From contig NZ_CP031144.1 in assembly GCF_014697215.1 (NCBI RefSeq), forward strand, positions 1-64,000: a stretch of DNA of 64,000 nt. The letters run 5' to 3'. Shown here piece after piece: positions 1 through 64,000 of this stretch. The position numbers and the translations under genes are program-made. Source of the stretch: Saccharopolyspora pogona. GTDB lineage: Bacteria; Actinomycetota; Actinomycetes; Mycobacteriales; Pseudonocardiaceae. The number at the start of each line of letters is the position of its first letter. Within the stretch, counting starts at the first letter, position 1. The notes below the pieces were generated by a model. The model saw nothing but the letters and a program-made list of their open reading frames with translations. It was not told where the DNA came from and did not search any database.

Positions 1-238
1 AGGTGAGCGGCTGTCGGTCATGTCTCCTCGCGGAGTGCTCGGGGAGCGAGCGCCCCACCGGGAACGGGGCCTTCGCCGTGAACGGGGCTTTCGCCCCCGG
101 GCTCCCGCAGCCGAAATCGTGTGTGGTGACGATGAGCGTGTGAAAGGACGTGGTGGATGATGACGCTGGCGTTCGACCCGTTCTTCCGTGATCTCAACCG
201 GCTGACTGAGATGTTCGGCAGCGCCCGCGCGCCCCACC

Positions 239-601
239 ATGGCAATGGACGCCTACCGGGCCGGCGATGACTACGTGGTCGAGTTCGACCTGCCCGGCAT
301 CGACCCCGAGACACTGGAAGTCAACGCCGAGCACAACACCCTGACCGTGCACGCCCAGCGCCGCGAGCGCCCGAGTGGTGAGGGCGACGCCGAGGTCAGC
401 TACCTAACTGCCGAACGCCCCCGTGGCACCTTCTCCCGCCAGCTCTCCCTCGGTAGCGGCCTGGACGTGGACAACATCAGGGCCGACTACACCGACGGGG
501 TGCTCACGGTGACCCTGCCGGTGGCCGAGCAGGCCAAGCCGCGGCGCATCGAAATCGGTCACGGCGGCGGCCGCAAGGTCATCGAAGGCGCCACCCAATG
601 A
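239..601 (+). CDS. Hsp20/alpha-crystallin small heat shock protein, 5' frameshifted
   Basis: Small heat shock chaperone; family members hold unfolded proteins in solution. The 120-residue reading contains the alpha-crystallin domain, with the family-typical opening DAYRAGDDYVVEFDLPGI and the later LTVTLPVAE strand. The usual N-terminus is also present, but in another frame: ATGATG at 157-162 follows an AAAGGACG ribosome-binding site and encodes MMTLAFDPFFRDLNRLTEMF, then runs out of frame near 230-238. One extra base there separates the two parts. The ATG at 239 has no clear ribosome-binding site, so the gene is probably damaged or depends on a weak internal start. The damaged MerR-type gene follows directly, the usual hsp20-regulator arrangement. 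Confidence 0.8.
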   Translation: MAMDAYRAGDDYVVEFDLPGIDPETLEVNAEHNTLTVHAQRRERPSGEGDAEVSYLTAERPRGTFSRQLSLGSGLDVDNIRADYTDGVLTVTLPVAEQAKPRRIEIGHGGGRKVIEGATQ

Positions 602-666
602 CCCCCAGCACTCCCGGCCCGGTCTGCAGCCGGGCCCGGCGTGCATTCCGACCTCACGAGGTGCCT

Positions 667-1030
667 ATGACCGCTCGATCGCCCGACGACCAGGTGACCA
701 GCGCGTTCGACGACGCCGACTACCCCGCCTACACCATGGGCCGTGCGCCGCGATGCTCGGCGTCACGCCTGAGTTCCTCCGCAGCCTCGACGCCGCAGGG
801 CTGCTCACGCCCGACCGCTCCGCCGGCGGGCACCGCTGTTACAGCCGCACCGAACTCGCCCTCGCCGCCCGCGTCCGCGAACTCCTCGACGGCCACACCA
901 TCCTCTCCGCGCCTGCCGCATCGCCGAACTCGAACGCGACCTGGCCGCCGCCCACACCCGGATCACCGAACTCGAACAGACTGTCTCAGCGCCCAGACGG
1001 GCTGCTCAAGCTCCAGCACCACCCGGCTGA
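667..1030 (+). pseudogene. broken MerR/HspR-like regulator
   Basis: Three reading frames together spell a MerR-family regulator of the HspR type, which normally represses heat-shock genes. Frame one (from ATG 667) gives DDADYPAYTMGRA. Frame two (from about 753) gives MLGVTPEFLRSLDAAGLL and GGHRCYSRTELALAARVREL, the winged-helix DNA-binding core. Frame three gives IAELERDLAAAHTRITELEQ, the coiled coil that normally dimerises the protein, and ends at TGA 1028-1030. The breaks lie near 750 and 905. It follows hsp20 by 65 bases. Two frameshifts in one short gene suggest real decay, although sequencing error at GC-rich positions cannot be excluded. Confidence 0.7.
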
Positions 1031-1254
1031 TGACGTCGGGCACGGTGCCAGTCACTCGCGTGATGCCCCCTGCCGTTTCGACGCTGGCCGGCAGTCGTCG
1101 CACGGGGTCGGCGGCACGGCCTTCCCAATCGTGGTGGCCGCGCGTTTGGCTTCGATGAACGCACAGGCGTTGCCATGCGCCCCACTGTTCAAGCGGGCAC
1201 GCCAGCCCAGCCGGGGCATGCCGAACCCCCACCGATACACGAAAGGGCCGGTAG

Positions 1255-1476
1255 ATGGGGACCTGGCGAGTGAGGTGGTGCTCGGACGGGCGCTGGCAGG
1301 TGCGTACCCCAGGCGGCACCCAAGCCTGCGCCCGGACCAACCGCGATCACGCCGTAAACGCCGCATGTGCCCTAGCCCGGATCGAAGGCGGCGGGGTCGT
1401 GCTCGTCGAGGATGCCCAGGGCGACCTGGAGTGGCGGCGCACGGTGCTGTGGGACGAACCAACCCAAGGCATCTGA
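1255..1476 (+). CDS. small DUF2188-like protein
   Basis: The 73-residue protein has the short beta-beta-alpha pattern of DUF2188 proteins: a DGRWQVRTPGG opening, an AVNAACALARIEGGG helix, then a VVLVEDAQGDLEWRRTV strand. Function is unknown for the family. ATG 1255 is preceded by GAAAGGG. Such genes often sit near hsp20 in actinobacteria, but the family assignment here rests on pattern only. Confidence 0.5.
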   Translation: MGTWRVRWCSDGRWQVRTPGGTQACARTNRDHAVNAACALARIEGGGVVLVEDAQGDLEWRRTVLWDEPTQGI

Positions 1477-1921
1477 AGGTGGTGACCCCTGCGTGTAGGA
1501 GACCAGACGCCACCGCCTCCGGTACGGCACGCCGTATTGACCGAGCAAGTTCAGACAACGGACAACACCGGGGCGGTGCTCGTCCCAGCTGTAACGGGAT
1601 CCGCCAGGCCATTCCCAAGGGGAAGATCGACCAGAAAATTCGGGCTGGCCCAGGAGTGCTGTTCGTAAAACGATCGTTTGCCGACACACTGGGCGGTCGA
1701 AGCGTTTTCGCAGGTGATCAATGTCGACAACTCGCGTCGACAAACAACGTCGGCAAACGGCGTGATCGACTATTGTCGACGTTCATGGAGATCGGCTACA
1801 TGGGGGTGAGAGACTGGCGGAGTCCCGTATTCAACTGTCGCCAATTCCTGCCGCTCACCCGAGTAGCCCTGAAAGTCGAACCTCTTCCTAAATGGTCAGT
1901 GAAGGCTGTACTGTCGTGTTT
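1477..1921. other. non-coding stretch upstream of the metal-sensor gene
   Basis: I see no convincing gene here. The stretch has short inverted repeats around TGTCGAC at 1727-1745 and again near 1785. The last 60 bases before the regulator start are less GC-rich and probably hold its promoter and operator. Confidence 0.4.
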
Positions 1922-2284
1922 ATGCTGACGTGTGAAACGCGGGAGACGGCGCTGGCCCGATTGGGTCGAGCCCTGGCGGATCCGACCCGGTGCCGGATCC
2001 TCGTGGCGTTGCTGGAAGGGCCCAGCTATCCCGGCCAGCTGGCCAGGCAGCTGGGGCTGACCCGCTCGAACGTGTCCAACCACCTGTCGTGTCTGCGTGG
2101 TTGCGGGTTGGTTGTGGCTACCTATGCCGGGCGGCAGGTGCGTTATGAGCTGGCCGATGCCCACCTCGGTCATGCGCTCGACGAACTGCTCAAGGTCGTG
2201 CTCGCTGTCGACCCGGCAGAGGAATGCCTGGACCAGCCCGCCCAGCGCGCGGCTGCTCGCGGTGAGGAGGTGGGCTCGTTATGA
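1922..2284 (+). CDS. cmtR: CmtR-like ArsR/SmtB-family metal-sensing repressor
   Basis: Winged-helix repressor closely resembling mycobacterial CmtR, which senses cadmium and lead. It starts MLTCETRETALARLGRALAD and carries LGLTRSNVSNHLSCLRGCG as the recognition helix region. The CmtR metal ligands are matched: Cys4, the two cysteines of SCLRGCG, and a C-terminal cysteine in PAEECLDQ. I chose ATG 1922 over the upstream in-frame 1892 because it places Cys4 as in CmtR. It overlaps the efflux gene by four bases (ATGA), so the two form an operon in which the repressor likely controls its own pump. Metal identity is inferred from ligand pattern only. Confidence 0.85.
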   Translation: MLTCETRETALARLGRALADPTRCRILVALLEGPSYPGQLARQLGLTRSNVSNHLSCLRGCGLVVATYAGRQVRYELADAHLGHALDELLKVVLAVDPAEECLDQPAQRAAARGEEVGSL

Positions 2285-3000
2285 GCGAGACACACCAGCG
2301 GCGGAAGAACTTGCCTGTGTCTGGGGCCGCCAAAGCCGGCTGCGGTGATGGGTGCTGCGGGCCTAGCGACATCACCACGTCTCGGCCGGTAGCGGCGGCA
2401 CCGGACAGTGATCGCCGGTCGGTGTTGTCCCGGCGGGTGCGGCTGCTGGTCGGGGCCACGATCACCTACAACGTCATCGAGGCGATCGTGGCCATCAGCG
2501 CCGGTGCCGCCGCCTCTTCGACAGCGTTGATCGGCTTCGGCTTGGACTCGGCCATCGAGGTCGCCTCGGCCGCCGCGGTCGCCTGGCAGTTCTCCAGCCG
2601 CGACCATGAGGCCCGCGAACGCACCGCTCTGCGGGTGATTGCGGTGTCATTCTTCGCGCTCGCCGCCTACGTCACCGTCGAGTCGATCCGCTCGCTGGCC
2701 GGCGCCGACACTGCCGAGCATTCCACGGTCGGCATCGTCCTGGCCGCGCTGTCGCTGATCGTCATGCCCGGCCTGTCGTATGCCCAGCGCCGCGCTGGCC
2801 GTGAGCTCGGCTCCGCCAGCGCCGTGGCCGATTCCAAGCAGACTCTGCTGTGCACCTACCTCTCCGGCGTCTTGCTCGCCGGTCTGCTGCTCAACAGCCT
2901 GCTCGGCTGGTCTTGGGCCGACCCGATCGTCGCGTTGGTCATCGCCGCCGTCGCGGTCAAAGAAGGCCGCGAAGCCTGGCGCGGCCAACACTGCTGCTGA
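2281..3000 (+). CDS. cation diffusion facilitator-type metal efflux protein
   Basis: Membrane protein of 239 residues of the cation-transporter (CDF-like) type, expected to export divalent metal ions in exchange for protons. After a Cys-rich N-terminus (GCGDGCCG, about residues 20-27, possibly metal-binding) it has about six hydrophobic segments. Transmembrane acidic residues typical of the family are visible in FGLDSAIEVASAA and SWADPIVALV, with ADSKQTLLC between. It lacks the C-terminal cytoplasmic domain of long CDF proteins. Translational coupling to the CmtR-like repressor supports a cadmium or lead resistance operon. Confidence 0.8.
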   Translation: MSETHQRRKNLPVSGAAKAGCGDGCCGPSDITTSRPVAAAPDSDRRSVLSRRVRLLVGATITYNVIEAIVAISAGAAASSTALIGFGLDSAIEVASAAAVAWQFSSRDHEARERTALRVIAVSFFALAAYVTVESIRSLAGADTAEHSTVGIVLAALSLIVMPGLSYAQRRAGRELGSASAVADSKQTLLCTYLSGVLLAGLLLNSLLGWSWADPIVALVIAAVAVKEGREAWRGQHCC

Positions 3001-3005
3001 ACAAC

Positions 3006-3043
3006 ACGGCCCTGAAGGAGAGGCATGCGCCTCCAAGGGCCGT
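3006..3043 (+). terminator. hairpin terminator after the metal operon
   Basis: Stem ACGGCCCT/AGGGCCGT with an inner GGAG/CTCC stem directly after the efflux stop codon. It can serve both the plus-strand metal operon and the converging recombinase operon. Confidence 0.6.
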
Positions 3044-3102
3044 CATAGAAACGAACGTTTCCGGGACAGCGCAACACAAATCCCAGGCCAGCGAACGCCC
3101 CA

Positions 3103-4614
3103 TTAGCTGCTCCCGAGCCGGGCGTGGTCACCGGCGGCGTAGGTCTTCCAGGTGGCTCCGGATTCGGCGGCCATGCGTTCGGCGGTGTTGGGGTGGTAGC
3201 CGAGCATTCCGGCGATGACCGGGGCGGGTGCTTGGAGGACGAGCTGGCGGATGGCTGCGCTGCGGCCGTCAAGGTTGGGCAGGTCGAGGTTGCGCAGGCG
3301 GAGCCGCAGCGAGGTGGTGTGCAGTGGCTGTCCGGTGCGGCGGCCGGGGAACAGGAACGGGTTGGTGGCGCCGCCGCCGGTGTTCAGGTTCATCCGGTTG
3401 TCGAGGTAGCGAGTCAGCACCTCGGCGAAAGGCTGCGGGACCGGGGTAGGTGGTTCCCCGAGCCGCAGCAGCACCTGGTTGTCGTCGCGGATGACGTCGT
3501 CGGTGGTCAGCCGTGCGATCCGGATCAGCGGCTGGGCGTAGAGCAGGATCAGCAGTGCGAGCACGCGGTCGGCGTCGGGGAGGGTCTCGTCGGTAAGCAC
3601 GCGGCGGATGTGGGCAAGGCGTTCGTGCTGACTCAAGGGGGCGGCGGCAGGAAGCTGCTCGGTTGGCAGATGCAGACGCGGAAGTTCGCGTTGCCGGCGG
3701 CACCAAAGCAGGAACTCCCGGGACTTACCGCAGTCGCTGGGCCCTGTCGTGAACCAGCGGTCGATGTCGGTTTGGGTGCACTCGTCGAGTCGTCGCCCGT
3801 GCGCGGCGAGGTCGTCGAGGAACAGTGCGGCGAGCCGCAGCAGGCGGCGGGCGTTGTTGACGCGGTAGGAGTTGATCGGCTGCTCGCGGGCGGTCTGGCG
3901 CAGTCGGCGCAGCACGTGCCAGGTGGCGAACCGCTCCAGCAGCTTGCGATGAGCAGGGTCGCTGATCGTCGCCAGCCAGTCGGGGAGCCATTGCTCGAAT
4001 AGCAGCAGGAACCGGTCGACGGGTGGGAGAACGCCGCAGTCGATGAGTAGGTCGCGCACGTAGATGACCGATCTCCACGGGCGCAGCCTGCTCAGCCCCT
4101 CGTGGGTGAGCGGGACCTCGCTGCGGGCCAGTGCGGACAGCACCGAGGCCGGGGCTTCGCGGCGCAGCCAGGTCAGTCGGCTGGCGGGCCAGCTCATGGC
4201 GTGGATCAGGTGGAACAGCGGTTCCAGCTCGCGGCGCACTGCGCCGCTGCCGTCGTCGAGCAGTTCGGTCAGGCGGTCGGCGAGCACGCACCGGGCACAG
4301 GCGCCGGCGCGGTAGCGCGGTCCTTCTTGGCCGCAGCGGTGGCAGGTGAAGTCGCCGAGACCGCCGGCGCAGTCGGTGCAGACCGGTCTCCCGTCTGAGG
4401 CGCGGCGGCCGGGCAGCAGCCGCTCCGTGGCGCAGTCCGCGCAGTGGCCGTAGGTGTTGATCGCCTGCTCGTAGCAGGCGACGCAGACGGGTCCTTCCGG
4501 CCAGCCCCACCTGGCACGAAGCCGGGTATCGGCCTGCTTGATCTTGGCGTAGTCACTGCACACGGGCCGCCCGCATCGCGCGCAGACCTCGCTGGTGGCG
4601 TGTTCCTGGCTCAT
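3103..4614 (-). CDS. divergent tyrosine recombinase-like protein with N-terminal zinc-ribbon region
   Basis: Third gene of a recombinase trio. The first 110 residues carry many CxxC pairs (CARCGRPVC, CADC, CTDC, CHRCG, CARC), expected to bind zinc and DNA. The C-terminal third looks like a tyrosine recombinase catalytic fold: IARLTTDDV near the first arginine, a GRSAAIRQLV helix, MLGYHPNTAERMA, and TWKTYAAG with a candidate tyrosine. The usual HxxR motif is not recognisable, so it may be catalytically altered or only structural. It overlaps the HTH gene by four bases. By analogy with Tn554-type transposition genes it probably acts with the canonical recombinase; that role is inference. Confidence 0.65.
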   Translation of the reverse strand: MSQEHATSEVCARCGRPVCSDYAKIKQADTRLRARWGWPEGPVCVACYEQAINTYGHCADCATERLLPGRRASDGRPVCTDCAGGLGDFTCHRCGQEGPRYRAGACARCVLADRLTELLDDGSGAVRRELEPLFHLIHAMSWPASRLTWLRREAPASVLSALARSEVPLTHEGLSRLRPWRSVIYVRDLLIDCGVLPPVDRFLLLFEQWLPDWLATISDPAHRKLLERFATWHVLRRLRQTAREQPINSYRVNNARRLLRLAALFLDDLAAHGRRLDECTQTDIDRWFTTGPSDCGKSREFLLWCRRQRELPRLHLPTEQLPAAAPLSQHERLAHIRRVLTDETLPDADRVLALLILLYAQPLIRIARLTTDDVIRDDNQVLLRLGEPPTPVPQPFAEVLTRYLDNRMNLNTGGGATNPFLFPGRRTGQPLHTTSLRLRLRNLDLPNLDGRSAAIRQLVLQAPAPVIAGMLGYHPNTAERMAAESGATWKTYAAGDHARLGSS

Positions 4615-4952
4615 TCAGCCGGGGTGATCCGGGCGCGCTTGGGACGCAGCTCCGCGACGTTCGGCGGCACCGGGGCGTCGTCGGTGGCGGTTTTGCGGAT
4701 GCCGACGTTGGCAGCGTCGGTGCGGATCAGCTCGCCGGGTTCAGCGGCGAAGATGTCGCACAACGCCGACAGCACCTTCAACGACAACCGCTCCGGTGTG
4801 CCGGTCACCAGCCGGTGCACCTGCGAGACCGACAGGTGGATGCCGCGCTCACGCAGCGGCTCCACGAGATCGGTCGTGGCATACATGCCGTGCTCGGCCA
4901 TGATCTCCCGCAGCCGCCACGTGTAGCTGACCTCGCGCTTTTTCATCGTCAC
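4611..4952 (-). CDS. small XRE-type helix-turn-helix protein of the recombinase trio
   Basis: The 113-residue protein has a Cro/C1-type helix-turn-helix: LREIMAEHGMYATTDLVEPL followed by LSVSQVHRLVTGTPERLSLK and VLSALCDIFAAEPGELI. It sits between two recombinase genes with ATGA overlaps on both sides, so all three are translationally coupled. Likely roles are regulation of the operon or assistance in synapsis. Confidence 0.75.
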   Translation of the reverse strand: MTMKKREVSYTWRLREIMAEHGMYATTDLVEPLRERGIHLSVSQVHRLVTGTPERLSLKVLSALCDIFAAEPGELIRTDAANVGIRKTATDDAPVPPNVAELRPKRARITPAE

Positions 4953-6067
4953 GCTCCCTTTCCTGGTCCCAGCGCCTCGTCGATCGTCGCGTCCAGCGCC
5001 CGCCGCAGCGTGCGGGTCCGATAGTCCGAGGACACACAGGTGTAGATCGACGTCGTGCTGGCGTGGTCATGACCGACCTGTTCCTGCACGAACCGCGCGT
5101 CGAAGCCGTCCTCGATCAAGTGCGTGACGTAGGAGCGTCGCAGCGAGTGGAACTCCAGCGCGGGGTCCATCCCGAGCGCGTCGCGGTACGCGGCCAGCCG
5201 CCGGTTGAGCTGCTTGTTGGCGATCCGCGGCGCGCGCTCGGAGGGCCATAGCGCCGGGTTGTTGTCCCTGCCGAGCAGCGGGCGCACCTCGGTGACCCAT
5301 TGCTCGAGGACCTCGGCGACCCACTCCCACACGCACAGCACGCTGCGCCGTTTCGGCGGGGAGCCCTTCTTGGCCTTGCCATAACGGACGAAGCACACGC
5401 CGTACTCGCCGAACTCCCGGCCGTGCGGGTTGCGGCCGAAGTCGGCGACATCGAGCATCCGTGTCTCGTTGCGGCGTAAGCCGAATCCGTAGGCCACTTT
5501 GAACGTTGTCACGTCGCGGAACGCTGGCAGCCAGCCCTTGCGGCCGGCGGCGCGTTTGCGGGCGATCTCCTCGTCGGCGTAGTCGAACAGGGCCTGCAAC
5601 TCTTCTCGGGTGAAGGCCCGCCGCGTTGGCTCAGCTTCGCTATCGGCGACATGCGTGGCGGCGTTGGACTCGTTGATCACCTGCACGGGGTGCGTGCCGA
5701 ATCGCCGCTCGCATTCGGCGGCCCACCCGTAGGCCGGGTCGGTGATGAACGAGCAGAATCCCCGCAGGGAGCCTTGGTAGCCGCGCACGGTGGACGTCGC
5801 GACGTGGTTCAAGGAACGCAGATCAGCGAACCATTCATCTGCCAACTGCGGCATCCAGCACCACGGATACTCACCGGAGTGCGCGAAGAACCGCCGCACC
5901 TGGCGCAGCTGCGCCTCGACCGTCGAGTGCGCCAGGTTGCGCGCCAACTGCTGGTTGCGCCAGCCCTCCAACATCGCGGCGAACACCTGCTCCTCGGGAT
6001 GCAGCAGCGGCACACCCTCGGCCAGATGCAGCCCGACCGCGCCGGGAAACCCGTCGTCCTTGCTCAC
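4949..6067 (-). CDS. tyrosine-type site-specific recombinase/integrase
   Basis: Phage-integrase-family recombinase with the complete catalytic set: the first arginine in YGFGLRRNETR, HSLRRSYVTHL for the H-x-x-R pair, QVGHDHASTT for the second histidine, and a tyrosine in IYTCVS. An N-terminal SAM-like core-binding domain (LARNLAHSTVEAQLRQVRRF) precedes it. I chose GTG 6067 because AAGGCGG lies just upstream; an in-frame start at 6145 would add 26 residues without family character. It heads the three-gene operon and is the likely active enzyme of the mobile unit. Confidence 0.85.
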   Translation of the reverse strand: MSKDDGFPGAVGLHLAEGVPLLHPEEQVFAAMLEGWRNQQLARNLAHSTVEAQLRQVRRFFAHSGEYPWCWMPQLADEWFADLRSLNHVATSTVRGYQGSLRGFCSFITDPAYGWAAECERRFGTHPVQVINESNAATHVADSEAEPTRRAFTREELQALFDYADEEIARKRAAGRKGWLPAFRDVTTFKVAYGFGLRRNETRMLDVADFGRNPHGREFGEYGVCFVRYGKAKKGSPPKRRSVLCVWEWVAEVLEQWVTEVRPLLGRDNNPALWPSERAPRIANKQLNRRLAAYRDALGMDPALEFHSLRRSYVTHLIEDGFDARFVQEQVGHDHASTTSIYTCVSSDYRTRTLRRALDATIDEALGPGKGA

Positions 6068-6305
6068 CGGACCCGCCTTCCACTGATCGCATCCGGCGCG
6101 ATTATGTCGCATCCAATGCGATCCATGATCGGCGGCCCTGGTCAACGGCCATGCACGGCGATCCGAACCTCGCCGCCCCCGGCGGTTCCGCTACGGTCGA
6201 TCCTGGCCGCCGCATCAACGCCCCAGCTCGGCGGCTTCGAGCGCACCGCTCCCGCACCGTACGCACGGCGGCGCGAGTTCTCATCAGATGCGATACGTCC
6301 TGGTT

Positions 6306-6331
6306 ACCGAATACGCCGGAAAGGGGCCGCG
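6306..6331 (+). repeat. 26-bp repeat, left copy (inverted partner at 12648-12673)
   Basis: Contains CGAATACGCCGGAAAGGGG and is identical over 26 bases to the reverse complement of 12648-12673. Similarity continues downstream as GGG-G-(A)-CCGCTGGTC, so the related block is nearer 49 bases. It lies between the recombinase trio and the truncated TOPRIM gene. Confidence 0.75.
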
Positions 6332-6349
6332 GCTGGGTGCAGCCGCTGG

Positions 6350-7063
6350 TCATCGCCCGTCGAGCTGGTCTCGGTCGCGTTGTTCGGCTTCGAGGACTGC
6401 TTCGTAAGCGGCGGGGTTCCACCAGCGAGCGAGCGCGGTGTCGAAGAGGCGGTGGAGGTCGTCGGGTTCGACCTGCACCAGGCGCCCGTACGCGAGGGTG
6501 AAGGTCGAGGCGCGGGAATCGGTGGTCTTGCCAGGCTGCGGGGGAAGGTTGAACTCAGCGACCTGGTCGACGGTGAGGGCGACACGCTCGGTGTGTATCC
6601 AGCAGTCGGTGCGGACCACGAAGTCGCGCTCGATGTCCTCGCCCGAGCTGTCGAAATCGCCCGCGTAGAGCAAAACGGCGGGGCGTCCGGCGTGGTGGGC
6701 GTCGCGGCGCACGAGGTCGGCGATGGTCTGCGAGCTGTAGCCGCTCAGTGCGATCACCGGAACACCGAGGTCGTCGTACCAGGCGGCGAGCTGGGCGACC
6801 AGCGCGTCCTTCTCCACGCCGAGGTAAATCGTCGCGGGTTGGCCGGCGGTCCGGTCGCGACGGAAGACCTGCCGCAACCATGTCCGGGCGTCGGTGACAT
6901 CGGCGAAGGTCAGCGGGCGGGCGATCCGGCGCCCGTGATCAGCCAGGTCCGGGAATGTGCCCTCGCGGCGGGCTGCGGCGGTGACTGAGGACAGCCGCTT
7001 GTAGGCGGAGATCGTGTTGTGGATTCTCCGGGGCTCCGCGAGTGTTGCGGTTGGCGTCCGCAC
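6350..7063 (-). CDS. 5'-truncated topoisomerase VI A/Spo11-like TOPRIM protein
   Basis: The protein has a TOPRIM-type fold related to DNA topoisomerase VI subunit A: the IYLGVEKDALVAQL strand-helix with its acidic residue, and YAGDFDSSGEDIERDF with the DxD-type metal site. In this family a winged-helix domain carrying the cleaving tyrosine precedes NTISAYKRLSS. Here only about 15 unrelated residues precede it, so the catalytic N-terminal domain is missing and the GTG start at 7063 is fortuitous. It is probably a remnant cut by rearrangement near 7020-7118, next to a 45-bp repeat. Confidence 0.6.
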   Translation of the reverse strand: MRTPTATLAEPRRIHNTISAYKRLSSVTAAARREGTFPDLADHGRRIARPLTFADVTDARTWLRQVFRRDRTAGQPATIYLGVEKDALVAQLAAWYDDLGVPVIALSGYSSQTIADLVRRDAHHAGRPAVLLYAGDFDSSGEDIERDFVVRTDCWIHTERVALTVDQVAEFNLPPQPGKTTDSRASTFTLAYGRLVQVEPDDLHRLFDTALARWWNPAAYEAVLEAEQRDRDQLDGR

Positions 7064-7118
7064 AGCTCAGAAGCGGTCCAGGTGATCATACGAAATGCGA
7101 CACGTGTTGCGCACGTTT

Positions 7119-7163
7119 CGCCACGCCGTTTCAGTCGAGATGCGGGAGCCGTGGTCGAGCAGG
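7119..7163 (+). repeat. 45-bp direct repeat, copy 1
   Basis: Begins CGCCACGCCGTTTCAGTCGA and ends GTGGTCGAGCAGG. An identical copy lies at 8494-8538. The two enclose the acyl-carrier-like and hydrolase genes, as expected for duplicated junctions or recombination sites around a cassette. Confidence 0.85.
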
Positions 7164-7515
7164 CGGCAATCCACCCGGAAGGAACCCCAACGATGGCCAG
7201 GATTGAGTTCGGCGAAATCGGGCTGGATCTCCGCTGACCAACTCGGTCGGGCCAGGAGGGAGCTGTTCGGGCCCTACGGCGATGAGCTGGTGGCGTGGGT
7301 CATCCGATCGCGCTCACACCGGGAACTGGTCGGTATTCGAGGTGTGCGCGTTCCTGCGCGTGATCGGAGCGCGAGCTTCCCCCGGTCACTAGCTGCTGCT
7401 GGAGTGGCGCTACCGCCCTACCGGGTGGGTGAATGCCGCGCGAGCCTCTTCGCGCCCGTGCGCTCCGACCGCCATGCTCACTCCCACATGCGGACCGACG
7501 GACGGGAGCCCCACG

Positions 7516-7752
7516 GTGTCGACCATCGAGGATCGGGTCATCAAGATCACCGCCGAGAAGTTGGACGTCAAAAAGGAGCACATGGACCTCACGGCCCTAC
7601 TCATCGACGACCTCGGCGCTGACGATCTGGCAATGGCGGAGCTGGGGGAGGCGATCGAGGGGGAGTTCGGCATCAAAATCCCCTACGCCGACGTGGAGCA
7701 GTGGCGGACCGTGAACAACGTCGTCCACTACGTCCACCACCACATTCGGTAG
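7516..7752 (+). CDS. acyl carrier protein-like, attachment serine replaced by aspartate
   Basis: The 78-residue protein is a full-length acyl carrier fold: IEDRVIKITAEKLDV, LLIDDLGADDLAMAELGEAI, EGEFGIKIPYADVEQ and the TVNNVVHYV last helix. In carrier proteins the motif is GADSL and the serine holds the phosphopantetheine arm. Here it is GADDL, so the arm cannot attach at the usual place. GTG 7516 is chosen over the long upstream extension because GGAG sits eight bases before it. No acyl synthase or adenylation gene is nearby. It may be a non-acylated structural or regulatory homologue, or an inactivated gene. Confidence 0.7.
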   Translation: MSTIEDRVIKITAEKLDVKKEHMDLTALLIDDLGADDLAMAELGEAIEGEFGIKIPYADVEQWRTVNNVVHYVHHHIR

Positions 7753-7873
7753 TCCCCGCGACTAGAACCGGGGCCGCTGACCTTCGCCGTGGCCCGAGCG
7801 TGCCTCGTCCTGGGCGGGGCCTTCACCCGTGCCCCTGCGCCGACCAGTCCTCCATCGAAAAGGCGGTTATCCC

Positions 7874-8464
7874 TTGAACCGAGCTTTGATCGTCATCGAC
7901 GTGCAGAACGACTTCTGCGAGGGCGGCAGCGTTCCCGTGTCCGGCGGCGCGGACGTGGCTGCTGCCATCGCCGACTTCGTGAACCGGCAGACGGGCTACA
8001 GCCTCGTCGTCGCCACGCGCGACCACCACATCGACCCGGGCGACCACTTCTCGGAGCGCCCGGACTTCGTGCACTCCTGGCCTTCCCACTGCGTACAGGG
8101 GAGCGAAGGCAGCGAGTTCCACCCGAACTTCGAGCCCGTCGTCGCATCAGGTGCCGTTGACGAGGTCTTCTACAAGGGCCACCACGCAGCCGCCTACAGC
8201 GGGTTCCTCGGCATCAACGAGGCCGGGAGTTCACTGGCCGACTGGCTGCGCGAGCACGACGTCGGCCAGGTGGACGTCGTCGGCATCGCCACCGACCACT
8301 GCGTGCGGGCCACGGCCCTGGACGCAGTCCGTGAGGGCTTCGCGGCGCAGGTCCTGCTCGAGCTGACCGCGGCCGTCGCCGCGAAGACCACCGACGCGGC
8401 CGTGGAGGACCTGCGCAAGGCAGGCGTGAAGCTCAACGGCAGCCCGGTACTCGCGAACGACTGA
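7874..8464 (+). CDS. nicotinamidase-like isochorismatase-family hydrolase
   Basis: Cysteine hydrolase of the PncA type, predicted to convert nicotinamide to nicotinate. Counting from the TTG start at 7874, the catalytic triad is Asp9 (VIDVQNDF), Lys101 (VFYKGHH) and Cys143 (IATDHCVRATA). Metal ligands Asp50, His52, His58 and His72 are also in place (RDHHIDPGDHF, PSHC). TTG follows AAAAGGCGG; an in-frame ATG at 7829 would add an atypical leader. It lies 121 bases after the acyl-carrier-like gene within the 45-bp repeats. Close relatives can use other amides, so the substrate is inferred. Confidence 0.85.
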   Translation: MNRALIVIDVQNDFCEGGSVPVSGGADVAAAIADFVNRQTGYSLVVATRDHHIDPGDHFSERPDFVHSWPSHCVQGSEGSEFHPNFEPVVASGAVDEVFYKGHHAAAYSGFLGINEAGSSLADWLREHDVGQVDVVGIATDHCVRATALDAVREGFAAQVLLELTAAVAAKTTDAAVEDLRKAGVKLNGSPVLAND

Positions 8465-8493
8465 ACAGCCGTCAGGGCACACGACAGCGCAGG

Positions 8494-8538
8494 CGCCACG
8501 CCGTTTCAGTCGAGATGCGGGAGCCGTGGTCGAGCAGG
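8494..8538 (+). repeat. 45-bp direct repeat, copy 2
   Basis: Identical to 7119-7163. It lies 30 bases after the hydrolase stop codon and closes the two-gene cassette. Confidence 0.85.
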
Positions 8539-8746
8539 TCGAGCTCGCCCGGTCCAGCACGGGCGGGTCACCGTCGACCGGCGCCGTTGCGCAGCCAGCA
8601 GTGGGCAATGTCGTGTGTTTGCCGACCGGTCGACCCGATCCAGCCTGAACCGCAGTTTCGATCGGTGTACACGCGTTCGAGGGAATCCGCCATGAAGGAG
8701 GTCCACGGGTTAGGGGTTCCCGCAGGTGGTTGGCCAGGATGGTCCG

Positions 8747-9214
8747 ATGCCGTCAACCACGCTCCCCGCCGCGTTCGTCTTGCAGCGGCACGTCGAAGTG
8801 ACGCTGACCTGCTCCGCTCTCGACGACGCCGGCGCGATCGCCCTCGACGGGAACGACCATTACCAGTTCACCTGGACCGCGACCTGGGTCGATTCCGACA
8901 GCCGCGCTCCGATGACCATTGCCACGACGGACGTCGAAGACCTGATGCAGCACCAGATCATCGAGGCGTTCCGCCCCGCCGACGACACGGGCGTGACGCT
9001 GGCGTGGACGATCGGCGACTTCGTCGACGGCCTGGACGATTTCGTGGTCGACATTCTCAGCGAACACATTGACCCGGCCTTCCTGCCCACCCTCGTGTGG
9101 TCGACCATGACGTGTTCCTGCTGCCAGTGCCTATGCCAGCGCCTCGGCACGACCCCCGACCAACTCGGCCGGCAACCCCACAACATCCCCGCTGGCCCAC
9201 GCAGCGACGCGTGA
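8747..9214 (+). CDS. hypothetical protein, probably 3'-truncated at the transposon
   Basis: I do not recognise this protein. From ATG 8747 the reading has good codon bias and a beta-rich pattern (FVLQRHVEVTLTCSALDD, YQFTWTATWVDSDS, DTGVTLAWTIGDFVDGL) up to about 9070. The last 45 residues, with a Cys cluster, look unlike the rest and lie next to the Tn3 transposase end. The original C-terminus was therefore probably replaced when the transposon inserted. Confidence 0.45.
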   Translation: MPSTTLPAAFVLQRHVEVTLTCSALDDAGAIALDGNDHYQFTWTATWVDSDSRAPMTIATTDVEDLMQHQIIEAFRPADDTGVTLAWTIGDFVDGLDDFVVDILSEHIDPAFLPTLVWSTMTCSCCQCLCQRLGTTPDQLGRQPHNIPAGPRSDA

Positions 9215-9232
9215 GGCAAGACGGCTCGGCGG

Positions 9233-12200
9233 TCAGGAGTCTTCGTCCTCGCCGTCCTCGGCTGCGGTGGTGCGTCGCATGATCCTGTCCAGTTCCCCCG
9301 GCAGGCTGCACAGCAGCTCCCGCTCGGCCGCCTCGATCCGGCTCTGGATGTTCCACTGCCTGATGTCGCTGACGTGGTCCTCGATGGCGTCGTGGAGCCG
9401 GGTGCGTAGCAGGCCAGGGCTGAGTGCTTCGACCTCGACTGCGATGCGTGGGTCGATGCCTTCTCGTAGGCATTCCTGTCGATAGCGGGTGTACCCGCGG
9501 TTCCAGGTCCAGCCGCGTGGTCGGCGTCTGGTCCGGCGGGGCGAGGTCGAGCACGAGATCGCCCATGCGGCGGATCGTATGCTGGATATAGGGCGTGATG
9601 GTGGCCAGATCGTCGGTAGCGACCGGATAGCCCTCGGCCGCGAGCTGGTTGGCTACGTCGGTGATGTCCAGTGCTGTCGAGTAGATCGCGCAATTCGCGA
9701 GCAGCTCATTAAATTTCACGACGCGTTCTTGGTGGTCAGGATCGTTGTGGCCGATGAGCTTGCCACCGATCATCAGCCATTCCGAGTATCCGTGGAACGC
9801 CTCGGCCTTGTTCGTGATCGCGGTGATCTGCTCCCGCAGGCCCGGTTCCGATAAGAACCGCAGCAGCGTCACCGTGCGGATCACCCTGCCCAGCTCGCGG
9901 AACGCCCGGTACAGGCGGTTCTTGTGCGAGTGGTTGCCCAGCCGCCGCAGCAGGGTCACCGAGGAGACCCGGCCTTCGCGGATGGAGATGCTGGTGCGAA
10001 GCAGATCGGTCCAGTGCTTCTCGATCAGGTCCCAGTCGATGGCGTTGTCGCCGAACAACGAGTCGATGTGCTGGTACCGGGTGGCCGCATCGGGCCGGTA
10101 GAAGTTCAGGTCGTGCCAGTTGCGGATGCGCGGCAGCAGCTCGAACCCCAGCAACGCGGCGACTCCAAAGACAGGCAGCGACTGACCTTGCGTATCCGCA
10201 TGGATCGTCTCCGGCTGCACCTCGGAGTCGTTACGCAGCAAGCCATCGATGATGTAGACGGCCTCCCACGCCCCGCAGGGCACGAAGTGGCTGAACAGGG
10301 CGATGTAGGAGTCGGAGACGAACCGCATGGCCAGCCCGCCGTAACCGCCGTAGCGGATATGAGACTCGGCCAGCAGATTGTTCTCCCAAGTGTCCACCTG
10401 GGAACCGTCCACCGCGACGATCTGCCCGTCGCCCCACACCCCGGCCACATCCAGCTCGGGGAACGCGTTGATCACATCCGCCGAGCAGTTGTGGACCTTG
10501 TCGGCGGTGGAGTGCTTGTTGCCCGCGGTGTAGAGCTCGTGCCCGGAGACCTGGCCGCGCATGTGCCGGGCGACTTCGGTGGCGCCGAGGTTCGCGCCGT
10601 AGGCGTAGGCGGTGAGCACATAGCGGCCGAGCGCGTCACCACGGATCTTCGGGTCCGAGCCCGAGGCCGGGCCAAGGTGGCGATGCCAGCCGGTCAGATA
10701 CGCCGCACGGGTCAGGATGTCCAGCAGACTGCGCTCTGGGAGCCGCTGGTGGATCGCCTGTTCCAGCGCCAATGCCGATGGCTGCCGGTCGGCGCCCTTG
10801 CGGCGCTTGAGCACCGGGCGGCCTTCCTCCAACACCAGGTCGGTGTTGGCCGGGTAGCCCGCATCCACCTGCGCCGCGGTAGTCGTGAGTTGGTGGCGGT
10901 AGAAGGTGACGAGTTCGCCCGCGTCGGTGGGGATGCCGGCCTGCTCGCAGAACTGCGCGGCCAGCGGCGCGCACTCGTCCCAGGACATCAGCTGCGCTCC
11001 GAGGTCGGCGTAGGAGTCCGACCCGGCCACCGCGATGTCGCCGGAGCGCAGCTCGGCCGCCAGGTGGGAGAACACGCACACCTCCAGGTGGCGGCGGGCG
11101 AGCATCCCGGGGTGGTCCTTGCTTCGCAGCACTTTGCGCCAGGCCACGGTGGCGAACGCGTCGACGTCGATGGTGACGGTGACCTGCTGCCCGTCGCGGG
11201 TGTGCACCGTGGTCTCCGGGATCCACTCGCTGCGCCGTTCCCGGTTGGCGCGGAGGAAATCCACCGCGTCCAGCACGCTGCGATCCGCGGTGGTCGAGGT
11301 CATCTCCAGCGCGTCGACCAGGGTGAACAACGCCGGGCGGTGCGATCGGTAGAAGCCTTCCAACAGCGGCAGGTAGTTGTTGCCGTGATAGGCCGACACC
11401 GCCTCGTGCGCCGCAGACAGCTGTTCCACACCGCCGGCGGCCTCCAGTGTCTTCAGCAGCAGCCACCCGACGTGTTCGGCGACCTCGGTGTCCGAAACCG
11501 GATCACCCGCCGCGTCGGTCGCGACGTCGGCATCGGGTGGGGAGGTGGCCTCACGGGTACCGGCCAGGACCTCGCCGAACACGCCGATCAACCGCTCGGT
11601 CTCCGTACGGTTCGCTTCGCGCAGCTCCTCCAGGCGCTCGCGGCCCTTCTTGTGTAGGGCGGCCATGCGCTTACAGAACATGGTCACCACCTCGTCGCGG
11701 GCCTCCACGCGCTGCTGGTGCAGCAGGCTGATCAGCAGCGTGATGCGTTTGGCGTCGCTGGTCTTGCGCATGTCGTCGATGTTCGCCATCCGCGCCTCGC
11801 CGGCGAAGTGGGTGACCTTGCCCGGCGGCACTCCGTCCAGCCACCGCTCGGTCGGGCCGATCGCATCGAGTGCTTGCAGGTGCGCCAGGCGCTGCTTGAA
11901 CTTGCCCAGCGTCGGTGCCTGCGCTGGGGTCTTGATCCGGTCGAACTCGCTGCGCCGCGTGGCCGGGTCCACCACCAGCAGTCGCTCCAGCCGCGCTCGC
12001 TCGGCCCGGTCCGGCCGGGCGGCGACCATGGCAAAGAAACGCCGTTGACCTCGGCGCGGATGCTGGCGGTCATCGCGTCCAGCGTCGTGTAGCCGGGCAG
12101 TTCGCAACGCTGCCGGACCAGTTCCTCCAGCGCGACGTTGATCAGGTCGGCCGGGTTGTCCTTGGTCTGCACCGCCGCGCGAATGGCGTGCTCGGCTGCC

Positions 12201-12550
12201 TCCCGTACCCGCGCCGCCTCGTACTTCACGCCCAGCCGCTCGCGCACGAACTGCCGGTGCCGCTTGGCCGTGCGATCCGCATCCGTTTCCGCGACCACCG
12301 TTTCCGGCAGCTCCAGAACGCCGCGCACATGGTCGACGACCGCGGCCGGAACGTCGGCGAGCTTGGCGAAATAGCCCAGCCGCTGATAGCACTTCAGCCG
12401 GACCAGCAGCGCCAGCAGATGCCGCTCGTGCTGGGTCTTGCCACGCGCCCACGTGATCTCATCCGAGGTAGGTGTGAACGCCTCGGCTAACTCCCGCACC
12501 GACACCGCGCGCTTGAAGCGTGGGTAAGCCGTGCGATCGATCGACGCCAA
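9233..12550 (-). pseudogene. tnpA: Tn3-family transposase with two frameshifts
   Basis: Large replicative DDE transposase of the Tn3 family, about 1,000 residues when joined across frames. The N-terminus (TTG 12550) reads ASIDRTAYPRFKRAVSVREL. Near 12040 one base is missing and the frame changes before RFFAMVAARPDRAERARL. The central and catalytic part is intact (GDGQIVAVDGSQ, ETIHADTQGQSLPVFGVAALLG, RIRNWHDLNFYRP). Near 9497 the frame changes again and continues CLREGIDPRIAVEVEALSPG to a stop at 9233. Neither break lies in a long homopolymer, so true decay is likely. Confidence 0.9.
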
Positions 12551-12589
12551 CCCAACACCCCAGCAAGATCACCACCCGGACCCGCACAC

Positions 12590-12627
12590 CTTAGCCAGGC
12601 TGCTGATCACCAACGCAGGAGCTCCCC
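12590..12627 (-). repeat. candidate Tn3 terminal inverted repeat (GGGG...TAAG)
   Basis: On the minus strand this 38-base segment starts GGGGAGCTCCTGCGTTGG and ends GCCTGGCTAAG, the length and GGGG/TAAG ends typical of Tn3-family termini. It lies 40 bases upstream of the transposase start, with GGGG facing outward. I could not find a matching copy beyond the transposase 3' end. Confidence 0.5.
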
Positions 12628-12647
12628 GACCAGCGGTTACGCCCGCT

Positions 12648-12673
12648 CGCGGCCCCTTTCCGGCGTATTCGGT
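12648..12673 (-). repeat. 26-bp repeat, right copy (inverted partner at 6306-6331)
   Basis: Exact reverse complement of 6306-6331. It lies just outside the candidate Tn3 end and about ten bases before the truncated resolvase gene. Confidence 0.75.
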
Positions 12674-12681
12674 TCTCACCC

Positions 12682-13245
12682 CACATGCGCGTGTCCACCG
12701 GCGACCAGAACCCCGCCGCCCAGCGCGACGCGCTCATCCGCGCCAGCGTCGCCGAGGAGAACATCTACGTCGACCACACCTCCGGTGCGAAGTCCTCCCG
12801 GCCGCAGTGGGACGTGGTGAACAAGGTGCTGCGCGCCGGGGATGTGCTCGTGTGCACCCGCCTGGACCGGGTCGGGTGCTCGACCGCGCATCTGGTCTCG
12901 CTGTTGGACGAGTTCCGCAGGCGCGACGTCGCGTTCCGGTTCCTGGAGTAGGGCATCGACACCACCACCGCCGAAGGCCGCATGGTCTACCGGATGCTGG
13001 CCGCCGTCGCCGAATTCCAGCGCGACCTCATCGTGGCCAACACCCACGAGGGACTGGCAGCAGCTCGCGCCCGCGGGCGGAAGGGCGGCCGGCGGCCGAA
13101 GCTCACCGCACACCAGGCCGAGCTCGCCCAGCAGCTCTACGACGCCCGCGAGAAGACCGTCCAGGAGATCGCCGACCTGTTCACCGTGCCCCGCAGCACG
13201 ATCTACGGCTACCTCAACAAGTCCGACCAGCCCTCCGGCGCTTAA
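12682..13245 (+). pseudogene. Tn3-type serine resolvase, truncated and with an amber codon
   Basis: Serine resolvase of the Tn3 type. The catalytic serine survives in MRVSTGDQNPAAQRDAL, followed by YVDHTSGAKSSRPQWD and RLDRVGCSTAHLVSLLDEF. About five residues are missing at the N-terminus, replaced by unrelated DNA at about 12683. A TAG at 12949-12951 interrupts the frame where relatives continue into GIDTTTAEGRMVYRMLAAV. The C-terminal helix-turn-helix (TVQEIADLFTVPRSTIYGYL) is intact. Two lesions suggest it is inactive. Confidence 0.85.
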
Positions 13246-13517
13246 CGGAGGATCCTGTACGGCTGCTACTCAAGGCCCGAGCTGGCCGAGGCGCTGCGCG
13301 CCAGCCCTCGCCCAGGCCCGGCGCCGCCGCTAAAAGACCGAGACTTGGCCCCGGTTCCCGAACCCCAAAAGGTTGCGTCGAAATCGGCGAACGGCTACCC
13401 ACCTCGGCTCTGAGCTCCGAACTCGCCGAAGTCCGCGTGCAGCAGTGCCCGGGGTGCAGCCAAGGTAGGGGTGGGAACCGAATTCGGTAGGAACGGGCCG
13501 CGCTCGTGACCACGGTC

Positions 13518-13645
13518 GGTCACCGCATGGCCATGCAGGACCGTCCGCATAACCGGTCGTTTCGGGTGCTTGCACGGGCGATAACGGGTCGCGTCCGCGT
13601 TGGAGCTGGTCAGCGCGCCACGGATGCGCCGCTAAGGGTGATTAC
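13518..13645 (+). repeat. diverged 130-bp direct repeat, copy 1
   Basis: Aligns over its whole length with 16615-16743. Shared blocks include GTCACCGCATG.CCATGC, GGTGCTTGC.CGGG.GATAA, CTGGTCAGCG and GGATGCGCCGCTAAG. It is non-coding, with dyad symmetry around CATGGCCATG, so a recombination site or element end is possible. Confidence 0.6.
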
Positions 13646-13738
13646 GGTGGTGTGCGGCCGTCTCAGGGGCTTCTCAGGCCGCAAAATCGCGTGATCACGG
13701 GCGCTGATCGCCACGCAGGCTGCGCTTTTGGGGCATAG

Positions 13739-13771
13739 GAAAAGGCCTCCGCAGCGCTGCGGAAGCCTTTT
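13739..13771. terminator. hairpin with A/T-rich flanks
   Basis: AAAAGGC-TCCGCAG pairs with CTGCGGA-GCCTTTT. The flanking A and T runs make it usable as an intrinsic terminator on either strand, though no intact gene ends directly beside it. Confidence 0.5.
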
Positions 13772-14353
13772 CATATGCCTCCGCAGCTGTGGAGGTCCTT
13801 ACCGGAACGCCAGCTCGATCGAGTTTGACGAGCGTCTTTCGCACTACTGAACTCCGCCTGCTCCAGAACTTCCGGCAGGGCTCAGGACTACGAACGGTCC
13901 TTGAGTTGGACCTTGCATTCCTTCGGGGCTGTCGCGACTCGCCCCTTCGGTTCACCGACCCTCTCAATCGATTCACCGCACTTTTAGTACACGCCCGTTC
14001 AGGGCATAAGTCAATGAATCGAGCCGTCTGAGCTGCGAAAATCGGGCGCGTGCTCAGCGGGGACGGAACGGGTTGTCCCGGAGATCCGGCGGATGCTCGG
14101 TTTTGCGCACGTCACCGAGGACGCCGAACTGCGCGCAGTTACAGCCAAGAACAGACCTCCCGTGTCGGCCGTGAACTCCCGAAGGCCCGGCGAGGGGTCA
14201 GGTAGGCGGAGAACAGCAGGTCAACGACGTGAGCGGCGGCCCGACCTACCGGATAACGTGCCCTTGTCGCCCGAGTCGTCAGGCAGCATTTCCGCAGCTC
14301 ATCGTGTTGCGTTGTTGATCGATCTACCGGGTAACGGGCAGTTATCCGGTAGA

Positions 14354-14965
14354 TCACCGGCAGTTGACACCTGGCCGAGCGTTCGGGAGCAGCGGGCCGT
14401 GTCGCCGCCGAAGCCGGCAGCCCCTGGAGCCGCTATGCACCCGGGGACGACCACGCCCGGTGACACCCCCCAACGAATACGCGACAGTTGATTCCGCGAG
14501 GGTGCCAGGTCTGCATCCCAGCTTGGGCTGTTTGCCGCGCAGCTTGCCCTTGGCCTTCGCGACGGCCATGCCCTCGCGGGTGCGCATCCGCAGCAGGTCG
14601 ACCTCGAATTCGGCAAAGGTGGCCAGGATGTTGAAGAACATCTTCCCCATCGGGTCGGCTGGGTCATAGACCTGCCCGCCGAGGGAGAGCTTGATGCCGC
14701 GCTGGGCGAGAGAGTCGCCGATGGCACGGGCATCGGGCACTGAGCGGGCCAGCCGGTCCAGCTTCGGTACCACCAAGGTGTCGCCGGGGCGCACCGCAGC
14801 GAGCGCTTGGTCCAAACCGGGTCGTGCGCGGGTGGTGCCGGTGAGCCCATGGTCGAGATAGATCCACTCGTCGGCGACGCCGAGCTCGGCCAGGTGCTGG
14901 CGTTGGGCGGTGAGGTCCTGTTCGTCGGTGGAGCAACGGGCGTAGCCGGTGATCGTCTCGCTCAT
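14354..14965 (-). CDS. serine resolvase/invertase, C-terminally truncated
   Basis: Serine recombinase with an intact catalytic domain: GYARCSTDEQDLTAQRQHL with the nucleophilic serine, YLDHGLTGTTRARPGLDQAL, PKLDRLARSVPDARAI and MGKMFFNILATFAEFEVDLL. After KGKLRGKQPKLG, near 14520, family similarity ends and a different 50-residue tail follows, so the DNA-binding helix-turn-helix is lost. It was probably cut by a rearrangement. DNA upstream of its start (14966-15060) contains GTGAGATTTTCAC and nearby dyads that could be its res site. Confidence 0.8.
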   Translation of the reverse strand: MSETITGYARCSTDEQDLTAQRQHLAELGVADEWIYLDHGLTGTTRARPGLDQALAAVRPGDTLVVPKLDRLARSVPDARAIGDSLAQRGIKLSLGGQVYDPADPMGKMFFNILATFAEFEVDLLRMRTREGMAVAKAKGKLRGKQPKLGCRPGTLAESTVAYSLGGVTGRGRPRVHSGSRGCRLRRRHGPLLPNARPGVNCR

Positions 14966-15180
14966 GGCTGCGGACCGTACGGTTAGCCCCCGACAAGTGA
15001 GATTTTCACCGGACCAGGTATCTGAGACACCGCAGGTCCAGCTCACGAGCCGTTGGCATGTCCGGCTCCCCGTGTCCGGTGGGGGTTCGTCTTGCGGACG
15101 TGTCTGGGCCGCGCTGAATCGAGAGAATGGGGAGGCGGTCATCCGCGGCGAGGGCGAGCGTGTCGGAGGGGGTGGTGGTG

Positions 15181-16461
15181 ATGAAGACGTGGCGGTTGCG
15201 GGAGTTTCGTGACGAGGATCTGGACCAGGCGATCGGGGTGTGGGATCAGAGCCGACTGCCCGACGAGCCGCTCCTGGTGTTTTCGGTGTCGGAGGTGATG
15301 GCCGCGGCCCAGGCGGGCCAGCCTGCGGTGGTGGCGGTGGTTGGTGAGGAACTGGTGGGCATGGCCGTGGCACAGACTCAGGGCGACCGGGCGTGGGTAC
15401 TGCTGGTGGCGCTGGCGGCCCGCTGGCGAAATCGAGGCATCGGCAGTGCTCTGCTCGCCGAGCTGGAGCGGCGGCTGCGAGGCCTGGGGGTGCGCCGTAT
15501 CAGCGCGCTGCTGCCCGATGAGGCAACCGGGGCGAAGGCACTGGTCAACTCGGGATACCGGGCTCGGGGAGGACTTACCTACTACGAGAAGGTCGAGCCC
15601 CACGGCGCGGGCGACGTGGGCCTGCTGGCCGAACTCGGCGGCCAGGTGTTGCCGGCCGGCATGTGGGACGCGGTGGCCGGGATGGTGCAGGAAAAGCAGA
15701 TCATCGAGAAGCAGATTGTGCTGCCGCTGGCAGAACCGACTGTGGCCGATCAGTATGGAGTGATCCAGCCTAAGGCGGCGATCCTGTTCGGGCCGCCGGG
15801 CACCGGCAAGACCAGCTTTGCCAAGGCAGTGGCCTCCCGGCTGGGCTGGCCGTTCGTCGAGCTGTTTCCCTCCCGTCTGGCCACCGGTGCTTCTGGTGGC
15901 CTGGCTACCTCGCTGCGCGAGGCATTCGCCGAGCTGGCCGAGCTGGAGGCGGTGGTGCTGTTTATCGACGAGGTCGAGGAAATCGCTGGCACCCGCTCCG
16001 GGCTGGCCGTCGACCCCGGGCACGGGGTGACCAACGAACTGCTCAAGCTCATCCCCAACTTCCGCGAGCATGACGACCGACTGTTGATCTGCGCCACCAA
16101 CTCGGTGCGTTCCCTGGATACCGCATTCCTGCGCCCCGGCAGATTCGATTACGTCCTCCCGATCGGTCCGCCGGATCCTGACGCGCGTGCCGCGATCTGG
16201 TCGCGCTACCTCGGTACTGCAGCCGAGACCCTCGACCTCTCCCGGTTGGTGGAGGCCAGTGAGATGTTCACCCCCGCCGACATCGAGTTCGCTGCTCGCA
16301 AAGGCGCCCAGGCTGCGTTCGAACGCGAGATGCAGCACCGCCAAGGCGAGCCAGCCACCACCGACGACTACCTCGCCGCCATCACCGATGCTCGCCCCAG
16401 CCTCACCCAACAGGCCATCACCGACTTCGAAGAAGACATCAAGCACTACACCCGAATGTGA
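15181..16461 (+). CDS. GNAT acetyltransferase-AAA+ ATPase fusion
   Basis: Two domains are fused in 426 residues. Residues 1-140 form a GNAT acetyltransferase, with the acetyl-CoA loop RWRNRGIGSALL at 81-92. Residues 185-426 form an AAA+ ATPase: Walker A GPPGTGKT at 204-211, Walker B FIDE at 261-264, an arginine-finger-type segment LDTAFLRPGRFDYVL, and a C-terminal lid helix. The ATPase resembles FtsH/Cdc48-type remodellers but has no protease domain. Start choice: GGAGG at 15165-15169 fits ATG 15181 or the GTG triplets just before it. The fusion suggests acetylation coupled to remodelling of the same protein target; the target is unknown. Confidence 0.8.
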   Translation: MKTWRLREFRDEDLDQAIGVWDQSRLPDEPLLVFSVSEVMAAAQAGQPAVVAVVGEELVGMAVAQTQGDRAWVLLVALAARWRNRGIGSALLAELERRLRGLGVRRISALLPDEATGAKALVNSGYRARGGLTYYEKVEPHGAGDVGLLAELGGQVLPAGMWDAVAGMVQEKQIIEKQIVLPLAEPTVADQYGVIQPKAAILFGPPGTGKTSFAKAVASRLGWPFVELFPSRLATGASGGLATSLREAFAELAELEAVVLFIDEVEEIAGTRSGLAVDPGHGVTNELLKLIPNFREHDDRLLICATNSVRSLDTAFLRPGRFDYVLPIGPPDPDARAAIWSRYLGTAAETLDLSRLVEASEMFTPADIEFAARKGAQAAFEREMQHRQGEPATTDDYLAAITDARPSLTQQAITDFEEDIKHYTRM

Positions 16462-16614
16462 GAGACCGAGATGTTCCGGCACGCCCACCGGGTATCTCGG
16501 TTGTCGATCCCTTAACGGACGGCGCGTGGGTGACCAGGGAAGGGCTGTCGGCCGCGACGGGCTGTTGGGGTACCGGTAGTAAACGCCGAGGATCGGGCGC
16601 ATTTGCTGACTGGT

Positions 16615-16743
16615 TGTGACCGCATGACCATGCGGAACCAGCCGCATAGTCGGACATTTCCGGTGCTTGCTCGGGTGATAATCAGCCGGACCGGCGTCCG
16701 CACTGGTCAGCGGGTCGCGGATGCGCCGCTAAGAGCCATTACG
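16615..16743 (+). repeat. diverged 130-bp direct repeat, copy 2
   Basis: Same orientation as 13518-13645 and about three-quarters identical by eye, with the shared GGATGCGCCGCTAAG block near its end. The pair brackets the truncated resolvase and the GNAT-AAA+ gene. Confidence 0.6.
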
Positions 16744-17057
16744 TCAAGCTGACCGCTTGCCAGGCGCTTGCTCCAGCGCGCACCCGCGACGCTGCGTCAT
16801 GACAACAGACCACAAAGGACAGTCAGAAGTCGTCTACCAGCGGAAACACCCAGTGATAGCGGCTTTTGTGGATACCTTGGCTGAACCCGGACTGCGCCCG
16901 CTGCTCGGCCTTGGACCCCAACCCCGTCACCCCTCTGTACGCGATCGACGGCGGCCAGCTGCCCCTGGATCTGGAACCCGCCGACGCCTCACCGCACCCC
17001 TGACGCACCAGCGACACTTACCGAACGTTACTCCAAACCGGTCAACAGCAGAAAAAA

Positions 17058-17099
17058 CCCGTTCATACGGGAACATAGCCCGTTCATAGGCCGTTCGAT
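17058..17099 (+). promoter_or_regulatory. three CCGTTC repeats, probable operator
   Basis: CCCGTTCATA occurs at 17058-17067 and 17079-17088, spaced 21 bases or two helical turns, and CCGTTCGAT follows at 17091. They end six bases before the HTH gene start, a position suited to autoregulation. Confidence 0.5.
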
Positions 17100-17104
17100 G
17101 GTTC

Positions 17105-18301
17105 ATGAAGACGATGTTGGAGCACCTCCGAGAGACCGCCCATCTGACCCAACGGGACCTCGCCCGACTCGCCGGGATCACGCAGGAGACCCTCAGCCAG
17201 CTGGAGACGGGCAAGTCCACGAGGCCCCGACTGGACACGCTGACCAAGCTCTGCGAGGCCCTCGAACTGGGAAGCATGCGCCCATCGGACCTGCTCAACC
17301 CGAGTCCGCTGGATGCCGACCCGGAGCTGGGCAAGGCCGAGGTGCAGCTGATCAGCCTGCTCAAGGTCCTGCCGCACTACGACTACACGCTCCGGGTGCG
17401 GGCCGATGTTTTCTGGGATCTCTTCTGCCAGCAGATCGGCTACCGGGACCACTACCCGGCAGCCAAGATCGCGGGCTGGCTCGAATCCGCCAGCGCAGGC
17501 AACTCGAAGTCGGCGACCACCAACCTCGCCGAGTACACGCTGATGTTCTTCGACCCCGATAACGAGAAGACGCTGCAGCTGCTCGCCGATCGCGGCCGGG
17601 TCGGGCCGGGCGTTCCCGTCGCGCGGCGCTGGTGCCGCGATGTCACCGACGCGGCGTGGATCCTGCACCGCGCGGTCATGACCTCCTATCCACAGCAGGT
17701 CGGGCAGCTCTACGTGGAGGCCGGCGAGACCGACAACCCCGAGCGGATCGCCGAGCTTCGCCACAGCGTCTACGAGGAGATCCGCGGTCGGGCCTTCGCC
17801 CACTCCCCCGCCGACGAGCAGATCCGCGCGCTGCGCGAAGACCCCTCCGACAACGTCCTCTACGAGGTGGCCTCGGTCGGCGAGCAGCCTGTGCAGGAGG
17901 TCGCGGTGACGATCCCCCGGGCCTGGCCCGGCCTGGCCCGCAACCCCGAACTCGACCCCGCCATCGCCGACCAGTTCGTCACCAGCGTCCTAGCCGAGCT
18001 TCGCGGACCCAACAAGCGCCATGCCAGCTCCGCGCTACTGGACCTGACCGACCGCCCGGACCTGCCCCGCCCGCTGCTGGAACGCATCAAAGACGCCATC
18101 GACCGCGGCGCGGTCGATGGCGACGACGACTACCGCGCCGAGGTCCTCTCCTCGGTGCTCAATGTGCGAGGCACCCTGAGCCAGCTCGACGCCGAGAGCG
18201 AGAAAGCCGAACAAGCCGCCAGCGCCCGCCGCGAACGCCTCCACGTCGTCGAACATCAGCAGGACGACAAACCAGCCTGGTGGCGCCGGTTCACTCGCTG
18301 A
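17105..18301 (+). CDS. XRE-family HTH protein with a long uncharacterised C-terminal region
   Basis: Residues 1-62 are a Cro/C1-type helix-turn-helix (LTQRDLARLAGITQETLSQL, then TLTKLCEALEL). The remaining 330 residues are mainly helical with no family I recognise; they include a charged segment, HSPADEQIRALREDPSDNVL, and end PAWWRRFTR. Related long HTH proteins in actinobacteria act as transcription regulators or anti-phage sensors, but nothing here decides between these. ATG 17105 directly follows the repeated CCGTTC operator candidates. A strong terminator follows the gene. Confidence 0.7.
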   Translation: MKTMLEHLRETAHLTQRDLARLAGITQETLSQLETGKSTRPRLDTLTKLCEALELGSMRPSDLLNPSPLDADPELGKAEVQLISLLKVLPHYDYTLRVRADVFWDLFCQQIGYRDHYPAAKIAGWLESASAGNSKSATTNLAEYTLMFFDPDNEKTLQLLADRGRVGPGVPVARRWCRDVTDAAWILHRAVMTSYPQQVGQLYVEAGETDNPERIAELRHSVYEEIRGRAFAHSPADEQIRALREDPSDNVLYEVASVGEQPVQEVAVTIPRAWPGLARNPELDPAIADQFVTSVLAELRGPNKRHASSALLDLTDRPDLPRPLLERIKDAIDRGAVDGDDDYRAEVLSSVLNVRGTLSQLDAESEKAEQAASARRERLHVVEHQQDDKPAWWRRFTR

Positions 18302-18326
18302 TCGACGGTCACGACCTCTCGAACCG

Positions 18327-18363
18327 CTGTGCCCCGCGACGACCTAGTCGTCGCGGGGCACAG
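18327..18363 (+). terminator. 17-bp perfect hairpin terminator
   Basis: CTGTGCCCCGCGACGAC pairs perfectly with GTCGTCGCGGGGCACAG around a three-base loop, 26 bases after the HTH stop codon. No U tract follows, which is common in high-GC actinobacteria. Confidence 0.7.
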
Positions 18364-18748
18364 CTGCTGCGTTCTCGAGCTAAACGCTTGCACCCTGCGG
18401 CGCGTGTGGTGGGAGCAGGCCGCCCAGGCCACAGGCCGTCCGACCGACGCGCTGGATTACCGGTTCGCCGACTGCCCCTTCCGGTCCCGCGCTCGCACCG
18501 ACGCCGACCGCCACACCGCGCCGCCTCTCACGGCGTAGCGCTGTTCGCCGTTCCGGTGTTCCCTCACGCCTCCGCCATATGCGCACCACGGCTACGCAAC
18601 AGTCGACTGTTGCGTAGCCATGACCTGGCACGGTAGCGCCCCAGCGGTGCCGACCGAGGACCACCCGCCTCAGCGACAGGCCGATCACCACTTCGGATCG
18701 TCCGTATGGACCTAGGCAACGCAATGCGTTTGCAATACGATTACTGGT
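18364..18748. other. non-coding stretch before the toxin-antitoxin pair
   Basis: No supported gene. An open frame beginning inside the preceding terminator lacks coding character. GCAACAGTCGACTGTTGC at about 18596-18613 is a perfect dyad. The 3' end, TTTGCA then TACGAT at 18736-18741, looks like the toxin promoter. Confidence 0.4.
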
Positions 18749-19030
18749 ATGGATCGGTTTAAGGAGGTGGAAGAGAACAAGGAGTCCGCGAAGCACGTCG
18801 CTAAGCACAACGTGACGCTGGATGAGGTTCGGGAAGCCATTCTCGAACGCCCGCACTGGATGACTCCCGGCAGGGATAACACCACGCTGATCTACGGGCG
18901 CACCTATGCGGGCCGCCACCTGTTAGTGGTGGCCGTACCGGCCAAGGGCGATCACGATGCGGCCTTCATCGTGACCGCCCGCGACATGACTCTCAGCGAG
19001 AAGAAGGCCTTCATGCGCAAGGCACGGTGA
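18749..19030 (+). CDS. BrnT-like toxin
   Basis: The 93-residue protein resembles BrnT/DUF4258-type ribonuclease toxins: AKHNVTLDEVREAILERP, then LIYGRTYAGRHLLVVAVP, and the C-terminal TARDMTLSEKKAF. In BrnT the basic and histidine residues in this arrangement cleave RNA. A ribbon-helix-helix protein follows six bases later, as in brnTA operons. ATG 18749 lies about seven bases after a TACGAT -10-like box without an upstream ribosome-binding site, so the transcript may be leaderless. AAGGAGGTG at 18761 lies inside the gene and offers no suitable downstream start. Confidence 0.7.
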   Translation: MDRFKEVEENKESAKHVAKHNVTLDEVREAILERPHWMTPGRDNTTLIYGRTYAGRHLLVVAVPAKGDHDAAFIVTARDMTLSEKKAFMRKAR

Positions 19031-19036
19031 TCATGC

Positions 19037-19402
19037 ATGACGACAACGAAGAAGACCCAACAAGATCTACCGAGGCCGGCCGAAGAGCTTGACGAGCTGG
19101 CCGCTTACTACGACACCCACGACACCTCGGCGGAGATGGATCACGGTCAGTGGGTCGAACCGCGACCGATGAAGACGACCTCTCTCCGCCTGCCAGCCGA
19201 TGTGGTCGAGGCATTGAAGAAGCTCGCTCAAGCACGAGGCATCCGATACACCGCCTTGCTTCGGGAGATCCTCGAACAGGCGGTGTATGGATCGCACTCG
19301 GTACCCCGCGACGAGCTAGCACAGATCAACGAGCGCCTGACTCGAATCGAGGCCGAGCTTGGCGCGAGACCAGCGAAGCCCGCTGCGGGCAAGCGCAACT
19401 GA
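19037..19402 (+). CDS. BrnA-like ribbon-helix-helix antitoxin
   Basis: Antitoxin partner of the preceding gene. Residues 48-85 form a ribbon-helix-helix DNA-binding unit (KTTSLRLPADVVEALKKLAQ, then YTALLREILEQAV). The preceding acidic stretch (EELDELAAYYDTHDTSAEMD) probably binds the toxin. A C-terminal helix (DELAQINERLTRIEAELG) may aid oligomerisation. As in other systems of this kind the antitoxin probably represses the operon. The six-base gap to the toxin supports co-expression. Confidence 0.7.
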   Translation: MTTTKKTQQDLPRPAEELDELAAYYDTHDTSAEMDHGQWVEPRPMKTTSLRLPADVVEALKKLAQARGIRYTALLREILEQAVYGSHSVPRDELAQINERLTRIEAELGARPAKPAAGKRN

Positions 19403-19619
19403 CCCATCCAGGGACCCGACGGCCCGTGACCGGCATCCGGTTGCGGGCCGTTCGTCATGCCACTTCAGTCCACGAGGGGTGGGAGCCTGCGAAGGAGCTG
19501 GGGTTCAAACGCTCGACGAGCTGCACACACCCTCATTTCTGTCGACCGGCAACTCCACCTGCACGCCCCTGGGGGCGCGGCGCGACGATGCGGGCCGCAC
19601 CCCGGGAGGGCGGTCATGA

Positions 19620-20215
19620 TCAGGCCGCAGCGGCCTGCCAGTGAGTGACGTACTTGGCGGCTTCGCCGGCCAGCACGGCGTCGAGGTCGTCGCGGTTGGT
19701 GTTGCTGCGCAATCGCAGCGGTGCGGCCGGCGCAGGTCGAGCACGACCGGGATCGCGCCCGGCAGCAGCTTGTTCATGTGCAGCTCCAGGATCCGCAGCG
19801 CGAGGTTCGCCGCGTCCCGGCCCAATTCGGGCTCCTTGAGGTAGGGCAGCACGACCTCGGTCTTGCCGTCGCGGTACCGAAGCCCCAGCACCCCGCTGCC
19901 GGGCTCACGGTCTGCCGAGGATGCGCACCACGAGTTCCGCGCGTACCCACTCGGTCAAGGCCAACGGCACACCGCTGGCCTTGGTCTTCGACTACCACCG
20001 GCCGAACCCGCTCTGCAGCTTTCTCGGCCATCAACCGACTTACGGCTCTGCGGTGCGCAGCGGACCATCGTTCTCCCGCGCCCACAGCTTGGCCCGCCTT
20101 CGGCACTGCGGTAGATCTCATCTGCCAGCGCGCGGAACTCGTCCTCGGTCCACGGAGTCCCGTGCTGCTTTGCGTCGGTAGACAGGCGGGTGTTGCGCGC
20201 TCATGCACGCCTGAC
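19620..20215 (-). pseudogene. degenerate hypothetical gene with several frameshifts
   Basis: Coding-quality segments occur in different minus-strand frames: HGTPWTEDEFRALADEIYRS, LWARENDGPLRTAEP, LMAEKAAERVRPVV, LTEWVRAELVVRILG, then LGLRYRDGKTEVVLPYLKEP and LHMNKLLPGAIPVVLDLRRP, ending RSNTNRDDLDAVLAGEAAKY and WQAAAA at a stop (19620-19622). Together they suggest one protein of about 190 residues broken at least three times. I do not recognise the family. The 5' boundary is approximate. Confidence 0.5.
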
Positions 20216-20897
20216 ACTGCTGGCGCCCACGCTGCTGGCGCCCACGCTGCTGGCGGAGGCGAGCTGGCCGGGCCGGAGGCGGCACCAAACCCGCGATTGC
20301 GCAGCTCACAGGGGGTCACAAGGAGGTCGCATTGATCGCGTCGCTGGCAGTCACCGTGTACAGTGTGCGTGGTGTGCACGGTTGGCCAACTCCCCTCGGG
20401 GATGAGGACTTCGGTCTTTGACACTCAGGTGTCAAAGAGGGCCAGAACACCAGCAAGCAGCCCAACCGGGCACAAAAAGGGCCGGGCCCGAAGGCCCGGC
20501 CGGAGGCTGGCTCGAGGTCAGGAACCCGCCAAGATTCTGACGACCTCGATGCCCAGCTGCAGTAGAGCGCAAAGCGCCCCGATCGCACCCCATGCGACCA
20601 CGGGGCGTTTTCGTCTACTTCGGTAGTTGGCGACCAACTCTTGGTCCTCCGTTCAGGACTCCCGGTTTCCCGGGGGCTGCTCCAATTTGGGCAGCGATCA
20701 GGGGGAGGACCGCGTTGATCAGCAACTGGCAGAGATCTTACCGGAGCGGTGCGCCAAGATCCGGCATCCCAGTTCGCCCCCTACGGCTTCGCCGAGCCCC
20801 TACGCGCGCGCCCGCGCGTAGGGGCGCGCGTGCGGAGAAGTATTCGGTCTCGGCGACGCTAATCGACCAGCGAATGTGAAACCGGTCACTTTCTAAC
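20216..20897. other. non-coding stretch with a terminator
   Basis: No supported gene. Short tandem copies of TGCTGGCGCCCACGC lie near 20219-20250, and a terminator-like hairpin lies at 20571-20611. The final 80 bases are less GC-rich, with alternating GC (GCGCGCGCCCGCGCG) near 20810. Confidence 0.4.
20571..20611 (+). terminator. hairpin with U tract
   Basis: AAAGCGCCCCG pairs with CGGGGCGTTTT, followed by further T-containing sequence. It is a good intrinsic terminator in either direction. Confidence 0.6.
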
Positions 20898-21056
20898 ATG
20901 GTGGACCATCGAGAATCAGTTCCGGCCCAATGGGCAACGGCACGTACGCAGGTGACGCCCCTGGAGATCGCCGAGCGCCTTCCCACCCTGTGTCTGCGGC
21001 TCGGCGACCACCAGCCCCACGTCCGCAGCAAGCTCCGCGAATACCTGCCGCTGTAG
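20898..21056 (+). CDS. short hypothetical ORF in frame with the AbiTii-like gene
   Basis: The 52-residue ORF has good codon bias after residue 17 (TPLEIAERLPTLCLRLGDHQ). It ends at TAG 21054-21056, after which the same frame runs straight into the AbiTii-like gene. It is either a small separate protein or the N-terminal part of a fusion split by an amber codon. I do not recognise it. Confidence 0.4.
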   Translation: MVDHRESVPAQWATARTQVTPLEIAERLPTLCLRLGDHQPHVRSKLREYLPL

Positions 21057-21059
21057 GCG

Positions 21060-21728
21060 TTGCGCCAGTTATCCGGGGAACTGATGCCCGAGGAGTTCCG
21101 CGATCAAGTCCAGCATGGGATCGCCGTGTTGGGCTTGAACATCGGCGAGCTGGAAGCGCTCGCGGCATCGGGCGAGCAGATGCACCACCTTCGCCCTGTC
21201 TGGGCCAGTGGGCTCGTGTACGGCCTGAACGAGTTGAACGTCGCCCCGCAAAGTCGCGTGGCCGAGGTCTACTGGGCGGTGTCCAAGACGGCGATACAGG
21301 GGATTCTTATTCGGATCCGTACGGCTCTGGTGGAGCTGGTCTCCGAACTGATCGCGCGGACGCCGCAGGACCAAGATGTGCCGGACAAGAACATCGCTGA
21401 TCAAGCGTTCACAACAGTGGTTGTCAATCAGTACAACGCCACCGATGGTGGCTCGATCTCTCTTAACGTTGCAGCAGACTCCGCCACGGCGATCGGTAGC
21501 CAGGCCGCCAACGGCCCCGACTCCAGCGTCGTGGGCATTCAGACTGTGCGGGGAGACAGCAACAATGTCGCCGGTCGGGACGCCACCATGACCAGCGTTA
21601 AGGATCAGCCTGTGAAAGAAGACTGGTGGACGCGATGGCGCAAGAGGGGCGTATTAGTCGCGCTCGGCACCATCGTCAGTGCCGTCATTGCCGTATTCAC
21701 TTGGATTGGCTGGACCCCCTGGGACTGA
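21060..21728 (+). CDS. AbiTii-like protein with C-terminal membrane segment, probably N-truncated
   Basis: The first half resembles the later part of AbiTii domains, first named in lactococcal abortive-infection proteins: LMPEEFRDQVQHGIAVLGLN, IGELEALAAS, and AQSRVAEVYW-type helix into IQGILIRIRTALVELVSELI. The second half has the low-complexity repeats seen in actinobacterial relatives (ISLNVAADSATAIGSQAANG), then a basic segment and a single transmembrane helix (GVLVALGTIVSAVIAVFTWI). The usual N-terminal half of the domain is absent. TTG 21060 or ATG 21084 could start it. A role in phage defence is possible from family name only. Confidence 0.6.
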   Translation: MRQLSGELMPEEFRDQVQHGIAVLGLNIGELEALAASGEQMHHLRPVWASGLVYGLNELNVAPQSRVAEVYWAVSKTAIQGILIRIRTALVELVSELIARTPQDQDVPDKNIADQAFTTVVVNQYNATDGGSISLNVAADSATAIGSQAANGPDSSVVGIQTVRGDSNNVAGRDATMTSVKDQPVKEDWWTRWRKRGVLVALGTIVSAVIAVFTWIGWTPWD

Positions 21729-21938
21729 CGCGAAGGGTTCGGCTCATGACCAGAGCGCTTCGATCCAGGCTCAACCAACGGGAGCGCGGCCGCGTTGGTC
21801 AAGCCCGCCGGGACGAGCACCAGGCTGTGTTCGGCGGACAGGTGCTGCACGGTGTCCACCAAACGCTCCATCTCTTGGCTCTGCAGCACGAGCGGTGACA
21901 TCTTCCGGCGGCGGCCCTGCGACAAGTTCTGAATCATG
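21605..21938 (-). CDS. possible small or 3'-truncated protein opposite the AbiTii-like gene end
   Basis: From ATG 21938 the minus strand reads about 65 residues with strong third-position GC bias (RRRKMSPLVLQSQEMERLVD, TVQHLSAEHSLVLVPAGLTN), then overlaps the 3' end of the AbiTii-like gene, where the reading loses coding character. It may be a gene cut at about 21730. No family recognised. Confidence 0.3.
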
Positions 21939-22002
21939 CCCGTCCCATCACTGCCGACTGCGGCTGCCTGAAGTACGCCAGGCCACCGGGCGGTAGTCCC
22001 GA

Positions 22003-22197
22003 TCAGCGCGAGCCCTGCCGCACTCAGGTACGGGGCTGGGGCGCTGACTGTCGCCCACTGTGGACAACCTCCGTCAAGGGCTCCGGGTTGACCACAGCGG
22101 TTGCCAACAAGCGATGGCGCGGGAAAGAGCAAGGCAACCATCGATAATCCGTGGATTCGACGGGTGTTGGCCATCGTCGCCGAATGCTTGTCGCCTA
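22003..22197. repeat. partition-locus upstream repeat, copy 1, with DnaA-box-like sites
   Basis: Homologous along its length to 24924-25119. It contains TGTGGACAA at 22059-22067, the exact actinobacterial DnaA-box consensus on one strand, and TTGACCACA at 22088-22096, one mismatch from it on the other strand. Both copies keep this divergent pair and the following GCGGTTGCCAAC block. It may be a replication origin or an incompatibility/regulatory region upstream of parA. Confidence 0.6.
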
Positions 22198-22272
22198 GCC
22201 TGGTCGCCGAGGTCGCGGCTCGTGTCCCGCGGCCTGCTCCGCAGTACCAACGACGGGAAGCATACGGAGACA

Positions 22273-23043
22273 ATGGAACAACAACACGAAACCAAGGTCA
22301 TCGTCGTTGCAGCTCAGAAGGGCGGCGTGGGAAAGACGACGACGACCGGACATCTGGCCGGCACCACCGCCGAAGTTTTCCCGCCGCTCCCGATCGCCGG
22401 GACCGGCGAGCAGCAGGCACAGGTGCTGGCGGTTTCCACCGACCCCCAGGGCTCATTGCCTTACTGGTTGGAGAAGGTCGAGAAGCGCCTGGCAGAACAG
22501 GGCGAGCGACTGCCGCTCGACTACGCCCAGGAGCACAAGAATCCCCGAGTGCTGGCGAAGCTCAAGCAAGCCCGCCAGTACCGCCGGATCTTCGTCGACT
22601 CTCCGGGATGGCTCGAAGGCGCGGATGACGAGCTCGCCGCCCTCCGCCGCGGCGAGGCACCAGAGCAGCCGGGGAAGCAGATTCTGCTCGCCACGCTCGA
22701 ATCAGCCGACTTCGTGGTCGTGCCGATGGAACCTGAAGACCTGGCATTCCCCCCGACTCAGCGGACCATCGAAGAAGTTATCCAGCCGCTCGGCATCCGC
22801 TTCGTGGTCGTGATCAACAACTGGGATCCACGCGATGGAGATGGGGATCTCGTGGATACGCGCAAACGGTGCGAACGGAGGGGCTGGCCGGTCGCTCGTA
22901 CCGTGATCCGGCGCTACAAGCTCCACACCACGGCGTCAGCAGCCGGACGGTTGTGCACCCACTACCCCCGCAACCGAACCGCAGTTGAAGCGCAGAAGGA
23001 TTACCTGAGCCTCAACATGGAACTCGCGATCGGGGGGAACTGA
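22273..23043 (+). CDS. parA: ParA-family partition ATPase
   Basis: Deviant Walker-A ATPase for DNA segregation: VVAAQKGGVGKTTTTGHLAG near the N-terminus, VSTDPQGSLPYWL as the second motif, and FVDSPGWLEGADDE for Walker A'. At 256 residues it lacks the N-terminal helix-turn-helix of ParA type Ia and so is of the short Soj-like class. ATG 22273 follows CGGAG by four bases; a longer upstream frame has no coding character. The stop overlaps the parB start (TGATG), giving translational coupling. Confidence 0.9.
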   Translation: MEQQHETKVIVVAAQKGGVGKTTTTGHLAGTTAEVFPPLPIAGTGEQQAQVLAVSTDPQGSLPYWLEKVEKRLAEQGERLPLDYAQEHKNPRVLAKLKQARQYRRIFVDSPGWLEGADDELAALRRGEAPEQPGKQILLATLESADFVVVPMEPEDLAFPPTQRTIEEVIQPLGIRFVVVINNWDPRDGDGDLVDTRKRCERRGWPVARTVIRRYKLHTTASAAGRLCTHYPRNRTAVEAQKDYLSLNMELAIGGN

Positions 23044-24071
23044 TGGCGCGCGTGGTCCTCGGTGAGGACGACGACGAGATCACCGTCTCCACGTCCACCG
23101 GGCACGTGGAGACGTTCAAGCTGCACCAGCTGCAGCCCAACCCCGAGAACCCGAGGCCGAGCGACCTCGAAGTCGACGAAACGGCCGAAGACCTTCGGGC
23201 TCGCGGTCAACTGCAGAACTTGAACGTGATGAGCCGCGCCGCGTTCCTCGCGCAGAAGCCCTATCTGGAAGAACAACTCGACCAGCGCCCGGTGGTGGTC
23301 ATCAACGGCTGTCGTCGCCTGGCGGCCGGGAAGAAGGCCGGCCTGCCGACCTTGGACGGCCGCCGGCGCGATGACTGGACTGAGGCCCAGATCGACGAGG
23401 CGATGATCACTGAGAATGTGCATCGCCGCGATCTCAACCCGCTGCTACTCGGGCGCCATCTGAGCCGGATGCTGATCCGGTACGGCTCGCAGCGGAAGCT
23501 GGCCAAGGGCATCAACAAGGACCCGGCTTGGGTTCGTCAGCGCATCGACCTGACGAAACTTCACCCGGACCTGCAGGCCGCGATCGAAGCCGACCGCGTC
23601 CTGTTCAAAGTCGCCCGCGAATGCGGCCGGCTACACGAGGAGCTGCAGCCGCTGTTGGCGACAGGAGAACTCCCCGAGTCAGTAGCTCAGGTGTGGCTGA
23701 CCGACGAGCGAATCTCGGCAGACGAACAACTGGCGCGCTGGAAAGCTGGACCGCCGTACCTCGCGGCCGAGCTTCTAGCCAAGCCGGACGAAGCGGGTGA
23801 GTACCCGGTACTCACCCCGCACGAGAGCGAGGAACAAGACGCGCCGGAGCAAGCAGCCGTATCGGACGATCTGCACGAGCCCGATGCGGCAGCAGAAAGT
23901 GAGTACCCGGTACTCACCCCAGGCGCCGCAGCGAAGTGCGATGAGAAGCGGCTGCAGCCGCAGCTGATCATCCGTGTGGAAGACAGGTCCCCGAGAAGTC
24001 TCGCCGACGCTCTCCGAGAGCACCTCACTCCCTCGGAAGTCGAAGAGCTCGTCGAAGCTCTGATCGGCTGA
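23043..24071 (+). CDS. parB: ParB-family partition protein
   Basis: DNA-binding partner of ParA. The ParB/Spo0J domain is visible as KLHQLQPNPENPR, VINGCRRLAAGKKAGLPTL and ITENVHRRDLNPLLLGRHL, followed by a helix-turn-helix (GSQRKLAKGINKDPAWVRQR). The classical ENxQR-type motif is ENVHRRDL. The C-terminal linker twice encodes EYPVLTP (residues about 252-259 and 286-293). The DNA there is a parS-like palindrome each time, so the gene carries its own probable binding sites. The tail SEVEELVEALIG probably dimerises. Confidence 0.9.
   Translation: MARVVLGEDDDEITVSTSTGHVETFKLHQLQPNPENPRPSDLEVDETAEDLRARGQLQNLNVMSRAAFLAQKPYLEEQLDQRPVVVINGCRRLAAGKKAGLPTLDGRRRDDWTEAQIDEAMITENVHRRDLNPLLLGRHLSRMLIRYGSQRKLAKGINKDPAWVRQRIDLTKLHPDLQAAIEADRVLFKVARECGRLHEELQPLLATGELPESVAQVWLTDERISADEQLARWKAGPPYLAAELLAKPDEAGEYPVLTPHESEEQDAPEQAAVSDDLHEPDAAAESEYPVLTPGAAAKCDEKRLQPQLIIRVEDRSPRSLADALREHLTPSEVEELVEALIG
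23795..23817. promoter_or_regulatory. parS-like palindrome 1, inside parB
   Basis: GTGAGTACC-C-GGTACTCAC flanked by GG and CC, a 23-base perfect dyad with one central base. Four related dyads occur only around the partition genes in this window, which fits a centromere-type ParB site. Confidence 0.7.
23899..23917. promoter_or_regulatory. parS-like palindrome 2, inside parB
   Basis: Same 19-base core as site 1, 102 bases downstream of its core start and also within the parB reading frame. Confidence 0.7.
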
Positions 24072-24083
24072 AACACGAACTGC

Positions 24084-24114
24084 GGCCCCGGCAACTTGTT
24101 CTGTTGCCGGGGCC
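24084..24114 (+). terminator. parB terminator
   Basis: GGCCCCGGCAAC pairs with GTTGCCGGGGCC around TTGTTCT, 12 bases after the parB stop. A diverged copy follows the parB remnant at 25170-25207. Confidence 0.75.
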
Positions 24115-24126
24115 GTGGTCGTTCGT

Positions 24127-24149
24127 GGGTGAGTACCGGGTACTCGCCC
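24127..24149. promoter_or_regulatory. parS-like palindrome 3, downstream of parB
   Basis: GTGAGTACC-G-GGTACTCGC with flanking GG/CC. One mismatch (A to G) breaks the dyad, and the central base is G. Confidence 0.65.
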
Positions 24150-24329
24150 GGTTTTTGCTGATCGGGTGCCTGCGACCAGGGGCGAGATGCAGCAGGCCTG
24201 CTCAGTCGCTGTACCCGCTAGCTGCACGGCCTGGCGGCGGCCAGGTTCCGAGCCCGGCCCGGCGGACGAGGTGCCGTCAGGTGCCGCGGCTGGCCGCCTG
24301 GCGTGCGGCACTTCGGGAGAACCAGGTCA

Positions 24330-24755
24330 TTACAGGTTGTGCGAGAGCAGCCGGCTCAGCGTCTCGTCGACGTTCATCCACCGGTGTTCGTCACCGGGTG
24401 CGACCGCGTCGTAGGTGTCGTTCAAGAAGTCGGCAAGCTGATCGGCATTCACTTCGAAGGTGGCCTGCCCTGACGGCGAGCTCAACGCGATCATGACCAA
24501 CGTCGGCTCGTCGAGTCGAGGGCGGATTCGCACGTCGCCTTCGCCTGCCTCGGCGACCAGCCCGTCGGCCAGCAGGTCGCGGGCGATCACCCAATCCACC
24601 TGACCGGCCTTGCCCACGTTGAACTTCATGCAGACCTCGTACGGGTTGCGGCTGTCGTACCGCAGTTCCACGCCAACCGGCGCGATCACTCCCGCCGGGG
24701 CTACCAGGTTGAAGACCATGGTGGCGAGCACCGTGCCGTGATCGTTTGCCATCAT
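24330..24755 (-). CDS. SsgA/SsgB-like sporulation and cell-division regulator
   Basis: SsgA-like proteins control septum site selection in sporulating actinomycetes. Family features are plain: VGVELRYDSRNPYEVCMKFN, VDWVIARDLLADGLVAEAGE, GDVRIRPRLDE, IALSSPSGQATFEV and a final LADFLNDTYDAVAPGDE. Length (141 residues) matches the family. ATG 24755 is chosen over an upstream in-frame ATG because GGGAG lies eight bases before it. It sits between an intact and a decayed partition locus, so it travels with plasmid maintenance genes. Confidence 0.85.
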   Translation of the reverse strand: MMANDHGTVLATMVFNLVAPAGVIAPVGVELRYDSRNPYEVCMKFNVGKAGQVDWVIARDLLADGLVAEAGEGDVRIRPRLDEPTLVMIALSSPSGQATFEVNADQLADFLNDTYDAVAPGDEHRWMNVDETLSRLLSHNL

Positions 24756-24923
24756 GTCCGCACTCCCAAGCATCGGCTTCGGCTTCCCATACCTTCTGAA
24801 CGAAGCATGCCCAACGTGGGTTCATACCTTCTTCACGATGACTTCAGACCCGGCCGCCGTGATGCTCCAGATTGTCAAGAACCGCATGGACGCGCGCGAT
24901 GCAGTCATTGGCTGCCGTTCCAC

Positions 24924-25119
24924 TCAGCGCGTGCCCTGCCGGACTTGAGTACGGGGTTGGGGCGCTGACTGCCGCCCGCTGTGGACAACTCTCCGCTTGG
25001 GGCTCCGAGTTGACCACAGCGGTTGCCAACAGGCGATGGCATCGGGAACGCGGGGTCAAGCTTTCTAAAACCTGTGATTCCAAGGGTGTTGGCCAGTGCT
25101 GCCGAACGTGGGTCGCCTA
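24924..25119. repeat. partition-locus upstream repeat, copy 2
   Basis: Diverged copy of 22003-22197. It keeps TGTGGACAA at 24980-24988 and TTGACCACA at 25010-25018. It runs directly into a parB 3' remnant, so parA and nearly all of parB have been deleted between the two halves of this copy. Confidence 0.6.
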
Positions 25120-25120
25120 T

Positions 25121-25159
25121 TCGGAAGTTGAAGAGCTTGTCGAAGCCTTGATCAGCTGA
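25121..25159 (+). pseudogene. parB 3'-end remnant
   Basis: Encodes SEVEELVEALIS and a stop, matching the last residues of intact ParB (SEVEELVEALIG) with several synonymous changes. It is followed by the same terminator and parS-like dyad order as the intact locus. Confidence 0.8.
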
Positions 25160-25169
25160 AACATGAGCT

Positions 25170-25207
25170 GCGGCCCCAGGCAACAGAACGAAGTTGCCTG
25201 GGGCCGC
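25170..25207 (+). terminator. terminator of the decayed partition locus
   Basis: GCGGCCCCAGGCAAC pairs with GTTGCCTGGGGCCGC, a compensated copy of the intact parB terminator. Confidence 0.75.
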
Positions 25208-25217
25208 AGTTGTCTGT

Positions 25218-25242
25218 GAGGTGAGTACCCGGTACTCACCTC
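25218..25242. promoter_or_regulatory. parS-like palindrome 4
   Basis: The GTGAGTACC-C-GGTACTCAC core flanked by GAG and CTC, making a 25-base perfect dyad, the longest of the four. Confidence 0.7.
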
Positions 25243-25261
25243 AGCGCCGTAGCGCTGGATT

Positions 25262-25555
25262 TCAACTGGCAGCTTCGGGTGCGTCGCCGTTGGGGTAGAG
25301 CTGCCAGTCCCAGACGACACCGCCGGCGGGGCCGAGGCCGATCTGCCAACGGCGCAGGAAGCCCTTTTCCTCCAGTCCGTCGACTAGACGCCGGACGTGC
25401 CGGATTCCCGCTTCGGACGTGGTCAGATCTTCGGTCCTGAAGTGCGGCCAGAATTCCTTGCGCGTACGGCATAAAACGTCCAGCAGGCCAGCCTCCGCGT
25501 ACGAGAGGCCTTGGTTCTCCAGCTGGTCGACGGTGTCGGGGCGTTGACGACTCAC
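25262..25555 (-). CDS. small winged-helix-like protein
   Basis: The 97-residue protein starts at GTG 25555. The pattern LSYAEAGLLDVLCRTRKEFW, RTEDLTTSEAGIRHVRRLVD, GLEEKGFLRRWQIG and a beta strand with VVWDWQLYP fits a winged helix-turn-helix of the MarR or replication-initiator type. No specific family is recognised. It converges on the decayed partition locus and could regulate plasmid functions. Confidence 0.6.
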   Translation of the reverse strand: MSRQRPDTVDQLENQGLSYAEAGLLDVLCRTRKEFWPHFRTEDLTTSEAGIRHVRRLVDGLEEKGFLRRWQIGLGPAGGVVWDWQLYPNGDAPEAAS

Positions 25556-25676
25556 GCGGTCAGGCTACCCAACTTGTCATGCATGTCGATTCACTCGGAA
25601 TGCCTAATCGTCATGCATGACGTTTCGTGTAACATGAAAGGTGTCCGGCAAGAAAGAACCTTGGAAGGACGGGAAA

Positions 25677-25817
25677 ATGCCCGAGCGAAACGAGGAAATT
25701 CAGCGGCGCGTCGACAAGCGGATCGAGACGGAGGTCGACCAGAACGCGCCGTGGTGGGTGCAGCGGAAGCAGGCGGACACGATCGTCGATGAGGAGCTCG
25801 GCGACAGCTCCCGCTGA
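25677..25817 (+). CDS. 46-residue charged hypothetical protein
   Basis: ATG 25677 follows AAGGACGGG. The protein (MPERNEEIQRRVDKRIETEV then APWWVQRKQADTIVDEE) is highly charged and helical. It is the first of a same-strand series of tiny genes with short gaps. No family recognised. Confidence 0.55.
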   Translation: MPERNEEIQRRVDKRIETEVDQNAPWWVQRKQADTIVDEELGDSSR

Positions 25818-25832
25818 TCTGAGGAGAACGTC

Positions 25833-26012
25833 ATGGGCTGCACCTGCGCCCAGTGCGCGGAGTGGCGTGAGAATCCGCCGCCGCTGCCGACTCAGGAGGA
25901 GATCAGGGCCGCTGCGGACCGCATTCAGAACTGCCGCTGTGGATCCTGCGGGATGTGCCGGTACCGGAGCTGGGAAGGCGTGTTCTCCCGCACCCCGCCC
26001 GACGAGTCCTGA
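25833..26012 (+). CDS. 59-residue Cys-rich hypothetical protein
   Basis: ATG 25833 follows GAGGAG by six bases. Two pairs of close cysteines at the N-terminus (CTCAQC) and a CRCGSCGMC cluster suggest a zinc-binding knuckle. It lies 15 bases after the previous small gene. Function unknown. Confidence 0.6.
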   Translation: MGCTCAQCAEWRENPPPLPTQEEIRAAADRIQNCRCGSCGMCRYRSWEGVFSRTPPDES

Positions 26013-26094
26013 TCTGCTGAACCTACGAGCCCGGCCAGGCCTGGATTGGAGCCCCTGCCTGGCCGGGCGCCACTCCCTCGAACAGGAGCAATAC

Positions 26095-26409
26095 ATGCGT
26101 ACCACAGTGCTGTCCGGCTATCCCAACGCCGACCACGGCCGTACCAGCGACATCGTCGAGGCGTTCTTCGCGGCCGTTACCGAGGAGATCAACCGCCGGA
26201 CGGACTCACGCGTCGCTGCCGAGATCCCGGCCGACCTCGAATGGCCTATCTATGTCCAGCGGGAAGACCGCATCTACTGGGCCGAGCGCGTGGCCGTCCT
26301 TGCCGCTCAGCGCATCACCGAGGAGGACTTCGCCGCGTGGGAAGTCGAAGGCGAACACGGCCCACTCGCCGAGCTGCGTGACGGCGACGTGACGAAGGCG
26401 GGCCGGTGA
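26095..26409 (+). CDS. hypothetical protein, 104 residues
   Basis: ATG 26095 follows CAGGAG. The protein begins RTTVLSGYPNADHGRTSDIV and continues with a helical EAFFAAVTEEINRR, then YVQREDRIYWAERVAVLAAQ. No family recognised. The stop overlaps the start of the next gene, so the two are coupled. Confidence 0.6.
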   Translation: MRTTVLSGYPNADHGRTSDIVEAFFAAVTEEINRRTDSRVAAEIPADLEWPIYVQREDRIYWAERVAVLAAQRITEEDFAAWEVEGEHGPLAELRDGDVTKAGR

Positions 26410-26687
26410 TGACGACAGCGCAGGAGCACTTCGAGGTTGGCCAGGCGCTCTTCGAGCGGTACAAGGCGTTGCAAGAGCGCGTCGGCGCAGACTGGACGAC
26501 CGGCACCAGGCAGGCCGCCCGCACCCTGCTGCTGAGCATCGCGGCGCGTTACCGGGCGGCGGTCGCGGCGGAGCACCCGCGGGCCGACGGCCTGGCGTGG
26601 TCGGTGGACACCGTCACTGGGTGGGCCGAGGATCACGCCATCTGGATCGCATTCGACCTGACAGCGCCCGCCGAGGGTGTGTCCTAA
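26406..26687 (+). CDS. hypothetical helical protein, 93 residues
   Basis: Starts at GTG 26406 or ATG 26409, overlapping the previous stop. Mostly helical (EHFEVGQALFERYKALQERV, ARTLLLSIAARYRAAVAAEH). No known motif. The next small gene begins directly after its stop codon. Confidence 0.6.
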   Translation: MMTTAQEHFEVGQALFERYKALQERVGADWTTGTRQAARTLLLSIAARYRAAVAAEHPRADGLAWSVDTVTGWAEDHAIWIAFDLTAPAEGVS

Positions 26688-26849
26688 GTGGGCTGGAGTA
26701 TCGACCGCCACGAGGTCGATCTGATCAACAGGATCATCAAGGGCGATTGGGAGGGGGTCGATCAGCTGGCAGAAGAGGCTGCTGCGCACGACAAGGACAT
26801 CGCCGAGCGCACCAAGCAGATCTTCTGGGATCACAAGCACTTGGCGTAG
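26688..26849 (+). CDS. 53-residue hypothetical protein
   Basis: GTG 26688 directly follows the preceding TAA. The sequence (GWSIDRHEVDLINRIIKGDW, EGVDQLAEEAAAHDKDIAER, QIFWDHKHLA) is helical with good codon bias. It is the last gene before a strong terminator, so it closes the small-gene operon. Confidence 0.55.
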   Translation: MGWSIDRHEVDLINRIIKGDWEGVDQLAEEAAAHDKDIAERTKQIFWDHKHLA

Positions 26850-26868
26850 GCGACACGAGCATATCTCG

Positions 26869-26909
26869 GTAGGGGGCCTCGGCTGGGTAATCCCGGCCGA
26901 GGCCCCTAC
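26869..26909 (+). terminator. terminator of the small-gene operon
   Basis: GTAGGGGGCCTCGGCTGGG pairs with CCCGGCCGAGGCCCCTAC around TAAT, with one bulge and one G-T pair. Confidence 0.75.
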
Positions 26910-26946
26910 GCTCGCGACCAACCTGAGCTGGAAGGCGCATCCCCTT

Positions 26947-27183
26947 TTGAACGATGAGCTCGCAGTGCTGCGTCGCAAGGTGCAGTGGGCCCATGACAAC
27001 CTGCGCGAACATCCCGGGCTGACGCCGCGCGAGGGTGGCCAGGTCGCCGGCGCCCGCACGATGGCCGCCGCAGTGCTGGCCATGATCGCCAGGTTGGAGC
27101 GGGGCGACCCCATCGAGGATCGCCCCGTCCTTCGCCTGGTGTCGGATTCCAGCATCGACGATAATCGAACGGGTGAGCGATAG
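26947..27183 (+). CDS. hypothetical protein, 78 residues
   Basis: TTG 26947 start; reads LAVLRRKVQWAHDNLREHPG, then ARTMAAAVLAMIARLERGD. Helical and amphipathic, probably cytoplasmic. It overlaps the next gene's GTG start by 11 bases. No family recognised. Confidence 0.5.
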   Translation: MNDELAVLRRKVQWAHDNLREHPGLTPREGGQVAGARTMAAAVLAMIARLERGDPIEDRPVLRLVSDSSIDDNRTGER

Positions 27184-27484
27184 CGGCGGTGATGGCTGGT
27201 GGGGGACGAGGGACGAGCGTGATCCGCCTGTGCCGGTCCTGGTGGATCTCCGGCTCGCGTTGCCGCCCCAGTCGGTCGGGGTGCGACGTGGCACCCCGAT
27301 ACGTGTCCGTAGTGCCGGGATCGACAACGGGGAGCGGGTGCCGGCCTTGATGGTGGCGTGGCACCACACCCGCACCGGCGACCGGTGGGCCCACCTCCGC
27401 GACGTCGAACTCCGCAACGCCAACGGCCGCGGCCGGCTGCTCACCGAGATGTGGGCACCGGAAGCCGCCGTACAGCTGCGGTAA
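27173..27484 (+). CDS. hypothetical protein, 103 residues
   Basis: GTG 27173 start. The opening SDSGGDGWWGTRDERD is followed by a beta-rich part (PVLVDLRLALPPQ, RVPALMVAWHHTRTGDRWAH). Unknown function. It ends a two-gene unit with the overlapping 26947 gene. Confidence 0.5.
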   Translation: MSDSGGDGWWGTRDERDPPVPVLVDLRLALPPQSVGVRRGTPIRVRSAGIDNGERVPALMVAWHHTRTGDRWAHLRDVELRNANGRGRLLTEMWAPEAAVQLR

Positions 27485-27661
27485 TCGTGGCCCGTCTCGT
27501 CCCCGCGTCCGCGATCGGTCTCAGGATGCCTACCCCGGCCTGCGGGCCCGATCAAGGGCGCTACCGCGCCGCTGCGCGATGTGCCTACGGCACACCCTTG
27601 ACCACGCCCGCAGCCCGAGGTCGAGCCGGCGTCGACCGACACGGACCACGGGGAGGACGAG

Positions 27662-27715
27662 ATGGGCACCATCGAGCTCGACGAGATCGACCTGACCTAC
27701 AGCCCCGTCAGCTGA
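27662..27715 (+). CDS. possible 17-residue peptide gene
   Basis: ATG 27662 follows GGAGG by five bases and encodes MGTIELDEIDLTYSPVS, closed immediately by a strong terminator. An in-frame stop at 27599-27601 and no other start codon bound it upstream. The acidic tail with Thr, Tyr and Ser is peptide-precursor-like, but there is no obvious maturation enzyme beside it. Confidence 0.3.
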   Translation: MGTIELDEIDLTYSPVS

Positions 27716-27719
27716 CGAG

Positions 27720-27754
27720 CTCGGGCCCGGCGGACATCGTCCGCCGGGCCCGAG
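27720..27754. terminator. 16-bp hairpin between converging genes
   Basis: CTCGGGCCCGGCGGAC pairs perfectly with GTCCGCCGGGCCCGAG around ATC. It serves the plus-strand peptide ORF and the converging cupin-like gene. Confidence 0.75.
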
Positions 27755-27762
27755 TCACGCGA

Positions 27763-28347
27763 TCACAGGTGTGGGTTCATCGCCGCGAAGCGCGACGAGA
27801 ACTCCGGATCGGGCGCGATCTGCCGATGTGCGCCTGTCCCGATGTCGAGGTAGCCCCAATCTCCACGGGTGCCCCGCTCGCACACCATCAGCGTCAGCGT
27901 CCGGCCCGGCTCGCCGTGGATCTCGGTCACCTCGTGGTACAGCTCCTTCGGCACGGTGTTCGCGGTGCCGAACTCGTGCGTCACGTTGAACTCGGTGCGC
28001 ACCTGGTCGCCGGCGATGTCGTAGCGGTCCTCCGTGTATCCGCCGACCAGAATCCGGCTGGTGAACCGCCACGGGTGGGAATGGGGCATCGGCTGTGCGC
28101 CACCCCGAAGGTCCGGCAAGAACCAGACGTTCAACTTCCGCGTGGCTTCGATCGAGTTGGACAACACCATCTCGGCCTTCACCAGCCTGCTGCACTCGTC
28201 AGGGATCATCGCCCACCCGGCAGACGCGGTGAACTGCTCCCAGGACAACGGGGCCAGCTCCGGCGCGTACGCGGCGAGGCCCTCGGCCGCGGCGGCGAAC
28301 ATCTCCTCATCGAGCGTCAGACCGGGAATGACCACTGTGGACCGCAT
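27763..28347 (-). CDS. cupin-like hypothetical protein
   Basis: The 194-residue protein has a cupin-type pair of motifs: MPHSHPWRFTSRILVGGYTE with two histidines, and ELYHEVTEIHGEPGRTLTLM with a Glu and a histidine, suggesting a metal-binding beta barrel. No specific enzyme family is recognised. ATG 28347 is chosen because AAGGAG lies eight bases upstream. Confidence 0.55.
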   Translation of the reverse strand: MRSTVVIPGLTLDEEMFAAAAEGLAAYAPELAPLSWEQFTASAGWAMIPDECSRLVKAEMVLSNSIEATRKLNVWFLPDLRGGAQPMPHSHPWRFTSRILVGGYTEDRYDIAGDQVRTEFNVTHEFGTANTVPKELYHEVTEIHGEPGRTLTLMVCERGTRGDWGYLDIGTGAHRQIAPDPEFSSRFAAMNPHL

Positions 28348-28409
28348 CAAGCTCACTCCTTCCTCATTCGCAACAACATCCAGCCTGCCGAGAGAGCGGC
28401 GGTTTCCAA

Positions 28410-28447
28410 CAGGGGTTTCGTGTTGCCAGCTGTTCAGGAAACCCCTG
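28410..28447 (-). terminator. hairpin after the 28562-29881 operon
   Basis: CAGGGGTTTC and GAAACCCCTG form a 10-bp stem around an 18-base loop, between the operon's last stop codon and the cupin-like gene. Confidence 0.45.
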
Positions 28448-28561
28448 GCAGGCGCAGAACGTCGTCGGCGAGGGACGGCCGAACGTGCTCACGTAGCGGC
28501 CACCGCGGCGCAGGTCGGCCGCGGCGGGTTTTCCGTCGCCGTGGCGGCCGCGGTGTCTCCA

Positions 28562-28948
28562 TCAGCCCACCGTGGAGTGCTGGCACTGCGCGAGGTGCAG
28601 TGCGAAGGCTTCGGCCGGGTGATCAGCGCCGATCACGTCGTCGCGGTCAGCGAGGGCGGTGTCGGCGAGGTCGAGTGCCATCCCGACCGAGACCTCTTCG
28701 CCGCCGGAGATCCGGCGCGTCACTTCGATCAGTTCGGCGAGCGCTTCGGTGTCGTCTTCGATCGCCTCGGCGAGGTCGCTGGAGAGGTAGCGCGCGAACA
28801 ACACCTGCAGGGTTTCCAGCTCCGCCGCGGTCGGAGCAGGATCGTACGCGGTCAGCGGCCCCTCGCCGTCGAGCAGATCCGGCCACGCTCGTATGCCGTC
28901 GATATCGACAGTCGCGCCTTGGTGGGCGGCTCGATCCGCGGCCGACAT
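28562..28948 (-). CDS. hypothetical helical protein, 128 residues
   Basis: ATG 28948. Mostly helical (LETLQVLFARYLSSDLAEAI, TEALAELIEVTRRISGGEEV, HPAEAFALHLAQCQHS). No family recognised. The upstream gene's frame overlaps its first 97 bases. DGT and GCYRMSAADRA lie in neighbouring frames around 28945, so the two may be one protein split by a frameshift. Confidence 0.5.
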   Translation of the reverse strand: MSAADRAAHQGATVDIDGIRAWPDLLDGEGPLTAYDPAPTAAELETLQVLFARYLSSDLAEAIEDDTEALAELIEVTRRISGGEEVSVGMALDLADTALADRDDVIGADHPAEAFALHLAQCQHSTVG

Positions 28949-29199
28949 CCGGTAGCAGCCGCGGCCGGCGTCCCGTCCCGCTGCTCGATCCAGACGACGC
29001 CGTCGACGGCGACCACCCCCGCCGGCGGCGGCGACGGCAGCGCGTCCCCGGGCGCCCAGGTCGGAGCGTCACCGCGCTCGTCGCGGACGATCGCGACGAG
29101 CACGCGGGCGAACCGGTCGGCCTCCAAGTGCCTGGCCTTCGCGCGCAGGGTCGTCGAGAGCCGAGCCCACAGCCGCGCATCGTTCGGGCGTGTCGTCAT
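28852..29199 (-). CDS. hypothetical protein, possibly frameshifted into the next gene
   Basis: ATG 29199 follows GAGGAG. It reads NDARLWARLSTTLRAKARHL, EADRFARVLVAIVRDERGDA and a VVAVDGVVWIEQRDG strand with good codon bias up to about 28950. The last 30 residues lose it. A one-base shift there would join this gene to the 28948 ORF. Function unknown. Confidence 0.5.
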   Translation of the reverse strand: MTTRPNDARLWARLSTTLRAKARHLEADRFARVLVAIVRDERGDAPTWAPGDALPSPPPAGVVAVDGVVWIEQRDGTPAAAATGCRPRIEPPTKARLSISTAYERGRICSTARGR

Positions 29200-29881
29200 C
29201 GTCAGTGCTCCTCGGAGGATGTAGTCCGGGGGGGGGGATGGTGGCCAGCCCCGGCTCGGCGGCGGTGGTGATGTTGTCCGCGACCCGGTCCGGGTCGTCA
29301 TGGTCGTGGGTGGTGACGGTGTCGCCGGCGATGCGCTGCAGCAAGAGCAGTAGCCGGCCCGGGTCGCCGGGGGTCAGGCAGGGCACCAGGTTCCAGTTGA
29401 GGTCGAGTTGCCCGCGCCAGCTGGTCGCCAGGGTGCCGACGAGCTCCGCCGCGTGATTGCGGTGCGCCCGCGCCGGCGGGCTGTAGCGCGACCGGGCCCA
29501 GCAGTGGGCGAGGTCCGGGTGCCCGGCGAGCTCGCGCAGCGCGTCGAGGCTGCTCTCCGACCAGGTGATCAGCGGTCGGTGCAGCAGCGCCTGGTGGACC
29601 TGCTCCACCGCCTGGTCCCGCTCGATCGCCGCAGCTGGTACGAACTTCGCGCGAGGGCCGGCGATCCGGGCGGTGACGTCGACCAGCTGCTCGCCGTCGC
29701 AGGCCTGTACCGCCCGGACCCGGATCGCGGTCGCCGGGCGGGCCCTGCCCGCCGGCGTCGGCGGCGGCGGCACGACGTGCTCAGCGTCCACCACGGCCAC
29801 CCGATCCCGTGCGAGCAGCCCCCGGACCCGTTCGACGTGCTGCGGACGCTCGTCCGTCAGTTTCTGCTGCTTGCGTTCCAA
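29069..29881 (-). CDS. hypothetical protein, 5'-truncated and ending at a homopolymer slip
   Basis: Coding character is strong from about 29905 to 29240 (VARIAGPRA-type region, ALLHRPLITWSESSLDALRE, WRGQLDLNWNLVPCLTPGDP, LLLLLQRIAGDTV). The TTG start at 29881 is weak. The DNA beyond 29905 resembles an IS21 end, so the true N-terminus is probably lost. At 29228-29237 ten G bases (C on the coding strand) occur. With eleven, the frame would read PPPRTTSSEEH and stop at 29202, three bases before the next ATG, a normal operon junction. As written, it runs on to 29069. Family not recognised. Confidence 0.5.
   Translation of the reverse strand: MERKQQKLTDERPQHVERVRGLLARDRVAVVDAEHVVPPPPTPAGRARPATAIRVRAVQACDGEQLVDVTARIAGPRAKFVPAAAIERDQAVEQVHQALLHRPLITWSESSLDALRELAGHPDLAHCWARSRYSPPARAHRNHAAELVGTLATSWRGQLDLNWNLVPCLTPGDPGRLLLLLQRIAGDTVTTHDHDDPDRVADNITTAAEPGLATIPPPGLHPPRSTDDDDTPERCAAVGSALDDPAREGQALGGRPVRPRARRDRPRRAR
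29228..29237. repeat. 10-bp G homopolymer at a gene junction
   Basis: Ten consecutive G bases, the most striking mononucleotide run I noticed in the window. A one-base change in length decides whether the upstream minus-strand gene ends properly before the next gene. Confidence 0.9.
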
Positions 29882-29905
29882 CGCGGCGATGTGGCGGCAC
29901 AGCGG

Positions 29906-29995
29906 TGTCGCCTGCCAGGTTGATGGGACCGCCCTGAGCGGATTTCTGCCAAGGGGATGGGGCCACCCTGGTTGCCAATAGTGGGACCACCCGGC
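29906..29995 (+). mobile_element. solo IS21-like terminal region
   Basis: Starts TGTCGCC and contains three spaced subrepeats, TGCCAGGTTGATGGGACC at 29913, TGCCAAGGGGATGGGGCC at 29947 and TGCCAATAGTGGGACC at 29973. TG-starting ends with multiple internal repeats are the hallmark of IS21-family termini. No istA or istB gene is present beside it, so this would be an orphan end left by deletion. Confidence 0.45.
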
Positions 29996-30067
29996 GTGTC
30001 GTCGGGGGTGGTCACCCGACGTCCATTTTGGATCATTCCAGGTCGGTCGACTTGGAGGTCCGTTGGC

Positions 30068-30523
30068 ATGGCATTCCGGGAGGTCAGAGTGGGTATTGCG
30101 CCCGTCGCCGACCCCGCACAGCGCCCGCACGGGCCACGGCCCGGCGACACCGCGTTCTTGCTGGGTGTGCTGGCGGCCAAGGTCGAGCTCGACGCAGCCG
30201 TGCTTGCCGATCCGACCGACGAGTCCCTGGACGGCGTCACCGAGTTCGTGGCGGGCTTTCACCGGCTAGTAGGCGGCGTGCGGGCAGAAGACACCCGGCT
30301 TCGGCTGCTGGCGCTGCGCTCGATCCGCACCGCCTTCGACCTCACCGCGGCCGAGGAACGCCCACCGCTGGTCGACATGGCCTCGGACGCGGCGATGCTC
30401 ACCGCCAACCTGATCAACACCTACCGGCTGCAACAGGATGGCGCCGAGCTCCATACGGAGCTGGCGTCAGTCGGCCAGTTCCTCACCGATCTCGACCACG
30501 CTCTCGCCGAACTGCGCACCTGA
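30068..30523 (+). CDS. hypothetical helical protein, 151 residues
   Basis: ATG 30068 follows GGAGG. The protein is helical (GDTAFLLGVLAAKVELDAAV, DTRLRLLALRSIRTAFDLTA, MASDAAMLTANLINTYRLQQ). No family recognised. The following gene has a similar helical make-up, so the two may be paralogous or work together. Confidence 0.55.
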   Translation: MAFREVRVGIAPVADPAQRPHGPRPGDTAFLLGVLAAKVELDAAVLADPTDESLDGVTEFVAGFHRLVGGVRAEDTRLRLLALRSIRTAFDLTAAEERPPLVDMASDAAMLTANLINTYRLQQDGAELHTELASVGQFLTDLDHALAELRT

Positions 30524-30632
30524 TCACGCCCAGTGTGGACCCCCGCCGCTGTGCCGCGCTCAATTGTCACGGTGACGAAAGGCTTCTCCTGGTCGCGGTC
30601 CGGTCCTTTCTGAACCCGAGGAGGCAGTCCTC

Positions 30633-31023
30633 GTGATCGAGTGTGAACACCCACTGGAAGCGCTGCATCGCGGGCGCGACGCGGTGGCAACGGCCGTGTG
30701 CCTGCCAGGCCAGGATTCCGCAACCGTCCCTGGATGAGCTTCACGCCTTTGGCTCGGCGATCGTGGCCACGCTCGCCCAGCTCAGCCACCTCAGCTCCGT
30801 GGTGGCCGACCAGGTAGGGCGCTTCGACGAACAGGAGCTGGAGCGGGCCACGATCAGCGATCACCCCGCCGACGAACTCAGGATCGCCGGAGCACACCTG
30901 GCCAGACTTGGCGACGAGCTGGCGGCCGCCGTCACCGACGCCACCCGGTACTGGACCGCGATGGAAAGCGTCGACCTGCACACCTCGGGCGACCTCAGAG
31001 CACGACCCGAACTCGAACCGTAG
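30633..31023 (+). CDS. hypothetical helical protein with probable internal frameshift
   Basis: GTG 30633 after GAGGAGG starts IECEHPLEALHRGRDAVATA and stops at 30737. The neighbouring frame, open from 30643, has coding character only after about 30728 (LDELHAFGSAIVATLAQLSH, ELRIAGAHLARLGDELAAAV). One base change near 30730 would join the two parts into one 130-residue protein. It lies 110 bases after a similar helical gene. Function unknown. Confidence 0.5.
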
Positions 31024-31138
31024 CCGGGACAAGGTCGCCCCCAAGGAGAACAGGTCGGCGGAAGGCCCGGCTCCGGCCCCGGTTAGCTGCTCGGGAGACG
31101 GGTACGCCACCGAGATGACTGTCACCTCGGCGGCGGAT

Positions 31139-31918
31139 CTACAGCCAGCGGGCGAACAGACGCTCGCCCTGGTCCGCGAAGATGCCGCCGGGGTAGCCGA
31201 AGATCGGCCACAGGTCCAGCGGGTCCTCGGTGTCGGCGACCTCGAATCCCAGCTTCGTGTAGAACGCCTTCAGGTCGCGGTCGGCCGGGATCTGCCCGTA
31301 CACCAGCGTGAACCGGCAGGCGCGGTAGACCTGCACGCACCGCCGCAGCAGCGCCGAGCCCAGGCCCGCGCCGCGGGCGGTGTCGGCCACCGCGACCGCC
31401 TTGATCTTGGCCAGACCGACAGCGCCGAGCAGGAACACCTTCTGCTGTTCGCGCGGCCCGTAGGCGGCGGCGTGGGTGTAGTAGCGGTGAACGACGTTGG
31501 TCGGCGGGTAGGACACCAGCGTGCCCACGATCTCGCCGCGCCGGTCGGCGACCAGCGGCAGCGCTGAGCGCAGGTACAGCCGGCGCGGGTCGTTGGCGAC
31601 CTGAGTCGACGCCGTCGCGACGTCAGCCAGCAGCGCCTGGTGCCCGGAGCGCAACCCGGTGCGCAGTGCGGCGGCGATTCCCTCATCAGTACGCAGCGCG
31701 TCGACCAGCGCGTCCTCCAGTGACACCCCCGCGAGCTGGACCAGCTCGGCCACCTTCTCGATGTCATCCGGGGCAGCGAGCCGGATCGTGGTGTCCTCGC
31801 TGAGGGGCCAGCCCTGCACGAGATCCTGTTCGTGGAGACCGGCCACGCCGGCGGTGCGTCGAGCGGACTTGGCTTCCGCGCGCTCCCGGGCGCGCCGTTG
31901 CTGACGAGATTCGACCAT
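31139..31918 (-). CDS. GNAT-family acetyltransferase
   Basis: The 259-residue protein has a basic N-terminal extension (ESRQQRRARERAEAKSARR) and a GNAT domain: IRLAAPDDIEKVAELVQLAG, VGTLVSYPPTN, then VAVADTARGAGLGSALLRRC as the acetyl-CoA loop, and AFYTKLGFEVADTEDPL. The basic tail could bind nucleic acid or ribosomes. Substrate unknown. It lies alone on the minus strand upstream of the toxin-antitoxin genes. Confidence 0.75.
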   Translation of the reverse strand: MVESRQQRRARERAEAKSARRTAGVAGLHEQDLVQGWPLSEDTTIRLAAPDDIEKVAELVQLAGVSLEDALVDALRTDEGIAAALRTGLRSGHQALLADVATASTQVANDPRRLYLRSALPLVADRRGEIVGTLVSYPPTNVVHRYYTHAAAYGPREQQKVFLLGAVGLAKIKAVAVADTARGAGLGSALLRRCVQVYRACRFTLVYGQIPADRDLKAFYTKLGFEVADTEDPLDLWPIFGYPGGIFADQGERLFARWL

Positions 31919-32124
31919 GTGCTGATCGTGCCCGACGATCAGCAGCTTCGGCTCGGAATTGGCAGAGCGCCACGGCGCCTAGACGAGGCGTACGGTGCCC
32001 GCCGAGGAGCGTGCCGAGACCGAAGCCGACCGGCGACGCACCACCTGTCGCCGACCATGACGACCACGACCACCACCTCACCACAGCACCAGCAGTCCCG
32101 GCCTCCAACCCGCCATGACTTCAT

Positions 32125-32679
32125 CTACTCGGTGCGCAGGGCTGCTACTGATTCGAGCAGGCCCAGGTCTTCGAGCCTGGCGAGGATGTCGTGAATGGTG
32201 CGCGGCGGCTTGGTGCAGGAGTCGGCGATGCGCTGGATGCAGCCGTAGACGCTGGGCCGGTCGAGGTGGATCTGGTCGAGGATGAAGGCGTCGGGATGTT
32301 TGGCCTCGATGTCCCACTGGCCGAGGGAGTCCATCGGGAAGTCCTTGAGGTTGACGGTCACGATGACCTGGGCGCGCGCTTTGATCGCGGCGGCCAGGAC
32401 GTGACGGTCGTCGGGGTCCGGCAGTGTGACGGCGTCGATGAGCGGTTCGTAGCCCTGGACCAGGCAGTCCCGGATCGCCCGGATCATCAGCTTGCGGGTG
32501 CGGTCGAGATTGTCGGGGTCAAGGTCGGGGCGGTTAGCTTTGAGGTTGCGGAAGGTTTCGTCGAGGATCCGGTGGGTCCACTTGGCCTGGACGAGCCCGG
32601 CCTGCGCGACCCGGATCAGTAGGTCGCGCAGGACGTTGGGGTAGAGGACGTTGGCGTCGTAGATGACGACGAAGGCCAT
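32125..32679 (-). CDS. PIN-domain toxin (VapC-like, PIN_3 type)
   Basis: PIN ribonuclease with acidic active-site residues in VVIYDANVLYPN, TLPDPDDRHVLAAAIKARAQ and IVTVNLKDFP. These three places match the PIN metal-binding triad. ATG 32679 overlaps the antitoxin TGA by one base. The C-terminal tail (DRPSVYGCIQRIADSCTKPP) is longer than in minimal VapC, as in PIN_3 proteins. Pairing with an excisionase-type DNA-binding protein is typical for this subtype. Confidence 0.8.
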   Translation of the reverse strand: MAFVVIYDANVLYPNVLRDLLIRVAQAGLVQAKWTHRILDETFRNLKANRPDLDPDNLDRTRKLMIRAIRDCLVQGYEPLIDAVTLPDPDDRHVLAAAIKARAQVIVTVNLKDFPMDSLGQWDIEAKHPDAFILDQIHLDRPSVYGCIQRIADSCTKPPRTIHDILARLEDLGLLESVAALRTE

Positions 32680-33131
32680 CAAAGCCCCAGTTCGTGGGTG
32701 AGGCTGGTGAGTTCGTCGGCGGCTTCGCGGCGGCGCTGATCGTCGCGGCGCATGTACTCCAGCAGAGATTCGACCTTCACTCGGCGATGGGTGCCGACCT
32801 TGCGGTAGTCGATCTCGCCTGCCTCCAGCAGACCGACCAGGTAGGGCCGGGAGACATTGAGCATGTCCGCGGCCTGCTGGGTGGTCAGGTCGGCGCCGGC
32901 GGGCACGACGGAGACGCCCTTACCCGCGGCCATGTGCGCCAGGATCCGAGCGAGCAGTTCGACGGCTCCCCGAGGGACGACCAGTTGGTCGCCGTCCTCG
33001 TCGTCGACGGCGAGCTGGACGCTGGTTTCGTGGTGGCGGCTGAGGTAGTCGCGGATGTGGTGCAGCGCCTTGTCGGCCGTGGCCGAGTCGGTCTGGCTCG
33101 GCTGGATCGGGTCGAGAGCGAGTTGGGACAT
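32679..33131 (-). CDS. excisionase-type HTH antitoxin
   Basis: The 150-residue protein carries a MerR/excisionase-like helix-turn-helix (LTTQQAADMLNVSRPYLVGL, LEAGEIDYRKVGTHRRVKVE). Its N-terminal part (YLSRHHETSVQLAVDDEDGD, RGAVELLARILAHMA) may bind the toxin. ATG 33131 is preferred over the upstream extension, which encodes an atypical leucine-rich start. It is coupled to the downstream PIN gene and probably represses the pair. Confidence 0.75.
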   Translation of the reverse strand: MSQLALDPIQPSQTDSATADKALHHIRDYLSRHHETSVQLAVDDEDGDQLVVPRGAVELLARILAHMAAGKGVSVVPAGADLTTQQAADMLNVSRPYLVGLLEAGEIDYRKVGTHRRVKVESLLEYMRRDDQRRREAADELTSLTHELGL

Positions 33132-33371
33132 GGCGACCTTCCCTCCTGTGCTTATCCGCAGTATCCGCAATAAACGAAATAAGCGCAACGTGTTGGGTCG
33201 GGATACAGGAGAAATCTGCCAAGCGGTCGGGTAGTGCCTCTGGTCAGGCAGCCGTGTCGGCTCGGTAGAGCGAGGGCCCCGCCGGGATACGCGCGAAAGG
33301 GCGATGGGACCTCGACCCGCGCACGCAGCAGCGATTCCCTCACCGGCACGCGTACCGCTTCGCGCTCCTGG

Positions 33372-33782
33372 TCAGCCGTCCGAGGGCGGGGGAGCGGGGG
33401 CGGCGACGGTGAGCCGGGCCTGCCCGGCGGCCGCGGCGAGACGAGTGTCGTAGGTGACGAACGTCGGCGGGACGTCGCTGCTCAGCGCGGTCGCGAGGTG
33501 GATCGCATCCAGCGACCGCAGGTGCTGGCCGTCGAGCCGGGCCGCCTGGTGCAGCACGGCGTCGACCGGGCGCAGGTGCAGCCCGTCGAGCAGCTGCTCG
33601 GCCTGGTCGACCGCGGCGTCGGCGGCGCCGATCCGGTGCAGCGCCCGGTGCAGCTCCACCCGGATCAGCCCGGAGGACATGATCACCTCGGAGGAGCGCG
33701 CGGTGAGCCAGTCCACCAGCGCCGCGGACTCCGGTTCGGCCACCACGAGTTTGATTGCGGCGCAAGAATCGAGGTAGATCAC
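33372..33782 (-). CDS. vapC: VapC-type PIN-domain toxin
   Basis: Typical VapC ribonuclease of 136 residues: MIYLDSCAAIKLVV with the first Asp, IRVELHRALHRIG with the central Glu, SLDAIHLATAL with the third acidic residue, and FVTYDTRLAAAA with the last. GTG 33782 overlaps the antitoxin stop by four bases. It is the second PIN-type module within 2 kb. Confidence 0.85.
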   Translation of the reverse strand: MIYLDSCAAIKLVVAEPESAALVDWLTARSSEVIMSSGLIRVELHRALHRIGAADAAVDQAEQLLDGLHLRPVDAVLHQAARLDGQHLRSLDAIHLATALSSDVPPTFVTYDTRLAAAAGQARLTVAAPAPPPSDG

Positions 33783-34087
33783 CGGTCGGTGTCCTCCCGG
33801 TCGGCGAGGATCGCCGCGGAGCCGACCGGTTCGCTGGCGGTCGCGGTGCGCACGGGCGCGGCCGCCAGGAACGACTGCAGCCCCTGCTGCCGCGTGCGCC
33901 AGTCGGCCGGCGCTTCCCCGGCGGCCGCCCAGTCGTCGAGCTGCTGTTCGTCCGGGTCCGGCGGGGTGAGGATGCCGACGACTCGGCCGCCGTTGGTGAT
34001 CACTAGCCGCCGCTCGTGCTGCAGGCGCTCGAACACCGTCCGCGGTTCGTGCGTCAACTGCCGCATGGTCACCCGGTCATTGCTCAT
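33779..34087 (-). CDS. Phd/YefM-type antitoxin
   Basis: Short N-terminal Phd/YefM-like domain (VTMRQLTHEPRTVFERLQHE, then RLVITNGGRVVGILTPPDPD), followed by an acidic toxin-binding tail (WRTRQQGLQSFLAAAP). Such proteins neutralise VapC and bind their own promoter. ATG 34087 lies just upstream of an AT-rich region with several short dyads. Confidence 0.8.
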   Translation of the reverse strand: MSNDRVTMRQLTHEPRTVFERLQHERRLVITNGGRVVGILTPPDPDEQQLDDWAAAGEAPADWRTRQQGLQSFLAAAPVRTATASEPVGSAAILADREDTDR

Positions 34088-34286
34088 GTCACCACAATAC
34101 GCCGAGCGTCAACCACGCACGCCACATCGTGATCCAGCTACATCTTCTGTCTAACGCCACGACTATGCGTCTACCACGCGTACGAAGTGTGGACCATGCG
34201 CCTGATGTGGCGCACGGTGAACGCGCGAACGTGAATCGCCCATAACCGGGGTTATGCGCGGTTTCGATCATGTGCGATCGCATATA

Positions 34287-34383
34287 GTATCGTTTCTAAT
34301 TATGATGTTACAACGATACGAAACGATATGATATGAAATAAAACATCATGATTCGGTTTGACTCGATACGATACGAAACGCTA
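34287..34383. promoter_or_regulatory. AT-rich operator/promoter region with GATACGAAACG repeats
   Basis: CGATACGAAACG occurs at 34314-34325 and 34369-34380. GTATCGTTTC at 34287-34296 is inverted relative to GAAACGATAT at 34320-34329. The region is far richer in A and T than its surroundings and lies directly upstream of the coiled-coil gene. It suits a plasmid regulator operator, or an iteron-like site. Confidence 0.55.
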
Positions 34384-34394
34384 GAATGATCGCC

Positions 34395-35729
34395 ATGACC
34401 GACGACACGCACGAGGCGCGCACGGGTGGCAGCACGGGTGGCGGCCCGACGCGCACGGAGCCGCAAGCGGACCCCGAGGCCGCGCACGGCGGCCGCGACC
34501 GGTGCTCCTGGCCTGCAGAGCTGGGCGGGTGCGACAACCCGCCGTTTCGCCGCGGCGGCGTCGGCAGACCCGGCGGCTACTGCCAGGAAGTGGTCGACGG
34601 CGTGCTGCATAACCGCACCAACGCGGCCAACCGCATGCGTACGCGCCGCAAGGCGGCCCCCGCGCACACATCCGCGCCTCCGGCACACGCCGAAACGACC
34701 GAGCCCACCACCGCGGAACGTCTCGACCTCACCAAGGTCAGCACAGCCGAACAGGCCCAGGTGATCGCGCAGCTCGTCGACGACCTGCCTCGTCGCCTCG
34801 AAGCCTTCGTCGCTCTGTTGGCCCAGGCCAGCGACGTCGACGCCGTCCAGCAACAGATCGCCGCCATCCGCCGGCATGCCCGCCAGCAAGTCGAGGACGC
34901 ACAGCGAGCGCAAGCCACCGCCGAAGCCGAGCGCGACGACCTACGTGACGAGCGCGACGAAGAACGCCGACTCCGCGAGGACGCCGACGCCGCCGCCGAA
35001 CGCATGGCCGCCGACCTCGAAGACGCACGCGCCCAGCGCGACAGCGCACGCGAGGCCGAGAGTGCGGCCATCGCCGACGCCCAGCGCGCACGCGAAGAAG
35101 CCGCCGCCGAGATCGAGCGCATCCAGACCGAAGCCGCGCAGCAGATCGAGCAAGCCCGTGCCGACGCCGCACGCCAGGTCGCCGACGCGAAGACCGACCG
35201 CGACCGGCGGCTCGCCGAGCGCGACGAAGCCGCCCGCACGGAGATCGAGACCGTGCGCGACGAAGCCGCCCGCCAGATCCAGCAGGCGCAGGATGCCGCG
35301 CACAACGCCGATGAGCAGCGCGCCCGTGCGCAACAAAGCGCCACAGATGCGAAGGCGCTGGCCGAGACCCTCCGCGAGCAGCTCGCCGAACTCCGGCAGC
35401 AGCACCAAGCCGACATGCAACAGGCCCGTGCCGAGACCAAGAGCGTCCGTGACGAGCTCGCCGAGGCACGGCAGGAACACAAGCGTGAACAGGCCGAACT
35501 CCGCCAGTACTACGCCACTCAGGTTGACCAAACCCGACAGGAAACCGAGCTGGTTCGCGCCGACGCGAACCAGCGGGTCGCGGAGATCGCCGCTGACGCC
35601 GACCGGCTGCGCGAGGAGCTCAAAGACACCCGCCAGCAGCACCGTGACGAACAGCAGGCCCTACGTGAGCTGCTGGCCGCCGACCGCCGCCCCGACGAGC
35701 ACCAGGACGACCAGGAGAACAGCGCATGA
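34395..35729 (+). CDS. long coiled-coil protein, KfrA-like in architecture
   Basis: The first 80 residues are Gly/Cys-rich (RCSWPAELGGCDN, GGYCQEVVDG), a possible zinc-binding head. From residue 110 on, the protein is a continuous Glu/Arg/Gln/Ala-rich coiled coil, similar in layout to the plasmid protein KfrA. KfrA is a DNA-binding, self-repressing protein linked to plasmid stability. No KfrA helix-turn-helix is recognisable here, so the comparison is structural only. ATG 34395 is chosen over 34386. The stop overlaps the next small ORF (ATGA). Confidence 0.6.
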   Translation: MTDDTHEARTGGSTGGGPTRTEPQADPEAAHGGRDRCSWPAELGGCDNPPFRRGGVGRPGGYCQEVVDGVLHNRTNAANRMRTRRKAAPAHTSAPPAHAETTEPTTAERLDLTKVSTAEQAQVIAQLVDDLPRRLEAFVALLAQASDVDAVQQQIAAIRRHARQQVEDAQRAQATAEAERDDLRDERDEERRLREDADAAAERMAADLEDARAQRDSAREAESAAIADAQRAREEAAAEIERIQTEAAQQIEQARADAARQVADAKTDRDRRLAERDEAARTEIETVRDEAARQIQQAQDAAHNADEQRARAQQSATDAKALAETLREQLAELRQQHQADMQQARAETKSVRDELAEARQEHKREQAELRQYYATQVDQTRQETELVRADANQRVAEIAADADRLREELKDTRQQHRDEQQALRELLAADRRPDEHQDDQENSA

Positions 35730-35785
35730 CCGAGATCGAGGTGCCCTACGACGGCGGACCGCTCGACGGCGCCGAGTGTGAATGA
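35726..35785 (+). CDS. 19-residue remnant of the 36156 gene
   Basis: Encodes MTEIEVPYDGGPLDGAECE, which matches the first 14 and last residues of the 99-residue gene at 36156 (MTEVEVPYIGGPYDG...ECE). It overlaps the preceding coiled-coil gene the same way the full gene overlaps its own predecessor. It looks like an internally deleted duplicate. Confidence 0.55.
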   Translation: MTEIEVPYDGGPLDGAECE

Positions 35786-36159
35786 CGGGAGCCCCGCTGA
35801 TGACCTGTGAGCACGGATCGGAGTACGCCCAGCAGCTCGCGTTCGCCGTATCGCCGCGTCACCAGGACGACCTCGCATGGCGCGCCAGCGCGCTGTCGAC
35901 CTGGCTCGACGGCGCCCAGCTCGACGGCATCGAGGCCGAGCTGCTGGAGTACGGCCACCACTCGCACGACGACCAGCGCACCCACTGCGGACAGCTCCGC
36001 GCCGAGCGCCAGTCCGATCGCGAGGAGCTCCGCGCCGAGCGAGAGCGGCTCCGCGCTGACTACGACGCGCGGCTTGCCGACCTGCGCACGGCGCTCTCAG
36101 CGGCGACCAAACTCGACGAGGACAGCGCGGCAGCGGCAGAAGAGCAGGAGAACTCGTGA
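35782..36159 (+). CDS. short coiled-coil protein, 125 residues
   Basis: ATG 35782 overlaps the preceding stop. The N-terminal half (CEHGSEYAQQLAFAVSPRHQ, LSTWLDGAQLDGIEAELLEY) is globular. The C-terminal half is a coiled coil ending AAEEQENS, like the end of the larger coiled-coil gene upstream (DQENSA). It therefore looks like a member of the same duplicated gene-pair unit. Function unknown. Confidence 0.55.
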   Translation: MTGAPLMTCEHGSEYAQQLAFAVSPRHQDDLAWRASALSTWLDGAQLDGIEAELLEYGHHSHDDQRTHCGQLRAERQSDREELRAERERLRADYDARLADLRTALSAATKLDEDSAAAAEEQENS

Positions 36160-36455
36160 CCGAGGTCGAGGTGCCGTACATCGGTGGCCCGTACGACGGC
36201 AACGTCGAGTACTTCGACGACGACGAAGACCTGATCGCTGAATTCCTGGCCAAGGGCTACTACGGCCAGATCGAGGAGGACTACGACCCCCGGCGGCCCG
36301 GCACGAACCCGGTGCACCGGTACGACTTCACGCGGACCGCCGGCGAGCTTCGCCTGGTCTACGCCGGGATCATGCCGTCCGGCACCTACACGCCCGGCCG
36401 AGTCGACGACTTCGCCCGACCGGACGCCGCGGTCGACGAACCCGAATGCGAGTGA
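36156..36455 (+). CDS. hypothetical acidic protein, 99 residues
   Basis: GTG 36156 overlaps the preceding stop. Reads TEVEVPYIGGPYDGNVEYFD, an acidic DDDEDLIAEFL stretch, then HRYDFTRTAGELRLVYAGIM. The full-length counterpart of the 19-residue remnant at 35726. No family recognised with certainty; small beta-rich proteins of this kind are common in actinobacterial conjugative elements. Confidence 0.55.
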   Translation: MTEVEVPYIGGPYDGNVEYFDDDEDLIAEFLAKGYYGQIEEDYDPRRPGTNPVHRYDFTRTAGELRLVYAGIMPSGTYTPGRVDDFARPDAAVDEPECE

Positions 36456-36583
36456 CGACGCCCAGCGGCGCCGCATCACTCACCCGCACGACCCGACCTG
36501 CGGAAATAAAACCGGCGGGTGCCCCAAGCCTCTTGCCAGAAGTCGGGCACCCGCCAGCCACCCCACGAAATGAGGTACTGCCC

Positions 36584-37951
36584 ATGATGCCGCAAGGCAA
36601 TCGCCGCCGAGTGATCGGCGGCATCCTCGCGACACTCGCCGTGGCCCTGATTCCCGCGGCCATGTTCTGGCCGGCACCGGACCAGGACCCCGCACCAGCA
36701 GAAACCGCGCTCGGCAAGGCCGGGACGTCAATCACCGACGTGACCAGCACCGCCGTGCATCTCGCGGCCGGCCTGGTCGCCGTCGCCGTCGCCGTCGCGA
36801 TCGCCGTCATCGTCATCGGCGCAGCGCCTGGCGTGCAGCATGCCGTGCGCATCGCTCGCGCATGGCGGGCAGGCCGCAGCGCACGGAAAGAGGGCGATGC
36901 GCAGGCGTCCGGTTCAGGCGCGCCTGCCGCACGGCCAACTCTGAAGCGGGTGGCGCGCGTGATCGTCCTGGTCATGGCTGTGGTGGTCAGCGCCGTTGCC
37001 GCCTTCGCGCTGGCGCTCAACTTTGACCACGGCCGCGCGCTCGCCGAGCTCAACGGTGAGCACGGATGGCGCGCTCACATCTGGCCGCTGACCGTGGACG
37101 GGCTGCTGATCTCCGCATCCCTGGTCGGTCTGGTCCGCCGTCTGCTGGGGCTTTCGGTCGGGTTCCGGTCGCACCTGGCGTTCGCGATCGGTATTGCTGC
37201 CAGCGCCGGGGCGAACATCGTCCTGGCACTGCACGAGCCCGCGACCGGGTGGGACCTGGCGGAGAACATCGGCGTCAAGACCCTGCCGACGTTGGTTCTA
37301 CTGCTGACCCACGAACGAGGACTGGCCCTGATCGCCTACTACGCCGAGATCACCGACGCTTTCGGTACGCAGGGCGCCAATCCCCAGATCGTCGCGGCGG
37401 TAGAAGCGAAGGCGCGAGCCGAGGCGGAGCTGCACGAGATGCGCGTCGCGGTTGAACGCCGGCTCGCCGAGGTCCAGGCCCAGGCAGCCGCAGCTGTGCA
37501 GCAGGCCCACGACGAGCTCGCCGAGAACCGGAAGCAGAACGCCGCGCTGCTGCAGCGGGCCCACGCGGACACCCAGCAGCAGGTCGAGGTGCTGCAGCAA
37601 CGCCAGGCCGCCGAGCTGCGGACCGAGCGGGAGCAGAACAAGCGGACCCAGGAGTTGCTCGACAACGCTCAGCGCGTCGTTGGGCAACTGCGGAGCGAGA
37701 ACCGCGAGACGGCGCAGCAACTTGCCGAGCTCGACCAGACCATCGAGCAGGACGGCGAACGGAACCCGGGGGACTTCGACCGGCTGCGTGTCATGGCGAT
37801 GCAACTCGTCGCCGACCGGCGCGCGGAAGGCGTGAGCGACAGCTTGACCGGCGAGGTGGCGCGAATCCTCAGGGTCAGCCCCCGGTGGGTCCAGCTGCAC
37901 GTGCCTGAAGCGACGGGCGGTGGGCGCACCAGGCAGCTACAGTTCGCCTGA
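36584..37951 (+). CDS. DUF2637 (SpdB-like) transfer protein with coiled coil and C-terminal HTH
   Basis: The 455-residue protein has N-terminal membrane segments (VIGGILATLAVALIPAAMFW; LAAGLVAVAVAVAIAVIVIG). A DUF2637 domain follows (VVSAVAAFALALNFDHGRAL, GWRAHIWPLTVDGLLISASL), found in Spd proteins that help spread plasmids through mycelium. Then come a long coiled coil and a C-terminal helix-turn-helix-like part (SLTGEVARILRVSPRWVQLH). ATG 36584 is chosen over the upstream frame. The mix of membrane anchor and DNA-binding end suggests tethering of DNA at the membrane; that is inference. Confidence 0.7.
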   Translation: MMPQGNRRRVIGGILATLAVALIPAAMFWPAPDQDPAPAETALGKAGTSITDVTSTAVHLAAGLVAVAVAVAIAVIVIGAAPGVQHAVRIARAWRAGRSARKEGDAQASGSGAPAARPTLKRVARVIVLVMAVVVSAVAAFALALNFDHGRALAELNGEHGWRAHIWPLTVDGLLISASLVGLVRRLLGLSVGFRSHLAFAIGIAASAGANIVLALHEPATGWDLAENIGVKTLPTLVLLLTHERGLALIAYYAEITDAFGTQGANPQIVAAVEAKARAEAELHEMRVAVERRLAEVQAQAAAAVQQAHDELAENRKQNAALLQRAHADTQQQVEVLQQRQAAELRTEREQNKRTQELLDNAQRVVGQLRSENRETAQQLAELDQTIEQDGERNPGDFDRLRVMAMQLVADRRAEGVSDSLTGEVARILRVSPRWVQLHVPEATGGGRTRQLQFA

Positions 37952-37957
37952 TTGGAA

Positions 37958-38003
37958 GAAGGGGAGGGGCTGGACACCGTTAGGTGTTCAGCCCCTCCCC
38001 TTC
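37958..38003 (+). terminator. 21-bp hairpin terminator
   Basis: GAAGGGGAGGGGCTGGACACC pairs with the segment ending CAGCCCCTCCCCTTC around GTTA, just after the DUF2637 gene. Confidence 0.75.
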
Positions 38004-38235
38004 GTTGTGGTGGGTCTGCCCGTCGCCCGGGGATAGCCACGCCGGGCGGTTGGTCCTGAGTGCAAGCGCGGCGGGGTAGCCCGTAGGGGAGCGCTTGCGC
38101 GGAGTGGCCAGCCGTCTGGCATTTCCCGGCAGGTGACGGGCAGGCCCACCACAACCCTGCAGGCGCAGCTCACCCTGCCCGGAGCATGCCGGGGGTCTGG
38201 GGGCGGCGAGCGCCCCAGCAGTCGGAGACGGCGGC

Positions 38236-38613
38236 CTACGAGGTGGTGTTCTCCGTCGGCGGCGCGTCGGTCGGTGTGGTGTCGGAACGCGAGGCGCGTG
38301 GTGTTGGTGCTTTCACAAGGCCGAGCTCGACGAGCTGGGCCTTGGTCCAGCCGCCATCTGTCGCGGCCCGCCGTGCTGAGGTGACGGCATTGCGCGTCGC
38401 ATCACGGAGCGCATCAACGGCCGCCGTCGCTGTGGTGGCAGCCTCGCCGGCGGAGGCCGGTAGCTGTGCGATGGCCCGGCGAAGCGCTGTTCCGGCCTCA
38501 GCGAGCCGGCCGTCGGCCTCGGTGGCTTCCTTGAGTTCCTTGATCAGCTGGACGCGTGCGCGCGTCCGCTCCTGCTCGATCTCCTGCGCGGCTTTTATGG
38601 GGTCGATGCTCAT
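38236..38613 (-). CDS. hypothetical coiled-coil protein, 125 residues
   Basis: ATG 38613. Helical throughout (IKAAQEIEQERTRARVQLIK, LKEATEADGRLAEAGTALRR, AATTATAAVDALRDATRNAV), with a disordered Thr/Pro-rich tail. It is divergent from the mobilisation genes across the oriT-like region, so it may be a relaxosome accessory. No family recognised. Confidence 0.5.
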   Translation of the reverse strand: MSIDPIKAAQEIEQERTRARVQLIKELKEATEADGRLAEAGTALRRAIAQLPASAGEAATTATAAVDALRDATRNAVTSARRAATDGGWTKAQLVELGLVKAPTPRASRSDTTPTDAPPTENTTS

Positions 38614-38745
38614 GCGAAACAGGGTAGCGCCCGTTCGACCGCTCAGCGGCCGTCTCAGCCGCGCTACGAGGCCAGTGTGTCGGCGTTCCCAGACTCCCGA
38701 CCGCTCACTTTGAAGCCTCTCCTTTCGGCAGAGCAAGATAGTAGG

Positions 38746-38788
38746 TCAGATATCTGATCTCGGCTGAAACTAGCGTGATCGCTAGTTT
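38746..38788. other. oriT-like dyads upstream of mobC
   Basis: AAACTAGCG-TGAT-CGCTAGTTT at 38767-38788 is a 9-bp perfect inverted repeat with a four-base loop. TCAGATATCTGA at 38746-38757 is a second dyad. They sit just before the MobC-relaxase operon, the usual place of an origin of transfer. The nick site cannot be placed from sequence alone. Confidence 0.5.
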
Positions 38789-38849
38789 GTCGGCCACACT
38801 GGGATGTGTCCGTCGCTGCGCTGGGCAGGGAAGGATGGAAGGGAAGGGC

Positions 38850-39245
38850 ATGAGCTCAGAGCGACGACAAACCCGAACCGATGGCGGTCGCGGCCGTCAA
38901 GTGCTGGTGAAACTGACCGAAGAGCAGTTCGCAGATGTCGCGGCCGCAGCCACCGCTGCGGGTATGTCCCGCCCGGCGTTCCTCGCCTGGCGCGGTTGCC
39001 AGCCAGCCGACGCCGCAAGGCCGACGAACCTGCCGCAGCTGCGAGCATGGGTCGCCGAGTTGTATGCGATCAAGCGCATCCTGCGTGGCAGCGCGAACAA
39101 CATCAACACGGCTGTGCGAGCGGGACACGTAACCGGCGAGTTGGAGCAGGAAGCGCTGCATCACGCCGATCGAATTGCGCGCATGGAAGAGCGCCTTGCG
39201 GAGCTGCTTGACGCTGTCGGACCTGAGCTGAAGCCCCGCCGATGA
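38850..39245 (+). CDS. MobC-like relaxosome accessory protein
   Basis: The 131-residue protein has a ribbon-helix-helix-like start (RQVLVKLTEEQFADVAAAAT, AAGMSRPAFLAWRG) and the MobC helix (LRAWVAELYAIKRILRGSAN, NINTAVRAGHVTGELEQEAL). MobC proteins bind near oriT and help the relaxase open the DNA. ATG 38850 follows GGAAGG by seven bases; 38835 is an alternative. The stop overlaps the relaxase start (ATGA). Confidence 0.75.
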   Translation: MSSERRQTRTDGGRGRQVLVKLTEEQFADVAAAATAAGMSRPAFLAWRGCQPADAARPTNLPQLRAWVAELYAIKRILRGSANNINTAVRAGHVTGELEQEALHHADRIARMEERLAELLDAVGPELKPRR

Positions 39246-40819
39246 TCACCAAGGTCGTTCCGGAGCGCGGCGCCCGAGTGCGCGGGCTGCTGGAGTACCT
39301 CTGGGGCCCCGGCAAAGTCAACGAGCACACCGATCCCAGGATCGTTGCGGCGTGGGATTCGAGTCTGGTGCGCGACGCTTCCGCCCCTGTCTTGGACGGC
39401 TTCGAGCGAGGCTTGCTGGCCCGCGAGATGGAGTCGCCGATGCGGATGTTCGGGAAGGTGCTGGGGCAGCACGTTTACCACACAGCGGTGAGCATTCACG
39501 CCGAGGATGGCGATCTCACCGACGCGCAGTGGGCGGAAGTCGCGGAGAGTGCTGCGGAGAAGTTGGGGTTTACCGCCGGTCCGGATCGAGCTGCAGTGCC
39601 GTGGATCGCGATGCGTCACGGGACAAGCGCCAAAGGACACGACCACATTCACTTCGTGGCGATTCTGTGTCGAGAGTCCGGACACGTGCCTGAGATCCGA
39701 GGCGACTGGGGGAAGTGGCGAGAGGTCCGCGAGCACTACGCCGCGAAGTGGAACTTGCGCACCGGTCGGGATCGTGGAGCCGGAATGCCGGGACTGACTC
39801 AAGCCGAATTGCAGAGGGCTGAGCGAGAGGCGGCCGAGCGCTCCGCGAAGTCCGGTCAGGCGCCGGCGACGGATCCGGAGTCGCCGCGTACGCGATTGGC
39901 CCGCGTGGTTCGTGCTGCCGCAACCGGTGCGCGCGATGAGGCCGAGTGGTTGCGGCGGATGCGTCGGGCAGGTGTCCTGGTTCGGCCCCGGTGGGGGAAG
40001 GGCGGCCGCAACGAAGTTGTCGGCTACTCGGTCGCGCTGCGTCCCGAACGCGAGGGCTATAAGCCGATCTGGTTCGGCGGCGGCAAGCTCGCCCGGGACC
40101 TGACACTGGACCGCTTGCGCGAGTTGTGGGCCAGTCCCGATGAAGATCGAGCCGCCGATATCCGCCGGGAGTGGAGGCCACCGGGCTGGCGTCGGCTGCC
40201 GACCGGACAACAGCTGAAGGACCGTCGCCTCCGCGCGGAGGCTTGGAGCGAGGCCGTTGGTGTGACGTCGCAGGTGCGCGATGCACTGAACGGGCTTGAT
40301 CCCGCAGATGCAGCAGCGTGGCGAGCCGTTGCGCGGGATGCGGCTGGAGTGTTGTCTGGGCTGTCGGCGCGCGTGGAGTGGCCTCACCGGCGGCAGCTGT
40401 CGCGCGCAGCGAATGCGCTGAGCCGGATCGCGCAGTCCGAGCGCGGCGCGCCGCGGCCGCCCCGGCTGTCCGTGTTGGGGCCACTCGCCTGGGTCGCTCG
40501 GGTGGTGGGTGATGCGAGCTTGGCCGCGCACGGTGGAGCGATCGCGGTCGCGTCGTTGGTGGCGCAGATCGGTCGTGTCGTGCAGGACATCGAGCGGGCA
40601 CATCGTGCGGCTCACCGTGAGCAGGAAGCGCAACGGGCGGCCGAGGCCGCCCGGGAGATGCTCGACTTCGTCCGCGCAGCCCCAACAGCGTCCAGCCAGC
40701 AGGCACGACGGCGACGAGCTGTCGATGAACACAAGGCGCGGTACGGCCAGCAAGCGGCCGTCAGCGTCGAGGACGAACGCACCGAGAGAAGGCGAGGAGG
40801 GCGTGATGAGCGACGTTGA
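39242..40819 (+). CDS. MobA/VirD2-type relaxase
   Basis: Conjugative relaxase of 525 residues. The metal-binding histidine cluster is HDHIH at 133-137 ([12 protein letters not shown]), with further histidines in [11 protein letters not shown] at 76-86. Tyr19 in [11 protein letters not shown] is a candidate nucleophile. The C-terminal region is basic and helical. It nicks DNA at oriT and is led into the recipient by the secretion channel encoded at 43-51 kb. It overlaps both MobC and the following gene, so three genes are coupled. Confidence 0.85.
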
Positions 40820-42974
40820 CGACACGCACCAGGTACTGGTGCGCCGGTTTGCAGTGTCGTTGTCGATTGGGCTGACGATCGCGGAGTTCGGCTTGCAGTG
40901 GTGGGCGCAACGTGCCGAGGAAGCCGCCCGCGAGAGCGAAGAACGGCAGCGGGAGCTGGCGGCCGAGCTGGACGCACACCTGGAGCTGCAGGCCGTCGAG
41001 TGGCAGCGCGTCGACGACCCCGAGCTCTACACCGACGTGCCCGCGCTGGCCGAGGTGTACGCGACAGCGAGGGTCTGGGAGCAGTACGACCCTCGCGCAC
41101 GTGAGGTCGTCGACATCCTGGACGAACGGCTGCGCGAGGCCGGCATTGATCCCGAGTTGGTGCTGGACGCGCACGAGTTGCGCGAGTACGAGGCGCTGAC
41201 GCTGCTGATTCGCCGGGCGGAGCAGGAACGCGCGCAGCGCGGCCTGGACCTGGTGACGGTGGAAGAAGCGCAGAACCTGTTCGAGGACCACCTGCGCGGC
41301 TGCCTGGGCAGTGAGCAGTTCGACAAGCTGGTGGACTCGCCGGTGTGGATGCCGACGGTGTCGCGGCTGCATCGGATGGCGCTGGCCGCGATCGACGACG
41401 AGCACCTGGAAAGCGTCGTCGACTTCATGCGTGGCCACGCGGCCTACGACTGGGCGCGAGCCCAGGACCCGGAGCTGGACACCAGCCTGATGGAGCGGAT
41501 CTGGGGATCGGCGAAGCTCTGGGAGCCGCTCGATGAGCGCGCGGCGGCCGCGGTGCCGATCCTGGAGTCCCGACTGCAGGCGGCGGGCATCATCCCCAGC
41601 GCCCGGTACGTCGGCTATACGGAGTTCGACGGGTTGGTCGCGCACGTCGTGCGCGATTACCGGGTGAACCGGAAGGTCCGGCAGCGGCCGGGCCAGACCA
41701 AGGCCCACCTGCACGCCGAACTGGACAATGCGCGGCCGCAGGAGCGCGTCGGGAACGACCGACAGCGGCAGGAACGAGCCAGGGACGCGTTGACGTCGTG
41801 CTTCGGTGAAGCGCAGGCGCGGGAAATGGCCGGCTCCTCCAGTTGGCCGGAGCTGCGCGACTTCCTGGTGAGGGCGGAGGGCGCGGGCGCGGACCCTGCC
41901 CAGCTGCTGGCCGAGGTGCGGGATGAACGGCGGCTGGACAACGTTCGGGACACCACCAGCGTGTTGGCGTGGCGGTTGAAGCGGCGCCTAGTGGTGCAGA
42001 ACCCGGTCTCAGCAGAGGCGGCCCGCGAGGGACTGACCCAGTCCGGAGGACTCGGTGGGCGGACGACCGCTGAAGAGATCGCCAGCAGTGTTTCCGCGGC
42101 CAGCCAGCGGGACCCGTGGGCGATGCAGCACCTGGCCGACGGGGTCAAGCGAGGCGCCGAGGTGGGGGTGACACGGCACGGCATGCCGGCGTCGGGACTA
42201 GATGAGGCTCAGGTGCGCAAGGCGGCGGAGCTGGTGGTCAAGAGCCAGTTCGGCTCGACTTCCATGTTGCAGCGCAAGATGCGCGTCGGGTTCGCCGAGG
42301 CCGGCAGGCTCATGGATGAGCTCGAACGCCGCAGAGTCGTGGGGCCGGCGGAAGGGTCGCTCGCGCGGGAGGTGCTCGTTCAGCCGCACGAGCTGACCGA
42401 CCACCTCCAGCGGTCGGCCCCGCCGCCGATGGCGGGTCAGCCGGTGCAGGCTGGCATGTCGGCGTCGGGACTAGATGAGGCTCAGGTGCGCAAGGCGGCG
42501 GAGCTGGTGGTCAAGAGCCAGTTCGGCTCGACTTCCATGTTGCAGCGCAAGATGCGCGTCGGGTTCGCCGAGGCCGGCAGGCTCATGGATGAGCTCGAAC
42601 GCCGCGGAATCGTCGGGCCGGAAGCGGGATCGCGCCCGCGCGAGGTGCTGGTCCAGCAGCCCGAGCTTGACCAACATCTGGGCTCAGCCGAAGACAGGGG
42701 AGAGAGCTTCGAGGCCTACATGGACCGCACGGCCAATCTGGTGATGGACGCCGATTCGTACCTGCCCGGTGACGTCGACCCGCTCGATGAGCAGCAGCCC
42801 CGCGGGGCCTACACCGGCGGCGCCGAGCAGGCCGAGCTGGCCGGCGAAGGGTTCCCGGACCCGATCGAGCCAGCGCTGCGGAAAGCCCACGCGCAGCGAC
42901 GAGCGTCGATGGGTCGCCGACGTGGGAAGTCGACAGGGCCGGGACGCCGGGACTTCGAGCGCGGCCGAGGATGA
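40806..42974 (+). CDS. relaxase-operon protein with two tandem FtsK-gamma winged-helix domains
   Basis: The 722-residue protein starts at ATG 40806 within the relaxase end. A short hydrophobic segment ([20 protein letters not shown]) is followed by a long charged helical region. Two winged helices then occur, [20 protein letters not shown] / [20 protein letters not shown] / [14 protein letters not shown], and the same again ending [17 protein letters not shown]. They match the FtsK gamma domain, which reads short polar octamers on DNA. The DNA of the repeats is identical over 145 bases. No FtsK motor domain is present. Inference: a DNA-reading accessory for transfer. Confidence 0.75.
42188..42332 (+). 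repeat. 145-bp identical repeat, copy 1 (FtsK-gamma domain)
   Basis: Identical to 42461-42605 with an offset of 273 bases, exactly 91 codons, so the repeat keeps frame. It encodes the core of the first FtsK-gamma domain. Confidence 0.9.
42461..42605 (+). repeat. 145-bp identical repeat, copy 2 (FtsK-gamma domain)
   Basis: Second identical copy. Perfect identity including silent positions points to a recent duplication or gene conversion. Confidence 0.9.
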
Positions 42975-42991
42975 TCGAGCCCGAGCAGAAA

Positions 42992-43020
42992 GCAGCCCCC
43001 TCGGTTTCCGAGGGGGCTGC
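42992..43020. terminator. bidirectional hairpin between converging operons
   Basis: GCAGCCCCCTCGG pairs with CCGAGGGGGCTGC around TTT. It separates the mobilisation operon from the converging secretion operon. Confidence 0.75.
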
Positions 43021-43043
43021 CTTCCGACCGGTGTGACGGGAGA

Positions 43044-43484
43044 TCAGGGGGCGGAGACCTCTTGGTCGGGTTCACCCCACCAGCCGTCGGGCGCGGGCTC
43101 GACGGGGAGCTGGTCCTCTTGGCCCTGGTGGCCCTTGCGGCACTTCGACAGCGGGGAAAGCTCGCGGTTCATCAGGAAGTTCAGGTGGGGGTCGAGGTGA
43201 TCGCGCACGAACACCGACATGCCGACGGTGCCGTCGGTGCGGAGGAATTCCCATGCGCGCCAGAGAGCTTCCAGCCGCAGGATGGCTTCGGGGTGCTGCC
43301 ACCACTGTGGACACCACGTCGTATCGCCGGTGAGGGGGCGCCGGATCATCGGCGCCAGCCACTGGGTGACCCAGGCCTCGACGTTGGCGAACATCGGCTC
43401 TGCCGGCTCTTGATCGCCGTTCTGGTCGCCAGCGTCCTTTCCGGTGGTGGCGAGTGCTTCGTCCCATTCGTCGGTCGCGGTCAC
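43044..43484 (-). CDS. DUF4913-type protein at the end of the secretion operon
   Basis: The 146-residue protein has the DUF4913 pattern: FANVEAWVTQWLAPMIRRPL, WCPQWWQHPEAILRLEALWR, AWEFLRTDGTVGMSVFVRDH, LDPHLNFLMNRELSPL. The tryptophan-rich core and DHLDPHL motif are characteristic. Members usually sit in actinobacterial transfer operons; their role is not known. It is the last gene of the minus-strand operon, 20 bases after the coupling ATPase. Confidence 0.75.
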   Translation of the reverse strand: MTATDEWDEALATTGKDAGDQNGDQEPAEPMFANVEAWVTQWLAPMIRRPLTGDTTWCPQWWQHPEAILRLEALWRAWEFLRTDGTVGMSVFVRDHLDPHLNFLMNRELSPLSKCRKGHQGQEDQLPVEPAPDGWWGEPDQEVSAP

Positions 43485-43503
43485 GATGACCTCCAGGTCA
43501 TGG

Positions 43504-45261
43504 TCAGTTTCGGGCGCCGGGGTCGTAGGTGGCCAGGCTCAGGCGGATCTCGCCGGCGCGGGGGCCGGCCATCCACGGCACGGGTTCGACCATCGTGGCC
43601 GGGACACCAGAGGCGACGACGACGGCGCGGCCGCGGGGCAGTTTGGCGAGGTGCTCGACGTCGAGGATCCGCTCTCGCTGCGGGCTGACGCTGCGGCTCG
43701 ACCCGCCGTTGCGGTCGTAGCTTCGGGACCAGCGGAGTTCGTCGTCGCGACCGACCAGGCGGGCGAGCCTGTCGAGGAAGTCGGCGTCGGCGACGCCGCC
43801 GCCGTACACCCTCACGTTCGCGCTGTCCCAGATCTTTTGCATCCCAGACTTGCCCCAGGCTTCGACGCCTTGCTCCCAGGACTGCAGGATGGTCATCACG
43901 AGCATGCCGCGGCTGCCGAAGTGGCTGTACAGGTTGGGGAGCTGCCTGATCCTGCACACGTTGGCGGCCTCATCGAGGACGCACAGCAGCGGCGGGTCCA
44001 GCCGCGCGCCGGGCAGCTCGCGGCCGAGCTGCTCGCCGGCCACGAGGACAGCGAAGGTCAGCGCGGCCACGAGCGGGCTCGCCGAGCCCTCGCCTTCCTT
44101 GCTGAGCAGGTACAGAGTGTCGCGGGTCTGCAGGAAGGACTTCGCGTCGAACTGCGGAATCGTCGGCGCTTCGGCGGGGCGATCGGCGTACTCTGGCCAG
44201 CTGGTCGGCGGGGTGACCCACTTGAGCACCCGTGCGTCTTCCAAGCACTTCAGCAGCCGCAGCGCGGACGCGTAGACACCCTCGCGCTGCTTCTCCGGCA
44301 GTTCGACAATGCCGGCCAGCTTGGAGGCGACGATGTCGCCGGCATCGCGCAGGATCTCTGCCGGTTCACGGTTGCGGCTGTCGGCAGCCCAGTGGTACGC
44401 GGCCGTGATGTCCTTACCGGACCGGGCCGCTGCCAAGAAGAAATAACTGAGCAAGTTCTCGCCCTCGGTGTCGAAGTACGAGTCCTTCTTCGCATCGGGG
44501 GAGGTCGATCCGGCGACGAAGTGCGCGACCAGTTCGGAGGCCTCTCGGGGGCCGGTGACCGTGTCGAGGGGGTTGACCCAGAACTCGGGCTCGGGCAGGC
44601 CGACGATGTCCTGGGGGTCGAACAGCCAGGCCTTGCCGACCAGCTCGCGGACGCCGCGGGTGGCGTCGTGCAGATCCCTCTTGTTCGAGGTGGCCAAGAC
44701 TGCGCCCGGGGCAGCGACGATGGCCGGCACCGCCTGCGACGTGGTTTTCCCGGTGCGCGGCCCCCAGATCTCGACGATCGTGTCCTCCCAGGACGATCGG
44801 AAATCCTTGCGGCCGACGACCGTGCGCCCGATGAGGACGCCGTGCTCATCGGGGTTAGCCAGGTCGACGCCGCCCGGCCGCAGTCGCTGCGCCGAGGCGG
44901 CGACACCGTCCGCGCTGTAGGGCGTGAGGTCCGCGGGGTGGCCCATCGAGCGGGCGCTGCGGTCGACGCTGGTCTTGCCGCCACGTCGACCTCGCACCCG
45001 CGCGACCACCACGCCGAGGCCGACTAGGACGCCGAGCTCGACGACCAGGACGACCCAGCCCCACGAGCCGGGCCAGGTGACCGTGCCCATCGCCAGTCCA
45101 AGCACGACAGTGACGGGGTTGCTGGTGATCGGGGTTCCGGCGGCCAGGCCGCCGAGGGCGACCGCCCCCCAGACCACCAGGGACACCACGCCGAAGGCCA
45201 GCAGGAGCCACAGCGGCAGCGGGATGTAGAGCGCGGCGGTGGCCGATCTCCGAGTGTTCAC
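43504..45261 (-). CDS. VirD4/TraG-type coupling ATPase
   Basis: Type IV coupling protein of 585 residues that brings the relaxase-DNA complex to the secretion channel. Two N-terminal membrane helices (LYIPLPLWLLLAFGVVSLVV; WGWVVLVVELGVLVGLGVVV) precede the ATPase domain. Walker A is GPRTGKT at 167-173. Walker B is in LLCVLDEAANVC, and TILQSWEQGVEAWG follows. The GTG start 45261 follows GGAGG and overlaps the preceding gene's stop by four bases. It acts with the VirB4-type ATPase next to it. Confidence 0.85.
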   Translation of the reverse strand: MNTRRSATAALYIPLPLWLLLAFGVVSLVVWGAVALGGLAAGTPITSNPVTVVLGLAMGTVTWPGSWGWVVLVVELGVLVGLGVVVARVRGRRGGKTSVDRSARSMGHPADLTPYSADGVAASAQRLRPGGVDLANPDEHGVLIGRTVVGRKDFRSSWEDTIVEIWGPRTGKTTSQAVPAIVAAPGAVLATSNKRDLHDATRGVRELVGKAWLFDPQDIVGLPEPEFWVNPLDTVTGPREASELVAHFVAGSTSPDAKKDSYFDTEGENLLSYFFLAAARSGKDITAAYHWAADSRNREPAEILRDAGDIVASKLAGIVELPEKQREGVYASALRLLKCLEDARVLKWVTPPTSWPEYADRPAEAPTIPQFDAKSFLQTRDTLYLLSKEGEGSASPLVAALTFAVLVAGEQLGRELPGARLDPPLLCVLDEAANVCRIRQLPNLYSHFGSRGMLVMTILQSWEQGVEAWGKSGMQKIWDSANVRVYGGGVADADFLDRLARLVGRDDELRWSRSYDRNGGSSRSVSPQRERILDVEHLAKLPRGRAVVVASGVPATMVEPVPWMAGPRAGEIRLSLATYDPGARN

Positions 45262-46715
45262 TGCCACCTCCGGTTGGTGTTGTGCACCCCGGAATCGAGC
45301 TCGGTTTGGGTGAGCTGAACCTGCACCGGGATGCCCGGGCGCTGGCCGACCTTGATCAGGCAGTGCCCCTGACCAGGCGGTGGCGTTTCCTCGCTGAGGT
45401 CGTGATCCCAGGCGCCGGGCGTCGACCACTCGGTCAGCCGCCGCCGTTCCTCTTCGGAGTGCTGGACGACCTTGTTGAGATCATCGACTTCGCGCTGCGG
45501 CAACCCGAAGCTGATGACCGCGCCGGAGCGCTCGATGAAGCCCTTGGCCTTGGCACGGTCGGCTTCGTTGCTGATCGCGTCGGAGTCCAAGCTGAATGAG
45601 TGGGTGATGTAGGCGACCGCGGTCGCCCACTCCCGGTTGATCCGGGTCATCTCGTCGAGGCGGTCGACCAGGCCGTGCCGCAGCACCCGCCACAACTCGT
45701 CCATCACGACGAAGAACCGCTTCTGCGGGGCCAGGCCCTCATCGGTGAGCCTGTTGGAGGCCTCGATCGCCCCGAATCCGTCCGACCAGCACGACAGCAG
45801 GACGGCGGCGGTCAGGCGGTGGTCGTGCACCGCCAGGCCGGAGATGTCGATGCACACTGCCGGGGCGTCGACGTCGATGCGCACGCTGGTCGGGCGGCTG
45901 AAGGTGTCGCCGAGGGGGCCTTCGAGCAGGGCGAGCAGGGAGCGGTGCAGCGGGTCGACGGCCGCGCGGTACCTCTGATCCTCACCGCGGTCGAGGGTGT
46001 AGTGCCGCAGTTCGGCCGGGCCGGTCTCCAGCACGTGGATCAGGTCGCTGAGCAGCGGTGCGTCCTTGCCTTCGTGCGCGGTGTCGAGGATCCGCAGCGC
46101 GGCCGAGAGGATCGTTTCCTCGTGATCGCTGATCGGCGTACGGCGAATCAGCTCGATCAGGCTCGCGACCATGTGCAGCCGACGGCCGTGGATCTCCGAG
46201 CGCACTTGGGTGGCCGCGCCGTCGGACAAGCGCGGGATGATGCTGCCGAGGGCGCCGACGTCAAGAGGGTTGAGCGAGCCCAGCCCGCGGCCGAGCCGGA
46301 CGACCTGACCGCCGAGCTGGCGCACCAGCTCGGCGTAGTCAGGACGCAAGTCGCCCAGGATCAACGGCACGACACCCTGGGCGGCGGTGCCGATCACCAT
46401 CCGCCGCACCAGGGTGGACTTGCCCAGGCCAGGCCGACCGAGGACGTAGACGATCGGGGTCGACAGCAGCCGGGCCCGGCTGAACCAGGCCACCGGGTCA
46501 AAGCAGACGGAGGCGCCGGTGTCCTGGTGCACGCCGATCGGGGTGCCGATGGTCGGCGAGCCGGCACCGACCGCCCACGGCCACAGACCGCAAACCTGCA
46601 CCGACGTGCCCCGGTACTCGACCGGGCTGTCGACGAAGCTGGCGCGGCCGAGGCGGTGGCCGCGGTAACCGGTGCGGGTGAGCACCGGGCCGGGGGTGGT
46701 GGTCATCGTGGTCAC
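45258..46715 (-). CDS. VirB4-type conjugation ATPase
   Basis: ATP-binding protein of 485 residues of the VirB4/TraC group. Walker A GRPGLGKST is at 93-101 and Walker B in FFVVMDELWRVLRHG. Further motifs are VVPLILGDLRPDYAELVRQ and THSFSLDSDAISNEAD. It is shorter than classical VirB4 because the N-terminal part is supplied by the separate SCO6880-type protein, a common actinobacterial arrangement. Genes on both sides overlap by four bases. Confidence 0.8.
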   Translation of the reverse strand: MTTMTTTPGPVLTRTGYRGHRLGRASFVDSPVEYRGTSVQVCGLWPWAVGAGSPTIGTPIGVHQDTGASVCFDPVAWFSRARLLSTPIVYVLGRPGLGKSTLVRRMVIGTAAQGVVPLILGDLRPDYAELVRQLGGQVVRLGRGLGSLNPLDVGALGSIIPRLSDGAATQVRSEIHGRRLHMVASLIELIRRTPISDHEETILSAALRILDTAHEGKDAPLLSDLIHVLETGPAELRHYTLDRGEDQRYRAAVDPLHRSLLALLEGPLGDTFSRPTSVRIDVDAPAVCIDISGLAVHDHRLTAAVLLSCWSDGFGAIEASNRLTDEGLAPQKRFFVVMDELWRVLRHGLVDRLDEMTRINREWATAVAYITHSFSLDSDAISNEADRAKAKGFIERSGAVISFGLPQREVDDLNKVVQHSEEERRRLTEWSTPGAWDHDLSEETPPPGQGHCLIKVGQRPGIPVQVQLTQTELDSGVHNTNRRWQ

Positions 46716-48229
46716 TCCTCGAACAGGGTGCTGATCGTGGCGAAGGCATGCGGCAGCACGCCGACGCCGAGCCCGGCCGCGAACGCCGCGGACTGTCCTC
46801 CGTAGACGGTGCGCAGCCGCAGCCGCGCGGTCGCCGAGAGGTTGTGCAGCGTCCGGGTCGCCTGCGGCAGGTCCTCGAGTTCGATGACGGTGGCGGTGGC
46901 CAGCAGCGAGAAGGACACGATCCCGGCGCCGGAGGCTTCTTCATCGGTGGACTGCTGGGCGGCGCGCACATCGGCGTCGTCACGTGCGGACACGACCTTG
47001 CGCTTGGAGGCGTTGGTCTTGGCGTGGCGCAGGTCGCGCTCGACGATGGTCGCCGAGCGCCCCGGGTCGTGCGGGCGGTAGATCAGCGTCACGCGCTTGC
47101 GGTCGAAATCCATGTGCGGCGCGAGGAACTCGCGGAGCACGCTGGAGAGCACCGCGCCCCGCGGTGCCTCCTCCATCGCGAAGACGACGCTGTGCCCGGA
47201 TCCGTGGATGTAGCGGTCGCGCAGCTCGTGTGCCGTGCCCGACGGTCCGGAGTTCTCCCAGGTGATGCCGGTGCCGAGCGCGGCGTGGCGGGCGGCGTCG
47301 GCATCGTCGGCCTCTGCCGGGTTGTAGGCGGCGAAGACCAGCTCGGCCAGCTGCTGTGCGGTCATCGGCCGGGCCGCTCCCGCACCGGTGAGCGCGAGTT
47401 CCTTGCCGAGCTCGGGCAGCCGGGAACCGATCTCGACCGCCATCTCTTCCAGGCTGCGCGGTTTGGCGGCGTCGGAGACCTTTGATCGGAAGGTCAGCGC
47501 GACGCGGCTGATCACCTGTGCCGCGGCTAGCGGGTAGTCCTCTGCGGCCTCGCGCAGCACCTGCTTGGCCAGTGCTGGGCCGGAGGAGTTGTCGGTGAGC
47601 TTGGCGACCTCGGTGCGCAGCCGCTCGCCGGAGTCTGGTGCGGTTTCGATGGTCACGGCGACCCCGGCTAGGCCGGGGATCTGCCCGAGTTTGGCCAGCC
47701 AGCTGCCCCATCCGGCGACCCAGGTGTCCACCGTGTCGCGATCCACGAGCTGGTCACCGGAGGCATCGCAGCGCAACACCGCGGTGTAGTGCCCTTGCTG
47801 GCGGATCAGGCCGAATGGCCGTCCGTAGGAGTCCTGGGCTTCGTGCATCTCGCTGGCGGCGAGGATGCCGGGAAGCCGGTGCTTGCCGCCGGGGACGAGC
47901 CCCAGCGGACCGTTGAGCAGCAGGTGCTGGCCGCGGCGGTGCCCACGTCTGTACGCCAGCCTGGCCACGGCGAGGCTGTAGACGCTGCGGCCGCCGACCT
48001 TGATCGCCAGCGGCGCCAGCCCCACGACACCGATGCCGATCAGGATCCAGCCGAGCAGCGGCCAGAACATCATCGCGCTGAGGGCGAAGAGAACCCACAC
48101 CAGCGCGATCACGGTGAACATGGTTCCCAGCCCGAGGAGGCCGGCGGTGCGTGGACGACGCCACTGGCCGTAGCGCGGTTCTGCCGCGACCGTTGCGGCC
48201 TGCCCTTGGTATTGCTGCATGTTGGTCAT
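46712..48229 (-). CDS. SCO6880-family conjugation protein
   Basis: The 505-residue protein begins with two membrane helices (GLLGLGTMFTVIALVWVLFA; FWPLLGWILIGIGVVGLAPL), then a long cytoplasmic part (GRPFGLIRQQGHYTAVLRCD, DTWVAGWGSWLAKLGQIPGL). It is the SCO6880-type component found next to VirB4 in actinobacterial transfer operons and probably corresponds to the N-terminal domain of larger VirB4 proteins. The link to VirB4 function is known only by context. Confidence 0.8.
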   Translation of the reverse strand: MTNMQQYQGQAATVAAEPRYGQWRRPRTAGLLGLGTMFTVIALVWVLFALSAMMFWPLLGWILIGIGVVGLAPLAIKVGGRSVYSLAVARLAYRRGHRRGQHLLLNGPLGLVPGGKHRLPGILAASEMHEAQDSYGRPFGLIRQQGHYTAVLRCDASGDQLVDRDTVDTWVAGWGSWLAKLGQIPGLAGVAVTIETAPDSGERLRTEVAKLTDNSSGPALAKQVLREAAEDYPLAAAQVISRVALTFRSKVSDAAKPRSLEEMAVEIGSRLPELGKELALTGAGAARPMTAQQLAELVFAAYNPAEADDADAARHAALGTGITWENSGPSGTAHELRDRYIHGSGHSVVFAMEEAPRGAVLSSVLREFLAPHMDFDRKRVTLIYRPHDPGRSATIVERDLRHAKTNASKRKVVSARDDADVRAAQQSTDEEASGAGIVSFSLLATATVIELEDLPQATRTLHNLSATARLRLRTVYGGQSAAFAAGLGVGVLPHAFATISTLFEE

Positions 48230-49515
48230 GACCGACGGCTCCTAGCTCCCGACGGTGCGCCTTTGTCCTGACCAGGGGATGTGGTGGCGGTCTGCGCACC
48301 GGATCGGGCCGCCTGAACCCCCTTCTGCGCGATGGCGGCGGCGGCCAGCACGCCACCAGTGGCAGCGGATCCTGCGGCGGCGCCCATCTTCGCCGCGCCG
48401 GCCGCTGCGGCCTTGCCGCCGCTGCCGGAGATCAGCCCTGCGCCACGGCCGCCGCCAGCGCTACCGGCTGCACCGCCACCCGCTGCACCGGCCGACGTGC
48501 CACCGCCGTTGAACCGCGCGGCACGCCCACCGCCACCGGAACCGCGGCCACCGCGGCTGCTCAACAGCCGCGCACCCGTTGCGGCGGCGGCACCCACAGC
48601 ACCGCCGGCGGCCGCACCGGCTGACGAGCCGCCACTGATGGAGGCCACTACCGGGGTGATCAGCCGCATCAGCGCAGGCAGCGCGAGCACGCTGATGATG
48701 AGCATGAAGACGCCGAGGAACGGGCCCACCACGAAGTCGCCTTTGGACACGCTCCAGAACGAGCCCGCGAAGCACACACCAGCGGTGGGCTTCCACGCGC
48801 CGAACGCGAACACCCAGGCGAGGAGCTTGTCGCGTCCTTCACGGGCAGTCCCGCCGCCGATCGCGGCCGCGGCGGAGAACGGCAGTGCACCAGCGAGCAG
48901 CACCAGGCACGCCGAGCGCGCGAAGGACATGAAGATCTGGGCCATCCCAGCGAACACGCCGAACAGACAGAGGATGAGCATCAGCATCGAGCCAAGCGGC
49001 CCGAAGAGCCCGACCCCGGTGAATTGGTCCATCGCCGCAGCGAAGTCCGGGCCCGTGGCGCGGGTGATGATCCACGAAGCGAACTGATCACCCGCGATGG
49101 TGACCGCGGAGATTCCCGCTGTGCCGCCGGCGCTGATCAGGATCCACTTGGCGATGTCCTTAGTCAGATCACGCAGCGGCGTTTCACCGTCGCGCGCCAG
49201 AGCGAGACGTCCAGCCGCGATGATCATGCCGAACATCGCCGCGGCCAGCATGTAGAAGGACAGGTGCCGCTGGATCTCGGCGACGGTGCCCGACGACCCG
49301 GTCAGGCCAGGGGTCGGGAAGTCGACCCACCAGGTCACCATCGTCTTGACCACCCAGGCGTAGGCCTCGCGCATCGCCTGGGCCGTCGAGTTCAGAAACG
49401 CGTTCCCGGCCGACGCGGCGGCCTCACCGGCAACCCCGCCGATGATGGCAGGGGCAGCCAGCGCCGGGTTCGCGGCGCAGACCGCGACCATCTCCGGGGT
49501 GTCGCACATTCCCAT
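48226..49515 (-). CDS. VirB6/TrbL-like polytopic channel protein
   Basis: The 429-residue protein has at least five hydrophobic helices (HLSFYMLAAAMFGMIIAAGR, LMLILCLFGVFAGMAQIFMS, SACLVLLAGALPFSAAAAIG, FLGVFMLIISVLALPALMRL) and a Gly/Ala-rich C-terminal tail of about 130 residues. The pattern and place match VirB6/TrbL inner-membrane channel subunits. The stop overlaps the next gene's ATG. Confidence 0.75.
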   Translation of the reverse strand: MGMCDTPEMVAVCAANPALAAPAIIGGVAGEAAASAGNAFLNSTAQAMREAYAWVVKTMVTWWVDFPTPGLTGSSGTVAEIQRHLSFYMLAAAMFGMIIAAGRLALARDGETPLRDLTKDIAKWILISAGGTAGISAVTIAGDQFASWIITRATGPDFAAAMDQFTGVGLFGPLGSMLMLILCLFGVFAGMAQIFMSFARSACLVLLAGALPFSAAAAIGGGTAREGRDKLLAWVFAFGAWKPTAGVCFAGSFWSVSKGDFVVGPFLGVFMLIISVLALPALMRLITPVVASISGGSSAGAAAGGAVGAAAATGARLLSSRGGRGSGGGGRAARFNGGGTSAGAAGGGAAGSAGGGRGAGLISGSGGKAAAAGAAKMGAAAGSAATGGVLAAAAIAQKGVQAARSGAQTATTSPGQDKGAPSGARSRRS

Positions 49516-49518
49516 CGA

Positions 49519-50214
49519 TCACACCCCCGACCACGGCGTGTAGAAGGACAGGTCCTTCAGCGGTGTCACCGTCGAGCTGGCCGATCCGTTGGGCTGCAGT
49601 TCCAGCCGCCAGTCTCCGTCGACCCAGCGCACCGTCACCGTGGAGCCCATCAGCGCACCCGTCCCGGACTTCGAGGCGAATTGGATCACCGCGGTGTTGA
49701 TGTCGTAGGTGACGAACCGGAACCCCGCCACCTGCATCGCTTCGTTGTCGCCCAGGCTGGGGTCGGTCACGGTGCTGCGCGCCTTGATGAAGGCCTCCTT
49801 GCCGGGTCCGTCGAGGACCTGGCGGTCGACGACCTCACGCCACCCGTCGCCCGGGGTGAGCAGCATCCGGGTGTTGATGTTCCAGGCGGCGATCAGCGCC
49901 CCCACCGGAGATCGCTGGTAGCCCTCCGCCGCCGGGCTGCCCTGGCTCCGGGGGCCGGCCTCCGTGGAGTCCGGCACCGCAACCCGGCCGACGAGCGACC
50001 ACTGCGCCGCAGGGCCCTCGACCGGCAGTCCCTGCTCGCCGCTGGGGGCGTCATCTGGCTGCGCGGTGGAGGGGGCGGGACGTGCGGGCGGCGCCACCAC
50101 GTCGGCGGGGGCGGCGGATTCCTTCCCCCCGAACACCAGGAGCAGGCCGCCGAGCACCAGCACACTGCCGACGACCACCGCGGCCGCGATCAAGGTCCAC
50201 TTCTTCCGCATCAT
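49519..50214 (-). CDS. VirB8-like single-pass conjugation protein
   Basis: ATG 50214 starts a 231-residue protein with one N-terminal membrane helix (WTLIAAAVVVGSVLVLGGLL), a Pro/Ala-rich linker and an extracytoplasmic alpha/beta domain (PVGALIAAWNINTRMLLTPG, VAGFRFVTYDINTAVIQFAS, VTVRWVDGDWRLELQPNG). This NTF2-like arrangement resembles VirB8/TcpC proteins that scaffold the channel. Confidence 0.7.
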   Translation of the reverse strand: MMRKKWTLIAAAVVVGSVLVLGGLLLVFGGKESAAPADVVAPPARPAPSTAQPDDAPSGEQGLPVEGPAAQWSLVGRVAVPDSTEAGPRSQGSPAAEGYQRSPVGALIAAWNINTRMLLTPGDGWREVVDRQVLDGPGKEAFIKARSTVTDPSLGDNEAMQVAGFRFVTYDINTAVIQFASKSGTGALMGSTVTVRWVDGDWRLELQPNGSASSTVTPLKDLSFYTPWSGV

Positions 50215-50228
50215 CTGTTTGTCCTCAC

Positions 50229-50516
50229 TCAGCCGAACGTGGCCAGACCTGCGGCGAGCCCGAAGATGTTGCTGAGCACGATGCAGGCGACCAACGGTTT
50301 CCACACGCCTGTGGCCTCATCGCCGCCGCCGAAGCCCTGGCGGTGGCTGATCGCCATCTTCGCGGCGAAAAGCGCAATACCGCCGATGCAGCACGCGAAG
50401 CCGATCCACAAGCCCCATTGCATAAGCAGCATGATCTTTTCCGAGCCGGGCGGGGCAATCGGTCCGCCCGGATTGGGCATCTGCGCGGCCACCGCCACGG
50501 CGAGCTGAACGAACAT
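50229..50516 (-). CDS. small two-helix membrane protein, pilin-like (VirB2 position)
   Basis: The 95-residue protein has two hydrophobic helices (LLMQWGLWIGFACCIGGIAL and VWKPLVACIVLSNIFGLAAG) around a short basic loop (AAKMAISHRQGFGGG). Size, topology and operon place fit the VirB2-type channel or pilin subunit, but sequence alone does not prove it. Confidence 0.6.
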   Translation of the reverse strand: MFVQLAVAVAAQMPNPGGPIAPPGSEKIMLLMQWGLWIGFACCIGGIALFAAKMAISHRQGFGGGDEATGVWKPLVACIVLSNIFGLAAGLATFG

Positions 50517-50532
50517 TGCTGACTCCTTGGTC

Positions 50533-51159
50533 TTAGCGCTGGGACGACGTCGCGCAGCCGGTGAGCTGGGCGAGGTCCTGGGCGAGGCGGGTCACGGGCG
50601 CCGGGAGCGGCCCGGCCGTCGGATCGGGCCGAGCGGATCGCCACTCCGTGATCCACGGGATTTGCCAAGCCCGCGGATATGCCCTGGACACAACCTTCGT
50701 GAACTGCCGAACGGCCGAATCCGGCCGAACCGGCGCATCGGCGACGAGCACCAGGCCGAGCACCGAGATGCTGGCCGGGATCAGCCCGGTGATCGCCTGA
50801 CGGGCGAAGTCCTGCGCGTGCACGAGGCCGTCACTGTGGTTGCGGGCGACGACGACAACGAACGGCGATTGCCCACCGCCGCCGGCGGGCAGTTGCCGCC
50901 GCGCATCCCCCGCCAGCCGCGGCATCGCGTGCACGAGCGTGCTCACGCCCGCACCGCCGTGCAGGCCGACCAGCCACACCCACGGGTTGCTGTGGCCGGC
51001 GTCCGGCCACGGCTGCACGGCCCCGTTCCAGGCGCGTACCTGCCTCCATCCGGGCGGGGGCTCGACTCCAGCGCAGCCGGCCCGCTCAGCGTTCGCTGCT
51101 GCGGTCGACGAGGCCCACGTGAACGGGGCCAACGTCTCCGGGATTTCAACTGCTGTCAC
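50533..51159 (-). CDS. DUF6668-like protein, first gene of the secretion operon
   Basis: The 208-residue protein has a degenerate P-loop-like start in WLVGLHGGAGVSTLVHAMPR, followed by VVVVARNHSDGLVHAQDFAR and VLGLVLVADAPVRP, the layout of a ParA/MinD-like fold with GGAGVST in place of GKGGVGKT. Such proteins head actinobacterial transfer operons and may position the channel. The missing lysines make ATP hydrolysis doubtful. Confidence 0.6.
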   Translation of the reverse strand: MTAVEIPETLAPFTWASSTAAANAERAGCAGVEPPPGWRQVRAWNGAVQPWPDAGHSNPWVWLVGLHGGAGVSTLVHAMPRLAGDARRQLPAGGGGQSPFVVVVARNHSDGLVHAQDFARQAITGLIPASISVLGLVLVADAPVRPDSAVRQFTKVVSRAYPRAWQIPWITEWRSARPDPTAGPLPAPVTRLAQDLAQLTGCATSSQR

Positions 51160-51160
51160 A

Positions 51161-51219
51161 TGTTCAAACTACAACATTCTGCTACGAGATGCACGAACTG
51201 TTGTACATAGTTCAAATTG
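51161..51219. promoter_or_regulatory. divergent promoter/operator between secretion operon and regulator
   Basis: AT-rich region with GTTCAAACT at 51162-51170, a GAACT-N9-AGTTC dyad at 51195-51213 centred on TGTACA, and GTTCAAATT overlapping it. It sits between two divergent operons, so one regulator, probably the HTH protein at 51307, could control both. Confidence 0.5.
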
Positions 51220-51306
51220 CTGCATACTGTGGCGGGGTGTCGCGATCGATCGGGAAGCGCACGCGAGAATCCACGACGACAGACGAGGTCGACCGAAAGA
51301 TGGCCA

Positions 51307-51555
51307 ATGAGCGAGAAACAGCAGGGCGAGACGCCCGGAAGCTGGGAAGAGCAGGTCGCGGGTCTGGAAGAGCTGCTGACCGCGAAGGAAGCGGCGATCG
51401 TGCTTCGCATGCACCCGGTGACCGTCCGCAGGCTCGCGGCCGAGGGGGACATCCCCGGCACCAAGATCGGCAACGAGTGGCGCTTCCGAAAGTCGGCCCT
51501 GCTCAAGTTGTTGCAGGTCGAGCTCGACACGCCGCCAGAGGCATCGCAGGAGTAG
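51307..51555 (+). CDS. excisionase-family HTH regulator
   Basis: The 82-residue protein carries a MerR/excisionase-type winged helix: LLTAKEAAIVLRMHPVTVRR, LAAEGDIPGTKIGNEWRFRK, SALLKLLQVEL. It is the first gene divergent from the secretion operon and lies beside AT-rich dyads, so it is the likely local transcription regulator. Confidence 0.75.
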   Translation: MSEKQQGETPGSWEEQVAGLEELLTAKEAAIVLRMHPVTVRRLAAEGDIPGTKIGNEWRFRKSALLKLLQVELDTPPEASQE

Positions 51556-52046
51556 CCCTGCTGGTGGCGGGGTGCGGCGGTGGCAGCACGCCACCCGCCG
51601 CACCGCCACCACCTCCGGCCGTCCCCGCGACGCAGGGCGACCCGCAAAGCTCGTGCGACGGGCTCGCACTTGCGTGGCTGGCCGCCGACACCACCACCGA
51701 CACAGGGCCGGACGCCGCCCGCCACCGCGCCGCCGAGCAGTACGGCACCCCGCGCCTGCAACAGCAGATCGGCGACGCCGACCCGACCCGACCCGATGCA
51801 CAGTGGAGCGAGTGGAGCGCCCACCGCGCCCGCATCATCACCGCGACCGGCACCTACAACGGCGAAGCGCCTCCCACTCCCGGCGAGGGCGACCGCGGCC
51901 GGTTTGCCGCCACCCTCACCACCCGCACCGCCACCGGCGCCGACGGCTGGAACTCTCCCCTTCCGGATGTGGTGGTCTACTGCACGCTGGTCGAGCAGGC
52001 CGGGCAGTGGCGCGTCGACGACCTGCAGACCGGGATCGCCCAGTGA
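51477..52046 (+). CDS. secreted lipoprotein of the transfer region
   Basis: The basic-hydrophobic N-terminus ends in a lipobox, GIAGVALLVAGCGGG. The mature part (SSCDGLALAWLAADTTTDTG, VVYCTLVEQAGQWRVDDLQ) is a small extracytoplasmic domain with two cysteines. The start is uncertain: GTG 51477 lies inside the HTH gene in another frame, and no better start codon precedes the signal segment. Its stop overlaps the peptidase start, so export of both products may be linked. Confidence 0.55.
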   Translation: MALPKVGPAQVVAGRARHAARGIAGVALLVAGCGGGSTPPAAPPPPPAVPATQGDPQSSCDGLALAWLAADTTTDTGPDAARHRAAEQYGTPRLQQQIGDADPTRPDAQWSEWSAHRARIITATGTYNGEAPPTPGEGDRGRFAATLTTRTATGADGWNSPLPDVVVYCTLVEQAGQWRVDDLQTGIAQ

Positions 52047-53080
52047 CCGCCGGCAAAACCTCCACGCTGGTCGGTGGAGGCGTCGCCGCAGTGGGCATGC
52101 TCGGGATGATGCTGGGCATCGTGCTGGGAGGCTCGGCCCAGATCAACCTCGCCGACCTGGGCACCGTCGGCATCGGTAGCCAGCTCAAGCCCGGTGTCGT
52201 GCCTGCGCAGTACGTCGAGCTGGTGCAGCGCGCCGGGAGCCAGTGCCCCGAGATCACGCCGCCGCTGATCGCCGCGCAGATCGATCAGGAAAGCAAGTGG
52301 GACCCGACCGCCGGCAGCGGCAAGGGCGCGCAGGGGATCGCGCAGTTCATGCCGGGCACCTGGCGCACCTATGGCCGTGACGAGAACGGCGACGGGTTGG
52401 CCAACGTCTACGACCCGGCCGACGCCATCCCCGCTCAAGGCCGCATGATGTGCGAGCTGATCGACACGATGAAGGGCTGGCTGAAAGCAGGGAAAGTCGA
52501 AGGCGATCTCGTCGACTTGGCCCTGGCCGGCTACAACGCCGGTCCGGGCGGACCCAACAGCGACAAGGGCGTGTACGTCCACGGCGGAGTTCCGCCTTAC
52601 GCCGAGACCCAGACCTACATCAAGCGGATCCGGAAACTGGCCGCAGAGTACGCCCAGCCCGCGCCGACCGTGCCGGCAGGAAACGGGGCCGGGTGGGTCA
52701 CTCCGGCGGCCGGCCGCTGTAGCTCGCCGTTCGGGCCGCGATGGGGGACGTTCCACCGGGGACAGGACATCGCAGGTCCGATCGGCACGCCGATCCTCGC
52801 CGCTTCCGCCGGCACCGTCATCGCCTCTGGTCCCGCGTCCGGCTACGGCCTGTGGGTGAAGATCCAGCACCCCGGCGGGGTCGTCACGATCTACGGCCAC
52901 AACAACCGCAACACGGTCGCGGTCGGGCAGCAGGTCGCCGCCGGCCAGCAGGTCGCCGAGATCGGCGACCGGGGCCAGTCCACCGGACCCCACCTGCACT
53001 ACCAGGTCGAGGTCAACGGCCAGCCCGTCGATCCGGTCAGTTGGCACCAGCAGCAGGGAGCGCCGCCGTTGTGCGGCTGA
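52043..53080 (+). CDS. lytic transglycosylase and M23 peptidase fusion
   Basis: Cell-wall opening enzyme of the secretion system. After a membrane anchor (GGGVAAVGMLGMMLGIVLGG), residues 70-190 are a soluble-lytic-transglycosylase domain with catalytic Glu83 in AAQIDQESKWDP, then GAQGIAQFMPGTW and LAGYNAGPG. Residues 240-335 are an M23/LytM endopeptidase with HRGQDIAGPIGTPI, VVTIYGHNN and GPHLHYQVEV, which hold the zinc ligands. GTG 52043 overlaps the preceding stop. Confidence 0.85.
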   Translation: MTAGKTSTLVGGGVAAVGMLGMMLGIVLGGSAQINLADLGTVGIGSQLKPGVVPAQYVELVQRAGSQCPEITPPLIAAQIDQESKWDPTAGSGKGAQGIAQFMPGTWRTYGRDENGDGLANVYDPADAIPAQGRMMCELIDTMKGWLKAGKVEGDLVDLALAGYNAGPGGPNSDKGVYVHGGVPPYAETQTYIKRIRKLAAEYAQPAPTVPAGNGAGWVTPAAGRCSSPFGPRWGTFHRGQDIAGPIGTPILAASAGTVIASGPASGYGLWVKIQHPGGVVTIYGHNNRNTVAVGQQVAAGQQVAEIGDRGQSTGPHLHYQVEVNGQPVDPVSWHQQQGAPPLCG

Positions 53081-53086
53081 TCACCC

Positions 53087-53551
53087 ATGACCGAGCTCGC
53101 GAATCTCCTGCTGATCGCCGCACCGACCGTGCTGGCGGTGTGGATCACCACGCACCAGGTCGCGGTGTGGTGGCGACGTCGCCGCCCCGCGTACCACGAT
53201 CTCGCCCCCGACCTGCGAGCCATCCGCACCGAACGCCGTACGAGCCCGCGCGACGAATCCCGGCTGTTGCTGACCTGCTACGGCCCGGCCGCCGCCGACG
53301 AAATCGCCTGGCAGCGCCGGGTCGCTGACGTCGAGGACGCCATCGAAACCGCGCTGCTGCGCGCCGGAACCGACGACGCCGCAGCACTGGCCTTGCGCCA
53401 CGACCAGGGCCACGACACCGCCGGGCGGTGGCTGTGCTGGACGATCCCCGCCCCGCACGGCCCCCAAGTGATGCGCGTGCTGCCGCGCCTGCTGACCAAC
53501 CGCGGCCGTTTCACCGCCGACTACCACCTGGTACTCGGCGAACCCCGATGA
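53087..53551 (+). CDS. hypothetical membrane-anchored protein, 154 residues
   Basis: One N-terminal helix (ANLLLIAAPTVLAVWITTHQ), a basic WWRRRRP stop-transfer, then a cytoplasmic part (HDLAPDLRAIRTERRTSPRD, WQRRVADVEDAIETALLRAG). A later segment, WLCWTIPAPHGPQVMRVLP, recurs as LQCWAIPGPHGPALLTIL in the protein at 55702, so the two are related. Function unknown. Confidence 0.6.
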   Translation: MTELANLLLIAAPTVLAVWITTHQVAVWWRRRRPAYHDLAPDLRAIRTERRTSPRDESRLLLTCYGPAAADEIAWQRRVADVEDAIETALLRAGTDDAAALALRHDQGHDTAGRWLCWTIPAPHGPQVMRVLPRLLTNRGRFTADYHLVLGEPR

Positions 53552-53569
53552 ACGAGAAGGAGTTGCTCC

Positions 53570-54094
53570 ATGGCTGTGAAGACTGTTTTCAAGATCACCT
53601 ACCGGCAGTGTGGCCACACCGAGGAGAAGGATCTCAGTAAGAAAAAGGCCGCCGACCGGGCCGGGTTCGCAAGGTGGCTGGAGCAGAAGGCCACCTGCAC
53701 CGACTGCTGGCGGGCCGAACAAGGGCACCCGCCCCGCGGCGAATGGATCGAGGACAGAGCCCAATGGCTCGCTACCAAACGCGAGCAGGAGAACCAGGAT
53801 GCCGAGCAGTGGGCCAAGGACGCCCAGATGCCGCCGCTCAACGGCAGCGAGAAGGCCGTGGCCTGGGCCAGCCGGGTGCGCCACCAGGCCCTGCGCGAGC
53901 TCTACATCTGGGCTGTCCAGGACGATCACGCCCCTGACGACTACGACCTTGCCGAGGAGACCGCGCGAACGATCGACCGCGCGAGCTGGTGGCTCGACCA
54001 GCGCAAGCAGATCGAGGACGACCCCGGGGCGCTGCTGGAGTTGCTGCAGTCGGCCGCCGACGGGGGCGGCGTCGACTGCGAAAACACCTACTGA
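53570..54094 (+). CDS. hypothetical protein with zinc-like Cys/His motif
   Basis: ATG 53570 follows AAGGAG. The start (FKITYRQCGHTEEKDLSKKK, ATCTDCWRAEQG) contains CGH and CTDC that could bind zinc. The rest is helical (WASRVRHQALRELYIWAVQD, ARTIDRASWWLDQRKQIEDD). No family recognised. Co-transcribed with the cell-wall enzyme and replication-type genes. Confidence 0.55.
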   Translation: MAVKTVFKITYRQCGHTEEKDLSKKKAADRAGFARWLEQKATCTDCWRAEQGHPPRGEWIEDRAQWLATKREQENQDAEQWAKDAQMPPLNGSEKAVAWASRVRHQALRELYIWAVQDDHAPDDYDLAEETARTIDRASWWLDQRKQIEDDPGALLELLQSAADGGGVDCENTY

Positions 54095-54116
54095 CGAACT
54101 GACGAGGAGAAACACA

Positions 54117-54362
54117 ATGCCCGGCCCGATCAGCGCAGAACAGATGCAAACCGCCATCGCCCACGGCACCGCAACGCCGCTGCTGCCCGAGGGCGTGCCC
54201 GGCCCGATCCACCACAGTGGACAGTGGTGGTGCATCCCCCACGGCGACGCCGACTACCAGCCCGTTTCCGGTGAACAGGCCGCCGAGCTCGACCAGTTCG
54301 CCGAGCGCCTGGCCGCCGGAGCCCAGGCACTCCAGCGCGCCCAGGGGCAATCATGGCGATGA
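54117..54362 (+). CDS. hypothetical protein, 81 residues
   Basis: ATG 54117 after GAGGAG. Reads ISAEQMQTAIAHGTATPLLP, IHHSGQWWCIPHGDADYQPV, then a helical C-terminus. The stop lies inside the next gene's first codons. Unknown function. Confidence 0.55.
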   Translation: MPGPISAEQMQTAIAHGTATPLLPEGVPGPIHHSGQWWCIPHGDADYQPVSGEQAAELDQFAERLAAGAQALQRAQGQSWR

Positions 54363-55705
54363 CCCCACGTGAGTTCGCGGAACGATCCCTGCTCGGTGTG
54401 CTGCTCGACGAGCCCGGCCGCCTACGCGACCTGGACTATTTGCGCGCCGAGGACTTCCGGTCGCCCGCCTACCAGGTGCTGTATCGCACGCTCGGTGAGA
54501 TGGTCGCCGAAGCCGACGCAGCACTGGCCGAGACCCTGGCCGACGAGGATTTCGACTGGCAGGACGAGATGCTCGGCGACGACCTGGTTGTCGGCGGCGT
54601 CGCCTACGACCGCACGGAGTACAAGATCGTCGACGGCGAGGTCGAACGACGCAGCGCCGAGGAAACCCGGCGACTCCGCGAAGAACAGGCACACGAGGAC
54701 TACCAGGTGCCGGGAGTCGACCCGGTGACGGTGCACACCCGCCTACGGGAATCGGGAGACCCCCAGGTCATGCGCAGCCAGCTCCTCACCGCCCCCGGCC
54801 TGCACACCTTGATGGCCACCGCACCGGCCCGCAGTGCCCAGCCCGAGGCCTACGCACAGATCGTCCTGGAGTCCTCGATCCGGCGGCAGGTCGAGGCCGC
54901 CGGCCTACGGGTCGGCCATGCCGCCGACACCAGCCCGGAGCTGGCCGGCCTCCTGGCCGTCGTCGACACCGCGCTGGCCGAGGTCGACGACGCCCGGCAG
55001 CGCTGGGAAGCCCTGCACCCCAGCGGCGACGCCGCACCCGCGCCGCACCGCGAGCACTTGATTGCAGTCCAGGCAGATGCCGAGGTGTGGCTCGACCTGC
55101 CGCAGCAGGCACTCGTCGACGCCGAAACGGGTCTGGTCGCCGAAGCGCTGACCACGCCCCGGATTCTCGCCGAACTCGCCGCCCAGGTGCAGCCCGGCGA
55201 TTTCGGCGACAAGTCGCTGGGCGCGACCTGGGCGGCCGCGGTCGAGGTGCACGCCGCCAGCGCCACCCGAGGCCCGCACGTCGACCCGGTGACCGTCGCT
55301 TGGCAGCAGCAGCGCCAGGCCGCCGTGCACGGCGAAGGCCTGCCCGTCGAGCAGCTCGCCGAGCTCAGCCAGTCCGGATCGCTCGGTGCCGGGCACGCCC
55401 ACCGGTGCGCGAACGTCGTGCTGCGCGGATCCCTGATCAGGCTGACCACGACCGCCGCCCGATCCGTCACCGACGCCGCCCAGCAACCCGGGCTGCAGCC
55501 CAGCGACGTCCTGCACACCTCCACCCTCGCGCTGCAGGCGGTCGTGGCCACCGCCCGCCGGGTCGGCAGCCCCGCCGCCCAACTCGCCCGCCAAGCCGCG
55601 CCCGGTCCGCCAGCCAGAGAGGTGAAACCCGAAGCACAGGGCCGCGGCGAGCGGCCACCGATCGCCCGCTGCACCCCGAAGGTGCAGCCCGAGATGAGGC
55701 GATGA
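54353..55705 (+). CDS. protein with DnaB-helicase N-terminal-like domains, no helicase motor
   Basis: The 450-residue protein begins EFAERSLLGVLLDEPGRLRD and DYLRAEDFRSPAYQVLYRTL, the signature of the DnaB N-terminal domain that binds primase. A second similar segment follows in the middle (ETGLVAEALTTPRILAELAA, QVQPGDFGDKSLGATWAAAV). No Walker motifs follow, so there is no ATPase motor. It might bind the host primase or DnaB during plasmid replication or transfer; that is inference. Confidence 0.7.
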   Translation: MAMTPREFAERSLLGVLLDEPGRLRDLDYLRAEDFRSPAYQVLYRTLGEMVAEADAALAETLADEDFDWQDEMLGDDLVVGGVAYDRTEYKIVDGEVERRSAEETRRLREEQAHEDYQVPGVDPVTVHTRLRESGDPQVMRSQLLTAPGLHTLMATAPARSAQPEAYAQIVLESSIRRQVEAAGLRVGHAADTSPELAGLLAVVDTALAEVDDARQRWEALHPSGDAAPAPHREHLIAVQADAEVWLDLPQQALVDAETGLVAEALTTPRILAELAAQVQPGDFGDKSLGATWAAAVEVHAASATRGPHVDPVTVAWQQQRQAAVHGEGLPVEQLAELSQSGSLGAGHAHRCANVVLRGSLIRLTTTAARSVTDAAQQPGLQPSDVLHTSTLALQAVVATARRVGSPAAQLARQAAPGPPAREVKPEAQGRGERPPIARCTPKVQPEMRR

Positions 55706-56169
55706 TGACGCTGATCAACCCCACCCCGGCCGCCGCCGCGCACCAGCGCGGCGGCACCACCCTGCGCCGAGTCCACCGAGGACTCAAGCGCCGCGCCATC
55801 GAGCTGGTCGCCGCCGCCTGGCCCTACCGCCCGCAGCTGGTCGAGCCCGACGAACTGGACCGGGTCGTCGACTACGCCAACGGCGGCCGCCGGCTCGCGC
55901 TCGTCATGGACCGGCCTGACTCCACAGAGGCCGCGTGGCTGCAGCATCGCGAGATCGTCGAGCGCGAGTTGGACGCGGTGCTCCACGAAGCGGGCATCGC
56001 GTCGACCGCCCGCGAATTACGCCTGCATGCAGGCAAGGGCGGCCAGTTGCGTCTGCAGTGCTGGGCGATCCCGGGCCCTCACGGACCAGCACTTCTCACC
56101 ATCCTCAGCGAGCGCCTGGTCGTGCTCGACCTCGCCGACGAACCCGGCGTGACCATCACATCCGATTGA
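55702..56169 (+). CDS. hypothetical protein, 155 residues, related to the 53087 product
   Basis: ATG 55702 overlaps the preceding stop. Reads LKRRAIELVAAAWPYRPQLV, HREIVERELDAVLHEAGIAS and LRLQCWAIPGPHGPALLTIL, the last resembling a segment of the membrane-anchored protein at 53087. No membrane helix here. Function unknown. Confidence 0.55.
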   Translation: MMTLINPTPAAAAHQRGGTTLRRVHRGLKRRAIELVAAAWPYRPQLVEPDELDRVVDYANGGRRLALVMDRPDSTEAAWLQHREIVERELDAVLHEAGIASTARELRLHAGKGGQLRLQCWAIPGPHGPALLTILSERLVVLDLADEPGVTITSD

Positions 56170-56184
56170 AAGGGACGAATCATC

Positions 56185-56346
56185 ATGGCTGACCGCATTC
56201 CGATCTCCGACCTGCTCACAGCCCAGCAGGACACCATCGAAGACCTCACCGCGGCGGTGGCGCGGCACGAGCGGCAGATCACCCAGCTGATCACCGCGCT
56301 GACCCAGGCCGGCATCCCCATCCCGGATCTCGGCCGTGAGGAGTGA
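56185..56346 (+). CDS. 53-residue hypothetical protein
   Basis: ATG 56185 follows AAAGGGACG. The protein (RIPISDLLTAQQDTIEDLTA, AVARHERQITQLITALTQAG) forms one amphipathic helix or coiled coil. It overlaps the next gene by four bases, so the two are coupled. Confidence 0.6.
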   Translation: MADRIPISDLLTAQQDTIEDLTAAVARHERQITQLITALTQAGIPIPDLGREE

Positions 56347-57557
56347 GCACCATGCCCACCACCAGGAAAAGCCGCCGATCGCCCGAGGAAGCCCGCGCCG
56401 CCCGCGAGGAACGCCTCGCCGAGACCCACCAGCTGATCACCGACTACGTCGAGAGCATCAGCAGCGGCGAGGACTGGAAACGCTGGCTCGATGTCGCCGC
56501 CCGGTTCCACACCTACTCACCGAACAACCAACTGCTGATCGCACTGCAAAAGCCCGACGCCACCCAGATTGCGGGCTATAACGCCTGGCAGGACCTGGGC
56601 CGCCAAGTCCGCAAAGGCGAGAAAGGCATCACGATCCTGGCACCGGTGACGGCCATCGTCGGCTGGCGGCTGAAATCCGGGGAGGTCGTCGAATCCGAGA
56701 AACCGGTGCGCAAGACCGACGTACCGCCAGGCGCGGTGCCGGTCCGGAAAATGGTGGGCGCGAAATCGGTCAAGGTTTTCGACGTCGCCCAAACCGACGG
56801 CGAGCCTCTACCGCAGCGCCCAATCCCCGACCCGGTGTCGCTGGACGGGCCAGCACCGGAGGGCATGCGCGAAGGCTTGGCCGCGATCGTCGCCGAACAC
56901 GGCTTCACCCTCACATCCCAGCCCAGCAGGCTGGGAGAAGACGGCTACACCGACTTTGCCAGCCGAAACATCAACATCACCCCTGGTCAATCCGATGCGC
57001 AAGCAGCGTTGACACTGGCTCACGAAGTCGGGCACATGCTCATGCACGACCCAACAACCCGTGACCCCGACGAACCCGGTCACCACCGCGGCATCGGGGA
57101 AGTCGAAGCCGAATCCGTCGCGTACCTGATCGCGGGGCACTTCGGTTACGACACCCGCGACAACAGCTTCCCGTACGTGGCCGGCTGGGCAGGACAACGC
57201 AACCCCACCGAGGTCGTGCGCTCCACCGCGGAGAAGGTCGTGCGCACCGCCGGGGACATCATCGAGCGCATCCAGCCGACTGCCGACGGGCAAGTCGACG
57301 AGCAGCTCCACCAGCGCGCCGTCCTCACCCGCGCCGCGGCCGCGACCGTCAATGAACCCCACACCACCACGGAAACCACGGCCGAGCCGCAACCGGACAC
57401 CACGCAACGGCATGCAGCGGCGCCGGCCGTGCTGCTGGCCCGCCAAGCTGCGCCACGTTCGCCGACCACGTCGAAGCAGGGGCCCCAGTCTCACGGTGAG
57501 CGCCCGACCACCCACCACACCCGAGGCCAGCAGCAGGCTTTCGACCTCGGCCTTTGA
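56343..57557 (+). CDS. ArdC-like antirestriction protein with metallopeptidase domain
   Basis: Residues 1-130 match the ArdC N-terminal ssDNA-binding domain (WLDVAARFHTYSPNNQLLIA, YNAWQDLGRQVRKGEKGITI). Residues 170-300 hold a zinc metallopeptidase domain of the ImmA/IrrE type, with HEVGH at 227-231 and a third ligand in EVEAESVAYLIAGHFG. ArdC proteins protect incoming conjugative DNA from restriction. The tail is Thr/Pro-rich and disordered. GTG 56343 overlaps the previous stop; ATG 56352 is an alternative. Confidence 0.85.
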   Translation: MSTMPTTRKSRRSPEEARAAREERLAETHQLITDYVESISSGEDWKRWLDVAARFHTYSPNNQLLIALQKPDATQIAGYNAWQDLGRQVRKGEKGITILAPVTAIVGWRLKSGEVVESEKPVRKTDVPPGAVPVRKMVGAKSVKVFDVAQTDGEPLPQRPIPDPVSLDGPAPEGMREGLAAIVAEHGFTLTSQPSRLGEDGYTDFASRNINITPGQSDAQAALTLAHEVGHMLMHDPTTRDPDEPGHHRGIGEVEAESVAYLIAGHFGYDTRDNSFPYVAGWAGQRNPTEVVRSTAEKVVRTAGDIIERIQPTADGQVDEQLHQRAVLTRAAAATVNEPHTTTETTAEPQPDTTQRHAAAPAVLLARQAAPRSPTTSKQGPQSHGERPTTHHTRGQQQAFDLGL

Positions 57558-57620
57558 TCACGAAACCCTGGAGGGGCCGGGCCGAATATTCGGCCCGGCC
57601 CCTCCAGGGTTTCGTGATCA
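57555..57620. terminator. 66-bp perfect palindrome, bidirectional terminator
   Basis: Two 33-base arms are perfectly complementary with no loop, starting TGATCACGAAACCCTGG and centred on AAT/ATT. The first three bases are the stop codon of the plus-strand ArdC-like gene, and the last three are the stop codon of the minus-strand methyltransferase. A bidirectional terminator is the simplest role; a recombination junction is possible. Confidence 0.8.
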
Positions 57621-58778
57621 GGGCGTTGCGTCAGCGATGACGATCTCGGACATCCCCGGCGTGTCGAGCCAGAGCTGGTGCCTTCCGTCGGCGCTCACGG
57701 TCAGCCCGTAGCGCTGGATCCCGGGTCGGCCGTGGTCGTCAAACCACGATTCGAGAATCGGTGTCAACTCCGTCCACAAGCGACGTTGCCCGGCTTGGTG
57801 GACGACGCCTTGGCCGTCGCCGGTGGCTTCGACGCGCGCCCACGACCCGGTGCCCGGGTGCAGCCACCGGTAGGAGGTCACCGCGCCGTTCTCGTCATGG
57901 GTGAAGACCAGCCGGCTGCGGTCGGCGACGAGATCGGCGAAGAACGCGGCCATGGCGAAATCGACATCCCACGGCACCTGCTCGCGGTGCGTGCTGTCGG
58001 CCTCGCCGGAGGTCGCGTCGACAATCTGCCGCCCCTGCGGCCCGGATGGTTCTCCGGCCGATCGCAAGGGCATGAACCCGGCCGGGGACAAAAACCGGCC
58101 CGAGACGGCATCACCATCGTCCGTGCGGCGAAGAAGAACGAGGCCTTTACTGATGTTGACCAGGATCGCGCCCTCCGGTGCGAGCTGTTCCAGCCACGCA
58201 GCCGGAATCCGGCTTACCGCGCAGGTCGCGATGATCCGGTCGAACGGAGCCCGCTCGGGAACACCGGCCGCACCATTTCCGCTGACCACCACTGGGCGGT
58301 AGCCGGCCGCGGTCAGCGAGGGACGTGCGGCGGCGACCAGCTCGGCGGCGACATCGATGGTCGTGACGTTGTCCTCGCCCAGCGCCGCACACAGCAACGC
58401 CGCGTTGTAGCCGGTCCCAGTCCCGATCTCCAAGACTTGATGCCCACGCCGGGCGTCGAGTTCCTCCAGCATGGAGGCCATCAGACTCGGCTCGGTCGAC
58501 GAGCTGACCGGAACGCCTGCGTCGTCGAACTGGGTGATCAGCGTGTCGTCGGTGTAGGCCGCAGCCAGCGCCGACGCGCGGCGCTCGGTGTCCGGTGCGG
58601 TGGTGTCGTGATAGACGAACGTGCCCGATCCGGGCGTGTGGAGCGCGAATTGGGGCGCGAACAGGTGGCGTGGAACGGTCCGGAACGCCTCCCGCCACAT
58701 GGGAGTGGTGAGCACGCCGGCGGACAACTGCTCGGTTAGCCCGTTGCGCAGCGCGGTGGTGTCATCGAGGGTGGTCAT
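57618..58778 (-). CDS. PIMT-like O-methyltransferase of a graspetide cluster
   Basis: SAM-dependent methyltransferase of the protein-L-isoaspartate type: VPRHLFAPQFAL, MLEELDARRGHQVLEIGTGT for the SAM-binding glycine loop, VTTIDVAAELVAAARPSL, and RIIATCAVSRIPAAWLEQL. The 386 residues exceed plain PIMT because of a C-terminal domain, as in methyltransferases of graspetide clusters. Such enzymes methylate an Asp in the macrocyclic peptide, which then forms an aspartimide. ATG 58778 overlaps the ATP-grasp stop by four bases. Confidence 0.8.
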   Translation of the reverse strand: MTTLDDTTALRNGLTEQLSAGVLTTPMWREAFRTVPRHLFAPQFALHTPGSGTFVYHDTTAPDTERRASALAAAYTDDTLITQFDDAGVPVSSSTEPSLMASMLEELDARRGHQVLEIGTGTGYNAALLCAALGEDNVTTIDVAAELVAAARPSLTAAGYRPVVVSGNGAAGVPERAPFDRIIATCAVSRIPAAWLEQLAPEGAILVNISKGLVLLRRTDDGDAVSGRFLSPAGFMPLRSAGEPSGPQGRQIVDATSGEADSTHREQVPWDVDFAMAAFFADLVADRSRLVFTHDENGAVTSYRWLHPGTGSWARVEATGDGQGVVHQAGQRRLWTELTPILESWFDDHGRPGIQRYGLTVSADGRHQLWLDTPGMSEIVIADATP

Positions 58779-59746
58779 GACCTTCCTTGGGTGAGTTCGT
58801 CGGCAAGGGCCCGGGTGATGGCCGGGCGTAACGATTCGATCCATGCCCACTGGCCGTTCGGGTTCAGGTCGCCATGGAACTGCCACCGGCCGTCGTGGTC
58901 GACGATGAAATCGGGTGCGGCGTAGGCTAGGCCGAGCCTGCCCATCACTGCGCGAAGCCCTGCAGCGACGTCGTCGGGCACGTCGATCGGGGTCCAGGTC
59001 AGCTGGTCATGCACCGCACGCCAGTCCACTGTGTCCACACCGGGCGGGGTGTCGATACGGGCGGCGAACAGCCGGTCACCGACGACGGTGACCCGCACCG
59101 CGTACGCGCACGGAACCCGGACCTGGAACAAGTGCGTAGTGCGCCGGACCCCGTCGGTGATCTCCCCGGCCGACACGGTATCCGCGCGCAGCGCGACACG
59201 GTCACCGTTCTCCGACCCCGGGCCACCGGTCAACGGCTTGTAGATCACCCCGGCCTTCCGGTGGGCCCAGCAGAAATCGCGAGCCTGAGCAGGGTCGTTG
59301 GTCACCAACGACTCCGGCACCGCCAGGCCACAGGCCACCGCCACCGCCATCTGCAGAGGTTTGTAGCCGGCTACGGCGATCAGGTCCGGGCGGCTGACCC
59401 ACCGCACATCGAGCGCAGCGAGCAGGCCGCCGAAGCCCACGCGTGCTTCGGCGGCCGCCCACTGCTGCTCCGTTCTGGTCATCCCTGGGGCCAGCGCGAA
59501 CGGTGACGGCTTGCGGTACCAGACACTCTCCACAGCGGACAGGTCCACATCGCGCACCCGGCCACGCAGCGCGCCGGTCCACCGGGTACGGCCCGGCACC
59601 AGATAGGCGACCTGGGTCAAGGCCTCGGGAAAATCCGCGAGGTCGAAACGAACCACACCGACGTCCCGCCGGGCGAGCTCGGCGATCACCAGGTCGGCCG
59701 TGATGTCGAGGTCCTGGCTAATAACCAAAACTGAGGCAGCACCCAT
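58775..59746 (-). CDS. ATP-grasp peptide ligase (graspetide maturase)
   Basis: ATP-grasp enzyme of 323 residues with the layout of ribosomal-peptide maturases: SVLVISQDLDITADLVIAEL at the N-terminus, VWYRKPSPFAL, GVIYKPLTGGPGS for the nucleotide-binding lysine, RVPCAYAVRVTVVGDRLFAA, and DFIVDHDGRWQFHGDLNPNG for the magnesium-binding Asp/Asn. It forms ester or amide links between side chains of the precursor. ATG 59746 follows AGGA; TTG 59767 is an alternative. It overlaps the methyltransferase and follows the precursor directly. Confidence 0.85.
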   Translation of the reverse strand: MGAASVLVISQDLDITADLVIAELARRDVGVVRFDLADFPEALTQVAYLVPGRTRWTGALRGRVRDVDLSAVESVWYRKPSPFALAPGMTRTEQQWAAAEARVGFGGLLAALDVRWVSRPDLIAVAGYKPLQMAVAVACGLAVPESLVTNDPAQARDFCWAHRKAGVIYKPLTGGPGSENGDRVALRADTVSAGEITDGVRRTTHLFQVRVPCAYAVRVTVVGDRLFAARIDTPPGVDTVDWRAVHDQLTWTPIDVPDDVAAGLRAVMGRLGLAYAAPDFIVDHDGRWQFHGDLNPNGQWAWIESLRPAITRALADELTQGRS

Positions 59747-59750
59747 CAGA

Positions 59751-60050
59751 TCAGTCCTGGTCGACAAACCACTGCATGTCGTACTGCGTGTCGTACGACG
59801 TCCCCGCCACGATCACATCAGGCGAGTCGACGAACGGGCGCTCGCCGGCGTCGACGTTGAGCTGCCGGACCGCGTCATAGCTGACGGCCGGCAGCGATAC
59901 CACCGCCTCACCCTCGCCCAAGGCTTTCGCCCGCGTCAGCCCGAACGGCCGGACCGCACCCTCCGACGGCACATCCGACGACACCGTCAGCGCCGCCTGC
60001 CGTGCCGGCAACGGATTCAGCACAGCAGGATCATCAAGAACGCTGCTCAT
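59751..60050 (-). CDS. ATP-grasp-modified peptide precursor (graspetide)
   Basis: The 99-residue precursor starts at ATG 60050 after a strong AAGGAG. The leader contains RPFGLTR at 34-40, the conserved leader motif of actinobacterial ATP-grasp-modified peptides. The core, about residues 72-99, holds hydroxyl donors Ser76, Thr84, Ser85 and Thr88 and acid acceptors Asp75, Asp78, Asp87, Asp91, Asp97 and Asp99 (GTSYDTQYDMQWFVDQD). The product is predicted to be a macrocycle closed by side-chain esters, then methylated and possibly turned into an aspartimide. Ring pattern not predictable. Confidence 0.8.
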   Translation of the reverse strand: MSSVLDDPAVLNPLPARQAALTVSSDVPSEGAVRPFGLTRAKALGEGEAVVSLPAVSYDAVRQLNVDAGERPFVDSPDVIVAGTSYDTQYDMQWFVDQD

Positions 60051-60076
60051 GAGTTACTCCTTCTGTTTTTCATGGA

Positions 60077-60150
60077 CACAGCGCCCGAGCCGGGCGCTGT
60101 GAGAACGAGGTGTGCCTGTCACCTCCGAGGGGGCGAAGGTGACAGGCACA
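60077..60150 (-). promoter_or_regulatory. two stacked hairpins upstream of the precursor gene
   Basis: TGTGCCTGTCACCT pairs with AGGTGACAGGCACA (60111-60150), and CACAGCGCCCG pairs with CGGGCGCTGTG (60077-60101). Both lie in the probable 5' leader of the precursor mRNA, the nearer one about 27 bases before the start codon, with no U tract. They may stabilise the message, attenuate readthrough from 60183, or control translation. Confidence 0.5.
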
Positions 60151-60182
60151 CGAAGGAACCGGGCGCGTGCAACCCGGTCCCA

Positions 60183-60689
60183 TCAGCCGACCACCGAGTG
60201 GTGGTCGGTCTGGATCAAGCGGGCACGCTCGATCTCGGCACGCAGATCTCCCGCCGAACCCGCATCAGCCGGAACGGGCGGAGCAGGCGGCACCTGCTCG
60301 ACGACCACCGGCTCCGACACAGGACGGTGGTAATGAATCCCGCTTTCCAGCCAGTGCTCCGGGATCATCCGCCCGTTGCAGTTCCACTCCTCCAGCCGCG
60401 CACTGATCTCATTCCACAACCGGCGGGGACCGACCTCACCGATCCAGGTCCGTGCCCGCGCCTGGCGGCGGTCCCAAGCGATCACCACCCGCACCGCCGA
60501 GCGGGTCGCGGGATCGACGAGCACATGCTCATCCTGCTCATCCGGCCAGCAACTCCGGGTGTGCTCCACACCCGGCATCGCCGCAGCCAGCACCGACGGA
60601 AACGCCGGATGCTCCAGACCGGACAGCGTCCGCGCTGGCATCAGCGGCGCCGCCTGCAACTGCACGTCCACATCGGACACCACGCTCAC
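60183..60689 (-). CDS. hypothetical protein upstream of the peptide cluster
   Basis: The 168-residue protein reads TRSAVRVVIAWDRRQARART, WIGEVGPRRLWNEISARLEE and IPEHWLESGIHYHRPVSEP. RLWNEI and the W-rich context resemble part of the C-terminal domain of the graspetide methyltransferase (RRLWTELTPILESW). It may therefore be a related recognition module. Function not known. Confidence 0.55.
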   Translation of the reverse strand: MSVVSDVDVQLQAAPLMPARTLSGLEHPAFPSVLAAAMPGVEHTRSCWPDEQDEHVLVDPATRSAVRVVIAWDRRQARARTWIGEVGPRRLWNEISARLEEWNCNGRMIPEHWLESGIHYHRPVSEPVVVEQVPPAPPVPADAGSAGDLRAEIERARLIQTDHHSVVG

Positions 60690-60761
60690 ACGACATCACC
60701 CAAACCCTTTTGCCCGGCCTTTCGGCTGCTCACCGCGAAAAACGGAAACGGCCGGCGGGCC

Positions 60762-61073
60762 TCAGCCCGCCGCCGCCAACCACGACTCCGACTCGCCACA
60801 CGAACTGCCCACGACCTCGCCCTGCACTACCAGCGCTTCGACGACCTCGAAATGCCGGACCACACACGCGCGGCACGGACGCGCACCCACCACCTCGTTC
60901 GAGGCACCCGCATTCAGGCCGCACAACGTGCGGCCCGGGGACTCGGGGGCGCGCTCGTGCACGTTCCCTTCGTGATCCACGAAGACCTCGACAACAGGCG
61001 TCGTCTCAGGCCAGGTCTCCGGCACGGTGCTCAGCGATCTACCGGCGTCGACGATGGTGTTGGTGGTCATCAA
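60762..61073 (-). CDS. hypothetical protein with a short Cys-containing motif, 103 residues
   Basis: Starts ATGATG at 61073 after GAGGAG. Reads TPVVEVFVDHEGNVHERAPE and then RTLCGLNAGASN, ARPCRACVVRHFEVVEALVV; the Cys pattern may bind zinc. It is divergent from the HTH regulator at 61394, with a palindromic operator between them. Confidence 0.5.
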   Translation of the reverse strand: MMTTNTIVDAGRSLSTVPETWPETTPVVEVFVDHEGNVHERAPESPGRTLCGLNAGASNEVVGARPCRACVVRHFEVVEALVVQGEVVGSSCGESESWLAAAG

Positions 61074-61251
61074 AGTGCTCCTCAGACATTGAGGTGGTGG
61101 CCGCAGTCGGGTCGGGGGCCGGCCACGGCCACCACCGCCGGGATCCAGGGAGCCGGAGCTTCAACGGCCTGGGGGTCACCGGAGCACCCGGCTCCCTGGA
61201 AGATCGGGGATCTGTGACAGCGGTACCGTTCAGTGACGGTTGTGAAACTTA

Positions 61252-61287
61252 CCGTTAGCGAATATACGCGCGTATATTCGCTAGCGG
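61252..61287. promoter_or_regulatory. 36-bp palindromic operator candidate
   Basis: TAGCGAATATACGC and its complement form a perfect 28-base dyad at 61256-61283, extended to 36 bases with one mismatch pair. It is AT-rich at the centre and lies between divergent genes, upstream of the HTH regulator. Confidence 0.65.
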
Positions 61288-61393
61288 TAGGGCTCCGTTT
61301 GTGTGTGCCAATGTGAGCCGTTGGTTACGACATGCGGCGCAAACGAGGTGTTACTGCTAAATCCGGCGACACGATCGGTCTAGAGGAGGCAAC

Positions 61394-62257
61394 ATGGGCG
61401 ACGCTCCGCTAACTGTCGGTAGTTATGCTCTCGGCAACCGACTGCGGCGATACCGCACCGAGATCGGTCTCTCCGCCGCCGACGTCGCCCGAACCGTCGG
61501 CGTCACCCAACCGACCGTGACCCGCATCGAGCGAGGTAAACACCGTCTCACCCCTAAACAGCTGACCTCGTTGTGCGAGATCTACGAGCTCAGTCCTGAC
61601 GATCGCGCAACACTCGAAGAGGTGCGGGTCACGGCCACCAAACCGGACTGGCGGCAGGACTATCAGCAACTCATCGACGGCCCGCTGGGCGACGTCCTTG
61701 GACTGGAAACCGGCGCCACCAAAATCCGTGGCCACGACGGACAACTCATCCTCGGCCTGCTGCAGACCGAGGAATACGCCACCAGTCTCATGCAAGAAGC
61801 GCCGTACATCCGTGCAGTCGAGATCCAGCGACGCGTCGCACTGCGAATGCGTCGCCAAGAAGGCGTGCTACACGGCCGGCAAGAGCTCATCGCCGTGATC
61901 GGCGAAGGCGCTCTGCGGCAGCAAGTCGGCGGCATTGATGTGATGCGCCGTCAGATCGCCCACCTCCGCGACCTGAGCGAACGCGACAACATCATGATCC
62001 GGATGCTGCCCTACACGGCCGGCGCACATGCAGCACTGGGCTCCGCCTTCAACATCCTCGACTTCGACAGCACCATCGACCTCCCGACCGTCGTCTGCGT
62101 TGACACCCTCACCAGCGCACTCATTTACGAGCAGCCCGAGAGGGTGGAAACCTTCACCCAGTCCTTCGACATGATGATGGTCCGGACGCTCGGAGAAACC
62201 GAGACGATCAAGCAGCTCGACCAAATCGACTGCGACTTGAAGAAGCAAGGACCCTAA
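61394..62257 (+). CDS. XRE-family regulator with DUF5753
   Basis: The 287-residue regulator is of the kind common in streptomycetes and relatives. Residues 14-72 are a Cro/C1 helix-turn-helix (LRRYRTEIGLSAADVARTVG, VTQPTVTRIERGKHRLTP). The remainder is DUF5753, recognised by GLLQTEEYATSLM, RVALRMRRQEGVLHG, LPYTAGAHAALGSAFNILDF and TLTSALIYEQPERVETF. ATG 61394 follows GAGGAGG. Genes of this type usually pair with a DUF397 gene, as here. Confidence 0.85.
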   Translation: MGDAPLTVGSYALGNRLRRYRTEIGLSAADVARTVGVTQPTVTRIERGKHRLTPKQLTSLCEIYELSPDDRATLEEVRVTATKPDWRQDYQQLIDGPLGDVLGLETGATKIRGHDGQLILGLLQTEEYATSLMQEAPYIRAVEIQRRVALRMRRQEGVLHGRQELIAVIGEGALRQQVGGIDVMRRQIAHLRDLSERDNIMIRMLPYTAGAHAALGSAFNILDFDSTIDLPTVVCVDTLTSALIYEQPERVETFTQSFDMMMVRTLGETETIKQLDQIDCDLKKQGP

Positions 62258-62258
62258 G

Positions 62259-62468
62259 ATGAACCACTCCGAGGCCGCCCCACTCCCGTGGCGCACCTCC
62301 ACCTACAGCCAGAACAACGCCGCATGCGTGGAGATCGCCATGACTCCGATCGAGGTGGGTGTGCGCGATACCAAGGACCGCAGCGGCGGGCAGCTCAACG
62401 TCCCAGCTGCTCGGTTCGCTGCCTTCATCGACACGATCAAGGCCACGAACGGCTGGCGTAGCGCCTGA
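62259..62468 (+). CDS. DUF397 protein
   Basis: The 69-residue protein has the DUF397 pattern: WRTSTYSQNNAACVEIAMTP, EVGVRDTKDRSGGQLNVPAA, RFAAFIDTIKATNGWR. It lies one base after the DUF5753 gene, the standard regulatory pair of actinomycetes. It probably binds or modulates its HTH partner. Confidence 0.85.
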   Translation: MNHSEAAPLPWRTSTYSQNNAACVEIAMTPIEVGVRDTKDRSGGQLNVPAARFAAFIDTIKATNGWRSA

Positions 62469-62480
62469 TCACCGAGAAGA

Positions 62481-62521
62481 CGAAGATCCCCGGCTTAGCC
62501 ATAGGAAGCCGGGGATCTTCG
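62481..62521 (+). terminator. terminator of the regulator pair
   Basis: CGAAGATCCCCGGCTT pairs perfectly with AAGCCGGGGATCTTCG around nine bases and is followed by TTT. Confidence 0.8.
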
Positions 62522-62932
62522 TTTAGTACGTCGGCCGACCGGACTGATGATGCCCTACTCATCGGGCTCGTGGTGCTGCGACACCCGGACTGCAGACAAG
62601 ACGGATGGGGTGTGGTTCGTGATCGTGATTGTTCTTAATGAGGAACCACCGAACTCACGGGATGTCGCACCATGACGCGTCTTGTCACAGGAACCCTGCA
62701 AAGATTCCGCCGCGGACAACTGCCACCAGCGGGCCGCTATTCCTGTCCGACTAACAGCCCGGCCTGCGGTCCGGGTCGTGGTGGCACCCCGAGGGGGGTC
62801 GACGCCTTACTGGTGTCCGAATCGACCGTGGCGGCGATCTGGCGGGGTCTGGCCCGCTAACGAAGCGGACGAGGACCTGTCGGCGCAACGCGAGTCTGAT
62901 TTGCTGACGAGCAAGGGAAAGACGGGGTGGGG
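62522..62932. other. non-coding stretch before the phosphotransferase-like gene
   Basis: No convincing gene. A 62-residue frame from 62672 is Arg/Gly/Pro-rich without coding bias. The AT-richer segment near 62610-62650 could hold the promoter of the following gene. Confidence 0.4.
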
Positions 62933-63865
62933 ATGATGAGCCGGTTGCGGTGGGATCAGGTGCCTGAGGATGTGCGTGCCGCGGTGGTGGCCGAGCTCGG
63001 CGCCGATGTCGTGGTCGACGAGCCGCAAAGCGGCGGGTTTTCGCCGGGGCTGGCGTCCCGGATCCAGCTGTCCGACGGGCGGTGGTGGTTCGTCAAGGCC
63101 ATCAACGCTGACCGAAACCCGCAGGCACCCGGGCTGTATCGGCGGGAGATCGAGATCGCCACGGCACTGCCTCCGACGGTGCCCGCGCCCCGGCTGCGCT
63201 GGAGCCATGATGATGGCGACTGGGTGGTGCTGGTCTTCGAATGCGTCGCCGGTCGGCAACCGGACGAGCCATGGCGTCTGGAGCAGCTGCAGCTGGTTCT
63301 CGCGGCGCTGGGCGGCATGGCAGCCGAGTTGACCCCGAGCCCGATCATCACCGTCCCGACGATCGCAGAGGATCTCTCCGGGAACTTTCGGTCTTGGCGG
63401 CGGCTGGCGGGCGGCGATGCCCAGGCTGCGCTGTTGGATGCCGACACCCGCGCTGAACTGGACGTTTTTGCTGAGCTGGAGAGCGGGTGGGATGCGGCGG
63501 CCGCGGGCAAGACCCTGCTACACGCCGACCTGCGCGCGGACAACCTGCTGATCACGCCCGACGGCGAGGTCGTGGTGGTGGACTGGCCGTATGCGGTCAC
63601 CGGGGCGGCGTGGGTCGACGCGCTGTTGTTGCTGCCGTCGGTGGCCGCGGACAACCCGGACTTGGATTGCGAGACGATCTGGCGCGGCTACGAGCCCGCG
63701 CGACAGGCCGATCCGGATGCCGTCAACGCGGTGCTGGCCGCGATCGCCGGCGACTTCACCTACCAGTCTCTGCTGCCCGCACCGCCGAACGTGCCGGGCT
63801 TGCGGGCGCATCAGCGCGCCAAGGGTGCGGCGGCGCTGGCGTGGCTGTGGTCCCGGCTGCGTTGA
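62933..63865 (+). CDS. aminoglycoside phosphotransferase (APH)-like kinase
   Basis: The 310-residue protein has the APH/choline-kinase fold: WFVKAINADRNPQ with the ATP-binding lysine, WVVLVFECVAGRQP as the hinge, LLHADLRADNLLITPDGEVV as the catalytic HxDxxxxN loop, and VVDWPYA as the metal-binding motif. Relatives phosphorylate aminoglycosides or other small molecules, so the substrate is open. ATG 62933 is used; GTG 62927 is an alternative. It lies after the regulator pair but has its own leader. Confidence 0.8.
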   Translation: MMSRLRWDQVPEDVRAAVVAELGADVVVDEPQSGGFSPGLASRIQLSDGRWWFVKAINADRNPQAPGLYRREIEIATALPPTVPAPRLRWSHDDGDWVVLVFECVAGRQPDEPWRLEQLQLVLAALGGMAAELTPSPIITVPTIAEDLSGNFRSWRRLAGGDAQAALLDADTRAELDVFAELESGWDAAAAGKTLLHADLRADNLLITPDGEVVVVDWPYAVTGAAWVDALLLLPSVAADNPDLDCETIWRGYEPARQADPDAVNAVLAAIAGDFTYQSLLPAPPNVPGLRAHQRAKGAAALAWLWSRLR

Positions 63866-63883
63866 CCGCGCCATGAGAACGAG

Positions 63884-63915
63884 CGAGGCCGGGCACCCGT
63901 GGGTGCCCGGCCTCG
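63884..63915. terminator. hairpin terminator between converging genes
   Basis: CGAGGCCGGGCACC pairs with GGTGCCCGGCCTCG around CGTG. Confidence 0.75.
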
Positions 63916-63941
63916 ATGCTGCCCGGGGCTAGCTAGTGCGG

Positions 63942-64000
63942 TCAGCGGGTTTCTCGGAGTCCGGCCAGTCCGAGGTCGATCAGGTAAGCGACTTCGCTGC
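63942..64000 (-). CDS. partial gene cut by the window edge
   Basis: The minus strand reads SEVAYLIDLGLAGLRETR and a stop at 63942-63944, with strong codon bias. Only the C-terminal 19 residues are inside the window; family not assignable. Confidence 0.4.
   Translation of the reverse strand, partial: SEVAYLIDLGLAGLRETR

Follow-up and report, generated by a model that had tools for sequence, protein, structure and literature searches.

The window analyzed here, a 64,000-nucleotide stretch of Saccharopolyspora pogona DNA, is the start of contig C3 (85,530 bases) of a three-contig genome. The open reading frame list and profile searches revealed a minus-strand trio in the order precursor, ATP-grasp ligase and PIMT-like methyltransferase, which confirmed the observation on which the original prediction was built, namely that these three genes lie at this position and on this strand. 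The genes and the features surrounding them are as follows:

57555..57620, unstranded: 66-bp perfect palindrome in which both convergent genes, ArdC and methyltransferase, have their stop codons
57618..58778, minus strand: PAMT, a PIMT-like L-aspartyl O-methyltransferase of 386 aa that carries an additional C-terminal domain (TIGR04188, Pfam PCMT)
58775..59746, minus strand: ester ligase of the ATP-grasp family (tgmB-type graspetide synthetase), 323 aa counted from ATG (TIGR04187, 355.7 bits, cut-off 350)
59751..60050, minus strand: predicted graspimiditide precursor, 99 aa (TIGR04186 GRASP_targ, 31.2 bits, cut-off 25)
60077..60101, unstranded: second hairpin with perfect arms of 11 bp, immediately before the ribosome-binding site of the precursor
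60110..60151, unstranded: hairpin in the gap between the precursor and the CTD-like gene, with a 12-base loop and perfect arms of 15 bp
60183..60689, minus strand: stand-alone relative of the C-terminal PAMT domain (CTD-like protein), upstream of the precursor
60762..61073, minus strand: small Cys protein (CGL...CRAC), first gene of the minus-strand run (open reading frame)
61256..61283, unstranded: perfect 28-bp palindrome, predicted XRE operator, with the 14-bp core TATACGCGCGTATA
61394..62257, plus strand: DUF5753-containing XRE regulator in divergent orientation to the operon (PF13560, PF19054)
62259..62468, plus strand: DUF397 partner of the XRE regulator (PF04149, 1.2e-16)

In addition to its TIGR04187 match, the ligase contains the MvdD pre-ATP-grasp domain. 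The methyltransferase matched Pfam PCMT with an E-value of 1.3e-28 and positions 5-362 of the 363 positions of TIGR04188 with 335.4 bits (E 5e-100), which is below the curated cut-off of 380. Its SAM motif reads EIGTGTGYN, and its WXXXGXP-like motif, WFDDHGRP, has one extra residue. The most likely start of the ligase is the ATG at 59746, four bases past the precursor stop, and that of the methyltransferase is the ATG at 58778, which forms an ATGA overlap with the ligase stop. Longer open reading frames, from TTG 59767 for the ligase and from GTG 58886 for the methyltransferase, were regarded as mechanical extensions, and the ATG starts were favored. All three reading frames are open and a ribosome-binding site precedes the precursor. 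At the other end of the cluster, the 66-bp palindrome is a probable two-way terminator; a 20-base part of its arm had no other copy in the 9.6-Mb genome with up to two mismatches.

As originally claimed, the precursor contains the leader motif RPFGLTR (residues 34-40, window 59931-59951); its core, GTSYDTQYDMQWFVDQD, comprises residues 83-99 (59754-59804). According to PMC13003496, graspimiditide precursors are recognized through a conserved tetrapeptide, RPFG. The C-terminal pattern TxxDTxxDxxWxxDxD occurred once in the window's 2062 stop-to-stop segments, and the order precursor-ligase-methyltransferase was kept in all 14 loci fetched for a precursor match; the cluster is thus more than a chance arrangement. 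In two of these loci (L103 and L104) the ligase match was split over two frames.

The name graspimiditide was proposed for the combination of precursor, ATP-grasp ligase and PIMT homolog in the 2026 review by Zhu and Link (PMC13001092), whose account of imiditides, or type I pamtides, has them without an ATP-grasp enzyme. At the present locus, a peptide-maturase-type ATP-grasp ligase above the TIGR04187 cut-off, a precursor with an RPFG leader motif and a C-terminal Thr/Asp core, and an adjacent PIMT homolog with an extra C-terminal domain, though below the TIGR04188 cut-off, are found together. We consider it probable that the plasmid carries, as cargo, a pathway for a group 13 graspetide (graspimiditide) with two Thr-Asp esters and an aspartimide at D91. 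The score of the methyltransferase below the TIGR04188 cut-off and the extra residue in its WXXXGXP motif are points against this explanation. Imiditides and type I pamtides share with it a PAMT-made aspartimide or isoaspartate; they differ in having no ATP-grasp ligase and a linear substrate, whereas here the ligase sits between precursor and PAMT and is a second primary modifying enzyme. The "imiditide-type" label of the original prediction was therefore a slip of naming. Its substance, a PIMT-type tailoring enzyme within a graspetide cluster, agrees with the profile matches, and an ester macrocycle with an aspartimide was rightly predicted, the chemistry remaining a prediction.

A search with the precursor itself returned, apart from its own sequence, two relatives, among them a protein of Saccharopolyspora sp. 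NPDC002376 that shares 16 of the 17 core residues. With a 14-row alignment as query, 38 proteins of this core type were retrieved at E ≤ 0.01, the window's precursor counted. Keyword searches of the literature, which cover text rather than letters in figures or supplements, and searches of PDB sequences revealed no described product for the core type. Within these searches the claim of a core without a described product stood, whereas the core is not isolated, given the 16/17 relative and the 38 proteins. All 38 fitted an alignment anchored on the Asp of D[MNHSG][QRT], which makes the count for D91 partly circular. In this alignment, position 88 is Thr in 37 proteins and Ser in one, position 84 is Thr in 34, Ser in two and Cys in two, and position 97 is Asp in 37 and Glu in one. 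Asp occupies position 99 in 30 of the 38. More variation was found at position 87 (Asp 27, Asn 4, Thr 2, Gln 2, and Pro, Lys and Glu one each) and at position 85, which is Ser or Thr in 19 proteins and elsewhere Pro, His, Asn, Arg, Gln, Lys or Val. Following D91, the proteins carry Met (12), Asn (11), His (7), Ser (4) or Gly (4). A Trp at +3 from D91 is present in 30 proteins and absent in eight, and the tail after D91 is longer in 14 of 38.

The four characterized graspimiditides are described as having Gly after the methylated Asp, with the site within the loop; at n+1, core motifs are reported to point also to Ser, Arg, Thr, Asn, Lys, Met and His (PMC13001092). Since this published list includes residues other than Gly, one of the published core clusters may already include relatives of the present core. 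The Gly after D91 in four proteins links D91 to the Asp-Gly site of the characterized products, and the alignment points to D91, in an Asp-Met pair, as the probable methylated and aspartimide-forming residue. The two near-invariant hydroxyl residues and the acidic residues after D91 suggest two esters, and the alignment points to T84 and T88 with D97 and D99 as the likely partners.

The genes, motifs, conservation, ligase clade, gene order and operator conservation are observed here, and from them we infer each chemical step, the ring connectivity and the regulation of the cluster. The ATP-grasp ligase would recognize the leader through its RPFG segment and close two side-chain esters; the most probable pairs, in a nesting modeled on fuscimiditide, are T84-D99 on the outside and T88-D97 on the inside. 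The esterified product would be a hairpin with D91 inside an eight-residue loop. On this cyclized peptide, the PIMT-like enzyme would methylate D91, the methyl ester would close to an aspartimide with Met92, and the aspartimide would later open, mainly to isoaspartate. The leader would be cleaved off by a protease; no candidate for it was found in the cluster.

Fuscimiditide of Thermobifida fusca (ThfA/ThfB/ThfM) resembles the present system in its precursor, ATP-grasp ligase, PIMT homolog and RPFG leader motif (PMC12291112, PMC13003496, PMC13001092). It is described as having two nested Thr-Asp esters, Thr-3 to Asp-22 and Thr-7 to Asp-18 (PMC12291112), and an aspartimide in the loop, and the same is predicted here. 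Compared by description, it differs in its 22-residue core, its donor and acceptor spacing of 4/4 and the Gly after the site; the window's peptide has a 17-residue tail, a spacing of 4/2 and Asp-Met. Amycolimiditide, albusimiditide and SsfA(BM) are likewise described as stem-loop ester peptides with the group 13 gene set and one modified loop Asp (PMC13001092), and differ in their Asp-Gly sites.

Because the acceptor spacing is 2 rather than 4 at the same donor spacing, the ring map may differ from that of fuscimiditide. The same pathway could form at least three esters, adding S85, D87 or the C-terminal carboxylate to T84 and T88. The four characterized graspimiditides are reported to carry two to five esters, with five in SsfA, which is thought to use its C-terminus for an ester (PMC13001092, PMC10787088), and Asp is found at position 87 in 27 of 38 proteins. 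However, the near-invariant hydroxyl positions number only two, position 85 is Ser or Thr in just half of the proteins and D87 is replaced in 11, which makes such a map unlikely. Less likely still is that D87, in an Asp-Thr pair, is the methylated residue. The pair D87-T88 resembles the DTAD motif of aspartimidylated lasso peptides, where the Asp preceding Thr is reported to be modified (PMC13001092), and the predominance of Asp at position 87 would suit this. On the other hand, T88 is the best candidate ester donor, and the variation at position 87 argues against D87 as the site, while D91 is kept in 38 of 38 proteins (by the anchor) and is followed by Gly in four.

The core type is also reflected in the phylogeny of the ligases, where, in a tree of 26 members, a branch with support of 99/94 separated the 12 core-type ligases from the rest. 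Nearest to them were two with the variant core QDMxxWPD. The 12 others, all from Saccharopolyspora and including a ligase of the host chromosome, grouped together at 100/99; for eight of these an Asp-Gly core was read, L018 has a precursor without Asp-Gly, and for three no precursor was found. These same-genus group 13 clusters, among them G000:C1:595357 in the same genome, share the ligase-methyltransferase logic and differ in a leader RPWGLR or RPFGLR combined with an Asp-Gly core (in the eight of 12 read) and in their separate ligase clade. In the methyltransferase tree (25 rows), the others of the genus were likewise set apart (100/100), whereas the 12 core-type loci did not form one group (3 changes), which is a point against the favored explanation. 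A ligase above the TIGR04187 cut-off was present in 10 of the 22 genomes of the genus searched. Among these 22, a strong match to the present precursor type was confined to the own genome, and two others gave weak matches (E 6e-4 and 1e-8). Relatives probably include Actinosynnema, Actinophytocola, Actinopolyspora and Actinoalloteichus. This pattern across the genus would fit a lateral arrival on the plasmid.

Contig C3 begins with 10,670 bases that recur in its final part with 99.86% identity, 0 mismatches and 12 gap openings, indicating a circular plasmid of about 74.9 kb whose overlap was left untrimmed. It encodes a coupling protein of the TraG/TraD type (43504-45429; PF12696 and PF02534) as well as an FtsK-gamma protein, a ParA-like protein, an M23/SLT peptidase and ArdC. 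Other candidates for a transfer ATPase matched no Pfam family above the cut-off. The cluster had been assigned to a conjugative element; the circular plasmid and the coupling protein bear this out in part, and no relaxase was seen among the plasmid proteins scanned, a subset of the open reading frames. A related plasmid is typed as non-mobilizable. On the circular 47.5-kb plasmid NZ_CP134055 of Saccharopolyspora sp. ID03-671, the genes are collinear with window 43504-57557, with one short match out of order. At the corresponding place after ArdC, its cargo includes an aminotransferase and another methyltransferase, and no graspetide gene is annotated there. The plasmid setting itself is real and not exceptional: the ligase matched 69 of 72,556 PLSDB records at E ≤ 1e-5, all with less than 60% identity. 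Among the PLSDB matches listed, 17 of 20 carry a tgmB annotation, and some of the matches beyond these 20 may be other ATP-grasp enzymes.

The XRE regulator and its DUF397 partner would switch the cluster through the palindrome at 61256-61283. The regulator shares 66% identity with one beside the graspetide cluster of another genome (G067) and 71.6% with one on NZ_CP134055. The operator core TATACGCGCGTATA was found upstream of the NZ_CP134055 regulator (L147) with 0 mismatches and upstream of the regulator beside the G067 cluster (L108) with one mismatch, and in none of 15 other loci scanned with up to two mismatches. In two whole genomes, CATACGCGCGTATA with at most one mismatch was found at the window's site, at one other place in the own genome (G000) and at the G067 site, and the backwards control of this search gave no match in either genome. 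NZ_CP134055 carries the XRE/DUF397 pair after ArdC, as does the window, with the same operator core; there the pair lies in the opposite orientation and beside a different operon. Unlike G067, the window has two extra genes and two hairpins between operator and precursor. XRE/DUF397 pairs are reported as neighbors of group 11 and 13 graspetides (PMC13097080), DUF5753 regulators beside graspetides are also described in PMC8939145, and XRE-DUF5753/DUF397 pairs are reported to regulate antibiotic production in Streptomyces (PMC10364602). The pair, acting through the palindrome, is the likely switch of the cluster.

One of the two extra genes encodes the small Cys protein, for which no Pfam match was obtained. 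The other encodes the CTD-like protein, which matched TIGR04188 at positions 279-346 only (E 1.1e-4) and aligned with the methyltransferase alignment in hhalign with 93.3% probability (E 2.8e-7, 58 columns). The C-terminal domain of PAMTs has been proposed to bind the substrate (PMC10787088, PMC13001092). CTD-like matches were present in 29 of 390 genomes of the family, the own genome included and the weakest possibly being PAMTs themselves. Being on the same strand, adjoining the precursor and related to the proposed substrate-recognition domain, the protein could be a needed partner in the pathway, comparable to the rosaritide partner proteins; partner-dependent graspetides are described in PMC13097080. 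When larger neighbors were scanned against NCBIfam in seven of 18 CTD-like loci outside the window, five gave matches of interest: L150 and L156 to an FxLD-system methyltransferase, L150 and L151 to a thiopeptide/lantibiotic-type domain (TIGR03891), and L117 and L152 to a lasso cyclase of the albusnodin type. However, none of the 18 loci had a graspetide ligase or precursor match, and no separate CTD-like gene was found in the 14 relative graspetide loci at E ≤ 1e-3, the matches in L104, L109 and L111 falling inside the methyltransferase gene. Moreover, 11 of the 18 loci have a divergent XRE-DUF5753-like gene (tblastn) beside the CTD-like gene, so that the protein may belong to the regulator. 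We read it as part of the regulator's neighborhood and give a pathway role a small chance, and a required partner seems doubtful. Equally tentative is the notion of a regulator-plus-cargo cassette, in which the XRE-DUF5753/DUF397 pair, the operator, the Cys protein and the free PAMT domain would be exchanged among the plasmids and chromosomes of a single family and be paired with different peptide pathways, a graspetide here and lanthipeptide-like or lasso pathways elsewhere. The free domain might then bind the modified peptide as a sensor, an immunity factor or a presenting partner.

Plasmid cargo is often unstable, yet the three open frames, the ribosome-binding site before the precursor, the abutting and overlapping starts and the conservation of core and operator make a silent or decayed cluster without a product the least probable reading.

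The graspimiditide pathway favored here is of a type already known, and the cluster is ordinary in kind. Its core type lends itself naturally to testing how aspartimide stability and the isoaspartate ratio depend on the n+1 residue, with Met, Asn, His or Ser after the site in most members and a short two-donor core. The predicted operator would offer a way to activate a silent cluster, and the plasmid provides an example of a graspimiditide pathway as mobile cargo.

Inverted-repeat structures border the graspimiditide operon:

57555-57620, perfect palindrome of 66 bp within which the ArdC and methyltransferase genes, running towards each other, both reach their stop codons
60077-60151, two strong neighbouring hairpins immediately upstream of the ribosome site of the precursor gene

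The palindrome probably serves as a two-way terminator; a search of the genome with a 20-base piece of its arm, allowing up to two mismatches, revealed no second copy. The hairpin pair is possibly an attenuator or an mRNA-stability element, and it was not found in the 12 relatives in which it was looked for.

Further genes lie beside the cluster or elsewhere on the plasmid:

60183-60689, minus strand, free-standing protein related to the C-terminal domain (CTD) of PIMT-like L-aspartyl O-methyltransferases (PAMTs)
62927-63865, plus strand, phosphotransferase of the APH superfamily (PF01636), adjoining the cluster
9057-12452, minus strand, Tn3-family transposase
12685-13245, plus strand, N-terminal piece of a resolvase followed by a second ORF

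Relatives of the free-standing CTD-like protein are encoded at 18 loci outside the window (L112-L117, L149-L160), none of which contained a graspetide ligase match. At 11 of these 18 loci a divergent XRE-DUF5753-like gene was present, and lanthipeptide-like or lasso enzymes were found in five of the seven scanned among the 18.

Positions 1-10670 of the window are the same sequence as the other end of the plasmid contig (C3:74856-85530; L005/L006), with 99.86% identity and indels as the only differences. A 10.7-kb overlap thus remained untrimmed in the assembly, and the genes in the first 10.7 kb of the window are therefore present twice in the record.

With respect to other graspimiditide clusters, the ligase match is broken across two frames in two relatives, L103 and L104, both from genome G022, which may reflect decay or sequencing error. 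The chromosome of S. pogona itself carries a second graspimiditide cluster, of the Asp-Gly type (G000:C1:595357-596292; L002), and cross-modification between the plasmid and chromosomal clusters is therefore conceivable.
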